A DNA stretch of 64,000 bases from Flavobacteriaceae bacterium (GTDB lineage Bacteria > Bacteroidota > Bacteroidia > Flavobacteriales > Flavobacteriaceae). The notes beneath the pieces are model-generated. The model worked only from the letters and a program-made list of their open reading frames with translations. It did not search any database and had not been told where the DNA came from. The position numbers were made by a program, and so were the translations under genes. Shown here one piece after another: positions 1 to 64,000 of the stretch; the first letter of the stretch is position 1, and each line of letters starts with the position of its first letter. The stretch lies in contig JAQWSC010000004.1 of assembly GCA_029243385.1 (NCBI GenBank), positions 1 to 64,000 of the forward strand. The letters are read 5' to 3'.

Positions 1-211
1 CATCATCTAAAGTAGAAAAATTTGATGTATAAATTTCCACTCCGCTAGAATCAGCAATTACATGATTATTTACCAAAAATTTATCTTCAAATAATGATAT
101 TATACTTTCCCACTTATTTTCAAATTCATTATACAACTTGTCAAAATGTTTATTAGACCCCAAGACCAATTCGTTGCAGTCATGAGAAAGAGAAATAGTT
201 AAATTTGCCAT
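1..211 (-). CDS. Hypothetical protein, N-terminal 70 residues (runs off the left edge)
   Basis: An open frame starts at an ATG at 211 on the minus strand and stays open to the window edge, so only the first 70 residues are visible. They begin MANLTISLSHDCNELVLGSN and are mostly polar, with several aromatic residues and no signal peptide or membrane segment. I do not recognise the family. The AT-rich stretch directly upstream would fit a promoter, but I see no clear motif. It is a real gene only if the frame continues beyond the window. Confidence 0.5.
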   Translation of the reverse strand, partial: MANLTISLSHDCNELVLGSNKHFDKLYNEFENKWESIISLFEDKFLVNNHVIADSSGVEIYTSNFSTLDD

Positions 212-314
212 ATTATTAAATTTAAGATTAAATATATATAAAAAAATTAGACTTTCAAAATAGCTAAATCCTCCCCAAAATAGTTCGATTTCGCTCCCTT
301 TGGCTCCACTTTTT

Positions 315-354
315 ATTCCCAAGAATAATTTTTTGTTCTTGGGAATAATTTTTT
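315..354 (+). terminator. Hairpin with T-run, repeat unit 1
   Basis: A perfect 11-bp stem, ATTCCCAAGAA (315-325) paired with TTCTTGGGAAT (336-346), is followed by AATTTTTT. It has the form of an intrinsic terminator reading to the right, although both flanking genes are on the minus strand. Confidence 0.6.
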
Positions 355-415
355 CTAAAAATGGCTAAATCCTCCCCAAAATAGTTCGATTTTACTCCCC
401 TCTGCTCCACTTTTT

Positions 416-455
416 ATTCCCAAGAATAATTTTTTATCCTTGGGAATAATTTTTT
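416..455 (+). terminator. Hairpin with T-run, repeat unit 2
   Basis: The arm ATTCCCAAGAA (416-426) pairs with TCCTTGGGAAT (437-447), with one G-T pair, followed by AATTTTTT. It is the same element as in unit 1, slightly diverged. Confidence 0.55.
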
Positions 456-516
456 GTAAAAACAACTAAATCCTCCCCAAAATAGTTCGACTTCACTCCT
501 CTTGGCTCCACATTAT

Positions 517-546
517 AATCCTCAAGGTTTTCCTTGGGGATTTTTT
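517..546 (+). terminator. Hairpin with T-run, repeat unit 3
   Basis: The arm AATCCTCAAGG (517-527) pairs with CCTTGGGGATT (532-542) around a tetraloop and ends in a T-run to 546. The stem sequence differs from units 1 and 2 but keeps the pairing. It lies just beyond the stop of the deacetylase-like gene on the minus strand. Confidence 0.6.
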
Positions 547-550
547 CATA

Positions 551-1453
551 CTAAAAAAATAACTCTTGAGCTAATTCAAAAGTGTTCGCGTGAGCATCAA
601 TAATGTCTTTTAAATGAATAGAATACCCACCTCCCATACTCACTTGGACTGGAATATTTTGTTCGTTGCAAAAACTTAAAACAAAGCGATCTCTTGCCTT
701 ACAGCCCTCTATTGACAACCCTAATCGACCGAGTTTATCAGTTTTTAAGACATCTACACCCGCCAAATAAAATATAAAATCTGGTTCAAAAGCATCCACC
801 AAACGTGGCAGGTTATTCTTTAAGGCATTGAGATAAACCTCATCCCCAGTATGATCCTCAAGAGGTAAATCAAAATCACTATTTTGCTTTTTGAATGGAT
901 AATTTTTTTGACCATGAAATGAAAGCGTAAAAACAGCGTCTTGTTGTTCAAAAATTGAAGCTGTTCCATCGCCCTGATGCACATCCAAATCAACAATCAT
1001 GACTCTTTCGGCTAAATTATTGTCTATCAAATAATTGGCAGCAATAGCTTGATCGTTTAGCATACAAAATGCACCAGGTCGGTCTCGGTAAGCATGGTGA
1101 GTTCCTCCTGCTATATTCATCGAAATACCGTATTGTTGTGCATAATGTGTATTTTGAATGGTCCCTTGGGCAATCATACGCTCACGCTTAATCAAAGCTT
1201 CAGAAAGCGGAAAACCGATTTGCCTGGCATCTAATTTGGACAATGATAAATTAATCAAATTATTGTAATAGTCTTCATCATGTGTGGATAACAATAGCTG
1301 TTGTTCTATGGGCGATGGAGAAAAAAAATTATCATTATTACAAATATTTTTCCACAATAATTGCTCTGGTAACAACTCATACTTTTCCATTGGAAATCGG
1401 TGTCCAACTTTCAGCTTATGTTTGTAGAGTGGATCAAAGGCAATTTTTAACAT
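551..1453 (-). CDS. Histone-deacetylase-family amidohydrolase
   Basis: A 300-aa cytoplasmic protein of the arginase/deacetylase fold, which hydrolyses N-acetyl groups (acetyl-lysine, acetylpolyamines or similar) with a bound zinc ion. The family's active-site elements are all present: the His pair at 119-120 in GGTHHA, zinc ligands Asp157 and His159 in DLDVHQGDG, the third ligand Asp234 in AGVD, and the transition-state Tyr277 in GGGYS. The short length and the lack of extra domains resemble bacterial and class IV (HDAC11-like) members. It stands alone, divergent from the SOUL gene with 80 bp between them. The physiological substrate cannot be read from the sequence. Confidence 0.9.
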   Translation of the reverse strand: MLKIAFDPLYKHKLKVGHRFPMEKYELLPEQLLWKNICNNDNFFSPSPIEQQLLLSTHDEDYYNNLINLSLSKLDARQIGFPLSEALIKRERMIAQGTIQNTHYAQQYGISMNIAGGTHHAYRDRPGAFCMLNDQAIAANYLIDNNLAERVMIVDLDVHQGDGTASIFEQQDAVFTLSFHGQKNYPFKKQNSDFDLPLEDHTGDEVYLNALKNNLPRLVDAFEPDFIFYLAGVDVLKTDKLGRLGLSIEGCKARDRFVLSFCNEQNIPVQVSMGGGYSIHLKDIIDAHANTFELAQELFF

Positions 1454-1533
1454 TTAACATTCATTTTTAAGACATGATAAATTAGTGGAATTAAAAGTTA
1501 TAATATTGTAAATTAGACAATTTAAAGTTTTTT

Positions 1534-2127
1534 ATGAAAATATTAGTCATCATTTGCGGCATTCTACTAGCTGGATTTATAGGAATTCAACTATTTGCTT
1601 TAAAGAGCCAATACAATATTGAAATATACCCTTACAAGGTGGTTGAGCAATATGATTCATTTGAAATTCGGCGTTACGAGGCGCGTTTGTTCAGTGCTGT
1701 AAAAATTTCTTCTGGGGATTATAAATCGGCTTCAGGACAAGGATTTTCTGTTTTAGCAAGGTATATCTTTGGCGGCAATGACAGAAACGAAAAAATTGCG
1801 ATGACATCACCTGTTGCTATGACTATAGGAGACTCCATGACCATGAGATTCATGATACCTAAGAAATGGAATAAAGCGCAATTGCCAAAACCCAACCAAA
1901 ATAACATCAATTTTGTGGAGGAACCCGAAAAATTAGTCGCTGCTATACAATTTAAAGGTTGGGCCAACGACAAAAAAATTAAACGTTACAAAAAGCTATT
2001 AAAAACAACTCTAAAATCTGAAAGTATTCCGCATCTAAATAAATTTGAGTTGTACGGTTATAACGCACCCTATGAAGTGTTTAACAGACGAAACGAAATT
2101 ATTGTAGAGTTAGAACAAAAATTTTGA
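1534..2127 (+). CDS. SOUL family haem-binding protein
   Basis: A 197-aa protein with one N-terminal hydrophobic segment (residues 3-23, signal anchor or signal peptide) followed by a SOUL/HBP domain. Family hallmarks are the YPYKVVEQYDSFEIRRYEAR start, the KIAMTSPVAM core and the late FELYGYNAPYE segment. SOUL proteins bind haem or related tetrapyrroles; the bacterial role is poorly defined. The zinc-ribbon gene follows only 3 bp downstream, so the two are probably cotranscribed. Confidence 0.88.
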   Translation: MKILVIICGILLAGFIGIQLFALKSQYNIEIYPYKVVEQYDSFEIRRYEARLFSAVKISSGDYKSASGQGFSVLARYIFGGNDRNEKIAMTSPVAMTIGDSMTMRFMIPKKWNKAQLPKPNQNNINFVEEPEKLVAAIQFKGWANDKKIKRYKKLLKTTLKSESIPHLNKFELYGYNAPYEVFNRRNEIIVELEQKF

Positions 2128-2130
2128 TTT

Positions 2131-2298
2131 TTGAAAAAACGTATCAAGCATTGTAATGTCTGTAAAGTAGATTTTTCTACAATGTACAGAGTTCAATACA
2201 AAGCCGTTAAGGAATGGGTTTTTGTATGCGAAGACTGCTTAATTAAAGTCAAGGAAAATAACACTAATTATAAATACGGTGGTACTTGGAAGAAATGA
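2131..2298 (+). CDS. Small CxxC...CxxC zinc-ribbon protein, 55 aa
   Basis: A short frame with a TTG start 3 bp after the SOUL stop codon. The peptide has CNVC near the N-terminus and CEDC in the middle and ends YKYGGTWKK. Two CxxC pairs about 26 residues apart indicate one zinc-ribbon site, and the C-terminal YGGTWK tail looks like that of a small conserved bacterial protein of unknown function. The only in-frame ATG (2176) would remove the first CxxC, so I chose TTG. A decayed copy of the same gene lies at about 3025-3158. Confidence 0.7.
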   Translation: MKKRIKHCNVCKVDFSTMYRVQYKAVKEWVFVCEDCLIKVKENNTNYKYGGTWKK

Positions 2299-2320
2299 GG
2301 ATTAAATTTTTAAAAAATTT

Positions 2321-2388
2321 GACACCCCTCAGAATAGTTGAATTTCGCTCCCCTCTGCACAACGATTAATCGCAGTGCGTTTGCGATT
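2321..2388 (+). repeat. Block plus hairpin module, copy 4
   Basis: The block at 2321-2363 (CCCCTCAGAATAGTTGAATT, then TCGCTCCCCTCTGCAC) matches the tandem units at 261-546. It is followed by a hairpin with a perfect 7-bp stem, AATCGCA (2368-2374) and TGCGATT (2382-2388), but no T-run. It sits 22 bp after the zinc-ribbon gene. Confidence 0.7.
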
Positions 2389-2439
2389 TAAAATTAATAT
2401 TTGTTGGATTAACATTTAATTTTACATTATATTTATAAA

Positions 2440-3015
2440 ATGAATAATTTAGTAATTATAGGTCATCCCGACCAAAACTCATTTTGTTACAATGGCATAT
2501 TTAAAACTATCAAAACTAGTATTGAATCCAAAGGACAGGAACTAAAAATTATTGATCTTTACAGCGACAGTTTTACAAGACCTCGTACCAAATTGATCGC
2601 AACCTACAAAGAGCTCATAACGTGGTCAGAAAACATTTTTATCATATCCCCCGTATGGTGGTTCAGATTAACACCACGCACTGAAATATTCTTCGACGAG
2701 GTTTTTTCTCCTGGATTTGCATATGCATTTGAAAATATAACTAAGCTTTATGCTTACCCCAAACCCTTTTTAAAAAATAAAAAAGTACGAACCTACATCA
2801 CACACGGTGCACCAGCGCTTCCAGTTCGCACCCTCTATTTGAACTCCGTTAAATTACGTCTAGTAATGGGTGTTTACACTTTTGTGTTTGGCTGGAGACT
2901 GTCTTTGTTTCTAAAAACAAACCAGTTTTGGTCCGTTCCTTTTGTTAGTGATAAAACTAGGACCAAATACCTAAAGCGCGTGGAACGCAACACGTATAAA
3001 GACATTCGAGCCTAA
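2440..3015 (+). CDS. Flavodoxin-fold NAD(P)H:quinone oxidoreductase
   Basis: A 191-aa cytoplasmic protein of the Flavodoxin_2 (KefF/MdaB/DT-diaphorase-like) family. It starts MNNLVIIGHPDQNSFCYNGI, the usual beta-strand plus phosphate-binding loop for FMN or FAD, and has the second family block at ENIFIISPVWWFRLTP, followed by a large insertion. Members transfer two electrons from NAD(P)H to quinones. No partner potassium-efflux gene is adjacent, so a KefF role is unsupported. It is monocistronic. Confidence 0.82.
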   Translation: MNNLVIIGHPDQNSFCYNGIFKTIKTSIESKGQELKIIDLYSDSFTRPRTKLIATYKELITWSENIFIISPVWWFRLTPRTEIFFDEVFSPGFAYAFENITKLYAYPKPFLKNKKVRTYITHGAPALPVRTLYLNSVKLRLVMGVYTFVFGWRLSLFLKTNQFWSVPFVSDKTRTKYLKRVERNTYKDIRA

Positions 3016-3024
3016 AAATTATTT

Positions 3025-3158
3025 TCCAAAAAACTCTCGAATTTAACATCAAGAACACTAATCATGGGTTCCCTGTGAATGAGTTTTTGTTTGCGATAAG
3101 TGCTTACTTAAAATCTAAAAACACAATCTTAATAACAAATACGACTTGGAAAAAATAA
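3025..3158 (+). pseudogene. Decayed duplicate of the zinc-ribbon gene
   Basis: From about 3075 the sequence aligns almost without gaps to the 3' half of the zinc-ribbon gene (2206-2298): GAATGAGTTTTTGTTTGCGA here against GAATGGGTTTTTGTATGCGA there, ending in ACTTGGAAAAAATAA against ACTTGGAAGAAATGA. In the parental frame it reads VFVCDKCLLKI, keeping the CxxC, but the preceding Trp codon is TGA and further stops follow. The 5' part (3025-3074) is only weakly alignable. The downstream repeat block is duplicated with it. Confidence 0.65.
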
Positions 3159-3323
3159 GATATTAAATTTGATAGCGTTTCATCAAATCTTCCTCAAAAT
3201 GGTTGGGCTTATTTCTCTTCTGCAACACAAAACTATTAATAAGTAGATTTTTTACATTTAGATAACTTATTTTAGAATTACCCAATAGTTTCCTTAACTA
3301 AATTAAATGCATATATTGCAATC
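3159..3323. other. Intergenic remainder before the stand-alone sulfatase
   Basis: Together with the pseudogene this fills the 308-bp gap between the quinone reductase and the sulfatase. It holds repeat block copy 5 at 3185-3226 (TCTTCCTCAAAATGGTTGGG and a CTTCTGCAAC end), whose hairpin is degenerate, and then AT-rich sequence that presumably carries the sulfatase promoter. I see no clear promoter motif. Confidence 0.5.
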
Positions 3324-4706
3324 ATGATAAAATGGTGCTCGATTTTTTGTTTTTATTCAATTTTATCTTTCGCTCAATCACATCCAAATATTCTAATTAT
3401 TCATGTCGATGACCTAGGATACCATGATCTCAGCATTCATGGCTCAAAAACTTATCATACTCCACATATCGACAAACTTGCAACTCAATCTGTTTCATTT
3501 ACAGAAGCATATGCAAACTACCCAAGATGTGTACCCTCTAGGTTTTCTTTGATGACTGGGAGTTATCCTATACAAAATGGAAATGTTCCAGATGCTGGAT
3601 TTCAAATTAAAAATATAGCCGTAAACAAAAACTTTATTAAATCATTTAATAAGTTAGGCTATCAGACAGCTTATTTCGGTAAATGGCATTTAGGAGACGA
3701 ACAAAGTTTACTTGACTTTGGATTTCAATTTAGCTTTGGTGCTGGCAAAGCAGGTTCACCTATTAGCTTTTTCTACCCTTTCAATGTTTTTAAGGGAAAA
3801 GGGAAGAACAAAAAGAAACCTATTCCAGATATTGATGATATAAGTAATCAGGGGGATTACCTTACTGACGTCATGACAAATCAAACACTAAATTACCTTT
3901 ATGAGCGTGATTTATCAAAGCCATTTATGCTTATGCTTTCATATTATGCTGTTCATCAACCTCTAGAAGCAAAACAGGAAGATGTTGAGCGTAATTCTTT
4001 AGAGATTGATACTATTGATTTTGGCAATCAGCCCGAATTTATTAAAGAAGGCACTGGACGAACAAAAATGCGACAAGACAATCCAACCTATGCTGCAATG
4101 GTAGAAAACTTGGATAAAAACGTAGGTAAAATTATAGTCCATTTACAGTCAAGTGGAATTTTAGAAAACACAATAATCGTTTTTTCATCTGATCATGGAG
4201 GTTTATCAAATGATGGTTATAACAAAAGAAAATTAGCTACTTCTAATTTTCCATTACGAGCTGGAAAAGGCTGGTTATATGAGGGCGGGATAAAGGTTCC
4301 TTTATTTATAAAATGGCAAAATCAATTTAAGCCTCGAATTGAAAATAAATCTATTGTAACCCTTATGGATATTTTTCCAACTTTACTAGAATTGACTGCT
4401 CAAGTAGATTTGAATGTGGATGGAAAAAGTATGGCTCCTGTACTTTATTCAAAAAAGAAATGGCAAAACCGTTCGATTTATTGGCATTCTGATAAAGCAA
4501 GACCAAAAAATACAGGTGACACAAAATCATCAGCTATAAGAAGAGGGAAGTATAAGCTTATTCATTGGTTTGAGTCCAACAGGGTTGAATTATATAATTT
4601 AAAAAAAGATCCTATCGAGAGCATTAACTTAGCGAACCAAAAACCTAAGTTAAAGTTAGATCTTTTAACTGAACTCAATACTTGGAAATCTAAAATGGAG
4701 CAGTAA
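3324..4706 (+). CDS. Secreted S1-type sulfatase (stand-alone)
   Basis: A 460-aa sulfatase with a signal peptide of about 17 residues. The alkaline-phosphatase-fold start PNILIIHVDDLGYHD gives the metal-binding Asp pair, and the maturation motif is CVPSR with Cys69, to be oxidised to formylglycine. GKWHLG and the late SSDHGG metal site are also present, and the C-terminus has the usual KLIHWFESNRVELYNLKKDP. It hydrolyses sulfate esters, probably of a glycan, but the substrate is not visible. It is not next to the PUL; a bidirectional hairpin separates it from a convergent surface lipoprotein gene. Confidence 0.92.
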   Translation: MIKWCSIFCFYSILSFAQSHPNILIIHVDDLGYHDLSIHGSKTYHTPHIDKLATQSVSFTEAYANYPRCVPSRFSLMTGSYPIQNGNVPDAGFQIKNIAVNKNFIKSFNKLGYQTAYFGKWHLGDEQSLLDFGFQFSFGAGKAGSPISFFYPFNVFKGKGKNKKKPIPDIDDISNQGDYLTDVMTNQTLNYLYERDLSKPFMLMLSYYAVHQPLEAKQEDVERNSLEIDTIDFGNQPEFIKEGTGRTKMRQDNPTYAAMVENLDKNVGKIIVHLQSSGILENTIIVFSSDHGGLSNDGYNKRKLATSNFPLRAGKGWLYEGGIKVPLFIKWQNQFKPRIENKSIVTLMDIFPTLLELTAQVDLNVDGKSMAPVLYSKKKWQNRSIYWHSDKARPKNTGDTKSSAIRRGKYKLIHWFESNRVELYNLKKDPIESINLANQKPKLKLDLLTELNTWKSKMEQ

Positions 4707-4764
4707 TCAAAATTAATTTATATATTCAATAATTTTATAAAAAATTATTGGTTAAAAAGTGACA

Positions 4765-4807
4765 GATACTCTACAAAATAGCTGGATCTAACTCCCTGCT
4801 AATCAAC
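4765..4807 (+). repeat. Repeat block, copy 6
   Basis: A diverged copy of the block (ACTCTACAAAATAGCTGGAT, then CTAACTCCCTGCT) in the same orientation as the others. It is directly followed by a strong hairpin and T-run, so the block-hairpin layout of the tandem copies is kept with an unrelated stem sequence. Confidence 0.55.
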
Positions 4808-4851
4808 AAAAAAACCCACAACTCTGAGAAGTTGTGGGTTGATTATTTTTT
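4808..4851. terminator. Bidirectional intrinsic terminator
   Basis: A perfect 11-bp stem, AACCCACAACT (4813-4823) and AGTTGTGGGTT (4830-4840), with a 6-nt loop. It has an A-run on its left (4808-4814) and a T-run on its right (4845-4851), so it can stop both the sulfatase transcript and the convergent lipoprotein transcript. Confidence 0.85.
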
Positions 4852-4878
4852 GAATATTTATTATAAAAACAGTTGGAT

Positions 4879-5499
4879 TTACTCTCCAAATGTAATGTTG
4901 TCAAAATAAGTACTGTGATCAGTTGATCTGGATTTATAATCAGGAAAAACAACGATTTGGTCAATAATTCCAGAAGCTCCTTTTCCAATACTGCCTGATA
5001 AGTCGAACGTCAATTCTTCCCACTCATTGATTTTGGTGTTTGCAACCTTTACTTCGGGCTGCGCATCACTTGACGCTTCAACAAACTTAAGACCTACATC
5101 GCTGATAATAGTTTTATAAACCATGATTTTTACGGTTGTATTTGTAGCGTCAAACTCAAAACTTCCAATGTCAGTGCCGTGTTTTGATTCACAACCTGCA
5201 TAAGGCTGCCCATTAGCACGCGTTATCATTTTAGCCACCTTAGACGAAGTGTTTATTCCACTCTTATCGGGATTGTCTACAACTTCCAAAGCGGGGTTGT
5301 CGTCATTTTCAAAAACAGTCCATGTCCATGAGGCGCCATATCCATCTGTTTCAAAATCAATAGGGTAATAGGGCGGAACTGTTGAATATTCTGCTGGAGC
5401 TGTTGAACCATTTGATGAATCTGCAGAATCGTTAGAATCTGAACATGAAATTGCAATACTCACTAAAAATAATAAAAGAATAGTTTTAAATGACTTCAT
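4879..5499 (-). CDS. Surface lipoprotein with a jelly-roll, carbohydrate-binding-like domain
   Basis: A 206-aa protein starting MKSFKTILLLFLVSIAISCS; the lipobox Cys follows IAIS. I chose this ATG because the longer frame (from 5535) adds 12 charged residues ahead of a clean lipoprotein signal. After a Ser/Asp/Asn-rich linker the mature part is all-beta and ends HSTYFDNITFGE, the usual last strand of CBM-like jelly rolls that occur in flavobacterial glycan-binding lipoproteins. No catalytic motif is visible. A role in binding a glycan at the cell surface is inference from fold and the convergent sulfatase. Confidence 0.7.
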   Translation of the reverse strand: MKSFKTILLLFLVSIAISCSDSNDSADSSNGSTAPAEYSTVPPYYPIDFETDGYGASWTWTVFENDDNPALEVVDNPDKSGINTSSKVAKMITRANGQPYAGCESKHGTDIGSFEFDATNTTVKIMVYKTIISDVGLKFVEASSDAQPEVKVANTKINEWEELTFDLSGSIGKGASGIIDQIVVFPDYKSRSTDHSTYFDNITFGE

Positions 5500-5720
5500 A
5501 ATTTGTTTTTTGATTTTATTTTTCGAATCTAACACTTAATAATGAATTAAAAAATAAATATTACATTTCCTTTCATTCAATCGTTTATGATTAAAAAAAA
5601 ATTGCCAGCAACTTTCACAATCTTGCTCTTTTAAATTTTTGAGCATTACGGCTTTTATTTGAGCATGAAAAAACATCTGATTTCAAAATATTTAATTATT
5701 TTTGAGGAATATATCGTTTG

Positions 5721-6050
5721 ATGAACCACCAAAGGCAGATCGGAAATCAGGTTATAGCATTGTTGCTGTTTACCACCCTTATGCTCCCTACTGTCGTTCA
5801 GTCTTTTCACTTATTTGATGGACACAAACACGCTTCCTGTAACGAACAAAGCACACATTTCCACGAATCCATTTCAAAATGTGAGTTATGCGCTGTTCAT
5901 TTTACATCCATCAATTACGATATCGCCAAGTACCCAAATCTACTACTGCCTAAAATTTTTGTAAAAGTCAATGTAATCTTTGACGCTTTACTACTTCATT
6001 CTTTTAAAAAATCCAACACCCAGCTTCGCGCACCTCCTATTTTTTCTTAA
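5721..6050 (+). CDS. His/Cys-rich small exported protein upstream of a TonB receptor
   Basis: About 109 aa, with a hydrophobic N-terminal segment that looks like a signal peptide or single membrane anchor. It is followed by a cluster of potential metal ligands: HLFDGHKHASC, then THFHES, then CELCAVHF. The family is not firmly recognised; similar short His/Cys-rich peptides are known next to metal-type TonB receptors in Bacteroidota. A TTG lies one codon upstream (5718), but the ATG at 5721 with GAGGAA ahead is the better start. It probably forms an operon with the receptor 42 bp downstream and may bind or sense a transition metal; that role is inference. Confidence 0.65.
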   Translation: MNHQRQIGNQVIALLLFTTLMLPTVVQSFHLFDGHKHASCNEQSTHFHESISKCELCAVHFTSINYDIAKYPNLLLPKIFVKVNVIFDALLLHSFKKSNTQLRAPPIFS

Positions 6051-6092
6051 CAAACAAAAAGAATTATTTAATTATGTTAATTAAAAATAAAT

Positions 6093-8489
6093 ATGCGCCT
6101 GTATTCATTTTTAATACTGCTATTGTGCAGTATTACTGCTGTTTCGCAAGATTGTAACAACACACTTTCGGGTACGGTAACCGACTTTCATGACGGTTCG
6201 CTGATGGTCGAAGCAACTCTCATTGTTGCTGGGACTGAACAAGCCGTACAAACTGATTCTAATGGTAAATTTACCATTCAAAATCTTTGCAATGACACCT
6301 ATCACATTCAGGTATCACACCCCTATTGCTTGACGAAAGGATTTACTGTTAAACTTTCTGGTGATACAACCAAAAACTTTCTACTGGAACATCATCTAGA
6401 AGAGCTTAATCAAATAATTATTGATGGCAAGGCCTATAGCGACAAAACCAACACAATGCTTCAAAATAATCTATCAAAAGAAGCCTTAGAGCGTTTTGGT
6501 AGCGGTTCGCTAGGCGATGCCTTAAACAGTCTGAGTGGTGTGTCTTCGCTAAACACAGGCAACACAGTTGTAAAACCATTGATTCACGGTCTCCACAGCA
6601 GTAGAGTTGTGATTATAAACAATGGGGTTCGTATGAAAGACCAGGAATGGGGAGCCGAACACGCCCCCAATGTAGCTATCAATTCAATAGGAAATCTTTC
6701 GCTCATCAAGGGTGCAGGTGTTTTGCAATACGGTGGAGATGCTGTGGGTGGTGTCATCGTTGCTGAGGCTGCAAAAGTGCCCATAAAAGACAGTCTGTAC
6801 GGCAAGACCTTACAAACCCTGTCAACAAATGGACGTGGCATATCACTAAACACCGAGCTGACCAAAAGCTACCTAAACGGATGGCATGCTAATATTCAAG
6901 GTACAATGAAGCGCTTTGGCGACTTTGAAGCGCCTAATTATATATTGAGTAATACGGGTGTTTTTGAGCGAAACTTTACAATAGACATTGGACTTAAGCA
7001 GTTTGAATACGGAATTGAAGGTTATTATTCTTTTTATAAAAATGAAATCGGAATACTAAGGGCTTCTCATTTGGGAGGTGCAAGAGATCTCATTCGAGCT
7101 ATAAGCAACCCTAAGCCCTTAATTATTAACGATTTTACATACCAAATTAATGCACCTAAACAGGACGTAACGCATCATTTGGCACGTGTAAAAGGGTTTA
7201 AAAGATGGGGTGGATTTGGAAAACTAAGCCTTCAATATGACTTTCAACGAAACAATCGTTTGGAATTCGATATTAGGCGAGGAGATGATAAAGGGGATGC
7301 TTCATTGGATTTAGAATTGGACACGCATACGCTTTTATTGGATTTGGATACTCACTTGACCAAGCATGTTGACTTAAAAACTGGGATAATGGGCAGGTAT
7401 CAAAGCAATTTTGCACAAAATACTGGGATTCGAAGATTGATTCCAAATTATGACAAATATGATTTGGGAATATACACCATCGCAGAATATCAGTTGAATG
7501 ACCATTGGTTTCTGGAAGCAGGAGTACGTTTTGATCACACCCAAATGGATGTGTATAAATATTACCGAACCTCTTTTTGGGAATCCCGAAATTACAATCA
7601 ACTATTCCCAGAAATAGTAGACGAAGAATTGAACAATCAGGTTTTAACAAGCCCAGAATTGAATTTCAATAATTTTTCGGGTACTCTTGGAGCCAAGGTT
7701 GTTTTTAATGAGGAATACAAATTGTTTATCAACTATTCCCTAGCGTCAAGAGCGCCCAATCCGTCTGAACTTTTTAGCGAAGGATTACACCACTCGGCAT
7801 CGCGCATTGAACTCGGGGATTTGCGTTTCGGCTCAGAAGTTGGACAGAAAATTTCATTAGCATTTCAAAAAGAGAACGCCGTCTTTGGTTATTCAATCAA
7901 TCCATATATCCACAGTATTTCGGACTTTATTCTTATTGAGCCTACTAAAGTAGAGCAGACAATTCGAGGTTATTTTCAGGTATGGGAATATCGTCAAACC
8001 AACGCACAATTATTGGGTATGGATATCGATGCGTCTTATGTTTTTGCAGCAAATTTTCGATACAACCATCAGTTTTCTTTAGTTAAGGGATATGATCAAA
8101 CTCGAGACGAACCTCTGATAAGTATGCCGCCTGTGAATACGAAAAATGAAATCGTTTATCAAAATACAGCGTTCAATAATATTCGATTGGCGCTACAGAG
8201 CGATTACAGTTTTCGACAAAACGAGTACCCTGATACTAATTTTGAAGTTTTCATTCCAGAAACAGGCACCTCTGAAACTGTAGATGTAAGCACTCCACCC
8301 GATGCTTTTCATTTACTAAACTTCAATTCCAGTATCGACTTTAAAGTGACTAACGAATCAACACTTACGATAGGATTTACAGTCACAAACTTATTAAATA
8401 CATCCTATCGAAATTATCTAAATCGTTTGCGCTATTATGCAGATGATTTGGGTAGAAATTTTTCAATCAATCTTAAAATCAATTATTAA
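6093..8489 (+). CDS. TonB-dependent outer-membrane receptor, probably for a metal
   Basis: A 798-aa receptor. A signal peptide (about 1-18) is followed by a carboxypeptidase-regulatory-like domain (about 22-105), a plug domain (about 115-235, with LIHGLHSSRVVIINNGVRMK) and a beta-barrel ending in an aromatic-rich last strand, FSINLKINY. The plug and barrel resemble the ZnuD/FecA-like receptors rather than SusC (798 residues against about 1000, no SusD partner). With the His/Cys-rich peptide upstream and the small lipoprotein downstream, uptake of zinc, copper or a metal chelate is the best guess. Confidence 0.85.
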   Translation: MRLYSFLILLLCSITAVSQDCNNTLSGTVTDFHDGSLMVEATLIVAGTEQAVQTDSNGKFTIQNLCNDTYHIQVSHPYCLTKGFTVKLSGDTTKNFLLEHHLEELNQIIIDGKAYSDKTNTMLQNNLSKEALERFGSGSLGDALNSLSGVSSLNTGNTVVKPLIHGLHSSRVVIINNGVRMKDQEWGAEHAPNVAINSIGNLSLIKGAGVLQYGGDAVGGVIVAEAAKVPIKDSLYGKTLQTLSTNGRGISLNTELTKSYLNGWHANIQGTMKRFGDFEAPNYILSNTGVFERNFTIDIGLKQFEYGIEGYYSFYKNEIGILRASHLGGARDLIRAISNPKPLIINDFTYQINAPKQDVTHHLARVKGFKRWGGFGKLSLQYDFQRNNRLEFDIRRGDDKGDASLDLELDTHTLLLDLDTHLTKHVDLKTGIMGRYQSNFAQNTGIRRLIPNYDKYDLGIYTIAEYQLNDHWFLEAGVRFDHTQMDVYKYYRTSFWESRNYNQLFPEIVDEELNNQVLTSPELNFNNFSGTLGAKVVFNEEYKLFINYSLASRAPNPSELFSEGLHHSASRIELGDLRFGSEVGQKISLAFQKENAVFGYSINPYIHSISDFILIEPTKVEQTIRGYFQVWEYRQTNAQLLGMDIDASYVFAANFRYNHQFSLVKGYDQTRDEPLISMPPVNTKNEIVYQNTAFNNIRLALQSDYSFRQNEYPDTNFEVFIPETGTSETVDVSTPPDAFHLLNFNSSIDFKVTNESTLTIGFTVTNLLNTSYRNYLNRLRYYADDLGRNFSINLKINY

Positions 8490-8508
8490 TTTTTTAAACA
8501 AAAACAAA

Positions 8509-9063
8509 ATGAAACAAATAAAATTTTTAAGCACCGTATTATTAGCAGGTTTATTACTAACCGCTTGTTCAAAAGATAATGACACACCCGAACAAGCTCA
8601 TGAAGAGGAACTAATAACTACTCTAAAAGTGACACTTACTCCCAGTGGTGGCGGAACCGCTATTTTAATGGAGTATAAGGACTTAGACGGTGAAGGTTCA
8701 GACACGCCTGTCGTCTCAGTTTCTAACAACTTAGCTGCTGGAGTCACCTATGATGGCGTTATCGAAGTTTCTAATGAAACCGAAGACCCTGCGGAAGATA
8801 TTACTGAAGAAGTAAAAGAAGAAAATTTAGAACATCAATTTTTCTATACTTCTGGAGGTGGTTTGGATGTGACTACTTCCTACAGTGACTCTGATGATGA
8901 TGGAAATGATTTGGGAATCGAATTTACATTAACTGCTGGGGCAGCAAGCTCTGGAACGTTAACATTTACATTGCGTCATGAGCCAACCAAACCCAACACA
9001 GGCTTGAGCGATGCAGGTGGAGAAACTGACATTGCAGCTACTTTTGACGTAACGATAGAATAA
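8509..9063 (+). CDS. Acidic lipoprotein linked to the TonB receptor
   Basis: A 184-aa lipoprotein (MKQIKFLSTVLLAGLLLTAC, Cys20 as the lipid attachment site). The mature protein is very acidic (many Asp/Glu, e.g. SYSDSDDDGNDLG) and all-beta. It begins 19 bp after the receptor stop, and the first Met after the stop gives a clean lipoprotein signal, so longer in-frame starts inside the receptor were rejected. Unnamed lipoproteins of this kind often follow metal-type TonB receptors in flavobacteria. It may capture the substrate at the surface or in the periplasm. Confidence 0.75.
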   Translation: MKQIKFLSTVLLAGLLLTACSKDNDTPEQAHEEELITTLKVTLTPSGGGTAILMEYKDLDGEGSDTPVVSVSNNLAAGVTYDGVIEVSNETEDPAEDITEEVKEENLEHQFFYTSGGGLDVTTSYSDSDDDGNDLGIEFTLTAGAASSGTLTFTLRHEPTKPNTGLSDAGGETDIAATFDVTIE

Positions 9064-9162
9064 ACACTGTTTTTCGTAGACTGCAAAAACAGTTCAAAGC
9101 AACAACATTGGATTTGGATTTTTTGTAGTAGCGTTAAAAGAATAAATACTCATTGAAAAATC

Positions 9163-9196
9163 CCCAAGAACACTTAGTTGTTCTTGGGTTTTTTTT
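9163..9196. terminator. Intrinsic terminator, probably bidirectional
   Basis: Stem CCCAAGAAC (9163-9171) and GTTCTTGGG (9180-9188) with an 8-nt loop, then T8. A short A-run to the left gives a weaker signal for the minus-strand PUL transcript that ends at 9232. Confidence 0.85.
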
Positions 9197-9231
9197 GAAA
9201 CAAAAGAGACCTTTAGTGTCTAAAAGCAGTA

Positions 9232-10440
9232 TCAATTGCTATTGGAATACTTGAACTGAGTATCAACAGGAACGCCAAACAATCCCTCCAATTCTCCAAT
9301 GTTTTTTTTATAAAACTTTGTTTCGGGCGGAAGGCTTAAATTATCCCAAAACTGTTGTTTGTAGGGAGGTCTGAAAAGACTCATATCTTTTCGAATGTAT
9401 TGTTTCTTAGAATTTAATAATTTGGAATTATCTTCTAAATATAGTACGTATGCTTCATGTCTGTAGGCTACGGGAATATATTCTTTTACTTTTTTGTTGG
9501 CGCGGATCATTGCTTTTTTTACTTGATCCGGTGTTTTGACATATCCATCCCATTGACGCTTGTGATAACTTAAGTAAAGCTTGTTTTGTCTATTGTTTTT
9601 GTAGATGTAGAGTGCCGTAAGGCTTTTTCCAACATCGATCGCAGTCGAATTTTTCTCTACCTTGTATATTTTAAAAGTGTCATAACCAATATAAAAAGTT
9701 ATATAATTCCCTTTTTTATTGGTTCCTTTAATGACTACAATATCTTCATTTTCATAAAAGGTGTTCTCAATCTTTTTCCAACTGTATGCGTTAATAGTCA
9801 ATCCGTTTCGCATAGGGTTGTTAAGTTCCATGAATTCGAGCGCATGTCGGTCTTGTTTGTTTTTCAAAAACCTATAGTCAGCCGAAGTTCGACTGTGAAG
9901 CACATCAAACCCCTTAATATACGATGAAGGACCTCTATCAATTACATCGATATATTGTTCAATAAAAAAACGACATGTATTATCTTCTACAGACCAACGC
10001 CTGTAAAGAACACCCAACTTATGTTTATTTCTTACTGTGTTATCTTTTAACTTTTTTAAAGCTTTTTTGACAATAGCTTTTGGAGATTCAAGTAATACTT
10101 CGTTCAATGCTGTTACTTTTTCTATCAAAACAAATCTTTTTTGTTTCTGAGCAATAAAATCCGTTACACTTATTTCAATAGGCTCAAATCCAATAGAAGA
10201 AATCTCTATTATATCCAACAGTTCGTTATTGGTTACGTAAAAGCTAAAACTTCCCTCTTCAGTGGAACTTGCACCTATATTTTTTTTGACTATCCCCACA
10301 GAGGTATAAGGAATGGGATAGTCAAATTGATCAACAACAACTCCTTCTATTTTAATTTGACCTTGAGAAAAAAGAAAAAAAGACTGAAAAACAGCAATGC
10401 ATACCAACCATATATTTGGTTTAAAAAACAACTTTCTCAT
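9232..10440 (-). CDS. Exported protein with a carboxypeptidase-regulatory-like domain
   Basis: A 402-aa protein. A signal peptide (about 1-27, ending LFSQGQ) is followed by a beta-sandwich CarboxypepD_reg-like domain (about 29-110; GVVVDQFDYPIPYTSVGIV, then SSTEEGSFSF). The remaining 290 residues are mixed and rich in Lys and aromatic residues (RRWSVEDNTCRFFIEQYIDV). This layout is common in Bacteroidota periplasmic or outer-membrane-associated proteins of unknown function. It is the last gene of the PUL strand, 3 bp after the esterase, so it is probably cotranscribed, but I cannot assign a function. Confidence 0.65.
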   Translation of the reverse strand: MRKLFFKPNIWLVCIAVFQSFFLFSQGQIKIEGVVVDQFDYPIPYTSVGIVKKNIGASSTEEGSFSFYVTNNELLDIIEISSIGFEPIEISVTDFIAQKQKRFVLIEKVTALNEVLLESPKAIVKKALKKLKDNTVRNKHKLGVLYRRWSVEDNTCRFFIEQYIDVIDRGPSSYIKGFDVLHSRTSADYRFLKNKQDRHALEFMELNNPMRNGLTINAYSWKKIENTFYENEDIVVIKGTNKKGNYITFYIGYDTFKIYKVEKNSTAIDVGKSLTALYIYKNNRQNKLYLSYHKRQWDGYVKTPDQVKKAMIRANKKVKEYIPVAYRHEAYVLYLEDNSKLLNSKKQYIRKDMSLFRPPYKQQFWDNLSLPPETKFYKKNIGELEGLFGVPVDTQFKYSNSN

Positions 10441-10443
10441 ACA

Positions 10444-11301
10444 TCAAAACTGTTTTAAAAAACGCCAAATTCTGTTATAAAAATCAGGATCGTTGGATTG
10501 ATTCAAACTGTGATTCCCTTGGTGAACACAGTGAAATAGAATTTCTTTTCCAGAAAAGCAATCTTGGTAGGTATAAATTTGATCACTACCTAACATTTCT
10601 ATTTCGGGAGTTGTTTCGCAACCAAAGGCTAATGCCCAACTCAAAGCACTGTCAGCTCCACTCAAAAAAGTGTGCCCAACCACTGACAGTCCTCCATCGT
10701 AAGGAATAATAGGATCTGCCGTTCCACACATTTGATATACCGAAACCGGAACGGTAGATACAGAAGGAACCGTTCCAGCTATTAATTGACTTGCCAATGG
10801 AGCAATCGCCGTAAAATAGGAAGTTTCAATAGCTAATTTATTTAACAGACCTGATCCATTGGAATATCCAATGCCATATACTTTACTGGTTTCAAAAAAG
10901 GAATAGGTTTCCAGTTTAGTCATTATCTGATTCAAAAAATAAACTTCATCAGCTGTCGATGCTTCTGTACCCAAATTCCATGATTTCAAATGCCCTTGAG
11001 GATAAACTCCTATAAACTCGCCAGAATTTACAAAACTTGAAAATTTATTCATCCACATATCATTTTGACCTCCATTCCCATGAAAAGCTATCACAATAGA
11101 TTGTTTTTCATTGGGATTAAAGTCAGCGGGTGTATGCACAAGAACCTCTCGCTGAACCGCAACACCTTCAATAGTTTGCTCTATATAAAAAGAATAGTCC
11201 ACTGTAGGTTCGGTAATGTTTTCTACGGAGTCAATAATACTTCCTGAACTCTCACACGAGATCAGAAATAACCCAAATACAATTAATGGAACCATTTTCA
11301 T
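10444..11301 (-). CDS. Lipoprotein esterase, CE1 / PHB-depolymerase-like
   Basis: A 285-aa alpha/beta hydrolase with a lipoprotein signal (lipid-attached Cys16 in FLISC). The oxyanion region is IVIAFHGNGG, the nucleophile is Ser147 in GYSNG, the acid is Asp196 in CGTADPIIP and the base is probably His264 in HQGNHSL. This pattern belongs to the family with feruloyl and acetylxylan esterases of CE1 and with LpqC/polyhydroxybutyrate depolymerases. In this xylan locus, removal of acetyl or feruloyl groups from imported oligosaccharides is the likely job. It lies 78 bp downstream of the sodium symporter. Confidence 0.8.
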   Translation of the reverse strand: MKMVPLIVFGLFLISCESSGSIIDSVENITEPTVDYSFYIEQTIEGVAVQREVLVHTPADFNPNEKQSIVIAFHGNGGQNDMWMNKFSSFVNSGEFIGVYPQGHLKSWNLGTEASTADEVYFLNQIMTKLETYSFFETSKVYGIGYSNGSGLLNKLAIETSYFTAIAPLASQLIAGTVPSVSTVPVSVYQMCGTADPIIPYDGGLSVVGHTFLSGADSALSWALAFGCETTPEIEMLGSDQIYTYQDCFSGKEILFHCVHQGNHSLNQSNDPDFYNRIWRFLKQF

Positions 11302-11379
11302 TTATTAAGAAAAAATTATTTTTTTGTGGTGAGTAAATTTAAACCTAAAATTCCAATCAACTTATCCTCTTTTAATCAA

Positions 11380-13053
11380 TTATCCTGTAAAATAGCTTAA
11401 CACTCCAATCACTATAAGCACAAGCAATACTGAAAGGACAACATCTATAGTGTCATAACTGTTCGTGTTTTCTTGTTTTTGTTTGTCGGTAAGCGTTCCA
11501 AAAGACAGCCCAGTGATCGTTTTATAATCAGGTGGGGAAGTTAACAAACTAACAGAAATACAAAGAACCACTGAAAATAAAAACATAAAAATAGCCATGT
11601 GTGAAAAATTTACTGTTGCAAAAGCAAAAGCAAAACCATCAACAGAACTTCCAGAAGCGATTTGAGGTTGGTAATAAATTTCTGAACCCAAACGGAGAAT
11701 TAGCAATCCCAATCCCGACATCAGTGTGGTAATTGCAGCTTTGGAATTGACTCGTTTCCAAATAATTCCTAACAAAAAAACAGTAGTTACTGGAGGCGCA
11801 ATATAAGATTGTACATTTTGAAGGTATTGATACATGACTCCTCCGCCAATTTTTTCCATAATCGGAATCCAAATAATTCCTAAAACTACAATAAACCCAG
11901 TAGCTATTTTTCCAGTAGTTAATAACGATTTTTCGGACTTATTGGGTTTGAGCTTTTTATAAATATCAATAGTAAAAATAGTGGAGCACGAATTAAATAC
12001 AGAAGCCAACGAACTCATAAGGGCCGCCATAAGCCCACCAGCGACCAACCCTTTTAAACCAACAGGCAATAGGGTTTTGACCAGCATAGGAAAAGCACGA
12101 TCTGCTTTATCAATTGAGAAAATTTCAGGATTTTGAATCGAAAGTGCAAAAGCTATAATACCCGGTACTAAAAATATGAGTATCGGCAATAGTTTCAGAT
12201 AGGCTCCAAAAATAGCACCTCTTCTACCTATTTTAATGTTATTTGCTGCGAGCGTTCTTTGAACAATGTATTGATCTGTACACCAATACCATATCCCAAC
12301 AATGGTTCCACCAAATAGAAGTCCTGTCCAAGGAAAATCAGGATCAGACATTGGGCGCCACATATTAAAATGGTCAGGACTTACTTCTATAACCGTTTCT
12401 CTCAATGCGGACCATCCTCCTACTTCTTGTAAACCCAAGTATGTAATAATTATTGAACCTAAAATCAAAATAATTGTTTGCAAGGTTTCGGTATAAATAA
12501 CTGCTTTCATACCTCCTACCACTGTATATACACCAGTAAACAGAACAATTCCAATGGCTCCATACCAAAAAGGAATAGCAAGAAGTTCTGAAACTACAAT
12601 TCCACCGGCGTAGATTGTTACAGATACTTTGGTCAGCACATAAGCTACTAAAGAAAATAAGGATAAAAACCAACGAGATCGACTATCAAATCGTTTTTCT
12701 AAAAACTCGGGCATCGTAAAGGCGCCACTTCGAATGTAAAAAGGTAAAAATAACCAGCCCAACAACAAAACAATCCATGCATGGAGTTCGTAATGCGCCA
12801 TAGGGGCACCCGATTCAAAACCTGTTCCCGCCAGGCCTACTACATGCTCAGAACCAATGTTTGATGCAAAAATCGATGCGCCTATAACAAACCAACCTAC
12901 ATTTCTACCTGCGAGGAAGTAGTCTTCGGTATTGTTGTTTTTTTGAAGTATCACCCATACAGCAACAGCTACAAGCGCTAAAAAGTAAATTCCCAACACG
13001 ACCCAATCAAGCTGTTCTAAAACGGATGTTGATGTCAACATGAAGCTTTTCAT
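11380..13053 (-). CDS. Sodium/solute symporter (SSS/SGLT family)
   Basis: A 557-aa inner-membrane protein with about 13-14 hydrophobic segments. The family core is visible: DYFLAGRNVGWFVIGASIFA near residues 45-65, the AGGLMAALMSSLASVFNSCS block near 345, and WYWCTDQYIVQRTLAA. SSS carriers couple sodium entry to uptake of sugars or other small solutes. The gene lies 24 bp downstream of xylA in the same operon, so xylose or a short xylo-oligosaccharide is the expected substrate, but specificity is not visible in the sequence. Confidence 0.9.
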   Translation of the reverse strand: MKSFMLTSTSVLEQLDWVVLGIYFLALVAVAVWVILQKNNNTEDYFLAGRNVGWFVIGASIFASNIGSEHVVGLAGTGFESGAPMAHYELHAWIVLLLGWLFLPFYIRSGAFTMPEFLEKRFDSRSRWFLSLFSLVAYVLTKVSVTIYAGGIVVSELLAIPFWYGAIGIVLFTGVYTVVGGMKAVIYTETLQTIILILGSIIITYLGLQEVGGWSALRETVIEVSPDHFNMWRPMSDPDFPWTGLLFGGTIVGIWYWCTDQYIVQRTLAANNIKIGRRGAIFGAYLKLLPILIFLVPGIIAFALSIQNPEIFSIDKADRAFPMLVKTLLPVGLKGLVAGGLMAALMSSLASVFNSCSTIFTIDIYKKLKPNKSEKSLLTTGKIATGFIVVLGIIWIPIMEKIGGGVMYQYLQNVQSYIAPPVTTVFLLGIIWKRVNSKAAITTLMSGLGLLILRLGSEIYYQPQIASGSSVDGFAFAFATVNFSHMAIFMFLFSVVLCISVSLLTSPPDYKTITGLSFGTLTDKQKQENTNSYDTIDVVLSVLLVLIVIGVLSYFTG

Positions 13054-13077
13054 AAACGTAGCGCTAATTGTTTTTTT

Positions 13078-14403
13078 TTAAATGTATTGATTGATAATAT
13101 TTTCAAACAACTCTTGCTTGCCACTTTTTAAATCCAATTCTCCATTTTCAACAGCTATCTTATACAAGTCTTGAAGTTGGAGTTTTCCAGATTCAAATGC
13201 AGCTCCTTTTCCTGAATCAAAAGAAGCATATCGATCTTGACGCAGTTTTTTGTAGGGTGAAGATGTAATGATTTTGTCAGCCGTTATCAATGCTCTAGCA
13301 AAGGTGTCGGCACCTCCAATATGAGCTAAAAATACGTCTTCCATTTCGGTTGAATTTCTTCTAATTTTTGCGTCAAAATTCACACCACCACCCTGCAGAC
13401 CTCCTGCTTCCAAAAAAACAAGCATTGCTTCTGTAGTTTCTTGAATGTTGTTTGGAAACTGATCGGTGTCCCATCCATTTTGGTAGTCGCCACGATTGGC
13501 ATCAATACTTCCTAGCATTCCTTCTTTTGCTGCAACAGCCAATTCGTGTTGCATAGTATGTTGCGCTAATGTGGCATGATTTACTTCTATATTCAGTTTA
13601 AAATCTTTATCTAACCCATAAGCTTTCAAAAAACCAATGGCAGTAGCTGAATCAAAATCATATTGATGCTTCATAGGTTCCATCGGTTTGGGCTCAATAA
13701 AGAAAGTTCCTTTAAAACCTTGAGCACGTGCATAATCTCGAGCAATAGTTAAAAATTGTCCCATGTTATCCAATTCGCGCCCCATATCGGTATTGAGAAG
13801 CGACATATATCCTTCACGACCTCCCCAAAAAACATAATTTTCTCCATTAAGAGCCATAGTAGCATCTAATGCCAGCTTAACCTGAGCTCCGGCACGTGCC
13901 ACAACATCAAAATCTGGATTGGTAGATGCGCCGTTCATAAAGCGTGGATTCGAAAAACAATTCGAAGTACCCCATAAAAGTTTTACACCTGAATCGTTTT
14001 GCTTTTGTTGAACATATTCAACAATTGCTGCCAAACGTCTTTCTGACTCGCCCAAAGTAGATCCTTCTTCTATCAAATCAAAATCGTGAAAACAAAAATA
14101 ATCGAAGCCCATTTTTGTTATGAACTCAAAGGCAGCGTCCGCCTTATCTTTCGCAGCTTGAATAGGATCTGATGACTTGTCCCATGGAAAATTTTGAGTT
14201 CCTGGTCCAAATGGATCTGAACCTTGCCCACAGAAAGTATGCCAATAAGCAATGGCAAATCTAAAGTGCTCACGCATGGTTTTTCCAGCGACAATGCGCT
14301 CAGGGTCGTAATATTTAAATGCCAACGGATTATCCGATTCTTTTCCTTCATAACGTATGGCATCAATGCCTTTGTAGTATTCTTTAGTTCCTTTAAGTAT
14401 CAT
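13078..14403 (-). CDS. xylA: Xylose isomerase
   Basis: A 441-aa protein of the long (class II) xylose isomerase type, which converts D-xylose to D-xylulose in the cytoplasm with two divalent metal ions. Active-site His106 and Asp109 lie in FCFHDFD; the Trp-containing [11 protein letters not shown], the metal-ligand Glu in [10 protein letters not shown] and the [10 protein letters not shown] segment are intact. Length and colinearity match the family. It starts 3 bp after the xylB stop, so the two are translationally close and surely cotranscribed. Confidence 0.97.
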
Positions 14404-14406
14404 TAT

Positions 14407-15897
14407 TTAATGTTTGATTTGTTTGTATAATTCTTTTTTCCAATTGGTGTATGCGTCAAGATATGAGGTATTGTTTTCAATGGGTTTGAAAGTCATTACA
14501 TGATCATTATCTGTAATGTTTTTTCCAAAACGCTCAAAGTTTTTGTCGGTCAATCCAGCGGCACGCGCAGCCCCAATAGCTCCTGTAGTATTGTAAATTT
14601 CTATTTCATAGCCAATCAAAGTGGCTAATGTTTTAGAAAAAATTTCAGCCCTAAAAAGATTGTCATTTCCAGCTTTGATAACCTTGATTTTAGCGTCATC
14701 ATTTTCTATAATTTCCATTCCATAAGCAAATGAAAAGGCAATGCCCTCCAAAGCCGCTCGGTAAAGATGCCCTTTGCTGTGTTGGTTCAAATTAATGTTA
14801 CAAAATTGAGTTCCAACGTTCGTGTTGTTAAGCATACGTTCGGCCCCATTTCCAAAAGGTAAAATAACCAATCCATCTGAGCCAATCGGAACTTTTGAAG
14901 CTTCGCGATTCATTGTTTCATACGATTCAGCCGAACTTTGATTTCGAAGCCACCTGTACATAATTCCAGCGCCATTGATACATAATAATTTACCAATAGT
15001 TGGATTTTCTTTTGAGTAATTTACATGCGCAAAATGATTAATTCTGTTGGCCTCTTTAGAGGTTTTATTGTTAGAGACAGCATAAATAACTCCCGAAGTT
15101 CCTCCCGTAGCTGCAACTTCACCGTCATTGAATATATTGAGTGAAAGCGCATTGTTGGGTTGATCTCCTGCTCGATACGTGATCGGAATACCAGCGGGCA
15201 ATCCTGTTTCTTCGGAGGCCTTTTTAGAAACAGCCCCTTGAGGTGTGAAATTTTCAACTATATCGGGAACTAACTGATTTTCAAAATCAAAATAAGTAAG
15301 CAACCAGTCGGCTACTGTATCGGATTCGTAGTCCCAAAAAACACCTTCTGAGAGCCCGTTTTTTGTGGTTGCTATTTTACCAGTAAGTTTATAGGCAATA
15401 AAATCTCCTGGCAACATGAATTTATCAATTTTTTTAAATAAACCGGGCTCATTGTCTTTAACCCATTTGAGTTTAGAAGCTGTGAAATTTGCGGGTGAAT
15501 TTAAAAGTGATTTTGTGCATCTCTCTGGAGAAAGTTCTTGAAAAGCTTTGTTACCAATAGCAACAGCCCGACTATCACACCATATGATAGCGTTCCTAAG
15601 AGGTTCGCCCTCTTTATCAACAACAACCAATCCGTGCATTTGATATGAAATTCCTACGGCTCCAATTTTTGAAGCATCTATCTTAGATTCTCTTATTACT
15701 CTTTTTGTGCCAGTGCACAGGTGTCCCCACCAGTCATTCGGATTTTGTTCTGCCCAATCGCTTTGTTCTGAAAGGATTGACATCTCGTGTTTGGGTTCGT
15801 GTATACTTAAAACATTCTCCCCCGTAATTGCATTTACAATAGCAACTTTTACAGACGAGCTTCCTATGTCAAACCCTATATAGTATTGTTGGTTCAT
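14407..15897 (-). CDS. xylB: Xylulokinase
   Basis: A 496-aa FGGY-family carbohydrate kinase that phosphorylates D-xylulose to xylulose 5-phosphate. I place the start at 15897 (MNQQYYIGFDIGSSSVKVAI) because this puts the N-terminal phosphate-binding loop at the beginning, as in the family; the longer frame from 16002 adds 35 unrelated residues. The catalytic Asp is expected in YRAGDQPNNA, and the C-terminal AALEGIAFSFAYG and the late Gly-rich NTTGAIGAARAAG segments match FGGY_C. It sits between GH43 and xylA in the operon. Confidence 0.95.
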   Translation of the reverse strand: MNQQYYIGFDIGSSSVKVAIVNAITGENVLSIHEPKHEMSILSEQSDWAEQNPNDWWGHLCTGTKRVIRESKIDASKIGAVGISYQMHGLVVVDKEGEPLRNAIIWCDSRAVAIGNKAFQELSPERCTKSLLNSPANFTASKLKWVKDNEPGLFKKIDKFMLPGDFIAYKLTGKIATTKNGLSEGVFWDYESDTVADWLLTYFDFENQLVPDIVENFTPQGAVSKKASEETGLPAGIPITYRAGDQPNNALSLNIFNDGEVAATGGTSGVIYAVSNNKTSKEANRINHFAHVNYSKENPTIGKLLCINGAGIMYRWLRNQSSAESYETMNREASKVPIGSDGLVILPFGNGAERMLNNTNVGTQFCNINLNQHSKGHLYRAALEGIAFSFAYGMEIIENDDAKIKVIKAGNDNLFRAEIFSKTLATLIGYEIEIYNTTGAIGAARAAGLTDKNFERFGKNITDNDHVMTFKPIENNTSYLDAYTNWKKELYKQIKH

Positions 15898-15932
15898 TGT
15901 TTTTAAATTAAATACTCGTTTTAAACGGATAA

Positions 15933-16967
15933 TTATTGATACGGATCTAAGGTAATTATTGAACCATCCTCCCGATATTTTATTTCCGCTTTTTTGATAC
16001 ATCTCAAATGCGTTACTCCTTTGGATAATGATGAATCGTGATAAAATAAGTATGTTTTTTCTTCAACTTTACAAATGGAGTGATGCGACGTCCATCCAAC
16101 CACAGGATTCAAAATGCGTCCTTTGAATGTAAAAGGTCCGTAAGGATTGTCTCCCACGGCATAGCATATAAAATGTGTGTCTCCTGTTGAATAGGAAAAA
16201 TAATAATTTCCGTTGTGTTTATGCATCCATGCAGCTTCAAAAAAACGACGGTCGTTGTCTCCTGAGAGTAAAAGCGCTCCGTTTTCATCTAAAATTTGTA
16301 TTTCTTTTGGTTTTTCATCAAACTCAAGTAAATCATGACTCATTTTGGCAACAAAAGGCAATAGAGCAGGTTCAGAATCATTAGGAATAAAAGCGGTTGG
16401 ACTTTCTGACTGATCGGGATTAAAAACACCTGTTTGCCAACGTTGTAATTGTCCTCCCCAAAGACCTCCAAAATACATATAATAACTATCATCGTCGTCT
16501 TTGAACACTGCTGGATCGATCGAAAAGCTATTTTTAATTGGATTTGGCTGAGCTTTGAAAGGACCGGTAGGTGAGTCGCTCACAGCGACCCCAATTCTAA
16601 AAATTCCTTCAAAATCTTTGGCAGGAAAAAATAAATAATAGGTTCCGTTTTTTTCGTTGGCGTCGGGGGCCCACATTTGTTGTTTTGCCCACGGAACATC
16701 TTTTACATGAAGTGCAACCCCATTGTCCACTGCCTCGCTATCAATTGAATCCATAGAAATAACGTGGTAATCTTCCATAGCAAAATGACTTCCCAAGTCA
16801 TCAAATGCTTCTCCAGCATCGACATCATGAGAGGGGTAAATATATATTTTACCATTAAAATAATGAGCCGACGGATCTGCAGTATAAATATGGCGTACAA
16901 GTGGCTCTGAAAGTGCATTTTGATTTAAATCCTCAAAATTGATGTGATCTATATTATCTTCTGGCAT
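15933..16967 (-). CDS. Cytoplasmic GH43 beta-xylosidase / arabinofuranosidase
   Basis: A 344-aa five-bladed beta-propeller glycoside hydrolase of family 43 with no signal peptide. The inverting catalytic set is recognisable: base Asp31 in YTADPSAHYF, pKa modulator Asp151 in FSIDPAVFKD and acid Glu244 in RRFFEAAWMH. The absence of a secretion signal and the position between the GPH transporter and xylB/xylA indicate cleavage of imported xylo- or arabinoxylo-oligosaccharides to monosaccharides. The sequence does not separate xylosidase from arabinosidase activity. Confidence 0.92.
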   Translation of the reverse strand: MPEDNIDHINFEDLNQNALSEPLVRHIYTADPSAHYFNGKIYIYPSHDVDAGEAFDDLGSHFAMEDYHVISMDSIDSEAVDNGVALHVKDVPWAKQQMWAPDANEKNGTYYLFFPAKDFEGIFRIGVAVSDSPTGPFKAQPNPIKNSFSIDPAVFKDDDDSYYMYFGGLWGGQLQRWQTGVFNPDQSESPTAFIPNDSEPALLPFVAKMSHDLLEFDEKPKEIQILDENGALLLSGDNDRRFFEAAWMHKHNGNYYFSYSTGDTHFICYAVGDNPYGPFTFKGRILNPVVGWTSHHSICKVEEKTYLFYHDSSLSKGVTHLRCIKKAEIKYREDGSIITLDPYQ

Positions 16968-16973
16968 TCTTTT

Positions 16974-18413
16974 CTAATTATTTCTTCTTTGTTTTAATTC
17001 CAATTCAATTTGATCCTCCATCTTTTTATTAATTTCATAGAAAAACAACAATCCAACACCTACCAAAAACGGAATAGCTGGATATATACTTACAAGGAGT
17101 TTTGTTCCTAAAATTGCCTCTGTAGTTTGTCCTATTTCACTATTAGGAATATACCCGTAGGTGTCAAGAATTTTGGTAACCAACGAGCTTCCTATGGTAA
17201 GTCCCAATTTAAGCCCCACCATCATAGCGGAAAATATAATCGCTGTTGCTCTCCTGTTGTTTTTCCATTCCGAATAATCCGCTACGTCAGCAATCATTGC
17301 CCATAATAAGGGAATCGTGATACCGTAGAAAAAACCATGTAAGATTTGAGATCCAAAAATCAATTCAACAGCTGTAGGCTTAAAAAAGTTAAATATTATA
17401 ATAAACAGTGTGGAGACAAACAAAAAGAGTCCAAAAATATTTCTTTTTCCGTATTTATCGGCCAATGTTTTTGACAATCCAATACCTAAAATCATAAAAA
17501 TAATACCGCCCGCATTGAACAAACCAAAACCAGCAGATACAGGGTCATTCCCGAAAAAATTGACACCTACACTCGAAAGGACTTCTAAAATAGGCTGAAT
17601 AAAACTTGTCAAGCGAGGTGCATTTATATAGTTTTCGAAATAATAAACGTAAGAACCTCCTTTCATGGCTAGGGACACAAAGGTTAATGTGGTTAAAACA
17701 AGCATTATAACCCAAGGTTTGTTTTTAACTAAATCTAATAAATCCTCTCTGACGGTAGATTTTTGTTCTTCTTTAGGTACAACACGCTCTCTGGTTGTAA
17801 CAAAAGTAACCAACAACATGATCGTTCCAATAACAGCTAACCATGTCATCACTACTTCAATCCCTAATGCTTTGTCTCCGTCTCCTACATAAATAATGAT
17901 AGGTAACATAAAAACTTGTACGAAAAACTGTGCAAACATCACGGCAACAAATCGATAGGATGAAATACTATTTCGTTGCTTCATATCTCCGGTAATTACG
18001 CCACTGAGCGCAGAATAAGGAAGGTTACTAGAAGCATAAAGCAACAACAACAGGGTGTATGTAATTACGGCGTAGATAATTTTACCTTTGTAATCAAAAT
18101 CTGGAGTGCTAAATGCCAACACAGAAACTACTCCAAGAGGAACGGCTGTCCACAAAATCCAAGGACGGAATTTGCCCCATCGGGAAGAAGACCTATCAGC
18201 TAGAGCTCCCACAATAGGATTGAACCCAAAAGCGGCTATTGTTCCAACAACAAACATAATTGCGGTTGCATCATTGGCTTCTAAACCGTAAATATCGGTA
18301 TAGAAATAAGCCAAATAAGTCATTAGGGTTTGAAACACAAGGTTTGCGGCAAGATCCCCAAGGCTATAGCCAATTTTTTCGGTTATGGATAATTTTTCAG
18401 AAATTGATTTCAT
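16974..18413 (-). CDS. GPH-family sugar symporter (XynP/YicJ-like)
   Basis: A 479-aa major-facilitator-fold carrier with about 12 membrane segments. The cytoplasmic loop signature GALADRSSSRWGKFRPWIL near residue 70 is diagnostic of the glycoside-pentoside-hexuronide:cation symporters, which include xyloside carriers. It ends 6 bp before the GH43 start, a pairing also seen in other xylan systems (permease plus beta-xylosidase). It probably imports xylo-oligosaccharides from the periplasm with a cation. Confidence 0.9.
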   Translation of the reverse strand: MKSISEKLSITEKIGYSLGDLAANLVFQTLMTYLAYFYTDIYGLEANDATAIMFVVGTIAAFGFNPIVGALADRSSSRWGKFRPWILWTAVPLGVVSVLAFSTPDFDYKGKIIYAVITYTLLLLLYASSNLPYSALSGVITGDMKQRNSISSYRFVAVMFAQFFVQVFMLPIIIYVGDGDKALGIEVVMTWLAVIGTIMLLVTFVTTRERVVPKEEQKSTVREDLLDLVKNKPWVIMLVLTTLTFVSLAMKGGSYVYYFENYINAPRLTSFIQPILEVLSSVGVNFFGNDPVSAGFGLFNAGGIIFMILGIGLSKTLADKYGKRNIFGLFLFVSTLFIIIFNFFKPTAVELIFGSQILHGFFYGITIPLLWAMIADVADYSEWKNNRRATAIIFSAMMVGLKLGLTIGSSLVTKILDTYGYIPNSEIGQTTEAILGTKLLVSIYPAIPFLVGVGLLFFYEINKKMEDQIELELKQRRNN

Positions 18414-18432
18414 AGAATGTTTTTAGTTACTT

Positions 18433-19590
18433 TTAGTCAGTAGTACTAAGGTCTAATACGGTTTGGTAAGCCTTTTTAGGTTGATAATTTCTATCAAACA
18501 ATAAAGGGTAATTGGTTCGTCCTTTGATGGGCCAATCATTGAGCCATGAATGCTTATCCATAACGCCCCAAAATGTAACTCGACTTATTTTATCCTTGTG
18601 CTTGACAAATAGTTTAAAAATATCTTCGTAGCGTTTGGCTAATTGATTTTGAATGACATCGGGCAGTCCATTGGGATATGGATTCATTTTGGGATCTCCC
18701 TCGAAAATAGAAAAATTCTGACTTACCTCAGCACCCACCATTTCCCAAGGACTGGGAAGTACCGAAATATCTAGCTCAGTAAACGATACAGGAACACCAA
18801 CAGATGCTATATCTAAAATGATTTGTTCTATTTCTTTTAAACTCGGCGAATTCAAATCCCAGTGTGCTTGAACTCCCACCCCACTGATTTTGGTGCCATT
18901 GGATTTGAGTTTTTCAACCAAACGAAGAATTCCTGCTCTTTTCAAGGGTTTATAAACATTATAGTCGTTATAAATTAAGTCCGCATCGGGATCAGCTTTA
19001 GCTGCCCATCGAAATACTTGATCAATATAATTTTCTCCCATTTGATTGTAAAAAACAGATTCTCTTAAAGAACCGTCTTCATTAAAGGCCTCGTTGACAA
19101 CGTCCCATGCGTTGATTTTGCCTTTGTACCTTGAAACGACTGTATTTACATGGTTTTGGACATGGGCATTCATTTCAGCGCTGTTCTGAATGTCTTGCAT
19201 AAAATCGGCAAGTTGTGAATGCCATACCAAGGCGTGCCCCACAATGTGCATGTTATTATCCAATCCCAATTGGACGTATTTGTCAGCAACTAAAAAATTA
19301 AATTCATTGGGCTTAGGCTGTATGAACATCCATTTCAAGGAATTTTCGGGGGTGATAGAATTAAATTCAGTGGTCACAATTTTTTCAGACTGACTGTCAT
19401 ACCCTAAAATGGTTTCCTCATTTATAGCAGCTCCTACATGAAACAACTCTTTGAAGTGACTGTATAATGTATCTGATACTAATGTGTCATTAGATGCAAT
19501 AGAAGTTGAAGCTATGTTTGAACAACCTATTAAACAAATGACGGTGTAAAAAACAGTTACGTATGTTATATTTTTAAATTTATTATTCAT
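18433..19590 (-). CDS. GH10 endo-1,4-beta-xylanase, lipoprotein
   Basis: A 385-aa GH10 enzyme anchored by lipoprotein Cys23 (ICLIGCS). The TIM-barrel motifs are canonical: ENSLKW at 82-87 (minus subsites), ALVWHSQ at 120-126, acid/base Glu167 in WDVVNE and nucleophile Glu272 in FTELDIS. The usual Pro-x-Trp after WHSQ is replaced by LADF, a modest change near the active-site cleft. It retains substrate by cleaving beta-1,4-xylosyl links. Located 25 bp downstream of the beta-helix gene and 19 bp before the GPH symporter, it is probably periplasmic or surface-exposed. Confidence 0.96.
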   Translation of the reverse strand: MNNKFKNITYVTVFYTVICLIGCSNIASTSIASNDTLVSDTLYSHFKELFHVGAAINEETILGYDSQSEKIVTTEFNSITPENSLKWMFIQPKPNEFNFLVADKYVQLGLDNNMHIVGHALVWHSQLADFMQDIQNSAEMNAHVQNHVNTVVSRYKGKINAWDVVNEAFNEDGSLRESVFYNQMGENYIDQVFRWAAKADPDADLIYNDYNVYKPLKRAGILRLVEKLKSNGTKISGVGVQAHWDLNSPSLKEIEQIILDIASVGVPVSFTELDISVLPSPWEMVGAEVSQNFSIFEGDPKMNPYPNGLPDVIQNQLAKRYEDIFKLFVKHKDKISRVTFWGVMDKHSWLNDWPIKGRTNYPLLFDRNYQPKKAYQTVLDLSTTD

Positions 19591-19615
19591 AATTCATTGG
19601 TGAAATTGATACTTT

Positions 19616-21886
19616 TTATTCTTTTATAAATCGAAGCGTTTGGGTTTTATTGTTGGCAGTGTTTACTATTTTGAGTAAATAGAGTCCTATGTTTAGATTT
19701 GAAACATTTAGTGAAAGGGTTTGTTGTTGGGTATTTCTTTGTTGAGGTAATTGAAGCTGTTTACCTGCAAGATCCATTACAACAACAACATGCTGAGTTG
19801 TAAGGTTTGAGATGGTTAAATTGCTTTTTACCGGATTGGGATAGGCAAAAAACTTTTGATAGTTTTCGTTTTCTTGATGAATACTCAAAGAAGAATCTAA
19901 AAATTCGTACGCACCAATATCAACGACATCATTAGCAACAGAAAAATCAACCGCCGAAGATCCTTGAGGCACTAATGAAAAATCATCAATATAAAAATCA
20001 CCTCTACCTTCTTCAGTGTTAGGACCCTTAACAAAAACAAATAAACCGTGTGAACTTGTGTAAGTATAATCTCCACTGAGAAGCGTCCACTCTTGGTCAG
20101 AGGTTGTTACTCTAAAAGTTATATCGTCATAGGGATTAGTTTGAGTGTCAGTGTTTTTGATAGTAAGTTGATTTTTTCCAGAAACTCCAGAGGCTAACTT
20201 GACCCAAACATAAAATGTGTAGGTTTCACCCACGGTTAATAAATTCTTTAAATCCTTTTTGGGACTGTGCCAATCTTGCGTTCTAGATGAAGTTAAAAGA
20301 CTTTTGTCTCCTGTACGTGACGCTATGGAGCTTGTTTGGATTACTGATCCAAAGGCGCTCCATCCATCTGAAGTATTTTCAAAACTAGACGCCGTTATTG
20401 CACTTGAAATCTCGGGTCTAGCATTACCAAGAATATCGTGTGTGGGCGAATAGCTAGAATCTCCTACATCGACAGCTGGAGAATTTGATTGTAAGGAAAA
20501 ATCTGTTGAAGACATATCAACAGTGCCATTTATAACCGCAGGTGCAGACACAAAAAGAGGGTCAACATCAACTATATTGTTGTTGTTTGTCGCTGGCCAT
20601 TGATAGGTTCCATTGACAAAAATATTATTGCTTGCAGTTTTGTTAGGTACGTTTAAAAATTCTAATACTGTAAAGTTATCATAATAAGACGGTGTGGCAG
20701 AAGGAGGCCTTGAAATCACAATATTATTAACAATGGTAACGCCCAAAACATTTCGCGCTTTGATTCCTGCAACGTTTTGTCCGCGATGAGCAGGATTTCC
20801 TTGTGCGACTGAAATGTCTTGGATTTGTTCGTGAGCTCCGTTATAATAGAGGGTATTATTACGATAAATAGCTGAAGCAGCCAACGAATTATCAAAATTA
20901 ATTCCATTTTTTCCATTATTTACGCAAAGATTGTTTTCAAACAAAAAAATTCCATTATAGTTCGGATCACTTCTTGTGACATACAACCCTTGACCATCTA
21001 CAATGGTGGTATGGGTTGCTGAACCGTACTCTTCGTTATTGTTTTGAGCATTATCAGGTAAGCTCTTAGTAAAAAAAGGAATTCTATTCCAGTTATTATA
21101 CACAACATTTCCTCGCATTATCATCTTAATATCCGTTCCATTATCATCTTCTGCAGCTGCAATGGTTTCTGCATAAACAATAGCACTCGAAGCCGATGAA
21201 GTCCACCAGGTTGTGTTATAAACAGTATTGTACTCAATAGTAATACGATCACTATCATTAAAACGAATTCCTGAACCGGGTGTATCATGGACTATATTAT
21301 TTCTAATTATAATATTATTGTGTGCTCCATAGCCTCCCCAAATTCCTTTTCCAGAAAAATAACTATGAGCGTAGTTCGTGTTTGGATCATCATCTAAAGA
21401 AACCAATACCTTATATTCTCTGTCTGCCATAGCCATATCGTAGTCTATTGAGGCAGAAGGGCCTACTACCTCAAAACCTTCTATGATAATATAGTTCATG
21501 TCGTCAGCGATTTTAATTCCTCCTTGACCATCAAATTGAATTATGGGAGAATGGCCAGGATAATTTCTTAAGGTAATGTAATTTCCTGGTGTACCAAATT
21601 TATTTACAGTAGCCACATGAGGATTGTTCATATTTGTTTTGGAGGAAACATCAACGGTTCCGTAATTTTGATTTCGATAAACACCATCCATGACATAAAT
21701 AGTCCCTCCAGGATTTACCATTGAAATTGCTTTATTGATTGTTTTAAAGGGCGATTCGAATGCACCATTATTGGTGTCCAAACCTTGGCTGTCGGATACA
21801 TAATAATTTTGAGAATACAAACAGGTTGAAAACAACAAACCCATCAAAATTGGTGTAAAAATCGAAATGTATTTGAATCTTTTCAT
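19616..21886 (-). CDS. T9SS-secreted parallel beta-helix protein with a CBM-like module
   Basis: A 756-aa protein. Signal peptide (about 1-25), then a right-handed parallel beta-helix (about 27-480) with N-rich turns (IIIRNNIVHDTPGSGIRFND), a jelly-roll CBM4/9/22-like module (about 495-640, SFENTSDGWSAFGS to GDFYIDDFSLVP) and a T9SS C-terminal domain (about 680-756, FAYPNPVKSNLTI). Such helices occur in polysaccharide lyases, epimerases and the GH120 beta-xylosidases. No catalytic residues can be assigned by eye. Its place next to GH10 in a xylan operon favours a role on the same glycan, by inference. Confidence 0.8.
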   Translation of the reverse strand: MKRFKYISIFTPILMGLLFSTCLYSQNYYVSDSQGLDTNNGAFESPFKTINKAISMVNPGGTIYVMDGVYRNQNYGTVDVSSKTNMNNPHVATVNKFGTPGNYITLRNYPGHSPIIQFDGQGGIKIADDMNYIIIEGFEVVGPSASIDYDMAMADREYKVLVSLDDDPNTNYAHSYFSGKGIWGGYGAHNNIIIRNNIVHDTPGSGIRFNDSDRITIEYNTVYNTTWWTSSASSAIVYAETIAAAEDDNGTDIKMIMRGNVVYNNWNRIPFFTKSLPDNAQNNNEEYGSATHTTIVDGQGLYVTRSDPNYNGIFLFENNLCVNNGKNGINFDNSLAASAIYRNNTLYYNGAHEQIQDISVAQGNPAHRGQNVAGIKARNVLGVTIVNNIVISRPPSATPSYYDNFTVLEFLNVPNKTASNNIFVNGTYQWPATNNNNIVDVDPLFVSAPAVINGTVDMSSTDFSLQSNSPAVDVGDSSYSPTHDILGNARPEISSAITASSFENTSDGWSAFGSVIQTSSIASRTGDKSLLTSSRTQDWHSPKKDLKNLLTVGETYTFYVWVKLASGVSGKNQLTIKNTDTQTNPYDDITFRVTTSDQEWTLLSGDYTYTSSHGLFVFVKGPNTEEGRGDFYIDDFSLVPQGSSAVDFSVANDVVDIGAYEFLDSSLSIHQENENYQKFFAYPNPVKSNLTISNLTTQHVVVVMDLAGKQLQLPQQRNTQQQTLSLNVSNLNIGLYLLKIVNTANNKTQTLRFIKE

Positions 21887-21937
21887 CCTATTATATAGCT
21901 ATGTTGTGAGTTTCAAACCCAAACTTTAAAATCATCT

Positions 21938-21945
21938 CAAATTTA
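21938..21945 (-). promoter_or_regulatory. Candidate Bacteroidota -7 element upstream of the beta-helix gene
   Basis: The minus strand reads TAAATTTG, matching the TAnnTTTG consensus of the major Bacteroidota sigma factor, about 52 bp upstream of the ATG. I find no good TTTG at the -33 spacing, so this is only a candidate. It lies in the 202-bp gap that would separate the sulfatase genes from the xylose-catabolic half of the strand. Confidence 0.3.
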
Positions 21946-22088
21946 AAACAGAAATAATTGCATCATTGAAAGATATGAGCAAAAACCTGCTACATTTGAA
22001 GAAAGTACATCAGAAAGGGTGTCAAAGTAAACCCTTGACTGAAATTTAAAAAGTCTTTTGTTATCTGAATAGACAATCTTACTATCTA

Positions 22089-23540
22089 TTAGTCCTCTAT
22101 AGCTTCCACGGGGTCTTGATTCACAAAATTGCGCATTGTTTTTAATTTACTACTATACATTTGAACCAAGTCCTTATATTCTGGAAGTTTGGATATGTCG
22201 GTATTTTGTTTCAAATCAGCGTTTAAATCGTATAACATATTTCCCAAATATTTTTTACCTCGGAAAAACTCTGTGTAAGAATAGTTTTTATCCACTACGG
22301 CTTCTCCTTCTTTGTAACGCGTGTAAATTTCGTCTTTTAAAGTAAAAGAAGGGTTTTCCATCACAGGGATAAGGCTTTTTCCTTGTATGTACTTGGGCGG
22401 CTTGATTCCTGCAAGTTCACAAAGCGTTGGATACACATCCACAAGTTCAGTAAACGAATCTGTAGTTTGATTTTTCACAAAATTGGGAGAAGAAATAATG
22501 AAGGGAATTTTGATAGCTTCATAAAATGTACTGTGCTTACACCAAAAACCATGCTCTCCCAAGAAGAATCCATGATCACTCCACAAAATAATAGTTGTAT
22601 TGTCTCTCAACCCCAAATCGTCTAATCCCTTAATAAGGTCTCCAATCAGTACATCCATATAACTCACACTGGCGTAGTAACCGTGCACCAGATTTCTTGA
22701 CATTTCATCACTCAACAAGCCCTCACTTGGAATATCCAAATACATATTCCTTAATTCTGCTGAATCGTGTTGGGCATGCATGGCAATAAACGGTGAATTT
22801 TTGGGTTGATAAGCATTATCGGCCAATTCAATTTCTTGATGATCATACATATCCCAGTATTTTTTCGGTTGAATAAATGGGAGATGGGGGGACACATATC
22901 CCACAGCCATAAAAAAAGGTTTGTTTTCGTCCTTTAAATCTTTCATTTTGTCAAGTGCACGTTTGGTAATTTTCCCATCATTGTAGGCATAATCATCCAC
23001 TTCCGGATATTCAAAAGCTGGACCTTTGGGGCCGTGTGAGCCTTTTTCTCCATTGCGTTTGCGTTCTTGAGCTTTCGGATCTTGATAATCTGCTTGGTGT
23101 GCTCCCCCATCAGAATCTGTCCAATATTCTTGGGTATCGTCGGGAAAATGATAGATTTTTCCATACGATATGGTTTCATAGCCATTTTCCTTAAACAGCT
23201 GGTTTAATGTAATAGCATTGGGCGCATCAACAGAGGCTCTGGAAGTATAATCATTAAAACGATCTTGACTTGGACGAATCCCTGTCATTATACTCGCCCG
23301 GCTGGCACCACATACCGCAATATTGGTAAAGGCGTTATTGAATTGCAACCCTTCTGATGCTAATTTATCAATGTTTGGAGTAATCATTTTAGATTCTCCA
23401 TAAGAATTAATCTTAGGTCTAAAATCATCTATGGAAATAAAAAGGATGTTGTGTTTTTTGTTGTCAGACTGACCAGAAACAAGGTCTGGAGTCATTACAA
23501 CACAAAGAATTAATAGAGTAAATTTGATAACTGTATTCAT
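22089..23540 (-). CDS. S1 sulfatase, iduronate-2-sulfatase-like, CxASR type
   Basis: About 483 aa, starting at the internal Met (MNTVIKFTLLILCVVMTPDL) that opens a signal peptide; the longer frame has a TTG start inside the upstream gene. NILFISIDDFRP provides the N-terminal Asp pair, the formylglycine site is CGASR (Cys77), and LWSDHGFFLGEHGFWCKHS is the C-terminal metal site. The FRP and CGASR signatures and the GIRPSQDRF tract are those of the iduronate-2-sulfatase-like S1 group (probably S1_7). It should remove a sulfate from the target glycan in the periplasm. It begins 13 bp after the preceding sulfatase. Confidence 0.92.
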   Translation of the reverse strand: MNTVIKFTLLILCVVMTPDLVSGQSDNKKHNILFISIDDFRPKINSYGESKMITPNIDKLASEGLQFNNAFTNIAVCGASRASIMTGIRPSQDRFNDYTSRASVDAPNAITLNQLFKENGYETISYGKIYHFPDDTQEYWTDSDGGAHQADYQDPKAQERKRNGEKGSHGPKGPAFEYPEVDDYAYNDGKITKRALDKMKDLKDENKPFFMAVGYVSPHLPFIQPKKYWDMYDHQEIELADNAYQPKNSPFIAMHAQHDSAELRNMYLDIPSEGLLSDEMSRNLVHGYYASVSYMDVLIGDLIKGLDDLGLRDNTTIILWSDHGFFLGEHGFWCKHSTFYEAIKIPFIISSPNFVKNQTTDSFTELVDVYPTLCELAGIKPPKYIQGKSLIPVMENPSFTLKDEIYTRYKEGEAVVDKNYSYTEFFRGKKYLGNMLYDLNADLKQNTDISKLPEYKDLVQMYSSKLKTMRNFVNQDPVEAIED

Positions 23541-23553
23541 AATTTTGATATGT

Positions 23554-25209
23554 TTAATTAGTTGTAATGTTTGAGGCTTTATAGCCAATTCGTATAGCTC
23601 GAGTGCGAATTTTTTCGTTGGGGTTTAATTGTATTGGTTTTGAATAAAGCAACCAATGCTTAGAACCCATATTATTGGCTCTTTGATATGCAATAGAAGC
23701 ACCGTTGGTTTTACAATTCAGATAGGTGAGTTGGTTTTTGGTTTCAATCACAACATCGGCAGTTGTAGGCTGAACCAAATTGGGCCAAAACGTTTTAATG
23801 ATATCGCTTTCAGGTTCAAAACCACGATCGTTTATTGTACGTTGCCAATTCTGAAGTTGTTTTCTCAACTGGACTCGTTGTTTTGCATAAGCTGGATTTT
23901 CTACCAAATTATTGACCTCCGAAGGATCATGAAGAAGATCGTACAATTCCTCGACAGGCTTGGTGGGCTTAAAAATATAAGCGGCATCACCCTCTAGTTT
24001 TCCTGCTTCATTCAACTCAATCAAATGTTTGTTCATTGGAATTTGTTCTCGATACCGATTTCTATAAATCAAAGGAAGCTCAGGCATAAAGTTTTTGATA
24101 TATACAAAACGTCCATCTAGAACAGAACGTTGCATGTCTGTTGATTCATCAAATCGATCGGCAGATCCAAAAATAAATTTTCGTGGTGACTGTGTGTATT
24201 GACCAGCAAAAGCTTTTCCATCAAGGTGATCAGGGGGTTCAATCCCCAAGAGGGACATTACTGTTGGTCCCAAATCCATTAAAGAAACCAAACGATCTTC
24301 TGTTTCACCAGCACGATATCCATTGGGATATCGAATTAAAAGCGGTACATGAAGACCGCTATTTCCAACCGCTCGTTTTTGTCTCAAAAGGTTTCCACCA
24401 TGATCGCTCCAGAAAAAGATAATGGAATTATTCATAACTCCGTCAGCTTCTAACTGATCCAAAAGCTGTCCCACTTCTTTGTCCATAGCCTCGATGTTTG
24501 AATATTTTCGTGCAATATCATTTCTTACAACAGGCAAATCGGGATAGTAATCAGGGATTGGTACATCAGATGGACTTACCGTCATGGGCTTGTTTTTGCG
24601 GAGCCAAATACGGGATTCGTGTGTGGTATAATAATTTTTTACATAGAAAAAAGGCGCGCCTTTCGGTGCGTTTTTATAAGAACCGCCGCCATAAACATCG
24701 TCCCAAGCAGTAAAAGGTGCATTGAATTGATAATCGCATTTATTGTCATTTACACAATAGTAGCCTGCTTTTCTAAGATATTCTGTAAAAGGCTTCACAT
24801 AAGGCGGTGTTACAACCTCATATTCGGGCACATTTTTGCCTGACTTATCCAAAACACCTTTATGGGTCTTATGAGCCACATTTTCGGGCCATTTAAAATT
24901 GTTATGATCTCCGGTTCGCATATTATGTGCGCCAAGACGTGCTGGATACATTCCTGTAATGATAGAAAATCGACTGGGTGCACAGACACCGACCGTAGCA
25001 TAGGCTTTGGTGTATTTTACACCCTCAGCTGCCAACCGATCGATATTGGGTGTTTTCACAACTTGATTACCATAGGCACTGAGTATTGGCCCCATGTCTT
25101 CAACGCTTATCCAGATTACATTCAAAGGTTGATTTTTTGGAGGTTGTCCAAAAGTCATTACTCCCTTGCAAAGCAATACTGTAATTAAAAATAAATGGGT
25201 TTTTTTCAT
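23554..25209 (-). CDS. S1 sulfatase, sulfamidase-like, with C-terminal Fn3-like domain
   Basis: A 551-aa sulfatase with a signal peptide (about 1-22). NVIWISVEDMGP carries the first Asp, the maturation motif is CAPSR (Cys76), and FFWSDHGGNLLRQKRAVG forms the second metal site. The sequence resembles the N-sulfoglucosamine sulfohydrolase-like S1 group. The last 70 residues (TKNQLTYLNCKTNGASIAYQ and on) look like the chitobiase/beta-hexosaminidase C-terminal beta-sandwich. It lies between two other sulfatases with gaps of 9 and 13 bp. The sulfated position attacked cannot be read from the sequence. Confidence 0.92.
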   Translation of the reverse strand: MKKTHLFLITVLLCKGVMTFGQPPKNQPLNVIWISVEDMGPILSAYGNQVVKTPNIDRLAAEGVKYTKAYATVGVCAPSRFSIITGMYPARLGAHNMRTGDHNNFKWPENVAHKTHKGVLDKSGKNVPEYEVVTPPYVKPFTEYLRKAGYYCVNDNKCDYQFNAPFTAWDDVYGGGSYKNAPKGAPFFYVKNYYTTHESRIWLRKNKPMTVSPSDVPIPDYYPDLPVVRNDIARKYSNIEAMDKEVGQLLDQLEADGVMNNSIIFFWSDHGGNLLRQKRAVGNSGLHVPLLIRYPNGYRAGETEDRLVSLMDLGPTVMSLLGIEPPDHLDGKAFAGQYTQSPRKFIFGSADRFDESTDMQRSVLDGRFVYIKNFMPELPLIYRNRYREQIPMNKHLIELNEAGKLEGDAAYIFKPTKPVEELYDLLHDPSEVNNLVENPAYAKQRVQLRKQLQNWQRTINDRGFEPESDIIKTFWPNLVQPTTADVVIETKNQLTYLNCKTNGASIAYQRANNMGSKHWLLYSKPIQLNPNEKIRTRAIRIGYKASNITTN

Positions 25210-25218
25210 TTTTATTAA

Positions 25219-26619
25219 TTAATAATGAACTGGATAGTAATCGTTTTTAGTTAGTTTTCCTTCGACCTCACTACTTACTTTATTCCATTTAGAATTTCGA
25301 TCTAATGGATGCAATGTCGGTTTTATGAGCGGCATTTTTTGATGGACTAAAAAATCGTTTTGATCTTCCATCCAAGACTGCAAAGCTTTAGAAAGCTCCT
25401 TTTTTACATTGGCAAGACCTGGCTTATTAATTATATTATTAGATTGATATGGATCTACTTTTAGATCATAAAGTTCTTCAAAAGGGATGTTGGGATAGGA
25501 CTCTGCTCCTATTTTGATAAATTTATTGACCACTGGGTTTGAACCGTAATTGGAAGCTACAACATCTACAGAATTGTAATTTCTAATAAGCTTATATCGA
25601 GAATTTCGAACAGCTCGAGTTGGAAACACTTTGCATTGCTGAATGTTTTGTTTTGTGGCAAGTGAATAGACATACTGATGAATGGGCTGGTTATCGCCTT
25701 TTAGGGTCGTGTAAAAGCTTTTACCATCTATTGACTTAGGAATTTTAGCGCCAATAATATCCAAAAATGTAGGCAAGACATCGACAAAATTCAATAAGGA
25801 TTCAGAAACACTGTTGGGCTGAACTACACCAGGCCATCGAACAACAAAAGGAACCTTAAGTCCTTGTTCTGCAACACCCCATTTGCCAGAAATACCGTGA
25901 TCCGAAGCGTAAATAAAAACAGAATTATGAGCAAGTCCGTAGCGTTCAACCATTTGTAGCACACGTTCTAATTGGGTGTTATCGTCTTCGATATTTTGAT
26001 AATAACCTGTTTTAAACTTTTTAAAGTTTCCCTTATCATAAGGCAACTTAAAAACATCTTTTTTTGAATAATTTGAAGATTTTGGATACGGTCCGTGAGG
26101 ATAATCTGAGGTTACAAACACACAAAAGGGCTTGTCGGCGGTTTTAAGATAATTTTCAAGATCTTTTAAAGGCAAATAGCGATGGGCAACGGACGTAAAG
26201 TATTTTGACCATTGAAATACAGTGTTGGGTTTCACATGCCCTTTTCCTGCCAAAACAACCTCATAACCTGCTGATTCCAGATAATTTATAACCGTTTTGA
26301 CGTCTGGTTTTACAGGCAAATGATTGGCCATACATCCATTTTTGACAGGGTACATTCCGGTAAATATTTGAGAACGACTGGGCGCGCAAATCGCTTGTGA
26401 TGTATAAAAATTAGTAAACCGCATACCTTCTTTTGCTAGCGCATCAACAGCGGGTGTATGGACTTTTGGATTTCCATATACACCATAATCTAACTGATCT
26501 TGGTCATCGGCTAAATAAAAAATAAAGTTAGGGGGCGTTTTATTTTGTTGCGCTTCGACACAATAAAAAGGCAATAGAAATAAGAAAAAAATTATTTGTT
26601 TTTGTTGGATCAGTTTCAT
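25219..26619 (-). CDS. S1 sulfatase, CAPSR type
   Basis: A 466-aa sulfatase with a signal peptide (about 1-23). PNFIFYLADDQDQLDYGVYG gives the metal-binding Asp pair, CAPSR (Cys78) the formylglycine site, AGKGHVKPNT the conserved Lys region and YASDHGISGKWGVAEQG the second metal site. The C-terminus is IRNYNSVDVV to FEELYDLKVDPYQ. The start codon overlaps the GH30 stop by 4 bp (ATGA), which indicates translational coupling to the GH30 gene and a shared substrate. Confidence 0.92.
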   Translation of the reverse strand: MKLIQQKQIIFFLFLLPFYCVEAQQNKTPPNFIFYLADDQDQLDYGVYGNPKVHTPAVDALAKEGMRFTNFYTSQAICAPSRSQIFTGMYPVKNGCMANHLPVKPDVKTVINYLESAGYEVVLAGKGHVKPNTVFQWSKYFTSVAHRYLPLKDLENYLKTADKPFCVFVTSDYPHGPYPKSSNYSKKDVFKLPYDKGNFKKFKTGYYQNIEDDNTQLERVLQMVERYGLAHNSVFIYASDHGISGKWGVAEQGLKVPFVVRWPGVVQPNSVSESLLNFVDVLPTFLDIIGAKIPKSIDGKSFYTTLKGDNQPIHQYVYSLATKQNIQQCKVFPTRAVRNSRYKLIRNYNSVDVVASNYGSNPVVNKFIKIGAESYPNIPFEELYDLKVDPYQSNNIINKPGLANVKKELSKALQSWMEDQNDFLVHQKMPLIKPTLHPLDRNSKWNKVSSEVEGKLTKNDYYPVHY

Positions 26620-28805
26620 TGATTTTTAATAATACGTTTTACAAATTGTTGTCCGTTTTCGGTGGTTAATTTTAAAAAATAAAAGCCTGTAGAGAAAGAT
26701 TTGGTATCTATAATCGCTGTGTTTGATGGGCTATAAATTTTATGAAACACCCTTTCGCCATTGGTTTTGTATATACTTATTACAGGGGTTTCGCATTGAG
26801 GAAAACTCAATTTTATTAGCGATTGAGTCGGGTTTGGGTATGCATAAAGCTCACCTCTCTCATTTTTAGCGCTTGGATTGTCTTGAACAGCCAATGATGT
26901 ATCAATGGTAAACACAAAACTATGCAGCGACATGGCATTCATTCCGATTGAAACAAAACTGCTTTGAACATCGAAATTATCAGTTGTAATCAACCTGAAA
27001 TTGTCAGCTGGATCATCTGACGTAATGTAGTGCGCGATATTTGTGGTTGCCATGGGAATTTCTAAATTAAAATCAGAAATCGCATTTTGAGTAAATAACT
27101 GTACCACTACTTTGGAACTGTCTGGAGCAACAAAAGCCACTGCATTTGGAGCGCCTTCAAAAGTGTTTAAAAGAACTCTTTGATACCCTTTCTTAATAAG
27201 GTTTGCAAAGTGTTTCATCACATAATAACGCTTAGGTAAAACAATGTTGTTGGCATTGTCCCATAAAACCAATGCAGAAGATCCATATTTTGCACCAGCT
27301 ACTACCTCTGATTCAAGCTTATGACGCTCATAAAATAAGTGTGCCATATAGCCGGTCAATCCTCCGTGATTGAATCCATTAATCATACGATCAATATGAT
27401 ATTGAGCGTCAGCCATATTCCAATTGGGACTGTGCAAATTCGCAGATTCTGTTACCCAAACTGGTTTGTTTTGTGAAAGATTTTCTAATGCCGACCAATC
27501 TGAAGGAGTAACTTCGGCTTGATATGCATGAGTTGCTATAACATCTACAGCGTTAACCACAGTAGGATCAGTAAACATTGCATTGATATAATTTGTGGTT
27601 GATTTACTCGTATTGTTTGATGTCACTCTAAATGTTTCAGGTGAAATAATCTGAATTTGCTCCAAATTTTCGGTAGTCAAGCGTTGATTTAGATTTATAA
27701 TGATTTGACTCAACTCAGATGGACTGGTATTCATGGACTCATAGGTCACATCATAATCAGGTTCGTTTGTTGGAGAAATCGCTGTAACTCCAATACCGTA
27801 CTGATCTTGCATACCTTTAATAAAAGCTACTAAAAACTCACTGTACTCATTTTCTTGACCAGCAATCAATGTTCCTCCTCCTGCGTGTGAATTATTTGTT
27901 TTTAACCAAGAAGGCGCACTATTGCAGTTGCCTATCACATGATCAAATCCTTGGGAACTTAAGGAAAAAGCATTGGAAAGTGCTTCGGCTATATATTTTG
28001 ATCTATAATTGTTTGGAGAGCTGCCATAGCGTGTCCAGTCCAAAGCTGAAGTATTGAGATCAAAAGCATCCAAATTATCGTTGGGATCTTCCAAATCGTG
28101 GTAAACAAAAAATCGAATCATATTGACTTCTAGATCTTGAAAAGCTAAAGCCTCTATTTGTTCTCTCTTTGCATTATCTAGTGCGTACAAGGACTCGGTT
28201 CGACGTTTTATACCAGCACCAAAACCATCAACGGTTTGAAATCTCATTGCTGAATTTAGGGTAAGAGAATTTTCAGTTACTACCTCAACTTGATCCAAAA
28301 AATAAGTGACATTTTTTTCCATGTACCAAAAACTCAAACGGTTCACATCACTAGAGTTTGAAACTGTAAAATGGTGTGTAAATTGCTGCCAATCTTGAGT
28401 GATAGGTATGTTATTGCCTTGGTAACTGCCTACAACTTCTGATTGAAATACAACTTTCATTTCAGCGGAAGATGCTCCGCTTACTTTAGCCCAGAATCTT
28501 ACAGTATAGGTTTGTCCCGCTTCCACACGAAACTGATAATCACTTTGTGTTTTGACGTCGTAATTATTTTCACCCTTTTCAAGTATTTCACTTTTTAGAG
28601 CTTTGGTACTTCCTTGAATCAAACCTTGTGTTTCTATCGAATAATTTACCTGACCAACATTGTTTTGATAGTTTGTCCAAGAAGAAAACTCTTGTGTTCC
28701 ATCTAGAATCGTCTCAAAATCCCCATTTAATAAAGGCAATTGATTTTGTGCGCTAAAAACAAGAGGAAAAAGTAGCAGAAAGAATAAAAAGGTTTTGTTA
28801 TTCAT
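26616..28805 (-). CDS. T9SS-secreted GH30 glycoside hydrolase with N-terminal CBM
   Basis: About 729 aa from the Met (MNNKTFLFFLLLFPLVFSAQ) that starts a proper signal peptide; the longer frame from 28844 adds 13 residues. A CBM4/22-like jelly roll (about 25-185) precedes the GH30 barrel, which has the family opening RFQTVDGFGAGI. Acid/base is about Glu348 in SPTNEPDYD and nucleophile about Glu453 in WVTESANL. A beta-domain and a T9SS C-terminal domain (YAYPNPTQSLIKLSF) follow. GH30 includes glucuronoxylanases and xylobiohydrolases; the subfamily is not decided here. It heads the operon downstream of the divergent HTCS promoter region. Confidence 0.92.
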   Translation of the reverse strand: MNNKTFLFFLLLFPLVFSAQNQLPLLNGDFETILDGTQEFSSWTNYQNNVGQVNYSIETQGLIQGSTKALKSEILEKGENNYDVKTQSDYQFRVEAGQTYTVRFWAKVSGASSAEMKVVFQSEVVGSYQGNNIPITQDWQQFTHHFTVSNSSDVNRLSFWYMEKNVTYFLDQVEVVTENSLTLNSAMRFQTVDGFGAGIKRRTESLYALDNAKREQIEALAFQDLEVNMIRFFVYHDLEDPNDNLDAFDLNTSALDWTRYGSSPNNYRSKYIAEALSNAFSLSSQGFDHVIGNCNSAPSWLKTNNSHAGGGTLIAGQENEYSEFLVAFIKGMQDQYGIGVTAISPTNEPDYDVTYESMNTSPSELSQIIINLNQRLTTENLEQIQIISPETFRVTSNNTSKSTTNYINAMFTDPTVVNAVDVIATHAYQAEVTPSDWSALENLSQNKPVWVTESANLHSPNWNMADAQYHIDRMINGFNHGGLTGYMAHLFYERHKLESEVVAGAKYGSSALVLWDNANNIVLPKRYYVMKHFANLIKKGYQRVLLNTFEGAPNAVAFVAPDSSKVVVQLFTQNAISDFNLEIPMATTNIAHYITSDDPADNFRLITTDNFDVQSSFVSIGMNAMSLHSFVFTIDTSLAVQDNPSAKNERGELYAYPNPTQSLIKLSFPQCETPVISIYKTNGERVFHKIYSPSNTAIIDTKSFSTGFYFLKLTTENGQQFVKRIIKNQ

Positions 28806-29094
28806 TAAAAAAACGCTCGTTTTAAAATTTATTGATTGAGTCAATTGTATCTAATCAAAAAGGAATTACTGATTCTTAAAAAAAAATGATAGAATTTTAA
28901 TTATATTTAATGGTAAATTTGATAGAGTAAAAGTATTTATTGTTGCTATCGAAAAATATGACAAATGAGGATTATTCTATGAAATTTGAAGCAATGAAGC
29001 ACAATATTGTTTGATCATTATCAAAGATTATTTTTAAAGACTGATATTTGCCCCAGTACCTTTTTGTTTATATTTTGAATTAAAAAGACTCCAA
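28806..29094. promoter_or_regulatory. Divergent promoter region between GH30 and the HTCS regulator
   Basis: 289 bp of very AT-rich DNA between two diverging transcripts. It contains a perfect inverted repeat TTTGAT-CATT-ATCAAA (29010-29025), about 70 bp before the regulator start, and a TAAATTTG at 28914-28921 that matches the TAnnTTTG promoter consensus toward the regulator. No reading frame of note is present. Confidence 0.45.
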
Positions 29095-32000
29095 ATGGGG
29101 ATTAAGAAAATTTTCGGTTACTGCCTTATTAGCATACTCATTATTAATAGTGCTTATGCTCAAGAATCTTATGATGAAATCAACTTTGTACCCCTAAGTG
29201 AAAACATTAGCACAAGAGCAATTACCTCCTTGCAAAAGGACCATAAAGGGATTCTTTGGATTGGAACTCAAGGAGATGGGTTGAGTTCATTTAACGGATA
29301 CGAATACAAAAACTACAAGCATCAATGGAATGAGGAAAATACGCTTAATAGCTCTGTTGTAAACACCCTTTTTTTTGATAGCGACAACAACTTATGGGTG
29401 GGTACCGAAAAAGGATTGAATTTTTACAATCGAAATTTGGATCAATTTATAGACATTCCTCTCGATAGTCTAAATACAAAGATTCAAGTTAAAGCTATTG
29501 AGGAGATCGATGAAAATTCGCTATTGGTAGGCACTCATGGTTATGGTGCTTTTAAAATTAATAAAGCATCCCTTGTGGGCTCTCAAGTGGATTCTATAGA
29601 CTATCAAAACATCAGTGGGCTTCAAATAAATAGCATAAAAACTACACTAAGAGGCTCTATTATTGTAGGCTCAAACATTGGCTTGCTAGAATACAATTCA
29701 TTGAGTAATGAAATCGTTCGTGCAAAATTCACAACACTTAAAGGCTCTGAATTTATACAAAATGCGATACAGTCTATGCTGATAAAATCCGATGGGAGCA
29801 TCTGGCTTGGAACTATCAATGATGGAATTATTGAAATCTCTACTACCCCTACAAATTATTATGAATTTACATTGCATCGTATAACCGACAAAAGAGTTTT
29901 GTCATTGGAATCCAATGAAAAAGGTGCCATTTTTTGTGCTACCGAAAACGATGGTTTATTCATAATCAACCATAAAAAAGAAGTCGTAAAATCTTTTAAG
30001 TTTAACAAGTCAGACACAAAAGGAGTCAAGTCAAACTCTATTTGGTCGGTTTTGATTGATGAATCTAATAGAATTTGGATTGGCTATTTCAACCAAGGAA
30101 TTGATATCTATGATAAAGAAATGGATAAATTCAAATCTTTACAAAGCATTCCTAATAAAGACCAGTCCTTGTTTTCAAAATCTGTTAATTCAATATCCCA
30201 AGATCGGCAAGGTCGATTTTGGTTTGGCATTACGGACGGTGGCGTTGATGTTTATGATCCTAAACAAGAAACTTTTGTTCATTTACTGAATCCAACTAAT
30301 AAAATAGCAAGAGGACTAACTAGCAGCGACGTTGTTACTGTTTTTGTTGACAGTAAAGAAAATACGTGGGTAGGCACATGGAATTCGGGTCTTTTTGTGT
30401 TAAAAAAAGGGAGCAAACGATTTGAAAATATTCAAGTTAAAAATAGCGGCGGAATCCTAAAATCAAATAGAATCATGAGTTTTGCCGAAGACTCAAAAGG
30501 AACGATATGGATAGGTAGTTTTTTGAGCGGTTTGTATTCTTATGACCCTAAAACGGCAAATATAACCCATCACCAAGAAGAAACGCTTACTCAACTTTAT
30601 ATAAATTCAAAAAATATTCGAAAGGTTCTGGTTGATCATTATGACAATATATGGCTTGGAACCCGTTCAGGATTATTTAAGTTGAATTACACAAATACAG
30701 CCAGCCCAACGGTTGAATCGTTTAATGAATTAATGACTGATAATTTTGGTAACGGCATACAATTCAATGTCATTACAACCGTTTTTGAAGACAATCAAAA
30801 AAATATATGGGTTGGAACAGACGGATATGGCTTGTGTAAAATTAACCCATCAAAAAATGAAATTACTTGGTTTAACTCTAAAGATAATTTCATCCAACAA
30901 TCTGTTGTGTCTATAACCCAAACCCAAAAAAACAATATTTGGTTTGCTGGAAATAACGGAATTACTAAGTTGGATGTTGAAAAAAATGTTTTTACAAATT
31001 TCAATACCCAAGATGGACTATTATCAAAAAGTTTTAATAAAAATGCGATCTACTTAACCAAAGAAAACTGGTTGTTTTTTGGGTGCTTCAAAGGGGTACA
31101 CTATTTTGATCCAGAGGCCATTAAAATGAATTCAAAAACCCCGATAGTTTACTTTTCGGATTTTAAGTTATCCAATAAAAGCATAAAGCCACAAGCCAAA
31201 AACTCTCCTTTACAAAAAACCATTAGTGAGACTTCTAAAATCAAACTAAAACATGACCAAAGTTTATTTACAATTGATTTTTTTGGACTCAGCTACACGC
31301 GCTCCAAAAATATTGAGTATGCATATTATTTAGAGGGGTTTGAATCTGATTGGAATTACGTAGGAAGAACACGCAATGCAACCTACACTAACATTCCACC
31401 TGGTACGTACAACTTTAAAGTTAAAGCGTCTAATTCAGAAGGTTTGTGGAGCAATTCGCCCACAGTTTTAGAGATTGAGGTACTAGCACCTTGGTGGAAA
31501 ACCAACTTAGCAGCTTTCATTTTTTTGTTAATCCTTACATTGATCATGTATGGTATATATAAATTTTTTAATATTCGATTAAAAGAACGCAACCAAATAA
31601 AAAGAGAACGTGAAGAACGAAAACAAATTGAAGGGCTAAATGCTAAAAAAATTCAATTTTTCACCAACATATCTCATGAATTTAGAACACCTCTTACATT
31701 GATTCTAAACCCTTTGGAAGATATTATTGCTGGCAAAAGTGACTCTCTTAGTGAAGACGTAAAAGAAAAACATAAAATTATTTACAAAAACTCAAAACGA
31801 CTCTCTAGACTGATTGACGAATTAATGGATTTTAGAAAATTGCAGTTCAACAAAATGGAAGTTAATGTGTCAAAATTTGATTTAATTTCTTTTACTAGCG
31901 AAGTTGCTAGTCATTTTGAAGAAGAAGCAATGCAGCGGAATATCATTTTAACTGTTGAAAACAATACAGATGATATAAAAATTTGGGCAGATCCCTCCAT

Positions 32001-33240
32001 GCTAGAGAAGATTATTTTCAACTTGCTATCGAATGCTTTTAAAGCTACTAAAGACAATGGAGCCGTTACCCTAAAAATTCACAAGTCCATCCAGCCCGTT
32101 GATTTCCCTCTCATAACTAACAATGCAAGTAAAGAGGCCATAACTATTAGTGTTTCTGATAGTGGAATCGGTATCGAAGAGGAAAATCTAAATAAAATAT
32201 TTTCGCGGTTCTATCAAGTAAACGAACTAGACAAGCAATACTATGGTGGTACTGGAATTGGTCTGGAAGTTGTAAAAAACTTTGTTGATCTTCACAAAGG
32301 AATTATTGAGGTAAGCAGTCAAAAAAACATTGGAACCGAATTTAAAATTCACCTTCCAACAGGAAATGAGCATTTCAATAAGGTTGTTCATGAGAAAAAG
32401 TTTGAAATACACAATTCACAATTTGATCAAATAAATACCAAAGCAACTGAAAAAGAACTTACTACCATTGAAAAGAAAGCGAAAAAAACAATTCTTATTG
32501 TTGAAGACAATCAGGAGCTTCGAAATTACATAAAAAATGAACTCAAAGAGAGTTATATTATAAAAACAGCAGAAAACGGAATCGAAGGACTCAAAAAAGC
32601 ATTAAAATTTGTGCCAGATCTAATCATAACCGACATAATGATGCCCTTGATGGATGGCTTTGAGTTTTGTGAAAAAGTTAAAAATGACCTTAAAATTAGT
32701 CATATTCCTTTGTTAATGATGACAGCCAAAGGAATGCAAATCGATAAAATTAAGGGCATTGATTCTGGAGCGGATGCATACCTTACAAAACCCTTTAACA
32801 TGGGGGTTTTAAAATCGCATGTAAAACAACTTATCACAAGTCGACAAATTCTTTTTAATAAATACTTTAACGGTATAAAAAACAATCAGCTCGACAACAC
32901 AACTACCCTAGACAAGCAATTTATAACCACTGTTTTAGATTATATTAACGATCATATTAGCGACTCCAACTTAAGTGTTGAAAATTTAGCGGAGGAATTA
33001 TTCCTTAGCCGCAGCAAACTATATCGTAAAATAAAGGCTTTAACGGGCGATACTGCTACTGAATTTATTCGCAAGATTAAATTAGAAAAAGCCAAAATTC
33101 TTATTGAAACTTCTGATTTCACAGTCAGTGAAATATGCTATAAGGTTGGATTTTCTTCACCTTCTTATTTCACAAAGTGTTTTAAAAACCACTTTGGAAT
33201 ACTCCCCAAAGATCTAAGAAACACGATCGAAGACAACTAA
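29095..33240 (+). CDS. Hybrid two-component system regulator (HTCS)
   Basis: A 1381-aa one-protein signalling system. Order: signal peptide (about 1-23); two periplasmic beta-propellers with repeated LWIGT/IWLGT blades (about 30-700); a Y_Y_Y domain (about 710-795); one membrane helix (about 802-824); a histidine kinase with HEFRTPLTLIL (phospho-His near 860) and ATPase motifs SGIGIEEEN and GGTGIGLEVVKN; a receiver domain with phospho-Asp near 1179 in ITDIMMP; and an AraC-type DNA-binding domain (about 1275-1375). HTCS proteins sense oligosaccharides in the periplasm and activate their PUL. It is the only regulator in the locus and converges on the acetylesterase gene with 11 bp between stops. 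Confidence 0.97.
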   Translation: MGIKKIFGYCLISILIINSAYAQESYDEINFVPLSENISTRAITSLQKDHKGILWIGTQGDGLSSFNGYEYKNYKHQWNEENTLNSSVVNTLFFDSDNNLWVGTEKGLNFYNRNLDQFIDIPLDSLNTKIQVKAIEEIDENSLLVGTHGYGAFKINKASLVGSQVDSIDYQNISGLQINSIKTTLRGSIIVGSNIGLLEYNSLSNEIVRAKFTTLKGSEFIQNAIQSMLIKSDGSIWLGTINDGIIEISTTPTNYYEFTLHRITDKRVLSLESNEKGAIFCATENDGLFIINHKKEVVKSFKFNKSDTKGVKSNSIWSVLIDESNRIWIGYFNQGIDIYDKEMDKFKSLQSIPNKDQSLFSKSVNSISQDRQGRFWFGITDGGVDVYDPKQETFVHLLNPTNKIARGLTSSDVVTVFVDSKENTWVGTWNSGLFVLKKGSKRFENIQVKNSGGILKSNRIMSFAEDSKGTIWIGSFLSGLYSYDPKTANITHHQEETLTQLYINSKNIRKVLVDHYDNIWLGTRSGLFKLNYTNTASPTVESFNELMTDNFGNGIQFNVITTVFEDNQKNIWVGTDGYGLCKINPSKNEITWFNSKDNFIQQSVVSITQTQKNNIWFAGNNGITKLDVEKNVFTNFNTQDGLLSKSFNKNAIYLTKENWLFFGCFKGVHYFDPEAIKMNSKTPIVYFSDFKLSNKSIKPQAKNSPLQKTISETSKIKLKHDQSLFTIDFFGLSYTRSKNIEYAYYLEGFESDWNYVGRTRNATYTNIPPGTYNFKVKASNSEGLWSNSPTVLEIEVLAPWWKTNLAAFIFLLILTLIMYGIYKFFNIRLKERNQIKREREERKQIEGLNAKKIQFFTNISHEFRTPLTLILNPLEDIIAGKSDSLSEDVKEKHKIIYKNSKRLSRLIDELMDFRKLQFNKMEVNVSKFDLISFTSEVASHFEEEAMQRNIILTVENNTDDIKIWADPSMLEKIIFNLLSNAFKATKDNGAVTLKIHKSIQPVDFPLITNNASKEAITISVSDSGIGIEEENLNKIFSRFYQVNELDKQYYGGTGIGLEVVKNFVDLHKGIIEVSSQKNIGTEFKIHLPTGNEHFNKVVHEKKFEIHNSQFDQINTKATEKELTTIEKKAKKTILIVEDNQELRNYIKNELKESYIIKTAENGIEGLKKALKFVPDLIITDIMMPLMDGFEFCEKVKNDLKISHIPLLMMTAKGMQIDKIKGIDSGADAYLTKPFNMGVLKSHVKQLITSRQILFNKYFNGIKNNQLDNTTTLDKQFITTVLDYINDHISDSNLSVENLAEELFLSRSKLYRKIKALTGDTATEFIRKIKLEKAKILIETSDFTVSEICYKVGFSSPSYFTKCFKNHFGILPKDLRNTIEDN

Positions 33241-33251
33241 AGACTCACCTA

Positions 33252-34145
33252 TTATTTAGAGTACGTCTTTACAAATTCTTTAGAAAATAAGACGCCTATT
33301 TTTTTCATTCCTTCATAATTGTAATGCCCAGCTGGTCTGCCTTTCCACATGTAGTCGTATTGTGGGAGAAAGTTAAAAGCATCTTCACTATAACTTTGCG
33401 CAATAAAGGATACTCTAGGAAGGTTTTTGGATACTGACCTCATCGCATCAGCGACTTTGCCTCTTGAAACTTGCAACATAAGAAAAGGCAAGTCATTTGT
33501 TTTATAATGTTTTCGTGTATGCTGGATGAGGTTTGTAAGATTTTGTTCGTAAGAATTGCTAGGAAGTTTTCGCCCACTATCCGATTCTCCCTGAACCCAT
33601 AGCATCCCAGCCAATTCATAACTTTTTGGATCAAACTCTGCAAGAATAGCATCTGTAAACTCAAGCATTTCAAAAAAAAGCTTGGGTTTGTTTTGTTCAT
33701 TCACATGAGTAGCTTTATCAATAGACCAGTTAGGATTCCAACAACCATAAAGTGAAGTTCCACCCCGAGAACGCTTGATAAACAAAAACTTTTTATCAGG
33801 GAATTGTTTACTCATTTCAATACCAAAGAATAGCTCAGGACCAAAAATAGAATCTACTCGAAATTTTTTTCGAATAAAATCTTGTTTAATTTGAGTAACA
33901 TGCAAAGGTGCTGGTTGAGAACCATTGTATGCAAAAAGAATATTCTCTTTTGCTTTAGACAATCCTATAACATCGTCGTTGGTAAGCTTGCTAGCATCGC
34001 CTCTACCGTCCATATTGGACTGGCCTGCTAAAATAAATACTTGTATTTTTTCAGAAGATTCGAATTGAGAATAAATATTTCCATTAATAGAAATACAAAA
34101 AAGAAAGGCAATAAAGCAATATGCAGAATTCGTGTTAGTTACCAT
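33252..34145 (-). CDS. CE6-type (sialate O-acetylesterase-like) acetylesterase
   Basis: A 297-aa secreted SGNH-like esterase with a signal peptide (about 1-26). The nucleophile is Ser43 in ILAGQSNMDGRG, the conserved LWVQGESDSG block follows near residue 190, and the probable base His274 is in GRPAGHYNYEG. This matches the SASA/DUF303 domain of carbohydrate esterase family 6, whose known members deacetylate xylan. The start overlaps the upstream sulfatase by 11 bp, so it is translationally coupled. Deacetylation of an acetylated xylan is the likely role. Confidence 0.85.
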   Translation of the reverse strand: MVTNTNSAYCFIAFLFCISINGNIYSQFESSEKIQVFILAGQSNMDGRGDASKLTNDDVIGLSKAKENILFAYNGSQPAPLHVTQIKQDFIRKKFRVDSIFGPELFFGIEMSKQFPDKKFLFIKRSRGGTSLYGCWNPNWSIDKATHVNEQNKPKLFFEMLEFTDAILAEFDPKSYELAGMLWVQGESDSGRKLPSNSYEQNLTNLIQHTRKHYKTNDLPFLMLQVSRGKVADAMRSVSKNLPRVSFIAQSYSEDAFNFLPQYDYMWKGRPAGHYNYEGMKKIGVLFSKEFVKTYSK

Positions 34146-35727
34146 TTGTTCTCTCGTTATATACTCGTTTAATAACTACATCAGTCATAGCCCTCATTTC
34201 ATCCAAACTCATATCGTCTTTGTATTTTTTTTGAAGTTGGTTAATTTTATACTGAAGGCTTTGCACAATTTCTTTGTAAGCAGCGTTTGCATACAAATTA
34301 TTCATTTCATTAGGATCGTTTTCCAAATCAAACAACTCCCACTGATCCATATCGTAGTAGAAGTGAATCAATTTGTATTTTCCCGTACTAACCCCATAAT
34401 GGGGCTGAACTTTGTGCCAAAATGGATACTCGTAGTAATGGTAATAAACGGCATCTCTTGAATCATATCTTTTGCCTATCAAAGCTTTTTTAAAGCTCTC
34501 CCCTTGCATATCCTCTGGGATAGGTATTCCGGCCATATCAAGTAATGTAGGGGCAAAGTCAATATTCAAAAGCAAGTCGTCATTATGAACTCCCGCCTTG
34601 ATTTTAGAAGGATATTGAATCGTAAACGGCATCCGAAAAGAAGGCTCATACATCCAGCGTTTATCAAACCACCCATGTTCTCCCAAATAAAACCCCTGAT
34701 CGGAGGTGTAAATTACAATAGTGTTTTTATCCAAACCGTTTTGCTCCAAAAAATCCAACATTTGTCCTACAGCCTCATCTACTCCAGCCACACAACGCAA
34801 ATAATCTTTAATATAACGTTGGTATTTCCAGTATTTGAGAGCAGCTCCTTGCAGAGTGTCATCTGGAGTCCAAAATTCACCTTGGTTTCCTATCTTGTTG
34901 TACTTATGAATTTGCCAAGGTTTTAAATCTTTTGGAGGAGGAACCTTTAAATCTTTGCGATTCATATGATTCTCGATTTCTAGCATATTTTGTGAGGCTG
35001 CTAATCTGCCCGAATAATCATCATTAAACGTTTCGTGAAGCGGAAGATCTTCTGCAAACAACCCATCAAATTTAGGGTTGGGAGTCCAAGGTCTGTGAGG
35101 AGCTTTGAACTGATACATCAACATAAATGGTTTGGAGGTATCGCGATCATTGGCAAGCCATTTTAGAGCGTCATGAGCTACTTGTGCAGTAGAATGTCGC
35201 AATTTTTCGACTATGGTATCTTTTCCGTTTTCAACAAAAACAGGATCAAAATATGTTCCTTGACCGCCGTGATTAACCATTACTTTGGAATAATCAAAGC
35301 CCGTAGGTGCTGTACCCAAATGCCATTTTCCTATAACTGCCGTTTGATAACCTGCCTCCTGAAACAACTTAGGAAATGTTTGTTGGCTACCATCAAAATC
35401 TCCTCCTTTTTCATTTTTAAAAAACCCATTTACATGGCTGTATTTACCTGTCAAAATTGCAGCCCTACTGGGTCCGCAAATACTGTTGGTATTGTAAGTA
35501 GCGTGCATCAGCATACCCTGGTTTGCAATTCTGTCAATATTGGGAGTGGGTGCAACTTTAGAGAGCCAATCTTTGTATGCACTTACTGCACTCACAGCAT
35601 GATCATCTGACATAATAAAAACAATATTGGGACGTTCATTTTTTGAAACGTCTTGAGCAAATAGCACATGATTGTACAATAAAGTAATCATCAAAAAGAA
35701 AAGCAATGCACTTGATTTTATTTTCAT
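34135..35727 (-). CDS. S1 sulfatase, CGPSR type
   Basis: A 530-aa sulfatase with a signal peptide (about 1-24). NIVFIMSDDHAVSAVSAY gives the first Asp pair, CGPSR (Cys84) is the formylglycine site in SICGPSRAAILTGKYSHVNG, and GKWHLG and YTSDQGFYLGEHGWFDKRWM are further signatures. The C-terminal KYKLIHFYYDMDQWELFDLE is typical of sulfatases of the N-acetylglucosamine-6-sulfatase/DUF4976 type. It overlaps its neighbours by 4 and 11 bp and belongs to the GH3-sulfatase-esterase run. Confidence 0.92.
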   Translation of the reverse strand: MKIKSSALLFFLMITLLYNHVLFAQDVSKNERPNIVFIMSDDHAVSAVSAYKDWLSKVAPTPNIDRIANQGMLMHATYNTNSICGPSRAAILTGKYSHVNGFFKNEKGGDFDGSQQTFPKLFQEAGYQTAVIGKWHLGTAPTGFDYSKVMVNHGGQGTYFDPVFVENGKDTIVEKLRHSTAQVAHDALKWLANDRDTSKPFMLMYQFKAPHRPWTPNPKFDGLFAEDLPLHETFNDDYSGRLAASQNMLEIENHMNRKDLKVPPPKDLKPWQIHKYNKIGNQGEFWTPDDTLQGAALKYWKYQRYIKDYLRCVAGVDEAVGQMLDFLEQNGLDKNTIVIYTSDQGFYLGEHGWFDKRWMYEPSFRMPFTIQYPSKIKAGVHNDDLLLNIDFAPTLLDMAGIPIPEDMQGESFKKALIGKRYDSRDAVYYHYYEYPFWHKVQPHYGVSTGKYKLIHFYYDMDQWELFDLENDPNEMNNLYANAAYKEIVQSLQYKINQLQKKYKDDMSLDEMRAMTDVVIKRVYNERTNGN

Positions 35728-37136
35728 AATTGTATGGTTTTGGACAGAGATGCTATTGATAAAATCCTCTTGCTAAGACTGTCTATTAATTGTGAGTATT
35801 CACTGTTTTGGGATAAATTTATTGTTTCTCCTGGGTCGTTTTGATGATCGTAAAGCATTCGACCTGTTGTTTTTCCAGTTTGATTTTTCCATTCAGAATA
35901 GGAATAGCGTTCAGTAATCAAAGTCTCTCCACGCTTATACCTTGAAAAAGCATATTTTTTATGAATAGTTGATGGATTTTTTAATGCATTCATTAAAGAA
36001 ATACCTTGAAGATGAGAAGGTTTGGGAATTTCTAACACATCACATAAAGTAGGAAAGATATCTACCAGTTCAGCAAATGAATTGGTACGCTTACCTCCCA
36101 TGGCTTCTGGAATATTAATTAGAAGAGGGATTTGTAATTCAATCTCAAACAAGGAATGCTTGGACCATCGATTGTGTTCCGACAAACTAAATCCATGATC
36201 ACTCATCAGTATCACTACGGTATCATCACGCAGCCCAAGTTTTTCAAGAGTTGCAATAACTTCACCTACCTGTTGATCGATGTATGAAACACAGGCAGCA
36301 TATCCGTGTATAAGCTTTCTTTTCATATCCAATGAAGGCGACTTTCCTTTCTGAATTCCATCGTAAAAAGGAAGTTCGTACCATTTTGAAGCTACTTCAG
36401 GCGCCGAAACTGGAAATGTATCATTGGATGGGAAAGGAACTGTGGAAGGATCGTATAAATCCCAATACTTTTTGGGTGCATTGAAAGGAAGGTGTGGTTT
36501 TCTGAATCCCGCAACAATAAAAAACGGATTCGATAATTGGTTTTGTACTTCAATGTCTCGAATTGTTTTTTGAGCTGTTTTACCGTCAAAATAAATAGTA
36601 TCATTAACTATTGGAGACTCAAATGCAGGAACGGGCATTGAGTTTTTATCGTTTTGTTTGTTTTTGGGATCTGCATAATCTCTAAATGAAGTGACCATTT
36701 CAGGATTCCAAACCTCATCCCAATCCAATTCCCTATCGGCAGAATGGTGAGATACTTTTCCATTACTGATTGTTTTGTAACCGTACTGCTTTAGCAGCTG
36801 AGGAATCGTAACAACAGCATCTGGAACGTCCTTATCAATCCGAGAGTTGAAACTCAAAAATCGATTTTGTGTAGGGCGAATTCCCGTCAAAATACTAGCT
36901 CGAGAGGCTCCACAAACTGGCACGTTACAGTATGCCCGATTGAACTGAACAGATTTTTTGGCCAGCGCATCAATATGAGGAGTTTGAATCCACGAATTCC
37001 CATAGCTTGAGAGCATCGGTCGTAAATCATCTATCAAAAAAATGATTACATTTTTTGGAGAATTGGAGGTTTGTGCTAAGACCGAAGAAATTGTCAAACA
37101 AAAAAATAAAAACAGAAATAAAGGTTTTATTTTCAT
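35724..37136 (-). CDS. S1 sulfatase, iduronate-2-sulfatase-like, CxASR type (second)
   Basis: A 470-aa sulfatase with a signal peptide (about 1-21). NVIIFLIDDLRPMLSSYGNS, CGASR (Cys75), GIRPTQNRF and LMSDHGFSLSEHNRWSKHS are the same set as in the 22.1-kb sulfatase, so the locus carries two members of this iduronate-2-sulfatase-like group (probably S1_7) besides the fusion protein. It overlaps GH3 by 1 bp and the next sulfatase by 4 bp. Confidence 0.92.
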   Translation of the reverse strand: MKIKPLFLFLFFCLTISSVLAQTSNSPKNVIIFLIDDLRPMLSSYGNSWIQTPHIDALAKKSVQFNRAYCNVPVCGASRASILTGIRPTQNRFLSFNSRIDKDVPDAVVTIPQLLKQYGYKTISNGKVSHHSADRELDWDEVWNPEMVTSFRDYADPKNKQNDKNSMPVPAFESPIVNDTIYFDGKTAQKTIRDIEVQNQLSNPFFIVAGFRKPHLPFNAPKKYWDLYDPSTVPFPSNDTFPVSAPEVASKWYELPFYDGIQKGKSPSLDMKRKLIHGYAACVSYIDQQVGEVIATLEKLGLRDDTVVILMSDHGFSLSEHNRWSKHSLFEIELQIPLLINIPEAMGGKRTNSFAELVDIFPTLCDVLEIPKPSHLQGISLMNALKNPSTIHKKYAFSRYKRGETLITERYSYSEWKNQTGKTTGRMLYDHQNDPGETINLSQNSEYSQLIDSLSKRILSIASLSKTIQL

Positions 37137-39457
37137 CAGAAATTAATTTGATTAACAACCTCCATCGAAACTTTTTTAAGGTCTTTATCTGCAGAAGAAT
37201 TTCCAACCATAATATCAAACATCCCAGATTCTACAACATAGTTCATTTCGATATCGTAAAATGCTAACATTTCAGGAGTAATGTCAAACTCCAGTTTTTG
37301 AGAAGCGCCAGGATTTAAAGAAACTCGCTGGTATCCTTTAAGCTCTTTGACAGGTCTTGTTACAGAACTTACTCGGTCTCGAATATACAATTGGACTATT
37401 TCCTCTCCTTTATACGATCCTGTATTACTTACAACTGTTGAAAGTGTAATGGTTTCAGAATCGTTTATTTTGGAAGAGCTGAGTGTAGGCTCACTAATTT
37501 CAAACTGAGTATAACTTAAACCAAATCCAAAAGGATATAACGGCATATTTTTTTCAAATGCATATTTGTGAAAGTAGTGCGAGGGTTTGTGATTATAAAT
37601 CATTTGCAACTGCCCTACTGAGCGTGCCACAGTGAGAGGAAGCTTTCCACTAGGATTCACATCGCCAAAAAGCACCTCTGCAACCGCTTGACCTCCAAAA
37701 CTTCCTGGCTCCCATGCCTCTACAATGGCAGGAATATTATTCTGTAACCAAGGTTCTGAAATAGGACGACCATTAACCAAAACTACGACTACAGGTGTGC
37801 CAGCTTGGTAAACAGCCTTTACTAAGTCTAATTGCTTTCCTGGAAGTCGCAAATCGGCTCGCGCCATATTTTCACCTGCTGTTTTTTGGCTCCATTTATA
37901 ACGCAATGAATTTTCTCCCACAACCAAAATTACCAAATCAGCTTCCTTTGATAGTTTTGCGGCTTCATCGATTCGGGTTTTCTTAATTCTTCTTAGATTT
38001 TGCCCTGAGTCAAAATACGAAACTTCAAAGCCCAAAGGTTCCGCTAAGTTTTTTATACCTTCATAAACAGTTGTTATATTTTCTTCGGGTTGTGGCATGT
38101 GCCAATCTCCGAGAATTGTAGAATTGTTGGAATTGGGACCTGTCACTAAAATCTTTTTAGGCATACTTTTTGAAAGAGGAAGAATTCCATTGTTTTTGAG
38201 AAGTGTAATGGACTTTTGTGCTACTTCAAGGGCCAATTCGGTGTGTTGTGGAGTAAATACTTTTGAATCAATTTCATCCAAATCTACCATTGAATTTTCA
38301 AAAAGTCCTAGATTAAATTTAGCCGTTAATATTTTTTCACATGCTGTATTTACTCGATCCATAGATAGTCTTCCCTCCTTAACCAATTCAACAACATTTT
38401 CCAAGAAATGAGGGCCGTGCATATGCATATCCATTCCTGCATCGACAGATAAAAAAGTGGCTTCTTTAAAATTCTCAGCAGTGTGATGAAGCTTTTCAAT
38501 ACGCTCAATATCCATCCAATCGCTTACATAAAACCCATCAAAATTCCATTGATTTCTCAATATATCAGTCATCAATCCTTTATGCATATGACATGGAATG
38601 CCATTGAGTTCATTATGAGCTGCCATGATTGAAAAAACGCCTGCTTCGATAGCGCGTTTATAGGGCGGTAAATGAACCTCAAAAAGGGTTCGTTCAGAAA
38701 CATCCATAGGCGACGCATTCAATCCATTAATAGGCTCGCCTCCTGCTATCAAATGCTTGGCACAAGCAATGACACTTTCATAGCCTGTAAAATCGTTTTG
38801 TTGGAATCCTCGAATCATTTCTACGCCCATATTACCCACCAAAAAAGGATCTTCACCAAATGTCTCTCCGACTCTACCCCATCGAGGATCGCGAAGCACA
38901 TCGATATTGGGCGTAAATGACCAATGCGAACCCGTAGCTCTCATTTCTATAGCTGTTTGACGAGCAATGTCATAGGCATATTTATCCGTAAAAGTAGCCG
39001 CCATATTGATTGGCGTTGGATATACAGTAGTTCCTTTAACCATCGCGTTGCCGTGAATTGCATCAATACCTATAAGCAAGGGAATTTTTAAACGCGACTT
39101 TTGCACCAAAGACTGTAAATAATTTGCCTCTTCAGCTGTCAAAACATGCAAAAACGAACCGATTTTTCCATCCACAACCATTTGGGCAACATCACTGCTG
39201 TGTAAATTTTTATAAAATCCTAGCGCGTCATTTCCTAAAAGTTCTTCAGGACTCAATTCTTTTTCTGCCTTTTTCATGTGGTCCAAACCAACATATTGAC
39301 ACATTTGGGCTACTTTTTCTTCCAAAGTCATGCGATCCATTAAATCTTTAACTCGATCTTGAGTGGCAGCTTGGGGATTTAAATACAATGGAGTATTTGT
39401 AATTGTATGCGATGAAAGTAAAAAGAGAGTGATTAGTTGAATAATTGTTTGATACAT
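37136..39457 (-). CDS. Secreted GH3 beta-xylosidase / beta-glucosidase
   Basis: A 773-aa retaining glycoside hydrolase of family 3 with an N-terminal export signal (about 1-20). The barrel domain contains the conserved RDPRWGRVGETFGEDP and KHLIAGGEP segments and the nucleophile Asp313 in GFYVSDWMD. The second alpha/beta domain (LVILVVGENSLRYKWSQKTA) and the C-terminal fibronectin-like domain (EEIVQLYIRD to FDIMVGNSS) are complete. In this locus it probably releases xylose from non-reducing ends; glucosidase activity cannot be excluded. It starts the run of coupled genes GH3-sulfatase-sulfatase-esterase. Confidence 0.92.
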   Translation of the reverse strand: MYQTIIQLITLFLLSSHTITNTPLYLNPQAATQDRVKDLMDRMTLEEKVAQMCQYVGLDHMKKAEKELSPEELLGNDALGFYKNLHSSDVAQMVVDGKIGSFLHVLTAEEANYLQSLVQKSRLKIPLLIGIDAIHGNAMVKGTTVYPTPINMAATFTDKYAYDIARQTAIEMRATGSHWSFTPNIDVLRDPRWGRVGETFGEDPFLVGNMGVEMIRGFQQNDFTGYESVIACAKHLIAGGEPINGLNASPMDVSERTLFEVHLPPYKRAIEAGVFSIMAAHNELNGIPCHMHKGLMTDILRNQWNFDGFYVSDWMDIERIEKLHHTAENFKEATFLSVDAGMDMHMHGPHFLENVVELVKEGRLSMDRVNTACEKILTAKFNLGLFENSMVDLDEIDSKVFTPQHTELALEVAQKSITLLKNNGILPLSKSMPKKILVTGPNSNNSTILGDWHMPQPEENITTVYEGIKNLAEPLGFEVSYFDSGQNLRRIKKTRIDEAAKLSKEADLVILVVGENSLRYKWSQKTAGENMARADLRLPGKQLDLVKAVYQAGTPVVVVLVNGRPISEPWLQNNIPAIVEAWEPGSFGGQAVAEVLFGDVNPSGKLPLTVARSVGQLQMIYNHKPSHYFHKYAFEKNMPLYPFGFGLSYTQFEISEPTLSSSKINDSETITLSTVVSNTGSYKGEEIVQLYIRDRVSSVTRPVKELKGYQRVSLNPGASQKLEFDITPEMLAFYDIEMNYVVESGMFDIMVGNSSADKDLKKVSMEVVNQINF

Positions 39458-39552
39458 TTTATAAATTTAATTTTTTATCAAAAATAATTTAAGAAACTAT
39501 AAGGTATTGTAAATATTGAATCAATTTATAGTATTAATTGTTCAAAAAGGCT

Positions 39553-42189
39553 TTACTCATATAATTGCAGTGGTTCAAATGGATTTGTTAAGGTGTTTTT
39601 CAGACCATAATATGCGGGTTTCGGATTGTATTGCTTGTCATAAATAAATCTTTTACTGTCATGATGCTTTCCAAACCCATCTACAAGACCCCAAGTATTG
39701 AAGGTAACAACTCCTGTTTTTGTTTTGGATAAAAGTACCTTTAGGATATTTGAGTAAGCATTTGATTGTTCAATTAAACTTTGACTTTCATTGAATGAAT
39801 TGAAAATTTTATAATCAATTTCTGTAACGTGAAAATCCAAGTCGTTTTGATGGGCCCAATCAATCAAATCAGAAAAATACTGTAACGATTCTTTATCGAG
39901 AGCCAACTTTTGATTGCTTTTCAAGTGCGCTTGCCATCCAAGGCCGTCTATTCTGTACCCTTTTTCTTTTAAATACAAGATGGTTCTTTTTACACGATCC
40001 CACATTTTAGGCTCCATACCCCCATGTTGATTAAAAACTAAGCTTACATCGGGTGCATGTTTATTCGCAATTTCAAACGCTTTTGTAATATAAAGGGGGA
40101 AACCCGCTTCATCGTGACCTAACTGTTCCCAAGGGTTTTCCCATTTGGTATTTCCAGGTTTCTCTTTAAACCACTCACCTTCAGGAGTAACAGTTTCATT
40201 GACAACATCCATCCATTTGACAGCCGAATGACCGTTTATTTTTTTACAAAGTGCCGTAAAGTATTCCACCATATTGGTGTTTAATTCATCGTGCGTACGA
40301 TGATCTTCTTTGGCCCATCGAGAAACTTGAGGGCTAATGGGACCATGAATTCGGAGCGTAACGTTGTTTTTTATTGCAAAATCTAAGTAATCTTCCAATT
40401 GACTCCAATCCCAAACGTTGGGTTTTGGGTGAATGCGGGACTGCTTGGCACAATTTTCAGGAGTAGAATAAGAAAAATCTTTTAAAAACATTTTTTCGAT
40501 TTCGGTACCTAAATGACGATGGTTGAGCGTTGCTCCGATATATACTTTCTGAGAATCATAGCCTTTTTCAGTCAGTATTTCTTTAATTGGTTTTTGAATC
40601 TTAACTGGATCTGAACGCTTTGGAGTTTCTGGAAATGATTGAGAATTAAAAAAATCAAAAGCATTGTTTTTTAGGTTTTTTATTGGGTTCAAGTATCGGC
40701 TGTTATTCATCAAATTAACAGTTTCTAAAGGGTCTAATTTGTAATCATAAAATTCCTCCGCTATGATATCCGATTCCTTAACAGCATGTGTGCTTTTGAC
40801 TCCATCTTTTAACCAAACCGTATATCGATGTTGTGTACTTCGAAAGCTATAACCCATTGTTTTTCCACGATTGTATTGACTGACGGCAACCTCTTTGACA
40901 GAGTGTAGTGTACGATTCATAAGTGGCACCAAGCTAGTTCCATCGAGTTGTTTAGGTTCTTCTACACCTGCCAACTCACACAAGGTTGGAAAAATATCTA
41001 CAAACTCAGTTGGAGAAACAACCTGTGTTGACTTTTTAGAATTCGGTGTATATATGATTAACGGAGAACGCGTAGCTTGTTCAAAATTAGAGTGTTTGGC
41101 CCAAAGACTGTGGTCACCCAAATGCCAGCCGTGATCACCCCAAACAACAATGATTGTATTTTCGTAAAGACCTGTTTGTTTTAATGTATTGATGATTTTT
41201 CCTATTTGAAAATCAATAAAACTGACACACGCATAGTAGCCGTGAATCAATTCTCTTTGAAAATTTTCATCAAGGTTTAATAATCTTTCGGAAGTAATAG
41301 GATACGATCTTCCGGGTTCTAAGTAGCTTTGCAATTCACCGGCACTGTGATAAGCTATATCGACTTTATTGGCTGATTTTTTTTGAAAAGGTGCCAAAGA
41401 AAATTTATCGCGTTGGTATAAATTCCAATATTTTTGTGGTGCAGAAAATGGCAAGTGTGGTTTTTTAAAACCAACCGCCAAAAAAAAGGGAGTTTCTTGA
41501 TTTTTACTCAACATTTCCAATTGAGAAACGGCATACTTTGCTATTGCACCGTCAGTGTATGCGTTATCGGGAACATCACTAGAACTTACCGGTGGCTTGT
41601 ATTGTGAAGTAATAAATTTATGAAGGTTTTTTTTGTCTTTACCGCTGGCACGCTTTCTAATTTCTGCAACTTGAGCCTTGATCTTTGGGTCTTGATAATT
41701 TCCCAAAGCGGGAAAACCATGATCAGGGTGATATTCCAGTGCTCTTGATTTGGCAAAAGGCTGACTCCAAGAAATTTCATCCAAACCAGAGTCCACGCCT
41801 CTGGGATCAAATATTTTACCTACACCGATTGTAGTATAGCCCTTTTGCTTGAAATGCTGAGGGATTGTTAAAATATTCGGATTTTGATCTCTCATTTTGG
41901 TTTTTAAATCCCAAACCTTGGTATAGTCTGGACGTTTGCCAGTAAGTAAGCTTATACGAGAAGGGCTACAAATGGCTTGTTGAGTATGTGCGTTGAGAAA
42001 AACAGTCGCGTTTCTTGACAGGAAGTTTAAATTAGGAGTTACTGCAACTTTATCACCATAACTTCCAATGGTTGGCTTAAGATCATCCACAGCAATAAAT
42101 ACAATATTGGGCTGTTGCTGCGCCTCAAGAAAGGAACATATGATTAGTAAAAACCATTTTGAAATTTTAAATAAAGATTTGAAACGCAT
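39553..42189 (-). CDS. Sulfatase-GH10 xylanase fusion protein
   Basis: An 878-aa two-domain enzyme. Signal peptide (about 1-23), an S1 sulfatase (about 27-515) with VDDLKP, formylglycine site CSPSR (Cys74) and WGDHGWHLGDHSLWAKHS, then a GH10 barrel (about 545-868) with acid/base Glu665 in WMDVVNE and nucleophile Glu790 in FHVTEIDY. The reading frame is continuous. The GH10 half lacks the usual ENSLKW and WHSQ motifs, which are replaced by KQSRIHP and RIHGPISPQ. Fusion of both activities means that sulfate removal and chain cleavage act on the same glycan. It lies 13 bp downstream of the GH5 gene. Confidence 0.93.
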   Translation of the reverse strand: MRFKSLFKISKWFLLIICSFLEAQQQPNIVFIAVDDLKPTIGSYGDKVAVTPNLNFLSRNATVFLNAHTQQAICSPSRISLLTGKRPDYTKVWDLKTKMRDQNPNILTIPQHFKQKGYTTIGVGKIFDPRGVDSGLDEISWSQPFAKSRALEYHPDHGFPALGNYQDPKIKAQVAEIRKRASGKDKKNLHKFITSQYKPPVSSSDVPDNAYTDGAIAKYAVSQLEMLSKNQETPFFLAVGFKKPHLPFSAPQKYWNLYQRDKFSLAPFQKKSANKVDIAYHSAGELQSYLEPGRSYPITSERLLNLDENFQRELIHGYYACVSFIDFQIGKIINTLKQTGLYENTIIVVWGDHGWHLGDHSLWAKHSNFEQATRSPLIIYTPNSKKSTQVVSPTEFVDIFPTLCELAGVEEPKQLDGTSLVPLMNRTLHSVKEVAVSQYNRGKTMGYSFRSTQHRYTVWLKDGVKSTHAVKESDIIAEEFYDYKLDPLETVNLMNNSRYLNPIKNLKNNAFDFFNSQSFPETPKRSDPVKIQKPIKEILTEKGYDSQKVYIGATLNHRHLGTEIEKMFLKDFSYSTPENCAKQSRIHPKPNVWDWSQLEDYLDFAIKNNVTLRIHGPISPQVSRWAKEDHRTHDELNTNMVEYFTALCKKINGHSAVKWMDVVNETVTPEGEWFKEKPGNTKWENPWEQLGHDEAGFPLYITKAFEIANKHAPDVSLVFNQHGGMEPKMWDRVKRTILYLKEKGYRIDGLGWQAHLKSNQKLALDKESLQYFSDLIDWAHQNDLDFHVTEIDYKIFNSFNESQSLIEQSNAYSNILKVLLSKTKTGVVTFNTWGLVDGFGKHHDSKRFIYDKQYNPKPAYYGLKNTLTNPFEPLQLYE

Positions 42190-42202
42190 GATAGCTTTAT
42201 AT

Positions 42203-44257
42203 TTAATTTTTAATGATTATTTTTTGAAAGAAAATCTGATGATTGGTCAATAAAATTTCCGTCATATACACTCCGTTCGATAGCTGTGAAACATCTACTT
42301 TTTGGATCGGATTTTTTTGAAAGAACACCAGCTCTCCATTGAGTGAAAATAAGGAAATTTTCTGCACTTTGTTATTTACAATAAAAAGAAAATGATTGGT
42401 TGGGTTTGGAAACAATCGAATTGCGGCGTTGTCCTTTTGAGTCGTTGATAGAGCAGGTGACAGTTGCACCTGAAAATCATCAAAAATATAAGTTCCCTTA
42501 TCTTTTCCACAAAGCACTTGTATTTCTAAAGAGGTGGTTGATGGAGGAATAGTATATGAAAAACTAAAAGGAGTATCTGGATAGGATGTGGATAGATCAA
42601 ATTCGTTAGAGGATATAAAATTACCTAAACCTCCCCCATTTCTTTTTATTCTCAACTTAAAAGATTGTCCCAATGCGTTTAAATCTCCCGAAAGTGCTTT
42701 AGCAAAAATTGTGATTGTTGCCGTTTTGCCTTCAAATTCGGAATTAGTAATGGCGTAAGGCCTGTTTTTTAATACCACTTCGTTAAAATTATTTCCTGGG
42801 GAGTCTACAATAATTTTTGCCGATCCATGATCTGTTCTAGAATGGCATCCCCCGTATCGTTTTCTAGCCACTGCACTGCCTTCGGTATATAACGTCCAGT
42901 CATTATCAATTCCACACTCGAAATCGGCATTTGTAATCCATGAAGAGTTGGTACAATTGGATGTTTTAAGCAATCCCAAAACAGCGTCTTTTACATCATC
43001 AACCCAAATACACTCATCAATTACTGTGCTTGGCACATTTTGAGAAGTATCAGTATAGCTATTTAAGATAAAATAGTCTGAATCGTAGGAGATGTTATTG
43101 GGATCGTCGTTTCTTAAATGAAGTGTTTTGGAAGATTCATTACCCGAGTCCCACACTGAAAAAGCAAAACCATTTGCAATAGCTAGATCTGAAATAAATC
43201 GATGAAAATCAATTCTTGAGTTGTTATCAGGACCTCCATCTGCATAGCCCGTGCTATTTGAATTAATTTCTCTTAAATCTCCCGTTTCATAGGAGTATCC
43301 AAGAGAATTATCCGCACCAAATTCTCCTAAATAAATAGCTGCCGGAGGAGAAAATTCATTGGCCCAATCCAATACGGTTTGAAATTCATTGGTAACTGTG
43401 TTTTTATCTGCGACCGAACCCCATTCAAAATCAGTATAACCTTCTGAGCTAGATTTGGTAAATGAAAACGGGCGATAATAATGAAAAGTAGCTATTAAAT
43501 AGAAATCGTTTTGAAAGATACTTTCAGCTATAGTTGTAGGCGATAGATATGAATTTTGAGATCCTCCTGTAACAATAATTTTACGCTTATTATTATTTTC
43601 GCCACTCATACGAACAATAGAAATAACCTCTTGATTGATTTGATTCATTTCTGTATCGGAAACTTCAAAATAAGGTTCATTAAGAATCTCAAAAATTAAA
43701 TCATCTGAATGATTTTTAAATCGATCCGCAATTTGAGACCAAATAGAATAAAATTTATCTAAATCAGCCAATCGCTTTGCGGAGTTGGGGTGTGTATATT
43801 GACTTTTTTGGTCATCGAAAGTGTATAGAAATTCGTTTTTAAGATCCGATCCATGAAAATCAAGTACCACAATCAGGCTTTGATTCAATGCCCAATCAAT
43901 AACCGTTTGAACACGATCTAAGTAAGCGGTGCTTACGTTATAATCTGATGACGAACCTGAATACTCTGAACCATCGTCTAAAGGAGAATAAGCATCGGTT
44001 TTTTCTGGAGTGCGTTCTCCAAAAAAATCCATCCCAATACGAACGTTGGTAAAACCCGCACTAGCGACGTCCATAAAATATTTTTCTGTAGCAGCAGAAG
44101 ACCAGTTTCCCTCCACAGGAGCCTGAAGAACATTTCCTAAATTGATACCTCTTCCCATAGCATTTACCATTTCTTGGGGAGTGGATTGACCAAAAAAATA
44201 GCCTGATATAAAAATACACATCAGGCAATTTCTAAATTTCACCATTTTTCGAAGCAA
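42203..44257 (-). CDS. T9SS-secreted GH5 glycoside hydrolase with CBM-like module
   Basis: A 684-aa enzyme with a signal peptide (to about residue 24; Met5 is an alternative start). The clan-A barrel begins GRGINLGNVLQAP; acid/base is Glu194 in FEILNEPYFE, ATFHYYRPF carries the conserved His-Tyr, and the nucleophile is Glu312 in IYLGEFGADN. A jelly-roll CBM4/22-like module (about 445-600) and a T9SS C-terminal domain (about 612-684, LFPNPTNHFLFIV) follow. GH5 covers endoglucanases, mannanases and xylanases; from context an endo-acting xylanase or arabinoxylanase is likely. It follows the small exported protein by 3 bp. Confidence 0.92.
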   Translation of the reverse strand: MLRKMVKFRNCLMCIFISGYFFGQSTPQEMVNAMGRGINLGNVLQAPVEGNWSSAATEKYFMDVASAGFTNVRIGMDFFGERTPEKTDAYSPLDDGSEYSGSSSDYNVSTAYLDRVQTVIDWALNQSLIVVLDFHGSDLKNEFLYTFDDQKSQYTHPNSAKRLADLDKFYSIWSQIADRFKNHSDDLIFEILNEPYFEVSDTEMNQINQEVISIVRMSGENNNKRKIIVTGGSQNSYLSPTTIAESIFQNDFYLIATFHYYRPFSFTKSSSEGYTDFEWGSVADKNTVTNEFQTVLDWANEFSPPAAIYLGEFGADNSLGYSYETGDLREINSNSTGYADGGPDNNSRIDFHRFISDLAIANGFAFSVWDSGNESSKTLHLRNDDPNNISYDSDYFILNSYTDTSQNVPSTVIDECIWVDDVKDAVLGLLKTSNCTNSSWITNADFECGIDNDWTLYTEGSAVARKRYGGCHSRTDHGSAKIIVDSPGNNFNEVVLKNRPYAITNSEFEGKTATITIFAKALSGDLNALGQSFKLRIKRNGGGLGNFISSNEFDLSTSYPDTPFSFSYTIPPSTTSLEIQVLCGKDKGTYIFDDFQVQLSPALSTTQKDNAAIRLFPNPTNHFLFIVNNKVQKISLFSLNGELVFFQKNPIQKVDVSQLSNGVYMTEILLTNHQIFFQKIIIKN

Positions 44258-44260
44258 AGT

Positions 44261-44614
44261 TTAAGAGTTGTCCACTTTCTTACGTGCATTTTGAGCAGAT
44301 TTCATAATGGATCTGGCTTTTTGACTTCCAAATTTTTCTGTCAGAGCTGCGGTAGTTTCTTTATTCTTCTTTTGATAAATTACTTTTTTTTCAGAAGGAG
44401 AGAGCCCCTTGGTGTTTTTCTGATTACTCATTATTTGGTTGACAAACAATTCATAAACGAAGCTACGATCTTCTTCACTCAAAGCATTGTCCTCTGCAGC
44501 TTGACTCGCCATCGAATTTGCTCTATTCATTTGCCACTTGGTGGGCTCTTGAGCAAAAACAAATAGTGAACAGAAAAACATTCCAATAAGCGTAATGTTC
44601 TTAAATAACCTCAT
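44261..44614 (-). CDS. Small exported helical protein of unknown function
   Basis: 117 aa with a clear signal peptide (MRLFKNITLIGMFFCSLFVF, cut after AQ). The mature part is predicted to be helical, charged and rich in Lys, Ser and Ala, with no Cys and no aromatic cluster. I do not recognise a family; a loose likeness to periplasmic CpxP/Spy-type helical proteins is possible. It lies 7 bp after the CBM protein and 3 bp before GH5, so it is certainly part of the operon. Confidence 0.75.
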   Translation of the reverse strand: MRLFKNITLIGMFFCSLFVFAQEPTKWQMNRANSMASQAAEDNALSEEDRSFVYELFVNQIMSNQKNTKGLSPSEKKVIYQKKNKETTAALTEKFGSQKARSIMKSAQNARKKVDNS

Positions 44615-44621
44615 AGACTTA

Positions 44622-45800
44622 TTATTTTTTAATGAATTTTTTTGTTTGACTTTCTCCTTGTTTGTTACTCAATTTTATCATGTAAACTCCACTTTGAAGT
44701 GAACTCACATTCACCATAGGAGCAACCTTTTGAGAACTTGAAAGCACTGTTCTTCCCATAAGGTCTAACACTTCAACACTTTCTATTTTCATATCAGAAA
44801 CAATAGATAATTGATTGGATACTGGGTTGGGATAAATTGAAATTGACGTTTCTCCAAAATCCTGCAATGTCAATGTTGATGCAGCAGAAATAGTGATAGC
44901 ACTGAAGTCTACAGTTTCTCCAGATGATGCATCAACAGTTGTCCATCCACTATCATCCGCTTTTCTTTTTTTGACAACTATATTAATATCTTCTATATTT
45001 CCATCCCACGCGTTGATCATCTCAAATTCATACGTTTTCTCTGCAGTATCACTAGCAGTAATGGTTTGGGTATTGTATTTTATATTGCCATCGGATCCAA
45101 GATATGAAATTTGAAGTCCTGTATTGATTGAATTGTTTTTCAATACTATTTTGATAAATTTATTGGTGTCTGCATCTACATGATGATCATACAGTTTTAG
45201 TTTAGGAGTTCCTGCATCCAAATTCAGCGTGTGAGTACTGCCTGAAATGGTTGCAGTTGCATTTACAGGATACCAGCCAGTAGCAAAATCCAATGAGGCT
45301 GGAGCTTCGGTAGTGACCCGTTTAAAAACAACATCATCGATTAAAATAACCGATGTACCGTCATTTTTTGAGTTATAAACTCTGGGTCCAGCTCCAGTTT
45401 TTGTGAGCATAAAGGAATGTGTTACTTGCTCCCAATCGGCTGTAGCTGAAACATGAACGGCAGAATTGATTGCCGCTCCCTGATATACCTGCAATTTACT
45501 TCTTGACCCTACAGGACCCTTAACCCAATAGCTCATCATATAACTTCCCGCTTCTAATTTCGAAGCGCCTATTTGATCATGTTTGATTTGCCCGTTGTAA
45601 TTACCATTCTGAGCGATGAGTTCAAAAGAACTTGACCCATCAGCTGTATGGGAATCAGCGGGGGATTTAATACTACCTGAAGTATTAGCTAATGCCCAAT
45701 TAGTAGCATCAGTAAATGTAGAGTTTGTAATTAAATTTTGGGCATGACTGAAGGAAACCGTCAAGACCAATGCTAGAAAAAATGTATAAAAATGTTTCAT
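44622..45800 (-). CDS. T9SS-secreted CBM-like protein without catalytic domain
   Basis: A 392-aa protein: signal peptide (about 1-20), a CBM4/22-like jelly roll (about 22-162, opening NLITNSTFTDATNWALANTS and closing VILIDDVVFKRV), a second all-beta domain (about 170-310, again jelly-roll-like) and a T9SS C-terminal domain (about 322-392, SIYPNPVSNQLSIVS). No enzyme signature is visible. It follows the surface glycan-binding lipoprotein by 28 bp and probably holds xylan at or near the cell surface. Binding is inferred from fold and position. Confidence 0.8.
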   Translation of the reverse strand: MKHFYTFFLALVLTVSFSHAQNLITNSTFTDATNWALANTSGSIKSPADSHTADGSSSFELIAQNGNYNGQIKHDQIGASKLEAGSYMMSYWVKGPVGSRSKLQVYQGAAINSAVHVSATADWEQVTHSFMLTKTGAGPRVYNSKNDGTSVILIDDVVFKRVTTEAPASLDFATGWYPVNATATISGSTHTLNLDAGTPKLKLYDHHVDADTNKFIKIVLKNNSINTGLQISYLGSDGNIKYNTQTITASDTAEKTYEFEMINAWDGNIEDINIVVKKRKADDSGWTTVDASSGETVDFSAITISAASTLTLQDFGETSISIYPNPVSNQLSIVSDMKIESVEVLDLMGRTVLSSSQKVAPMVNVSSLQSGVYMIKLSNKQGESQTKKFIKK

Positions 45801-45828
45801 ATAAATTAATTTAAATTAGTGTTCAATA

Positions 45829-47457
45829 TTATTGTTCTTCGGCAGTAAAGGCAGTGGAAACCTCAACTTTGATTTCATCAACCATAAAATTGGCTCCCCC
45901 AGTAGCAGTTCCTGTTTTCACTACCCTCCAATTCACATACATATTGGTAGTTCCTGTAGGAACATCAAAAGATTTTGATGGAACGCTATTGAGTGTACTG
46001 TCTCCGTTGAGTCCGCCCCATAGTGAAGCCGAAGACCAATCGGTATCATCAGGAGCCATCAGCGTACTCCAATTAGTTTCGGTAAAAATTCCTGACTCTA
46101 AATCAGAAGTACTTGTTCCTGTATGGACATATCTTTCGTACCAGCCCAATCGGTTGTTTCCATATCCAAAAGCTTCATTAAAGGATACACGAAGTTTCTT
46201 CCAGTCTGAATCTACAGCAAGAGCAAGTACTAATGCAGATTCAATGGCTTTTGTTGTTTCACCACCAGCTTGAGTAACTCTTGCAACTCTTACATTTTTG
46301 GCAGATATGAAGGCTACCAAATGATTTTGAACAGAACCATTAAGTCTGTAAGTGGATAAACTAGAATCAAAAATATTTGGATCAACAGCATCGGCAGCCA
46401 AGTCAAAATTTTGATAATAAACAGGAGTAGTCTCCCAACGTTCTTCTACTTTCAGAGTAAGAATATCGTTAAAATCGTATGTATTACCCGATGCATTGGT
46501 AGCTTTGGCTCCCATCAAATAGGTGCCTACTGGTAAATTTGCATCTGCAAGTATGGTAATTTTCCCTTCGTTGTCAATCGAGAATGAACTTGAGTAGGCA
46601 GTAAGTGCATCAGGCAGAAGCGCATCCCAAGAAGCTGCAGTCATACCCACCAAATTTGGCGATTTAGAAGTATATGCTGTATTTGGAGAAAGCGTTACCT
46701 GCTGTAAAGAAGTTGTTCCATCTTGCTGAAGCAACTCAATTGTTGGAGGTGCTCCAACTGTGACTGTTAAAACATTATTGAAAGTTATGACTCCCAAATT
46801 GGTTGTAACAACTACCGAAATTTTGTTTTCACCTGACAAGGCTCCATTCACTTTACTAATAACCCCTGTTGACTCATCTACAGAAAACCCACTGGGAGTA
46901 TCGGATGATAAAGCATAAGAAACCGAACTTATCAATCCCTCAGAAGTATCTGTGTAAGATAGTGTTGCCATTGCTCCTTGCTCAAAAATCCCAGCAGATT
47001 TGGCTGCGTTATCTATTTGAAGGGTAATAGGAACTTCTTCGATATTATAGGTTAGCAAATCGGTGTGAAGGGCTACCCCATTGGAGTTAGCAATTCTAAC
47101 AGATATTACATAGTCGCCTGGAGATAAATTTTGATTTTTATTATCATAAGTAATTACACCTGTCTTGGGGTCTATAGACCACATTCCAGCAACAGCTGTG
47201 CTAGCTGTAGGCACTTCAATTTCAGGTTGTAAAAACTGATACGAGCCAACCACTTCAAAGGTTGGAGCATCACTAGAAATTTTATCCTTTACAGGATAGC
47301 TCGTTACGTCTTGATAAACGATAGATCCGTCATTATCAACCAATACAGGCTGTTCATATTTTGAATAGTCAAGATCGATGCGTTCTTCGCATGCTCCAAA
47401 TGCAAATAAAATAGCAATGAGCACTGCAATTTTGTTAATGTATGTTGATTTTATCAT
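45829..47457 (-). CDS. Surface glycan-binding lipoprotein (SusE/F position)
   Basis: A 542-aa lipoprotein (lipid Cys in LFAFGACEE). The mature part has three consecutive Ig/cadherin-like domains (about 25-340), each with a GxWSIDP/GFSVDESTGVIS-type strand, and a C-terminal jelly-roll domain (about 345-535, ending NFMVDEIKVEVS). The gene overlaps the susD stop by 1 bp (TAATG). By position and layout it is the surface glycan-binding protein of this PUL, although it is not a plain SusE or SusF homologue. The C-terminal domain is the likely glycan binder. Confidence 0.82.
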   Translation of the reverse strand: MIKSTYINKIAVLIAILFAFGACEERIDLDYSKYEQPVLVDNDGSIVYQDVTSYPVKDKISSDAPTFEVVGSYQFLQPEIEVPTASTAVAGMWSIDPKTGVITYDNKNQNLSPGDYVISVRIANSNGVALHTDLLTYNIEEVPITLQIDNAAKSAGIFEQGAMATLSYTDTSEGLISSVSYALSSDTPSGFSVDESTGVISKVNGALSGENKISVVVTTNLGVITFNNVLTVTVGAPPTIELLQQDGTTSLQQVTLSPNTAYTSKSPNLVGMTAASWDALLPDALTAYSSSFSIDNEGKITILADANLPVGTYLMGAKATNASGNTYDFNDILTLKVEERWETTPVYYQNFDLAADAVDPNIFDSSLSTYRLNGSVQNHLVAFISAKNVRVARVTQAGGETTKAIESALVLALAVDSDWKKLRVSFNEAFGYGNNRLGWYERYVHTGTSTSDLESGIFTETNWSTLMAPDDTDWSSASLWGGLNGDSTLNSVPSKSFDVPTGTTNMYVNWRVVKTGTATGGANFMVDEIKVEVSTAFTAEEQ

Positions 47458-48983
47458 TAGTTGGCGATTTCTTCGTTATAATTAATTTCAGAAGCTGGTA
47501 TGGGTAATTTCATAACAATAGCTTCGCTTGTTTCGTGTGTAACATCAATAGCAGCTTTAAAACTAGCTGATGTATTGTGAGGTATAATAACATTGTTAAG
47601 AAAATAGTCATAGCCTCTTCGTCTGTTGTTGAACCAGTCGTGACCTTCCATTAACAACTCAAATTGATATTCTTTCATGATTGCATTTCGAAAAGCAGCT
47701 TGATCACCGCCTGTGTAAGCAGCCAAAGGTGTTGTGATTCCAACTCGGTTTAACACTTCTTGAACGTATCCTAAAGCCTCTCCGTTTTGAAGTTCGTTGG
47801 AAATTTCAGCCAACATAATGAGCAAATCTGCGTATCGGTAAATGATTACATTTTGATTTCCTTCTCGAATCATATTGGCTGGATCCTTTGAACCTAATTT
47901 ATAGAGGTATGGAAATCCGTTCCAGTTTGTTCTATTCGTAACATTGGGATACGAATTGTAGGTTTTACCATTATGTTGTTGCGTATAATTTGTTAAAAAA
48001 GTGGCCGCAATTCTTTCATCCCCTGGATAAGTGGCGTTATGCAAATCATATACATCCGCATTGATTCTAATATTTCCAAAGGTATTGGCTTTCGTATAAT
48101 TAGATGCCGTAAATGAACGTACATGATCAGTAGAAGCTCCTATAGCAACTTGTAATTCAAATATAGATTCTGAATTCGCATCATTGGAATCTTCGTTAAA
48201 CAAATCGCTATAATTTGTCAAAAGTTGGTATTTTCCATAAACGTTGATAGCATGATCGTAAGCCAATTGCCAATAGTTTAACGATGAATCTTGAAGAGAT
48301 GTATCTGCTGTGGCTAGCGTCATATATACTTTGGCCAATAACATGTCAGCTGCATATTTTGCCGGATACCCTTTAATAGGTGTTTCACTCATCAAAAGCG
48401 ACGCTTGATTTGCATCTTTGATGATTTGATCATAAATCTCTTTTTCGGCTGCTTTTTGTTGATAAATAGCCGAACTTGCGGTGGGTTCGATTCGAAGAGG
48501 AACTTGACCCCACAAACGAACTAAATTAAAGTAGTTGTAAGCTCTTAAAAAATAGGCTTCACCAATAATTGAATTAATCCCGATGTCTTCACTAGATGTG
48601 GCTGCCTCAACAGGAGGTGCGTAAGCAATAATATCATTGGATTTGCTAATTGTTGAATACATTTGAATCCATGTGTTTTCAACATAGGTACTCGAATTTG
48701 ATGGTTTTAAGGAAGACAATGTTAAATTATCAAACGAAGTATTTCTGTTGCCTCCTCGTTTCGACCAGCCAAAACCCGAGCCTAAATTTGTAATAAAATA
48801 ATATTGATTTCCCATGTAGCCCCAATCAATCATATTGGAGTAAATTCCATCCAAACTTCTTTTGTAGCTATCCAAAGAAACAAAAGCATCTTCCTTGCTA
48901 AGGTTTGGATTGTCTTCTTCGATAGTACATGCGCCTATGAATGAAACTACGATTGCAAAAATTATAATTTTAAATTTTTTCAT
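47457..48983 (-). CDS. susD: SusD/RagB-family glycan-binding lipoprotein
   Basis: A 508-aa lipoprotein (lipid Cys19 in SFIGACTIE) of the SusD family, with the TPR-like helical scaffold and family blocks NSIIGEAYFLRAYNYFNLVR, YPAKYAADMLLAKVYM and NVIIYRYADLLIMLAE. SusD proteins form the lid on the SusC pore and bind the glycan outside the cell. It lies 11 bp downstream of susC and is coupled to the next lipoprotein gene. Confidence 0.97.
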   Translation of the reverse strand: MKKFKIIIFAIVVSFIGACTIEEDNPNLSKEDAFVSLDSYKRSLDGIYSNMIDWGYMGNQYYFITNLGSGFGWSKRGGNRNTSFDNLTLSSLKPSNSSTYVENTWIQMYSTISKSNDIIAYAPPVEAATSSEDIGINSIIGEAYFLRAYNYFNLVRLWGQVPLRIEPTASSAIYQQKAAEKEIYDQIIKDANQASLLMSETPIKGYPAKYAADMLLAKVYMTLATADTSLQDSSLNYWQLAYDHAINVYGKYQLLTNYSDLFNEDSNDANSESIFELQVAIGASTDHVRSFTASNYTKANTFGNIRINADVYDLHNATYPGDERIAATFLTNYTQQHNGKTYNSYPNVTNRTNWNGFPYLYKLGSKDPANMIREGNQNVIIYRYADLLIMLAEISNELQNGEALGYVQEVLNRVGITTPLAAYTGGDQAAFRNAIMKEYQFELLMEGHDWFNNRRRGYDYFLNNVIIPHNTSASFKAAIDVTHETSEAIVMKLPIPASEINYNEEIAN

Positions 48984-48994
48984 GTTCAGTGATT

Positions 48995-51900
48995 TTAAAA
49001 GTTGATATTGACACCTAATAGATAGCTACGGACATTGGGGAGTCCATTCCAATCAACACCAATAATATTTCCATTATTTAAAAAATTAGTTACCTCAGGA
49101 TTGTAACCGCTATAATCAGTTAAAGTAAAGAGATTAATTCCTGAAACATAAATGTTGCACGACTCAAATACGCCCTCAACATCGACATCGTATCCCAAGG
49201 TAAGATTGCTTAATCGCAAATAGCTTCCATCCTCAATGATTCGGTCATCAATACTTGTAGCCTGATTTATTTTATTGTATCCAATTCTAGGATAGGTTTC
49301 TGAGGGTGCTTCTGGTCTCCACGCATTGTGGTATGCAGCTGCATACACATTTCTTCCTGTACCTTCGGCATACCCCAATCGCAATAAATTTCCATTAGCA
49401 ATTTCGTTTCCGTACGAACCGTTCAATAATGCGCTCAAACTAAATCGTTTGTATCTCATATTAAGATTCATACCAAAAATAAAGTCAGGATTAGGGTTTC
49501 CAATGATAGTTCGGTCGTTATTATCAATAACACCGTCTCCCGTATCGGGCACACCGTCTCCGTCAGAATCTACCGTGAGTTGGTCAACAATTCTTACGTC
49601 TCCAGCCTGAAAATTTGAAACAGAAATATCGTCTCCCTCTTGATAAATTCCATCAGTTTCCCATCCGTAAAACAATCCTATTTCTTCTCCTTTTACAAAA
49701 ATATTAGCCGGAGATCTGAAGTAGGTTCCCGAAGAAACATTTTGACCCAAATAATATGATTTCTGAGTCATTTTACCATCCATTATAATATCTGCATCAG
49801 GAATTCCAAGGCTTAAAATTTCACTTTTATTAAATGAAATATTTCCACCAAAGTCCAAACTAAAATCTTTTGTATTTACTACTGTGCTTGACAATGAAAC
49901 CTCCAATCCTTTATTACCAACACTTCCTCTATTTATTAATAATGTAGCGTATCCTGTTGACCCTGGAAGGTTTAACGCCTGTAGCAAGTCATTTGTTTCT
50001 TTCGAATAAGCTTCGATACTTCCAGAAATACGGTTGTTGAACAATCCAAAGTCCAAGCCTATATTGTACTGCTCGGTGGTTTCCCATTTCAAGTCTGGAT
50101 TTGCAATATTGTCTCGGGCAAATGACACAATATTTTCATTGGAAGTGTTACTGTATAAATATGCACCATAATTTTCGGCCGTTTGATAAGCTCGAATTGC
50201 CTGATTTCCTATTTGACCCCAACCTGCACGTAATTTGAGTTCATTAACAGCATCTATAGAACTGAAAAAGTCTTCTTTTGATAAACGCCATGCTAATGAT
50301 AATGATGGGAAAAAACTGTATTTGTTGTCCCCTGTAAATTTAGAGGACCCATCTGCTCGAAAACTTCCTGTAAAAATATACTTATTATTAAAAGTATAAT
50401 TAACTCGTCCCAAATAAGAAAGTAATTGTGTTTTAAACAAAATGGTTTTGTTGGGCGTTCTGACGTCTTGAGCATATTGAGGTTGATCTCCACCATATTG
50501 TAGAGTAGAAAAATTCCCAAGTTCATACAATTCGTTTTCAGAATTTCTAACATCATAAGTAATTCCCAATACGGCATTTACTCGGTGTTTTCTATTATAA
50601 TTTCTGTTGTATTGTAACAAATTATTAATTTGGTACGACTGAGATGTTAAATCCGATACAGCAAGAATACCATTGGCTGAACTTCCTTGATACGTAGTGA
50701 TTCCATAAAACCTTCTTCTTTCTTTATTTCTGATGTTTCCACCTGCTTGTACTTTATACTTTAACCCTTTGACAGGCAAATCGTATGTAAGAGAAACATT
50801 GGCAAAATAGCGTGTTTCTCTAGAATTATCCTCAAAGTCATTAATCCATGAAAGTGGATTCGACAAACCTAAATCGTTATCAAGTCCTTGACCATCGTTT
50901 CCGACCAAAGGTCTGAATCCGATAACGTTCGAAATAAAACTTCGCGATCCACTGGTTCTGTCTCCATCCTGAGCAAACATTCCTTTAGATACAAATCCAC
51001 TAATTCTTGCTTGCAATTTGAGTTTTGAAGACAATTGTTGGTTAAGGTTTATGCGAATATCGCCACTTCGAAATTGGGAATTGTCAACAACTCCTCCTTG
51101 ATTATTCGCCCCCATTGAAACAAAGTAATTTCCGTTCTCAGAACCTCCACTAAAAGAAGCACCAACACTATTACTAAGTCCCAATTTAAAAATTTCGTCC
51201 TGCCAATTGTATTGAGTCAAGGGAAATGGATTCACTACAGAATTTCCATCCTCGTCTTCTTCAAACTGATAAACCGTGTTGCCTTCTATTTGGTACCTTG
51301 CACCGTTATTGTTGTTTAATTGACGTTCGTTTTCATAACGAGCATAGTCTGCTCCGCTGAGAACTTCGAAGGTTTTACTGACTTGAGATATTGAAGTGTT
51401 AACGTATCCATTAATTTTCATTTTTCCCTCAAAGCCTTTTTTGGTGGTAATAAGGATAACACCGTTTGCTCCTCTTGAACCATAAATAGCAGTGGCAGAA
51501 GCATCTTTCAGTACTTCTATTTTATCGATATCTCGAGGGTTAATTCCGTTCAGACCGTTCTGACTTTCTTGAATAGAATTTCCATCCGATTCTGCAAGTG
51601 CTGCATCTTCTCCTGCGGACGAAATAATTACTCCATCAACAACATACAAAGGTTCATTGTTCCCTCGCAAACTACTTGCTCCACGAATACGTATACTTAC
51701 TCCAGATCCTGGTGTACCATTTTGAATGACTTGAACTCCAGCCGCTCGACCTTGTAAGAGTTGATCAACCGTTGTGGATTGTCGAGCAATATTTTCCTCG
51801 ACTTTGACGGATGAAATAGCACCTGTTAGGTCGCTTTTTCGTTGTGTCCCATAACCAACAACTACTACCTCATCAAGTTCTGACACGTCCGGCTGAAGGG

Positions 51901-52174
51901 TTACAGTCAATATACTCTGGTTTGAAATATTGACTTCTTCAGTTAAAAAACCAATGAACGAGACCACTAACACTTGAGCTTCGTTTTGATCAACCAAAAT
52001 TGAAAAATTACCATCAAAATCAGTAATTGCTCCTAATGAGTTGGAGCCTTTGATTTGAACAGTAGCTCCTGGCATTGGTTGATTCGAATTGTCTTTAACT
52101 ACACCCGATACCGATCTGCTTTGAGAAAGTAATATGTATGGAGTTAACAGTAATAATAAAATTATTTTTTTCAT
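48995..52174 (-). CDS. susC: SusC/RagA-family TonB-dependent glycan importer
   Basis: A 1059-aa outer-membrane protein: signal peptide (about 1-18), carboxypeptidase-like domain (about 20-105, SVSGVVKDNSNQPMPGATVQ), SusC signature DEVVVVGYGTQRKSDLTGAI, plug (about 115-235, with LYVVDGVII) and a 22-strand-type barrel to the C-terminus. It imports oligosaccharides with TonB energy together with SusD. It is the first gene of the upstream half of the PUL, and a perfect palindrome lies 37 bp before its start codon. Confidence 0.97.
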   Translation of the reverse strand: MKKIILLLLLTPYILLSQSRSVSGVVKDNSNQPMPGATVQIKGSNSLGAITDFDGNFSILVDQNEAQVLVVSFIGFLTEEVNISNQSILTVTLQPDVSELDEVVVVGYGTQRKSDLTGAISSVKVEENIARQSTTVDQLLQGRAAGVQVIQNGTPGSGVSIRIRGASSLRGNNEPLYVVDGVIISSAGEDAALAESDGNSIQESQNGLNGINPRDIDKIEVLKDASATAIYGSRGANGVILITTKKGFEGKMKINGYVNTSISQVSKTFEVLSGADYARYENERQLNNNNGARYQIEGNTVYQFEEDEDGNSVVNPFPLTQYNWQDEIFKLGLSNSVGASFSGGSENGNYFVSMGANNQGGVVDNSQFRSGDIRINLNQQLSSKLKLQARISGFVSKGMFAQDGDRTSGSRSFISNVIGFRPLVGNDGQGLDNDLGLSNPLSWINDFEDNSRETRYFANVSLTYDLPVKGLKYKVQAGGNIRNKERRRFYGITTYQGSSANGILAVSDLTSQSYQINNLLQYNRNYNRKHRVNAVLGITYDVRNSENELYELGNFSTLQYGGDQPQYAQDVRTPNKTILFKTQLLSYLGRVNYTFNNKYIFTGSFRADGSSKFTGDNKYSFFPSLSLAWRLSKEDFFSSIDAVNELKLRAGWGQIGNQAIRAYQTAENYGAYLYSNTSNENIVSFARDNIANPDLKWETTEQYNIGLDFGLFNNRISGSIEAYSKETNDLLQALNLPGSTGYATLLINRGSVGNKGLEVSLSSTVVNTKDFSLDFGGNISFNKSEILSLGIPDADIIMDGKMTQKSYYLGQNVSSGTYFRSPANIFVKGEEIGLFYGWETDGIYQEGDDISVSNFQAGDVRIVDQLTVDSDGDGVPDTGDGVIDNNDRTIIGNPNPDFIFGMNLNMRYKRFSLSALLNGSYGNEIANGNLLRLGYAEGTGRNVYAAAYHNAWRPEAPSETYPRIGYNKINQATSIDDRIIEDGSYLRLSNLTLGYDVDVEGVFESCNIYVSGINLFTLTDYSGYNPEVTNFLNNGNIIGVDWNGLPNVRSYLLGVNINF

Positions 52175-52210
52175 ATAGTTAGTTTTCTGATATAAAATTA
52201 TAAGTAACGC

Positions 52211-52230
52211 AATGTTTTAGGTAAAACATT
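52211..52230. promoter_or_regulatory. Perfect palindrome upstream of susC (candidate operator)
   Basis: AATGTTTTA GG TAAAACATT is a perfect inverted repeat with 9-bp arms and a 2-bp centre, 37-56 bp before the susC start codon. It has no T-run on the susC side, so it is not a normal terminator, and the FAD oxidoreductase stop is 140 bp away. A binding site for a regulator is the best reading. I did not see the same sequence elsewhere in the window. Confidence 0.5.
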
Positions 52231-52370
52231 TGGGGATAATATTAGAACAATTGAAGCAAGAAACTTAGATTTTCTATATTCAGAGCTTATTAAGCATTTT
52301 TTTATTGCCAATCAACGGAATTGATTTATTTCAAAAAAATGAGACAAAAACTATTCTACTCTTTAAAAAT

Positions 52371-53489
52371 TTAAGGCATTTTATGTACAATGTCACGAGC
52401 AACAATACAGCCTATAGCAACTCCCATTCCTCCCAGTCGAACTCCAGCGACGACTCGATCAGAGACTTGATGAATAAGCGGTATTTTTTGACTTCCGAAA
52501 GCCATAATGCCCGACCATGTATAGTCCAATTCTATAGTGTGATGAGGAACAATTAATTGGTTAGCATCGTGTAAGAGTTGAGTTTTTAATGTTTCGTTAA
52601 TACCAAACTCTGTGGTGGCTTCGCCTTCTTTATCAAGATAGCGTCCTCCACCCAACAACAGTCTTCCATTAATGAATCGAAAATAATTATACCCGTTGTG
52701 GTAATGAAAAGATCCTTTTATACTGGCATTGGGAATCGGCTTACTAACCATTACCAACCCTCGACCAGGATTCAAATCTATAACGGGACAAAATTGCTTA
52801 GAAAAAGCATTGGTACACAAAGCGACTTGTTGAGCTTTAAGTACATACTCAGGGTTGTCCTGTCCAATAACAACCTTTACAAAATTATTCTCTTCTTCAA
52901 CCGAAAGCACATTGGCCAGAGTTAGGGATTGTACTCCAAGAGAAGTTGCTTTATTTTGTAAGCTGACCATGAGCTTACCAGTATTTACAGTACCTTCAAG
53001 ATTGTTTTTTATAAGCCCTTTTATTTGCTTTGAAAAACCAAATTCTTTTATTTTATGGTTAGATGCTTCAAAAGGTCTGGACTGTAATGCTTTTTCAAGA
53101 AGATCGTTAAAATAGGTAATTTTGTCTTTGTCAGGAAGCTCAAAAGTAAGTTCGTATCCGCCAACTTCTTGATAATCAATATTTGTGGTTCCTAGCACTT
53201 TTTGAAGTTCTTTGAGTCCTTGATAGCGCTTTAGAACCAAATCTATCAATGCTTCAGAACTCATGTGAGTAAGATCGTCTTGTAGCTCAGAAAGGGATCC
53301 AATACAAGAAAACCCTGCATTTTTAGTGCTAGCTCCTGAAGAAAATAGACCTCTTTCGACTATAACAATTTTCGCATTGGGATAACGTTGAGCATAATAG
53401 ATTGAAGTAAAATATCCAACAATGCCTCCTCCCACAACAACCAAGTCGTAGTCGAGCATTTCAGTTTGTTCCCAATAACTTAAATTCAT
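52371..53489 (-). CDS. FAD-dependent oxidoreductase (DAO family)
   Basis: A 372-aa cytoplasmic flavoprotein with the N-terminal dinucleotide-binding motif VVVGGGIVGYFTSI and the Glu that binds the ribose at VIVERG. SGASTKNAGF and the C-terminal GVRLGGMGVAIGC complete the FAD site. The DAO family oxidises amines, amino acids or related compounds; the substrate is not visible here. It lies 75 bp downstream of the CotH-like gene and 196 bp before susC, and it has no obvious link to xylan use. It is either the end of the CotH operon or a separate gene. Confidence 0.82.
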   Translation of the reverse strand: MNLSYWEQTEMLDYDLVVVGGGIVGYFTSIYYAQRYPNAKIVIVERGLFSSGASTKNAGFSCIGSLSELQDDLTHMSSEALIDLVLKRYQGLKELQKVLGTTNIDYQEVGGYELTFELPDKDKITYFNDLLEKALQSRPFEASNHKIKEFGFSKQIKGLIKNNLEGTVNTGKLMVSLQNKATSLGVQSLTLANVLSVEEENNFVKVVIGQDNPEYVLKAQQVALCTNAFSKQFCPVIDLNPGRGLVMVSKPIPNASIKGSFHYHNGYNYFRFINGRLLLGGGRYLDKEGEATTEFGINETLKTQLLHDANQLIVPHHTIELDYTWSGIMAFGSQKIPLIHQVSDRVVAGVRLGGMGVAIGCIVARDIVHKMP

Positions 53490-53564
53490 GCTTTGTGAAT
53501 AACACTATTCCAATTTAGTGTTTTTGTAGCATATTTTCAAATTCGCAAAAAAGGCACTACCTCA

Positions 53565-54899
53565 TTATTCAAGGTAGGATTCTACCTCAGATAAACGTTG
53601 GTAGGTGTGCGCCTTTAATGAAACAAATTCAGATTCTAGCGCTGATGCGCCACCCTGAATATGCGTATAATTAGAAGTTTCATTTGCTGAGGACGGAGCT
53701 ACATATTGCTGAAGCTTATTGTAAAGATTGTCCATTTTAGCTGGTTTAAAAACTGTATTGGAGAAACTAGAAAGATATCCTTTGTAAGAAGTATCGTAAT
53801 CAGGGATTCTGATAAGATAATTTATTAAAGGCCAGTCCGTAGTAACTTCTAGCATTGAAAGTGAAACAGGAGACTCTTTCCCTTCCGATTTGAATGCCTC
53901 ATTGGCTCCACGAACAACCCATTTCAGTAAATCATCGGCAGGATCATGGTACAAATAATAATTTCCTCTTTTATTACCGTAGGTATCCCAATTTTGAATC
54001 AAATTGTTAACTGCTAGGTATTTTAAAAATCCATCTACATCAAAAACGGCTTCTAACGACTGTTTCCACTGCTCCAAATCTGTTATTCGCAGGGAAGAAT
54101 TTAAGACATCAAACAATTCTTGAATATCTTCATTAAGGGTAATGTCTTGATTTGTTTTAGGAACAAAATCAGTCAACTCAAATTGATCACTATATAATTT
54201 GGACCCTGCGTTTTGCGATTCGTAACTGTTTCCTGTTTTGCTTAAAAATTGACGTTCTAAAAGATCGGGAGCAAAATCTTCAATTAGTGTATATAACCCA
54301 AAATATTCCGCGATTCCATTGCCTTTGTCAACATATACTTCGTAAAAAGAAGTCAAAGGAGCAGGTACATCAAAAGCACGATATATATCCAATGCTAATT
54401 TTTCTCTAATTTGAGAGTTATCATTAAAATTGGGATGAAGTGAAAGTTGTCCAAAACCATAAAATCGTTGATCTTCAATGTCTTTATTGACAGATTCAAA
54501 TTCATCAAAATCCAATTTGATAGGTAATTTCCCATTGCCTGCATTGAAAGCGTCAAAAGCGTTGCTATTCCCTTTATAGCGAACTCCAACGTCATACCAC
54601 TGAATGCCGTTAAAAAAGAAATCACAAGAAAAATAGTCCGGATTGGTTTGTGTATCGTTGCTTGACACCAAAGAACTAAAATTGGATTGCATATCCGAAA
54701 ACTCAGCTTCGGTTAAAACAATATCAATTCGATTAACCCGTGTTTGGTCAAATACTTTGTCATAATTGGGTTCAACCAAATTTGAATGCGTATTTTCTCT
54801 CCAATCCAAAGCAGAGGTTACAAATTCCTCTTTCTGACAGGAAGATGCTATTGTTAATAATATTCCCAGGAAAACAGTTTTTTTGATTAGTGATTTCAA
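53565..54899 (-). CDS. CotH-like lipoprotein with altered active-site motif
   Basis: A 444-aa lipoprotein (lipid Cys21 in IASSCQKEE) of the CotH family. It has the family opening RIDIVLTEAEFSDM, the VGVRYKGNSN strand and YLAVNNLIQNWDTYGNKRGN. CotH proteins are atypical protein kinases with a late W-x-P-W-D-x-N-E or WDFD motif that binds metal. Here the segment reads KWVVRGANEAF: Asn333-Glu334-Ala-Phe are kept, but Pro-Trp-Asp has become Val-Arg-Gly. It may be inactive or bind a ligand differently. It ends the CotH-VTC-DUF4956-DUF2490 operon. Confidence 0.82.
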   Translation of the reverse strand: MKSLIKKTVFLGILLTIASSCQKEEFVTSALDWRENTHSNLVEPNYDKVFDQTRVNRIDIVLTEAEFSDMQSNFSSLVSSNDTQTNPDYFSCDFFFNGIQWYDVGVRYKGNSNAFDAFNAGNGKLPIKLDFDEFESVNKDIEDQRFYGFGQLSLHPNFNDNSQIREKLALDIYRAFDVPAPLTSFYEVYVDKGNGIAEYFGLYTLIEDFAPDLLERQFLSKTGNSYESQNAGSKLYSDQFELTDFVPKTNQDITLNEDIQELFDVLNSSLRITDLEQWKQSLEAVFDVDGFLKYLAVNNLIQNWDTYGNKRGNYYLYHDPADDLLKWVVRGANEAFKSEGKESPVSLSMLEVTTDWPLINYLIRIPDYDTSYKGYLSSFSNTVFKPAKMDNLYNKLQQYVAPSSANETSNYTHIQGGASALESEFVSLKAHTYQRLSEVESYLE

Positions 54900-54903
54900 A
54901 TCT

Positions 54904-55593
54904 TTAAAATTTTAGTTTATGAATAAAAGAGAGTCCTACTACAGTTGATGACTTAGGGTTGGGTTCATTGAGTTCTTTAATAAATCGAAAGAACACCTTT
55001 ATTTTACCAATTTTTTTGAATCGGTAATCGGTTGCCAGAGTTGCTCTAAATTTACTGAATTCACCATCAATTTCACGATACAACTCTGCGGAAGCTATGG
55101 GGTCTAATTTCCAGTTTTTGATATTGTATTTCACACGCGTTTTGAAACGTAAAAACTGGTTGCTTGAGGATTTGGCATCCAAAAAAGATTTGTTTTGAAA
55201 ACGCAATCGATAGGATAAAGTAGTTCTTTTAATGGCGTGTTTGTAGAGGACACCCAAATGATAGCGGTTAGAACTTTCGTTAACAGAAACCCCGTTATCT
55301 TTTTCATTGCTAGTGATCCAGCGATAACCACCAGAAATCTCAAAATGTTTGGATAGATCGTATGACATACTCAACTGAGTAAAATATTGATCCAGATTCT
55401 GGCTGTTTTTATTCAATCGGACTTGTTCTTGAAGCTCTAAGTTCAATCCGTCAATAGGTTCGTATTCCAGTCCAACAGAAGACCACGTTTCAAAATCTTG
55501 AACCGTTTTAATAACTTGAGCAGAAATTTGTGTACAAAACAGCAAACCCAAGTAAAAATAAATTGGAATTTTAAAAAATTTATACTTTGTCAT
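54904..55593 (-). CDS. DUF2490-type outer-membrane beta-barrel protein
   Basis: A 229-aa protein with a signal peptide (about 1-25) and alternating-residue strands throughout, starting QDFETWSSVGLEYEPIDGLN and ending GLSFIHKLKF with a terminal Phe. These features match the DUF2490 family of small outer-membrane barrels. It overlaps DUF4956 by 14 bp and precedes the altered CotH by 4 bp. It may give this surface system an outer-membrane component; its actual job is unknown. Confidence 0.75.
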   Translation of the reverse strand: MTKYKFFKIPIYFYLGLLFCTQISAQVIKTVQDFETWSSVGLEYEPIDGLNLELQEQVRLNKNSQNLDQYFTQLSMSYDLSKHFEISGGYRWITSNEKDNGVSVNESSNRYHLGVLYKHAIKRTTLSYRLRFQNKSFLDAKSSSNQFLRFKTRVKYNIKNWKLDPIASAELYREIDGEFSKFRATLATDYRFKKIGKIKVFFRFIKELNEPNPKSSTVVGLSFIHKLKF

Positions 55594-56182
55594 TGTAATA
55601 TATTGTTATGATAGCCGTATCTCTTAAAAAATCTACAGAACCAATTTCAACTTTTATAATTTGAAGTCCTGTTCTTTTTTCCAGGTCCTCAATTAGTATC
55701 TTTCTATTTTCGGGTTTTATATTTTCAATTATTTCGTAAGTTATTTTTTTAGAAACTTGATGGTTTAGCGACCAAAACCATTCGGCAACATACAACACAG
55801 AAATGATGATTGCATTGGCGGCAAAAAGCTCTACAATGCTCATTTTTTTATTAGCCAATGCATTAATTACAGACACCCCGATTACAACAAACAAATAGGT
55901 CATCTCTTTGATTTGAATGGGATTGGTTCGATATCTAATGATTCCAAAAATGGCAAATAAACCCAGAGCCATTCCCAAATCTAGTTCAAACTTTTTTAGT
56001 GTAAAGCATATAAAAAACACGATTACGCTGATCATGTAATAAGTAAAAAAGTATTCTTTGCTTTTGGAGTTCTTATAGTAAAGGAAAAGTATAATAATTG
56101 TTAGAAATAAGATGTTGACTCCAAAACGAAAAATCATTTTGTAAAAATCTTCATCAAATAAGGGGATTCCATAAATGTCCAT
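55580..56182 (-). CDS. DUF4956 integral membrane protein
   Basis: A 200-aa protein with about four hydrophobic segments (about 15-40, 45-60, 68-85 and 94-135) and a soluble C-terminal half (about 140-200) that resembles a ferredoxin-like domain (ENRKILIEDLEKRTGLQIIK). The FGIIRYRTNPI segment after the third helix is typical of DUF4956. Its start shares one base with the VTC-domain stop. DUF4956 and VTC genes frequently occur together in bacteria; the function is unknown. Confidence 0.85.
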   Translation of the reverse strand: MDIYGIPLFDEDFYKMIFRFGVNILFLTIIILFLYYKNSKSKEYFFTYYMISVIVFFICFTLKKFELDLGMALGLFAIFGIIRYRTNPIQIKEMTYLFVVIGVSVINALANKKMSIVELFAANAIIISVLYVAEWFWSLNHQVSKKITYEIIENIKPENRKILIEDLEKRTGLQIIKVEIGSVDFLRDTAIITIYYNDKV

Positions 56183-56931
56183 TAAGCCGATATTTTTTTA
56201 AGGGTTATAAGTTTTTTTTTGAATCGATTGTATTTAATACCCTGAAAATGATGCAATACTCCAATACAATATTTACTGATACTAAAAGGGTATTCTCTGC
56301 TGTTTCGCAAGGCTTGAATAATGGGAGAATTTCTGTTGACGCCCTCTTGTTTTACCTCTATTATGACGGCTTTCTCAAAAGTTTTCACAGATTCTTTCAA
56401 TGCGAACGAAAGGTTTAAATCAATCGTAGCTCGCTCATTAAGGTTGTTGCTTACCAACGTAATACGTTTGAAATCATTGTACAATGAGGGTTCTAATTGT
56501 AAGGATTGAGAGGTAATACTTTCTATGAATCTATTTGATTTTGAAGATAGTACCGTTTCAAAATCAGAAATTGAAGTTCGCGATTTTGTAGTGATTCCTT
56601 TTCCATCCTTTTGTTTAATTTCCAAGAACGCTATATTGGAATCTACATACTTTCGGATGCGCACTTTTAGCCTGTTAATTTTACCGTTATGATGGTCGTG
56701 GTAAAAACGTTTCTCAGGCGTATCAAAATACTGCGAAGAGTAAGTTGTTATTCGTTTGTTGTTAACTTCCAATACACAGTATTGATTGGAAATACGATCC
56801 AATAAACCATCGAGCTTGCTCAAAGGAATGACAAATTTCGTGTCGGTTCGCTTCATGAGAGCCACAGCATCCATTTCACTCAAACTAATGGAGGGCATTT
56901 TATTTATTTTGGATTTAATGGCACCTGTCAT
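56182..56931 (-). CDS. VTC-domain (polyphosphate-polymerase-like) protein
   Basis: A 249-aa cytoplasmic protein with the triphosphate-tunnel fold of the yeast VTC catalytic domain, which makes polyphosphate from ATP. The tunnel's basic and acidic residues are present: Lys32 in TDTKFVIP, Arg91 and Arg93 in VRIRKY, Glu104-x-Lys106 in LEIKQK, Lys116/Arg118, Glu192-x-Lys194 in IEVKQEG and Lys220 in ISKYCIG. The active site therefore looks intact. It lies between an intact CotH lipoprotein and DUF4956, tightly linked. Whether it makes polyphosphate or binds another triphosphate is open. Confidence 0.85.
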   Translation of the reverse strand: MTGAIKSKINKMPSISLSEMDAVALMKRTDTKFVIPLSKLDGLLDRISNQYCVLEVNNKRITTYSSQYFDTPEKRFYHDHHNGKINRLKVRIRKYVDSNIAFLEIKQKDGKGITTKSRTSISDFETVLSSKSNRFIESITSQSLQLEPSLYNDFKRITLVSNNLNERATIDLNLSFALKESVKTFEKAVIIEVKQEGVNRNSPIIQALRNSREYPFSISKYCIGVLHHFQGIKYNRFKKKLITLKKISA

Positions 56932-56943
56932 GAGCTCCTTAAA

Positions 56944-58554
56944 TTACAAGTCAGAATCTAACCAATTCACTCTTTCAGTCATCCACTGTTTCAGATGATC
57001 CACTTCTTCTTGGTAAGTGTCAAACCATATTGGATTTGGCCAAAACCATTGCCCAAGCGTACCCCACAACTCATAGTTTTTTTGTTGAGACAAATCAAGA
57101 TGTTCACCGTATTCATCAATCTTTGATAAAATCTCAGGCATACGGTTTTTAAAATATTGAAATCTATTTTTTACCTGACTCACAAAATATGGATCCTGAA
57201 AAAGTCGGGTCCACCATGGGTTTCTCTTGATGTGATACCCTTCAGTTTCGTAGGAATCATAAAAATTCCACTCAGGATAAGCACAATTTCCAAATGACAA
57301 ATCAAAATCCCAAAGGGGACCCATTTTAATTTTTTTGCCTGGAACATAATTGAGGAAGATACTCGAATACCATTTGGCATCTACACTTTTAGCAATTTCT
57401 TGAATTACATACCAATCCACAAAGCTAGCTACATCTATGTACGATCTGTATCCAACTTCCGGGTCTTTAAAATCGGAACTAAATAAAGCAGCTTCAAATG
57501 CATCTATGTGGTTTTTGATTTCCTGATATTCTGTCCCACCACTTTGAATCAAAGGATATTTTATGGTAAAGACAAGATCATTAGCCGCCCCGCCTATCAT
57601 GTCCTTCATCCTAGAGGATTCATACCTTACATCAGAGTCCTTGAGTCTACCTCCCTGAGTGATCTCAAGCAAATAGCCTGTTGGACCAATATCCAGTCGA
57701 TTGTTTGTGACCTCAGCTTTTTGTGCCAACAAATAAGTTCCCATAGGTGAACCGTTGAAATACAAATCAACATACTTTCCTTTGGGTGTATATTCTAAAT
57801 GGCTCAAACTACTTATGTATAATGCTATTTTATTTCGAATCAGTGATTTGTCAGAATTTTCAGCCAACAACACCCATCTTCGATCGCTAGGCATTCCCAA
57901 AACTTCTTGCTGTTCTAAAAACTCTATTTGATAAGGCTTTTTTCCCAAATTACTTCCATAATACCAAGTGGAATTTCCTCGACCTCTAATTTTAATATTT
58001 GTGGACTTTATATCATCAAAATCCAATCCTCCATAAAGTGATAGATTGGCATCGTAATAAAATTTATTTTTTACATCAGAATATTCAATCTCTTGCCCAC
58101 CTTCCACATTTATGTAAAGAGCTGGAAGGCCCGTGTCAAATGCCAAACGAACAAGATAAACAGAAGAAGCTGTTTCATCGGCGCTTTCTGTTTTAATAAC
58201 AACCTCTTTGCTAAAGTCTTTGACTGTTACACCGCTTTCTACAATTTCATTATCCATATAAACAACACCCTCCGCATCCTCAATATCAAAAGAGAGAATC
58301 AAGTTATTAATATCGGCCTCTGAGGGAGCCAAACCGCTAAAAGTGTTTTTACCGTCAAACTCCAAAACGACATCTTCTTCCAATGAGCTGTTAAGTTCAG
58401 CCTCAAAAATTATTTGCTGAATTGCCAACGGCTTCAAATCAATTACCTCAACTGGATTAGGAACATCGGTCTCCACTATACTTTCCAATACAACTGCCTC
58501 ATCCTCACAAGAGATAAAAAATAAAACACCAAATAATACGAGTAGTTTTTTCAT
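56944..58554 (-). CDS. CotH-family lipoprotein with intact WDFD motif
   Basis: A 536-aa lipoprotein; I place the start at 58554 (MKKLLVLFGVLFFISCEDE) because it opens a clean lipoprotein signal with Cys16, whereas the longer frame adds 36 residues without one. After N-terminal beta-rich domains (about 20-155) comes the CotH kinase domain with IKIRGRGNSTWYYG, PYQIEFLEQQEVLGMPSDRR, VDWYVIQEIAKSVDAKWYSS and the metal-binding GPLWDFDLSFGN. CotH enzymes phosphorylate surface proteins. It is the first gene of the island and precedes VTC by 12 bp. Confidence 0.88.
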   Translation of the reverse strand: MKKLLVLFGVLFFISCEDEAVVLESIVETDVPNPVEVIDLKPLAIQQIIFEAELNSSLEEDVVLEFDGKNTFSGLAPSEADINNLILSFDIEDAEGVVYMDNEIVESGVTVKDFSKEVVIKTESADETASSVYLVRLAFDTGLPALYINVEGGQEIEYSDVKNKFYYDANLSLYGGLDFDDIKSTNIKIRGRGNSTWYYGSNLGKKPYQIEFLEQQEVLGMPSDRRWVLLAENSDKSLIRNKIALYISSLSHLEYTPKGKYVDLYFNGSPMGTYLLAQKAEVTNNRLDIGPTGYLLEITQGGRLKDSDVRYESSRMKDMIGGAANDLVFTIKYPLIQSGGTEYQEIKNHIDAFEAALFSSDFKDPEVGYRSYIDVASFVDWYVIQEIAKSVDAKWYSSIFLNYVPGKKIKMGPLWDFDLSFGNCAYPEWNFYDSYETEGYHIKRNPWWTRLFQDPYFVSQVKNRFQYFKNRMPEILSKIDEYGEHLDLSQQKNYELWGTLGQWFWPNPIWFDTYQEEVDHLKQWMTERVNWLDSDL

Positions 58555-58890
58555 TAATTTTTTTATTTTATCAAACATATTAAAATTTAAACAAATTAAC
58601 GTGTGTTGATGACAATAATTAAAAATTAGGGTTAAATTGATAGTGATAATCCTAGATTTCAAGGTTTAAAACAAACAATTATTGAAAAACACTTAAAACA
58701 AACACAGATTTCTTAAATTTACACTTTGAATTCCAAACACCAAATTTGCTACAATCATATTTTTCATTTGGACTCGGAATTTTTAGGTAAAATACACATT
58801 TTCAAAAACCAAATTCTACTAGTCGGTAAGCAAGGTTTCTTAATAAGCTTTCGACATAAGGAATGGTTCAAAGTGTATAAATAAAATCTT
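58555..58890. other. Intergenic region between CotH and the acyl-CoA carboxylase
   Basis: 336 bp of AT-rich DNA between divergent transcripts; it must hold both promoters. The minus strand has TATGTTTG (58572-58579), a TAnnTTTG match, but only 18 bp from the CotH start. I see no convincing element toward the carboxylase and no plausible small gene. Confidence 0.4.
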
Positions 58891-60492
58891 ATGAAAGCAT
58901 TGAATTCTAATATCGATACCCAAAGTAACTCTTTTACTGACAACGCCCAACAAATGAAATCGCTTGTTGAACAGCTCAACGGTTATCTCCAGATCAGCAG
59001 AGAACAAGGAAGTGAAAAACAGGTTGAGCGTGCTCGAAAAAGAAATAAACTTTTAGCTAGAGAACGAATTGAGTTGGTTTTGGACAAAGACAGTCCTTTC
59101 TTAGAACTTCTTCCACTCATAGGCCTCGAAAACAAGGAAGGCTTTGGGGCTGGTGGAACCAATGTGTCTGGAATTGGGTTGGTTGCTGGAAAGATGTGTA
59201 TGATCAACTCCAATGTAGGATCTCGTAAAGGAGGTGCAATTGACTTCGCCACCAGTGAAAAAGGAATTAGAATTGCAGAAATAACACTCCAAAACAAGCT
59301 ACCCACCATCAATTTAGTAGAAAGTGCCGGGGTAAATCTTCCCGATCAAGATCGCGTTTTTAACAATGCTGGAGCGTCATTTAGAGAGATTTCTCGAAGA
59401 TCCAAAGCGGGTCTCCCAACTCTATCTGTTGTGTTTGGGAATGCAACTGCCGGAGGAGCGTATGTACCGGGTATGTCTGACTTTTCAATTTTTCAAAAAC
59501 AAGCTGCTAAAGTGTTTTTGGCGGGACCGCCCTTAGTAAAAATGGCAACCAACGAAGTTGCAAGCGCAGAAGAATTAGGAGGAGCAGAAATGCACAGTCG
59601 CGTTTCTGGTGTTTCTGATTATTTAGCAGAAGACGAACGCGATGGCATTCGAATTGTACGAGAAATCATGGAGGTAATCAACACCTCGCAACCGCATCTA
59701 ATTCCAGACAGTCCTATTCAGCCACCCAAATATTCTCAAGAAGAAATTTTAGGCATTGTTCCTGCAAATCCAAAAACACCTTTTGATGTTAGAGAATTGA
59801 TTGCTCGCATTACAGACGGTTCTGAGTTTTCCGAATTCAAACCCGAATACGGAGCAACGCTAGTAACTGGATGGGCAAAAATTCATGGGTATCCAGTAGG
59901 TATCGTTGCCAACAATGGAGTCATATTTTCTGAATCCGCTAACAAAGGGGCTCAATTTATTCAGCTATCCAACAAAAACAACATTCCATTGCTATTTATT
60001 CATAACACAACCGGGTTTATGGTAGGTAAAAATTATGAAGAGGGTGGTATTATTAAAAACGGAGCCAAACTCATTCATGCGGTTTCGGGGAGTGAAGTTC
60101 CTCATCTCAGTCTCATGGTTGGGTCTTCCTACGGCGCAGGAAATTACGGAATGAGTGGAAGGTCTTTTGAACCTCGATTTTTATTTACCTATCCCAATGC
60201 AAAAGTAAGCGTTATGGGCGCGGAACAATTAGCAGGAGTTATGGAAATCGTCAAAAAACAATCCGCAAAGTCAATGGGAAAAACAATTGATGACAAAAAG
60301 TTAAATGCCGAAAAACAAGCAATGATTGCTGATGCCACCCAAAAATCAACTTCCTGGTACTCTTCTTCTGAAGGCTGGGACGACGGAGTAATAGACCCTA
60401 GGGAAACAAGAAATTATCTTGGCTTTTCCCTCGCAATTGTATACAACCAGCCAATCAAAGGTGCTAACACCTACGGGATTTTTAGAATGTAA
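58891..60492 (+). CDS. Acyl-CoA carboxylase, carboxyltransferase (beta) subunit
   Basis: A 533-aa cytoplasmic carboxyltransferase of the methylcrotonyl/propionyl/geranyl-CoA carboxylase type, which transfers CO2 from carboxybiotin to an acyl-CoA. Both crotonase-like halves are complete: NLVESAGVNLPDQ, FGNATAGGAYVPGMSD and GGAEMHSRVSGVSDYLAEDE in the N-half, and FIHNTTGFMVGKNYEEGG, MVGSSYGAGNYGMSGR in the C-half. The pattern is nearest the methylcrotonyl-CoA carboxylase (leucine degradation) or geranyl-CoA subtype; I cannot choose firmly. The alpha subunit follows after 6 bp. Confidence 0.92.
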   Translation: MKALNSNIDTQSNSFTDNAQQMKSLVEQLNGYLQISREQGSEKQVERARKRNKLLARERIELVLDKDSPFLELLPLIGLENKEGFGAGGTNVSGIGLVAGKMCMINSNVGSRKGGAIDFATSEKGIRIAEITLQNKLPTINLVESAGVNLPDQDRVFNNAGASFREISRRSKAGLPTLSVVFGNATAGGAYVPGMSDFSIFQKQAAKVFLAGPPLVKMATNEVASAEELGGAEMHSRVSGVSDYLAEDERDGIRIVREIMEVINTSQPHLIPDSPIQPPKYSQEEILGIVPANPKTPFDVRELIARITDGSEFSEFKPEYGATLVTGWAKIHGYPVGIVANNGVIFSESANKGAQFIQLSNKNNIPLLFIHNTTGFMVGKNYEEGGIIKNGAKLIHAVSGSEVPHLSLMVGSSYGAGNYGMSGRSFEPRFLFTYPNAKVSVMGAEQLAGVMEIVKKQSAKSMGKTIDDKKLNAEKQAMIADATQKSTSWYSSSEGWDDGVIDPRETRNYLGFSLAIVYNQPIKGANTYGIFRM

Positions 60493-60498
60493 TAAATT

Positions 60499-62487
60499 AT
60501 GAAAACAACACTTTTTAAATCCATACTAATTGCCAATAGAGGTGAAATTGCTTCGCGAATCATTAGAACTTGTAAAAAAATGGGAGTCCGAAGTATTGCC
60601 ATTTATTCTGAAGTCGATCGTGAGGCATTGTTTGTAAAACAAGCAGATACAGCCATTTGTTTGGGAGGAAATAGCCCATCCGAATCGTATTTGAATCAAG
60701 ATAAAATCATTGAGATAGCAAAAAATCAAAAGGCCAACGCCATTCATCCTGGCTATGGTTTTTTATCAGAAAACGCCTCATTTGCTGAAAAATGTCGAAA
60801 AGAAAACATCGTATTCATTGGACCCCACCAAGAAGCAATACAGGCCATGGCTTTTAAATCCAATGCAAAAGCATTAATTCAAAAAAGTGGAGTTCCTGTG
60901 ATACCGGGATATGCTGGTTCTGATCAGACCTTAAAAACTCTTACCAAAGAAGCACTGCGAGTTGGATTTCCACTAATTATAAAAGCAGTTGCTGGTGGCG
61001 GAGGAAAGGGAATGCGAATCGTTCATAACAAACAAGAATTGAGCGCTGCAATAGAAGCCGCTAAAAGCGAATCCTTACACGCTTTTTCAAACGATGAGCT
61101 ACTCATCGAAAAATACATTCCTTCTGGAAAGCATATTGAATTTCAAATTTTTGGGGATCAACACGGGAATGCTATTCACATCTTAGAACGTGAATGCTCC
61201 CTCCAGAGACGCTATCAAAAAGTAATCGAAGAAAGTCCCTCACCGGCACTTACAAAAAGCCTTAGAGAAAAAATGGGGGCTGCCGCTGTTAATGCTGCAA
61301 AAGCCATTCAGTATGACAATGCAGGAACAGTTGAATTTATTTTAGATACATCAACGCAAGAATTTTTCTTTTTGGAAGTCAATACCAGACTGCAAGTAGA
61401 GCATCCGGTTACCGAAGAAATAACAGGATTGGATTTGGTACAACTTCAAATTGAAGTTGCTCAAGGAATGCCACTTTCTGTCAATCAAAACGACATTGTT
61501 TCTGATGGATATGCGTTGGAATGCAGACTTTACGCAGAAGATCCCGCTGCCAATTATCAGCCTGTAACAGGAACCATACATCAATTTAGTGTTCCAAAAG
61601 TTGAAGGATTGCGCCTAGAAACAGCTATTGAAAGTGGTTCTCAAATCTCTGTTTTTTACGACCCAATGATTGCCAAAATCATTGTCAAAGACAAAACCCG
61701 ACAAAGTGCCATTCAAAAAATGATATATGCACTTTCTCAAATGGTTTGTTTGGGTATCAAAACCAATCAAGGGTTCTTAAAAAACTTATTGGAGCACACT
61801 GATTTTTTGGAAGGAGGCTACGATACACACTTTTTGGATACACACCACAAAGATCTTATTATCAATAAAAACCCCAAGTGTTCCAACGCACTTGCAAGTA
61901 TTGCATGTACCCTATTTGACTGGAACGAACGTGAAAGCAAACGAACGCTTTTAAAACATATTCCATCGGGGTGGAGAAACAGCTTTTATGAGCCTCTGAA
62001 AGAAGCATATAAAACAGCTCAAGATCAACAAATCACTTGCCAATATCGTTTTCAAAACGGAGCTTTTTCTTTTTGGATAGAAGACCAATCGTTTGAGGTA
62101 AAAATGGTGTCAATTACTGGTTCCAAAATCCATTTAGAAATTAATGGAATGCTTAGCTCGTTTGAAATCGTTAAAAACAAAACCGCCTATTTTATTCATA
62201 ACGAATCTACAGGAGCTATTGAATTGCACCAACAAAGTCGTTTTCCTGAAATTAAAAAAGAAAAAAAACCGGGAAGTTATGAGGCTTCCATGCCCTCTCA
62301 AATCATCAAAATTTTGGTGCAAAAAGGAGATGAAATCAATGAGAATGATCCGTTGCTTGTTGTTTCATCTATGAAAATGGAAAGCACTATTGTCGCCAAC
62401 CAACAAGGTGTTGTTAAAAACATTACTGTGAGCGAAGGACAAAACGTAGAAGCTGGATTCTTATTGCTTCAAATTAAAGAAAAGTAG
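60499..62487 (+). CDS. Acyl-CoA carboxylase, biotin carboxylase plus BCCP (alpha) subunit
   Basis: A 662-aa subunit that carboxylates its own biotin with ATP and bicarbonate. The biotin carboxylase domain (about 5-450) has the ATP-grasp Gly-rich loop KAVAGGGGKGMRIV, HPGYGFLSENASF and EVNTRLQVEHPVTEE. A middle domain (about 460-585) and a C-terminal biotinyl domain (about 590-662) with the biotin lysine in SSMKMES complete it. Length and order match methylcrotonyl/propionyl-CoA carboxylase alpha chains. It is paired with the beta subunit immediately upstream. Confidence 0.95.
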   Translation: MKTTLFKSILIANRGEIASRIIRTCKKMGVRSIAIYSEVDREALFVKQADTAICLGGNSPSESYLNQDKIIEIAKNQKANAIHPGYGFLSENASFAEKCRKENIVFIGPHQEAIQAMAFKSNAKALIQKSGVPVIPGYAGSDQTLKTLTKEALRVGFPLIIKAVAGGGGKGMRIVHNKQELSAAIEAAKSESLHAFSNDELLIEKYIPSGKHIEFQIFGDQHGNAIHILERECSLQRRYQKVIEESPSPALTKSLREKMGAAAVNAAKAIQYDNAGTVEFILDTSTQEFFFLEVNTRLQVEHPVTEEITGLDLVQLQIEVAQGMPLSVNQNDIVSDGYALECRLYAEDPAANYQPVTGTIHQFSVPKVEGLRLETAIESGSQISVFYDPMIAKIIVKDKTRQSAIQKMIYALSQMVCLGIKTNQGFLKNLLEHTDFLEGGYDTHFLDTHHKDLIINKNPKCSNALASIACTLFDWNERESKRTLLKHIPSGWRNSFYEPLKEAYKTAQDQQITCQYRFQNGAFSFWIEDQSFEVKMVSITGSKIHLEINGMLSSFEIVKNKTAYFIHNESTGAIELHQQSRFPEIKKEKKPGSYEASMPSQIIKILVQKGDEINENDPLLVVSSMKMESTIVANQQGVVKNITVSEGQNVEAGFLLLQIKEK

Positions 62488-62491
62488 GAAT

Positions 62492-62539
62492 TTCAATTCT
62501 ACAATGCATTTATTTGTCTAAAAATTGAAGATTTTTTTT
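62492..62539 (+). terminator. Possible terminator after the carboxylase operon
   Basis: The arms TTCAATT (62492-62498) and AATTGAA (62523-62529) can pair across a 24-nt loop and are followed by T8. The stem is short and the loop long, so the signal is weak, but it is in the right place between convergent genes. Confidence 0.4.
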
Positions 62540-63029
62540 ATGGTTTATCCAAATAAGCAAGCCCAATAAATTCAGCAATACAAGCAGGTTTTTTTTCGTC
62601 CTCAAGTTCAAAAACAATTTCCAATTTGTATTTCGCTCCTGCTGGAATGGGTGTGAATTCCATCAATGAAACTTTGGCTCTTACAGGAGAGGCAACTTTG
62701 GTAGCTCTCATAAAGCGTACTTTGTCCAATCCATAGTTGATCCCCATATTTACGTCCAGGAAGGCAAAAGTTTCGTTGCAAAACTTAGGAATAAGAGATA
62801 AAATAAAAAAACCGTGAACGACGGTTGTTTTGTAAGGCGAGTGAGTAGCTGCCATCTCAGGATCTGTATGGATCCATTGGTTGTCACCAGTTACTTTAGC
62901 GAAGGCATTGATTTGCTCTTGAGAAATCGAATGCCAGTTGGAAATTCCTAATTCCTTTCCAACATAATGCTTCATTTCAGAAAGTTGTTTAAATTCCGTT
63001 TTGTAAGGGGCGTTGTTTGTATTGGTCAT
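62538..63029 (-). CDS. MaoC-like (R)-specific enoyl-CoA hydratase
   Basis: A 163-aa hot-dog-fold protein. The hydratase-type motif GDNQWIHTD gives the catalytic pair Asp49 and His54, and TTVVHGFFILSLIP is the second conserved helix. These enzymes hydrate trans-2-enoyl-CoA to (R)-3-hydroxyacyl-CoA. With the SDR reductase 87 bp upstream on the same strand, it suggests a short-chain acyl-CoA reaction pair, as in fatty-acid or hydroxyalkanoate metabolism; no polymerase gene is visible nearby. Confidence 0.87.
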   Translation of the reverse strand: MTNTNNAPYKTEFKQLSEMKHYVGKELGISNWHSISQEQINAFAKVTGDNQWIHTDPEMAATHSPYKTTVVHGFFILSLIPKFCNETFAFLDVNMGINYGLDKVRFMRATKVASPVRAKVSLMEFTPIPAGAKYKLEIVFELEDEKKPACIAEFIGLAYLDKP

Positions 63030-63116
63030 AGGTTAAATATTACATGGATTAAAGAAAAATAGCTTCTTTATTTGTTGGGTTTGTTATAATGATTATTTGT
63101 ATTTGCATGATTTTGT

Positions 63117-63860
63117 TCAAACTGTTAATGATCCGCCGTTGGCGTGCAACGTAATTCCGCTCACAAATCCAGCTTCTTTGGAGGCTAAAAAAAGATATAC
63201 GTGCCCCATGTCTTCTGGAGTTCCAATGCGTCCTACAGGAATTGAGGCAATGTTGGCTTTGATGACTTCTTCTGGCATGGAATCCGTCATTTCTGACTTT
63301 ACAAATCCTGGAGCCACTGCATTTACAGTGATATTGTATTTCCCAACCTCTTGAGACAATGCCCGAGTAAATCCAACAATTGCCGCCTTGGAGGCTGCAT
63401 AATTGGTTTGCCCAAATGCTCCTTGAAAAGCATTGACCGAAGAAGCCGAAATAATTCTTCCATAACCTGCTTCTTTCATATAAGGGAGTACGGATTTGGT
63501 GGTAACATATAACGAGTTGACATTAACATTCATCACCTGATTCCATTCATCAGGCGTCATTTTGAGAAACGAACGGTCTCTAATAATTCCTGCGTTGTTG
63601 ATGAGAATATCTATTTTTTTATGTGTAGAAATGATTTCTGAAACCGCATCGGAAACTGCTTTAGAGTCGGTCACATCCACTCTTTGAAAAAAAACGTTTC
63701 CGCCATCATTGGAAAGCAACTCGGCTGTTTCTTGACCTGAATCCAATACGTCCCAAAGAAAAACAGCGGCACCCTCATCGCAAAAAGCCTTACAAATTCC
63801 TGCTCCGATTCCACGGGCTCCTCCTGTAACTATAGCAATTTGTCCTTCTAATTTTTTCAT
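63117..63860 (-). CDS. Short-chain dehydrogenase, 3-oxoacyl-ACP / acetoacetyl-CoA reductase type
   Basis: A 247-aa classical SDR. It has the cofactor loop TGGARGIGAGI (residues 12-22), NNAG (88-91), Asn114 in NVN, and the catalytic Ser141, Tyr154 and Lys158 (NYAASKAA). The length, the PG motif and the IPVGRIGTPEDMG block match FabG/PhaB-like reductases of 3-oxoacyl thioesters. It precedes the MaoC gene on the same strand. Which thioester (ACP or CoA) it uses cannot be told from the sequence. Confidence 0.9.
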   Translation of the reverse strand: MKKLEGQIAIVTGGARGIGAGICKAFCDEGAAVFLWDVLDSGQETAELLSNDGGNVFFQRVDVTDSKAVSDAVSEIISTHKKIDILINNAGIIRDRSFLKMTPDEWNQVMNVNVNSLYVTTKSVLPYMKEAGYGRIISASSVNAFQGAFGQTNYAASKAAIVGFTRALSQEVGKYNITVNAVAPGFVKSEMTDSMPEEVIKANIASIPVGRIGTPEDMGHVYLFLASKEAGFVSGITLHANGGSLTV

Positions 63861-64000
63861 ATCAGTAATTCCGTTTTAAAATTACAATTTTTTTATTTCA
63901 ACGATATAACAATTCGATTTGATTTGTACCAAACTCCCATAATTTTATCTTTTTTGCATAGATTTACATTTTACGATATTCATCTAGACAACTCTCTTTT

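Follow-up and report, generated by a model that had tools for sequence, protein, structure and literature searches.

A single gene in the 64,000-nucleotide stretch of DNA from a marine Flavobacteriaceae bacterium analysed here (the window) encodes an 878-residue protein (39553..42189, minus strand, as are all features below unless stated otherwise) in which an N-terminal S1 sulfatase is fused to a C-terminal GH10 domain. We read this protein as probably a bifunctional enzyme that belongs to a Flavobacteriaceae xylan PUL, is exported by Sec and likely works in the periplasm, where it would desulfate and cut sulfated xylo-oligosaccharides whose xylose is then consumed. The fusion is not new: it is already known from such PULs and is conserved among them.

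Architecture of the fused protein

The ORF list shows that the frame starts with ATG and contains no internal stop, in agreement with the earlier note, made from the sequence alone, which had described one unbroken frame from a signal peptide to GH10. The signal peptide (approximately residues 1–23, 42121..42189; MRFKSLFKISKWFLLIICSFLEAQ) was judged from its letters, with the cleavage site placed by eye rather than by a predictor. The Pfam part of the domain search proposed in that note matched both domains in the single chain: Sulfatase (PF00884, residues 27–409, 40963..42111; 2.7e-45, 155.4 bits against a curated cut-off of 25), accompanied by the sulfatase C-terminal subdomain SGSH_C (PF16347, residues 358–509, 40663..41118; 1.7e-12), and Glyco_hydro_10 (PF00331, residues 546–864, 39598..40554; 8.8e-43), which covers model positions 8–309 of 311 with 147.1 bits against a cut-off of 22.1 (150 bits for this half in the genome search). 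An AlphaFold2 model shows two folded domains (mean pLDDT 80.1), with low confidence in a few loops and at residues 520–531; the interdomain linker at about this position (40597..40632, pLDDT <50) is variable and gapped in the alignment of fused homologs. The mutual orientation of the domains in this model (pTM 0.57) is not relied on.

Comparison of the model with solved structures places 6HHM first in both Foldseek and VIA-align for residues 25–520 (Z 40.9, 36% identity over 444 residues), and 6HHM is also the closest solved sulfatase in a sequence search (8.4e-88). By this structure and sequence comparison, made without SulfAtlas profiles, the nearest solved structure is a member of subfamily S1_7. 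Residues 545–872 fit GH10 xylanase folds with Z of ~33 (3NIY, Z 33.3). The possibility, raised in the earlier note, that the second half belongs to a non-xylanase family is ruled out by the Pfam, PDB sequence and fold matches. The same note had also considered a sequencing error joining two frames. An assembly or frame artefact that merged two genes has no direct support, although some genomes (e.g. L060) do carry an unfused GH10 relative adjoining an S1 gene; approximately 20 independent records, including cultured Lutibacter strains, contain the fused frame, and the linker position is conserved across fused homologs. Because fused homologs occur in independent records, we regard this explanation as refuted, its probability being close to nil.

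Active sites of the two halves

Direct reading of the sequence found CSPSR and the glutamates at 665 and 790 at the positions given in the earlier note. CSPSR (residues 74–78, 41956..41970) satisfies the formylglycine (FGly) motif C-x-P-S-R, and a protein of the FGE-sulfatase family elsewhere in the genome (292.8 bits, profile search) means that an FGly maturation enzyme is available; profile searching of the genome gave no match to anSME. The GKxxH motif lacks its His, a residue that is common in S1 enzymes without strictly defining them and that matters for catalysis; alignment to IDS and 6HHM places D128 (41806..41808, in GKIFDPR) in the column of this His. GKI[FY]DPR is found in all 20 distinct fused proteins that span this site, whereas most other, unfused sulfatase relatives have His there; Asp also occurs in a few unfused sulfatases (L086–L088; e.g. 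Bacteroidales, Carboxylicivirga). One of these, a 670-residue protein of Carboxylicivirga marina (L088:4935-6947), nests in the fused clade of the sulfatase tree, and its ~170 C-terminal residues match no Pfam family.

As judged from sequence, D128 lowers the certainty of sulfatase activity and leaves fold and ancestry unaffected; with Asp in every fused homolog covering the site, sulfatase activity may be weak or directed at a different substrate. The same His-to-Asp change, set against the His of most unfused relatives, would suit a sulfatase half that has lost catalysis and now serves the GH10 domain by binding sulfated sugars. We consider this improbable, since the alignment of fused homologs shows little or no variation at the FGly Cys and CxPSR, at GDHG, at K125 and at further S1 positions, the Asp is conserved along with the next Pro-Arg in a manner that looks like selection for a function, and the Asp form is found in unfused sulfatases too.

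In the GH10 half, the predicted acid/base Glu (E665, in DVVNE; 40195..40197) and the predicted nucleophile Glu (E790, in HVTEID; 39820..39822), both read from their motifs, are invariant in the fused alignment, and N664, H755 and W833 are likewise retained in fusion-type GH10 domains. The GH10 endo-xylanases 1VBR, 3NIY and 5AY7 resemble the fusion in fold, Glu pair, DVVNE and TE[IL]D, but have VWH and the second Trp of WGxxDxxSW, both of which are missing from the fused clade. These are the usual aromatics of the GH10 cleft, which matter for subsite binding and are not required for membership. Alignments with 5AY7, 1VBR and the window's own GH10 show HGPISPQ (residues 615–621, 40327..40347) in place of the canonical HxxVWHSQ, and this change and the loss of the second Trp are seen in fused and unfused relatives alike. 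The sequence departures bear on specificity, leaving GH10 family membership intact. The fused GH10 scores 147 bits where the canonical GH10 of the PUL reaches 337, and it lacks W-H and the second Trp, so that ordinary 1,4-xylan may not be its substrate; the combination of D128 and the cleft changes means that textbook activity should not be assumed. In those parts of the literature that were consulted, we did not find D128 or the cleft departures described, and D128 may be new. We raise, tentatively, the idea that the fused clade is a distinct type, an Asp-sulfatase with a remodelled GH10 domain, recognising a sulfated xylosyl motif that ordinary S1_7 and GH10 enzymes do not handle.

Gene cluster and distribution of the fusion

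The fused gene is followed in its operon by a GH3 gene (37136..39457), two S1 sulfatase genes (35724..37136 and 34135..35727) and a gene for a SASA-type carbohydrate esterase (33252..34145; PF03629, 1.7e-28), forming a block at 33252-42189 with a GH5-type hydrolase carrying a T9SS tail (42203..44257; PF00150, PF18962) and a SusD and SusC pair (47457..52174) upstream. Between SusD and GH5 (44622-47457) lie a 392-residue protein with a T9SS tail and a weak CBM_4_9 match and a 542-residue protein with a weak cadherin-like match; to judge from these matches, the two may bind glycan at the cell surface. Next to the PUL (53565-58662), small genes separate two proteins of the CotH-kinase family. A hybrid two-component sensor/regulator on the plus strand (29095..33240) separates this half from a second one (11380..28844), annotated, like the first, from Pfam and additionally from NCBIfam. 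The block at 15933-28844 comprises a GH30-like protein, three S1 sulfatases, a beta-helix/CBM protein, a canonical GH10 and a GH43, which brings the sulfatases besides the fusion to five; the second half further includes a GPH symporter, an SSS symporter, a xylose isomerase (13078-14403; NCBIfam 677 bits, above cut-off) and an FGGY kinase nearest to xylulokinase (14407-16002; NCBIfam 300.6 bits, below the cut-off of 380). The beta-helix protein with CBM_4_9 fits PL9-CBM22, a putative likeness drawn from Pfam and NCBIfam matches that include no PL9 profile. This gene content supports a xylose cluster, presumably for an algal glycan, around the fusion.

The same fusion and PUL type were reported in 2019 from ocean bloom bacteria (Krueger et al., PMC6794258), the sulfated-xylan PUL type having been proposed from gene content; a sulfated xylan target was likewise proposed earlier (PMC6794258, PMC6298971), and bloom metaproteomes contained SusC/D proteins from PULs of this kind (PMC6298971). 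By its gene content, the window appears to hold both of the PUL patterns described in PMC6794258, in combined form. The first corresponds to the sulfatase-GH10, GH3 and two sulfatase genes of the operon, and of the second, given as GH30, three sulfatases, PL9 with CBM22, GH10 and GH43_1, the window has the GH30-like protein, three S1 sulfatases, GH10 and GH43, and the beta-helix protein with CBM_4_9 as a candidate for PL9-CBM22. The closest known systems are the sulfatase-domain GH10 proteins of those Flavobacteriia PULs and the sulfated-xylan PUL136 of Formosa sp. Hel3_A1_48 (PMC6298971), with the same domain pair, the same companions (GH3, two sulfatases) and the same kind of bacteria, and with the combination with the second pattern that the window appears to share; they differ in belonging to other genomes, and the consulted portions of the main texts hold no active-site analysis.

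The earlier note had asked how common the fusion is. In a sample of 397 genomes of the family, searched for GH10-type matches at E 1e-30 or better, fusion-type GH10 occurs in 22, eight of them fused by frame length (window included). An added scan of one genome per species yielded further fused records labelled Lutibacter, Formosa, Marixanthomonas and Flavobacteriaceae, along with a Polaribacter record cut by a contig end. Both domains lie in one frame at 21 distinct loci beyond the window, and the 20 fused members that were aligned (the window's and 19 others, 50–61% identical to it) each match both Pfam domains. Most fused loci adjoin GH3 together with S1 sulfatases, one or two in number, that have homology to those of the window, and several adjoin a GH5-type gene and SusCD, the GH5-type gene lying directly beside the fused gene in L047, L048, L049, L067 and L071 also; homologs with the same neighbours come from Lutibacter, Formosa, Polaribacter and other Flavobacteriaceae records. 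Across these sequences, the fusion is conserved and not an accident. In a small class sample of 395 genomes, none of 20 regions with long GH10 frames had a sulfatase that would indicate an independent fusion elsewhere in the class. Two variants were seen: a 1299-residue version of the fusion with one or more CBM_4_9 domains between sulfatase and GH10 (L085:5010-8909), and a 1421-residue frame of Pontiella sulfatireligans (L114:2937-7202) combining GH30_2, S1 sulfatase and CBM_4_9, so that here too a sulfatase and a hydrolase are fused, the latter of GH30 type.

In the sulfatase tree, the fused halves group together (19 rows, 99% SH-aLRT; 95% once a further fused row and an unfused one are included), a pattern compatible with a single fusion origin. 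In the GH10 tree, fused and unfused rows (L109 being unfused) interleave, and in Lutibacter agarilyticus (L074:4995-9863) the fused gene is followed by two tandem unfused GH10 copies akin to its own GH10, so that later duplication or fission is likely; on these trees, duplication, fission or domain exchange is part of the history of the fused and unfused GH10 genes. A simple split-gene ancestry was rejected: the unfused S1 sulfatases beside unfused GH10 genes cluster separately from the sulfatase halves of the fusions, and L052 carries a fused copy in addition to them, as L069 does a partial one; they therefore look like paralogs rather than split parts.

Target glycan and proposed mechanism

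The closest solved sulfatase, 6HHM, is P18_S1_7 of Formosa agariphila, which takes the 2-sulfate off D-xylose in fragments of ulvan (PMC9096561); it is a single-domain protein of an ulvan PUL with the active-site His, whereas the fusion has two domains and D128. Since 6HHM is closest by both sequence and fold, the best reading is that the fusion desulfates and cuts sulfated xylo-oligosaccharides. S1_7 also includes a kappa-carrageenan galactose-4-sulfatase, and the closest subfamily therefore does not fix the sugar; two reviews assign endo and exo action to P18_S1_7 and P32_S1_8 in conflicting ways, and we therefore leave this unclaimed for the fusion.

The Pfam scan gave no Por_Secre_tail match in the fusion, while Pfam and NCBIfam place T9SS tails on the GH5, GH30-like and PL9-like proteins of the PUL; a signal peptide in the absence of such a tail points to periplasmic action on imported oligosaccharides. 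There, the N-terminal sulfatase would remove sulfate from xylose in imported xylo-oligosaccharides, the divergent GH10 domain would cut the backbone beside the desulfated xylose, and the GH3 and GH43 xylosidases, xylose isomerase and kinase would then use up the xylose. A precedent is P36, an S1_25-GH78 protein of the Formosa ulvan pathway (sulfatase module 6HR5), reported to desulfate the non-reducing-end sugar and then remove that sugar (PMC8511951); by analogy with these consecutive steps, the fusion would desulfate xylose and cut beside that xylose. P36 likewise chains a sulfatase to a glycoside hydrolase, but its sulfatase is rhamnose-specific and of another subfamily, and its partner is GH78 instead of GH10. 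The analysis establishes the fusion, the identity of its domains, the catalytic Glu pair, the FGly motif and the conserved gene context; from these we infer the 2-sulfate specificity, the location, the order of the two steps and the identity of the glycan. The earlier note's suggestion that desulfation and cleavage are spatially coupled holds insofar as both domains sit in one chain; sequential action on one molecule goes beyond that observation.

The conserved fusion, the xylose cluster and a xylose-2-sulfate sulfatase as nearest relative together make sulfated xylan the likeliest target, and to this extent the earlier note's interpretation is supported. Its description of the fusion as direct structural evidence of sulfated xylan was too strong, given that the GH10 cleft is divergent and a sulfatase active-site residue altered, and that a fusion says nothing direct about substrate chemistry. 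The fold and domains, 6HHM as nearest structure, the conserved neighbours, the xylose isomerase, FGGY kinase and GPH symporter and the FGE-family protein all favour desulfation and cutting of sulfated xylo-oligosaccharides, against which stand D128, the divergent GH10 cleft, the mixed substrates of S1_7 and a review that describes red algal xylans as apparent homoxylans (PMC6419167). The cleft changes across the clade would also suit a xylose-rich or mixed sulfated glycan other than sulfated 1,4-xylan, e.g. a 1,3/1,4-xylan or a heteropolysaccharide whose side sugars are sulfated. There, GH10 would cleave an atypical xylosyl linkage and the sulfatase would act on an adjacent sugar; the five further S1 sulfatases, esterase and PL9-like protein suggest more than one decoration. 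We hold such a glycan to be unlikely, though worth keeping in mind, as the second, canonical GH10, the GH43 and the xylose catabolism of the cluster fit a xylan backbone.

A literature search, in the sources as far as consulted, found no biochemically characterised sulfatase-GH10 fusion. The sulfatase-GH10 interpretation preferred here is plausible and in substance already published; the fusion is ordinary as a discovery. The wider question is the nature of the "sulfated xylan" of phytoplankton blooms, and the fused enzyme, with its matched sulfatase and GH10, could serve as a useful reagent to find or define this glycan.
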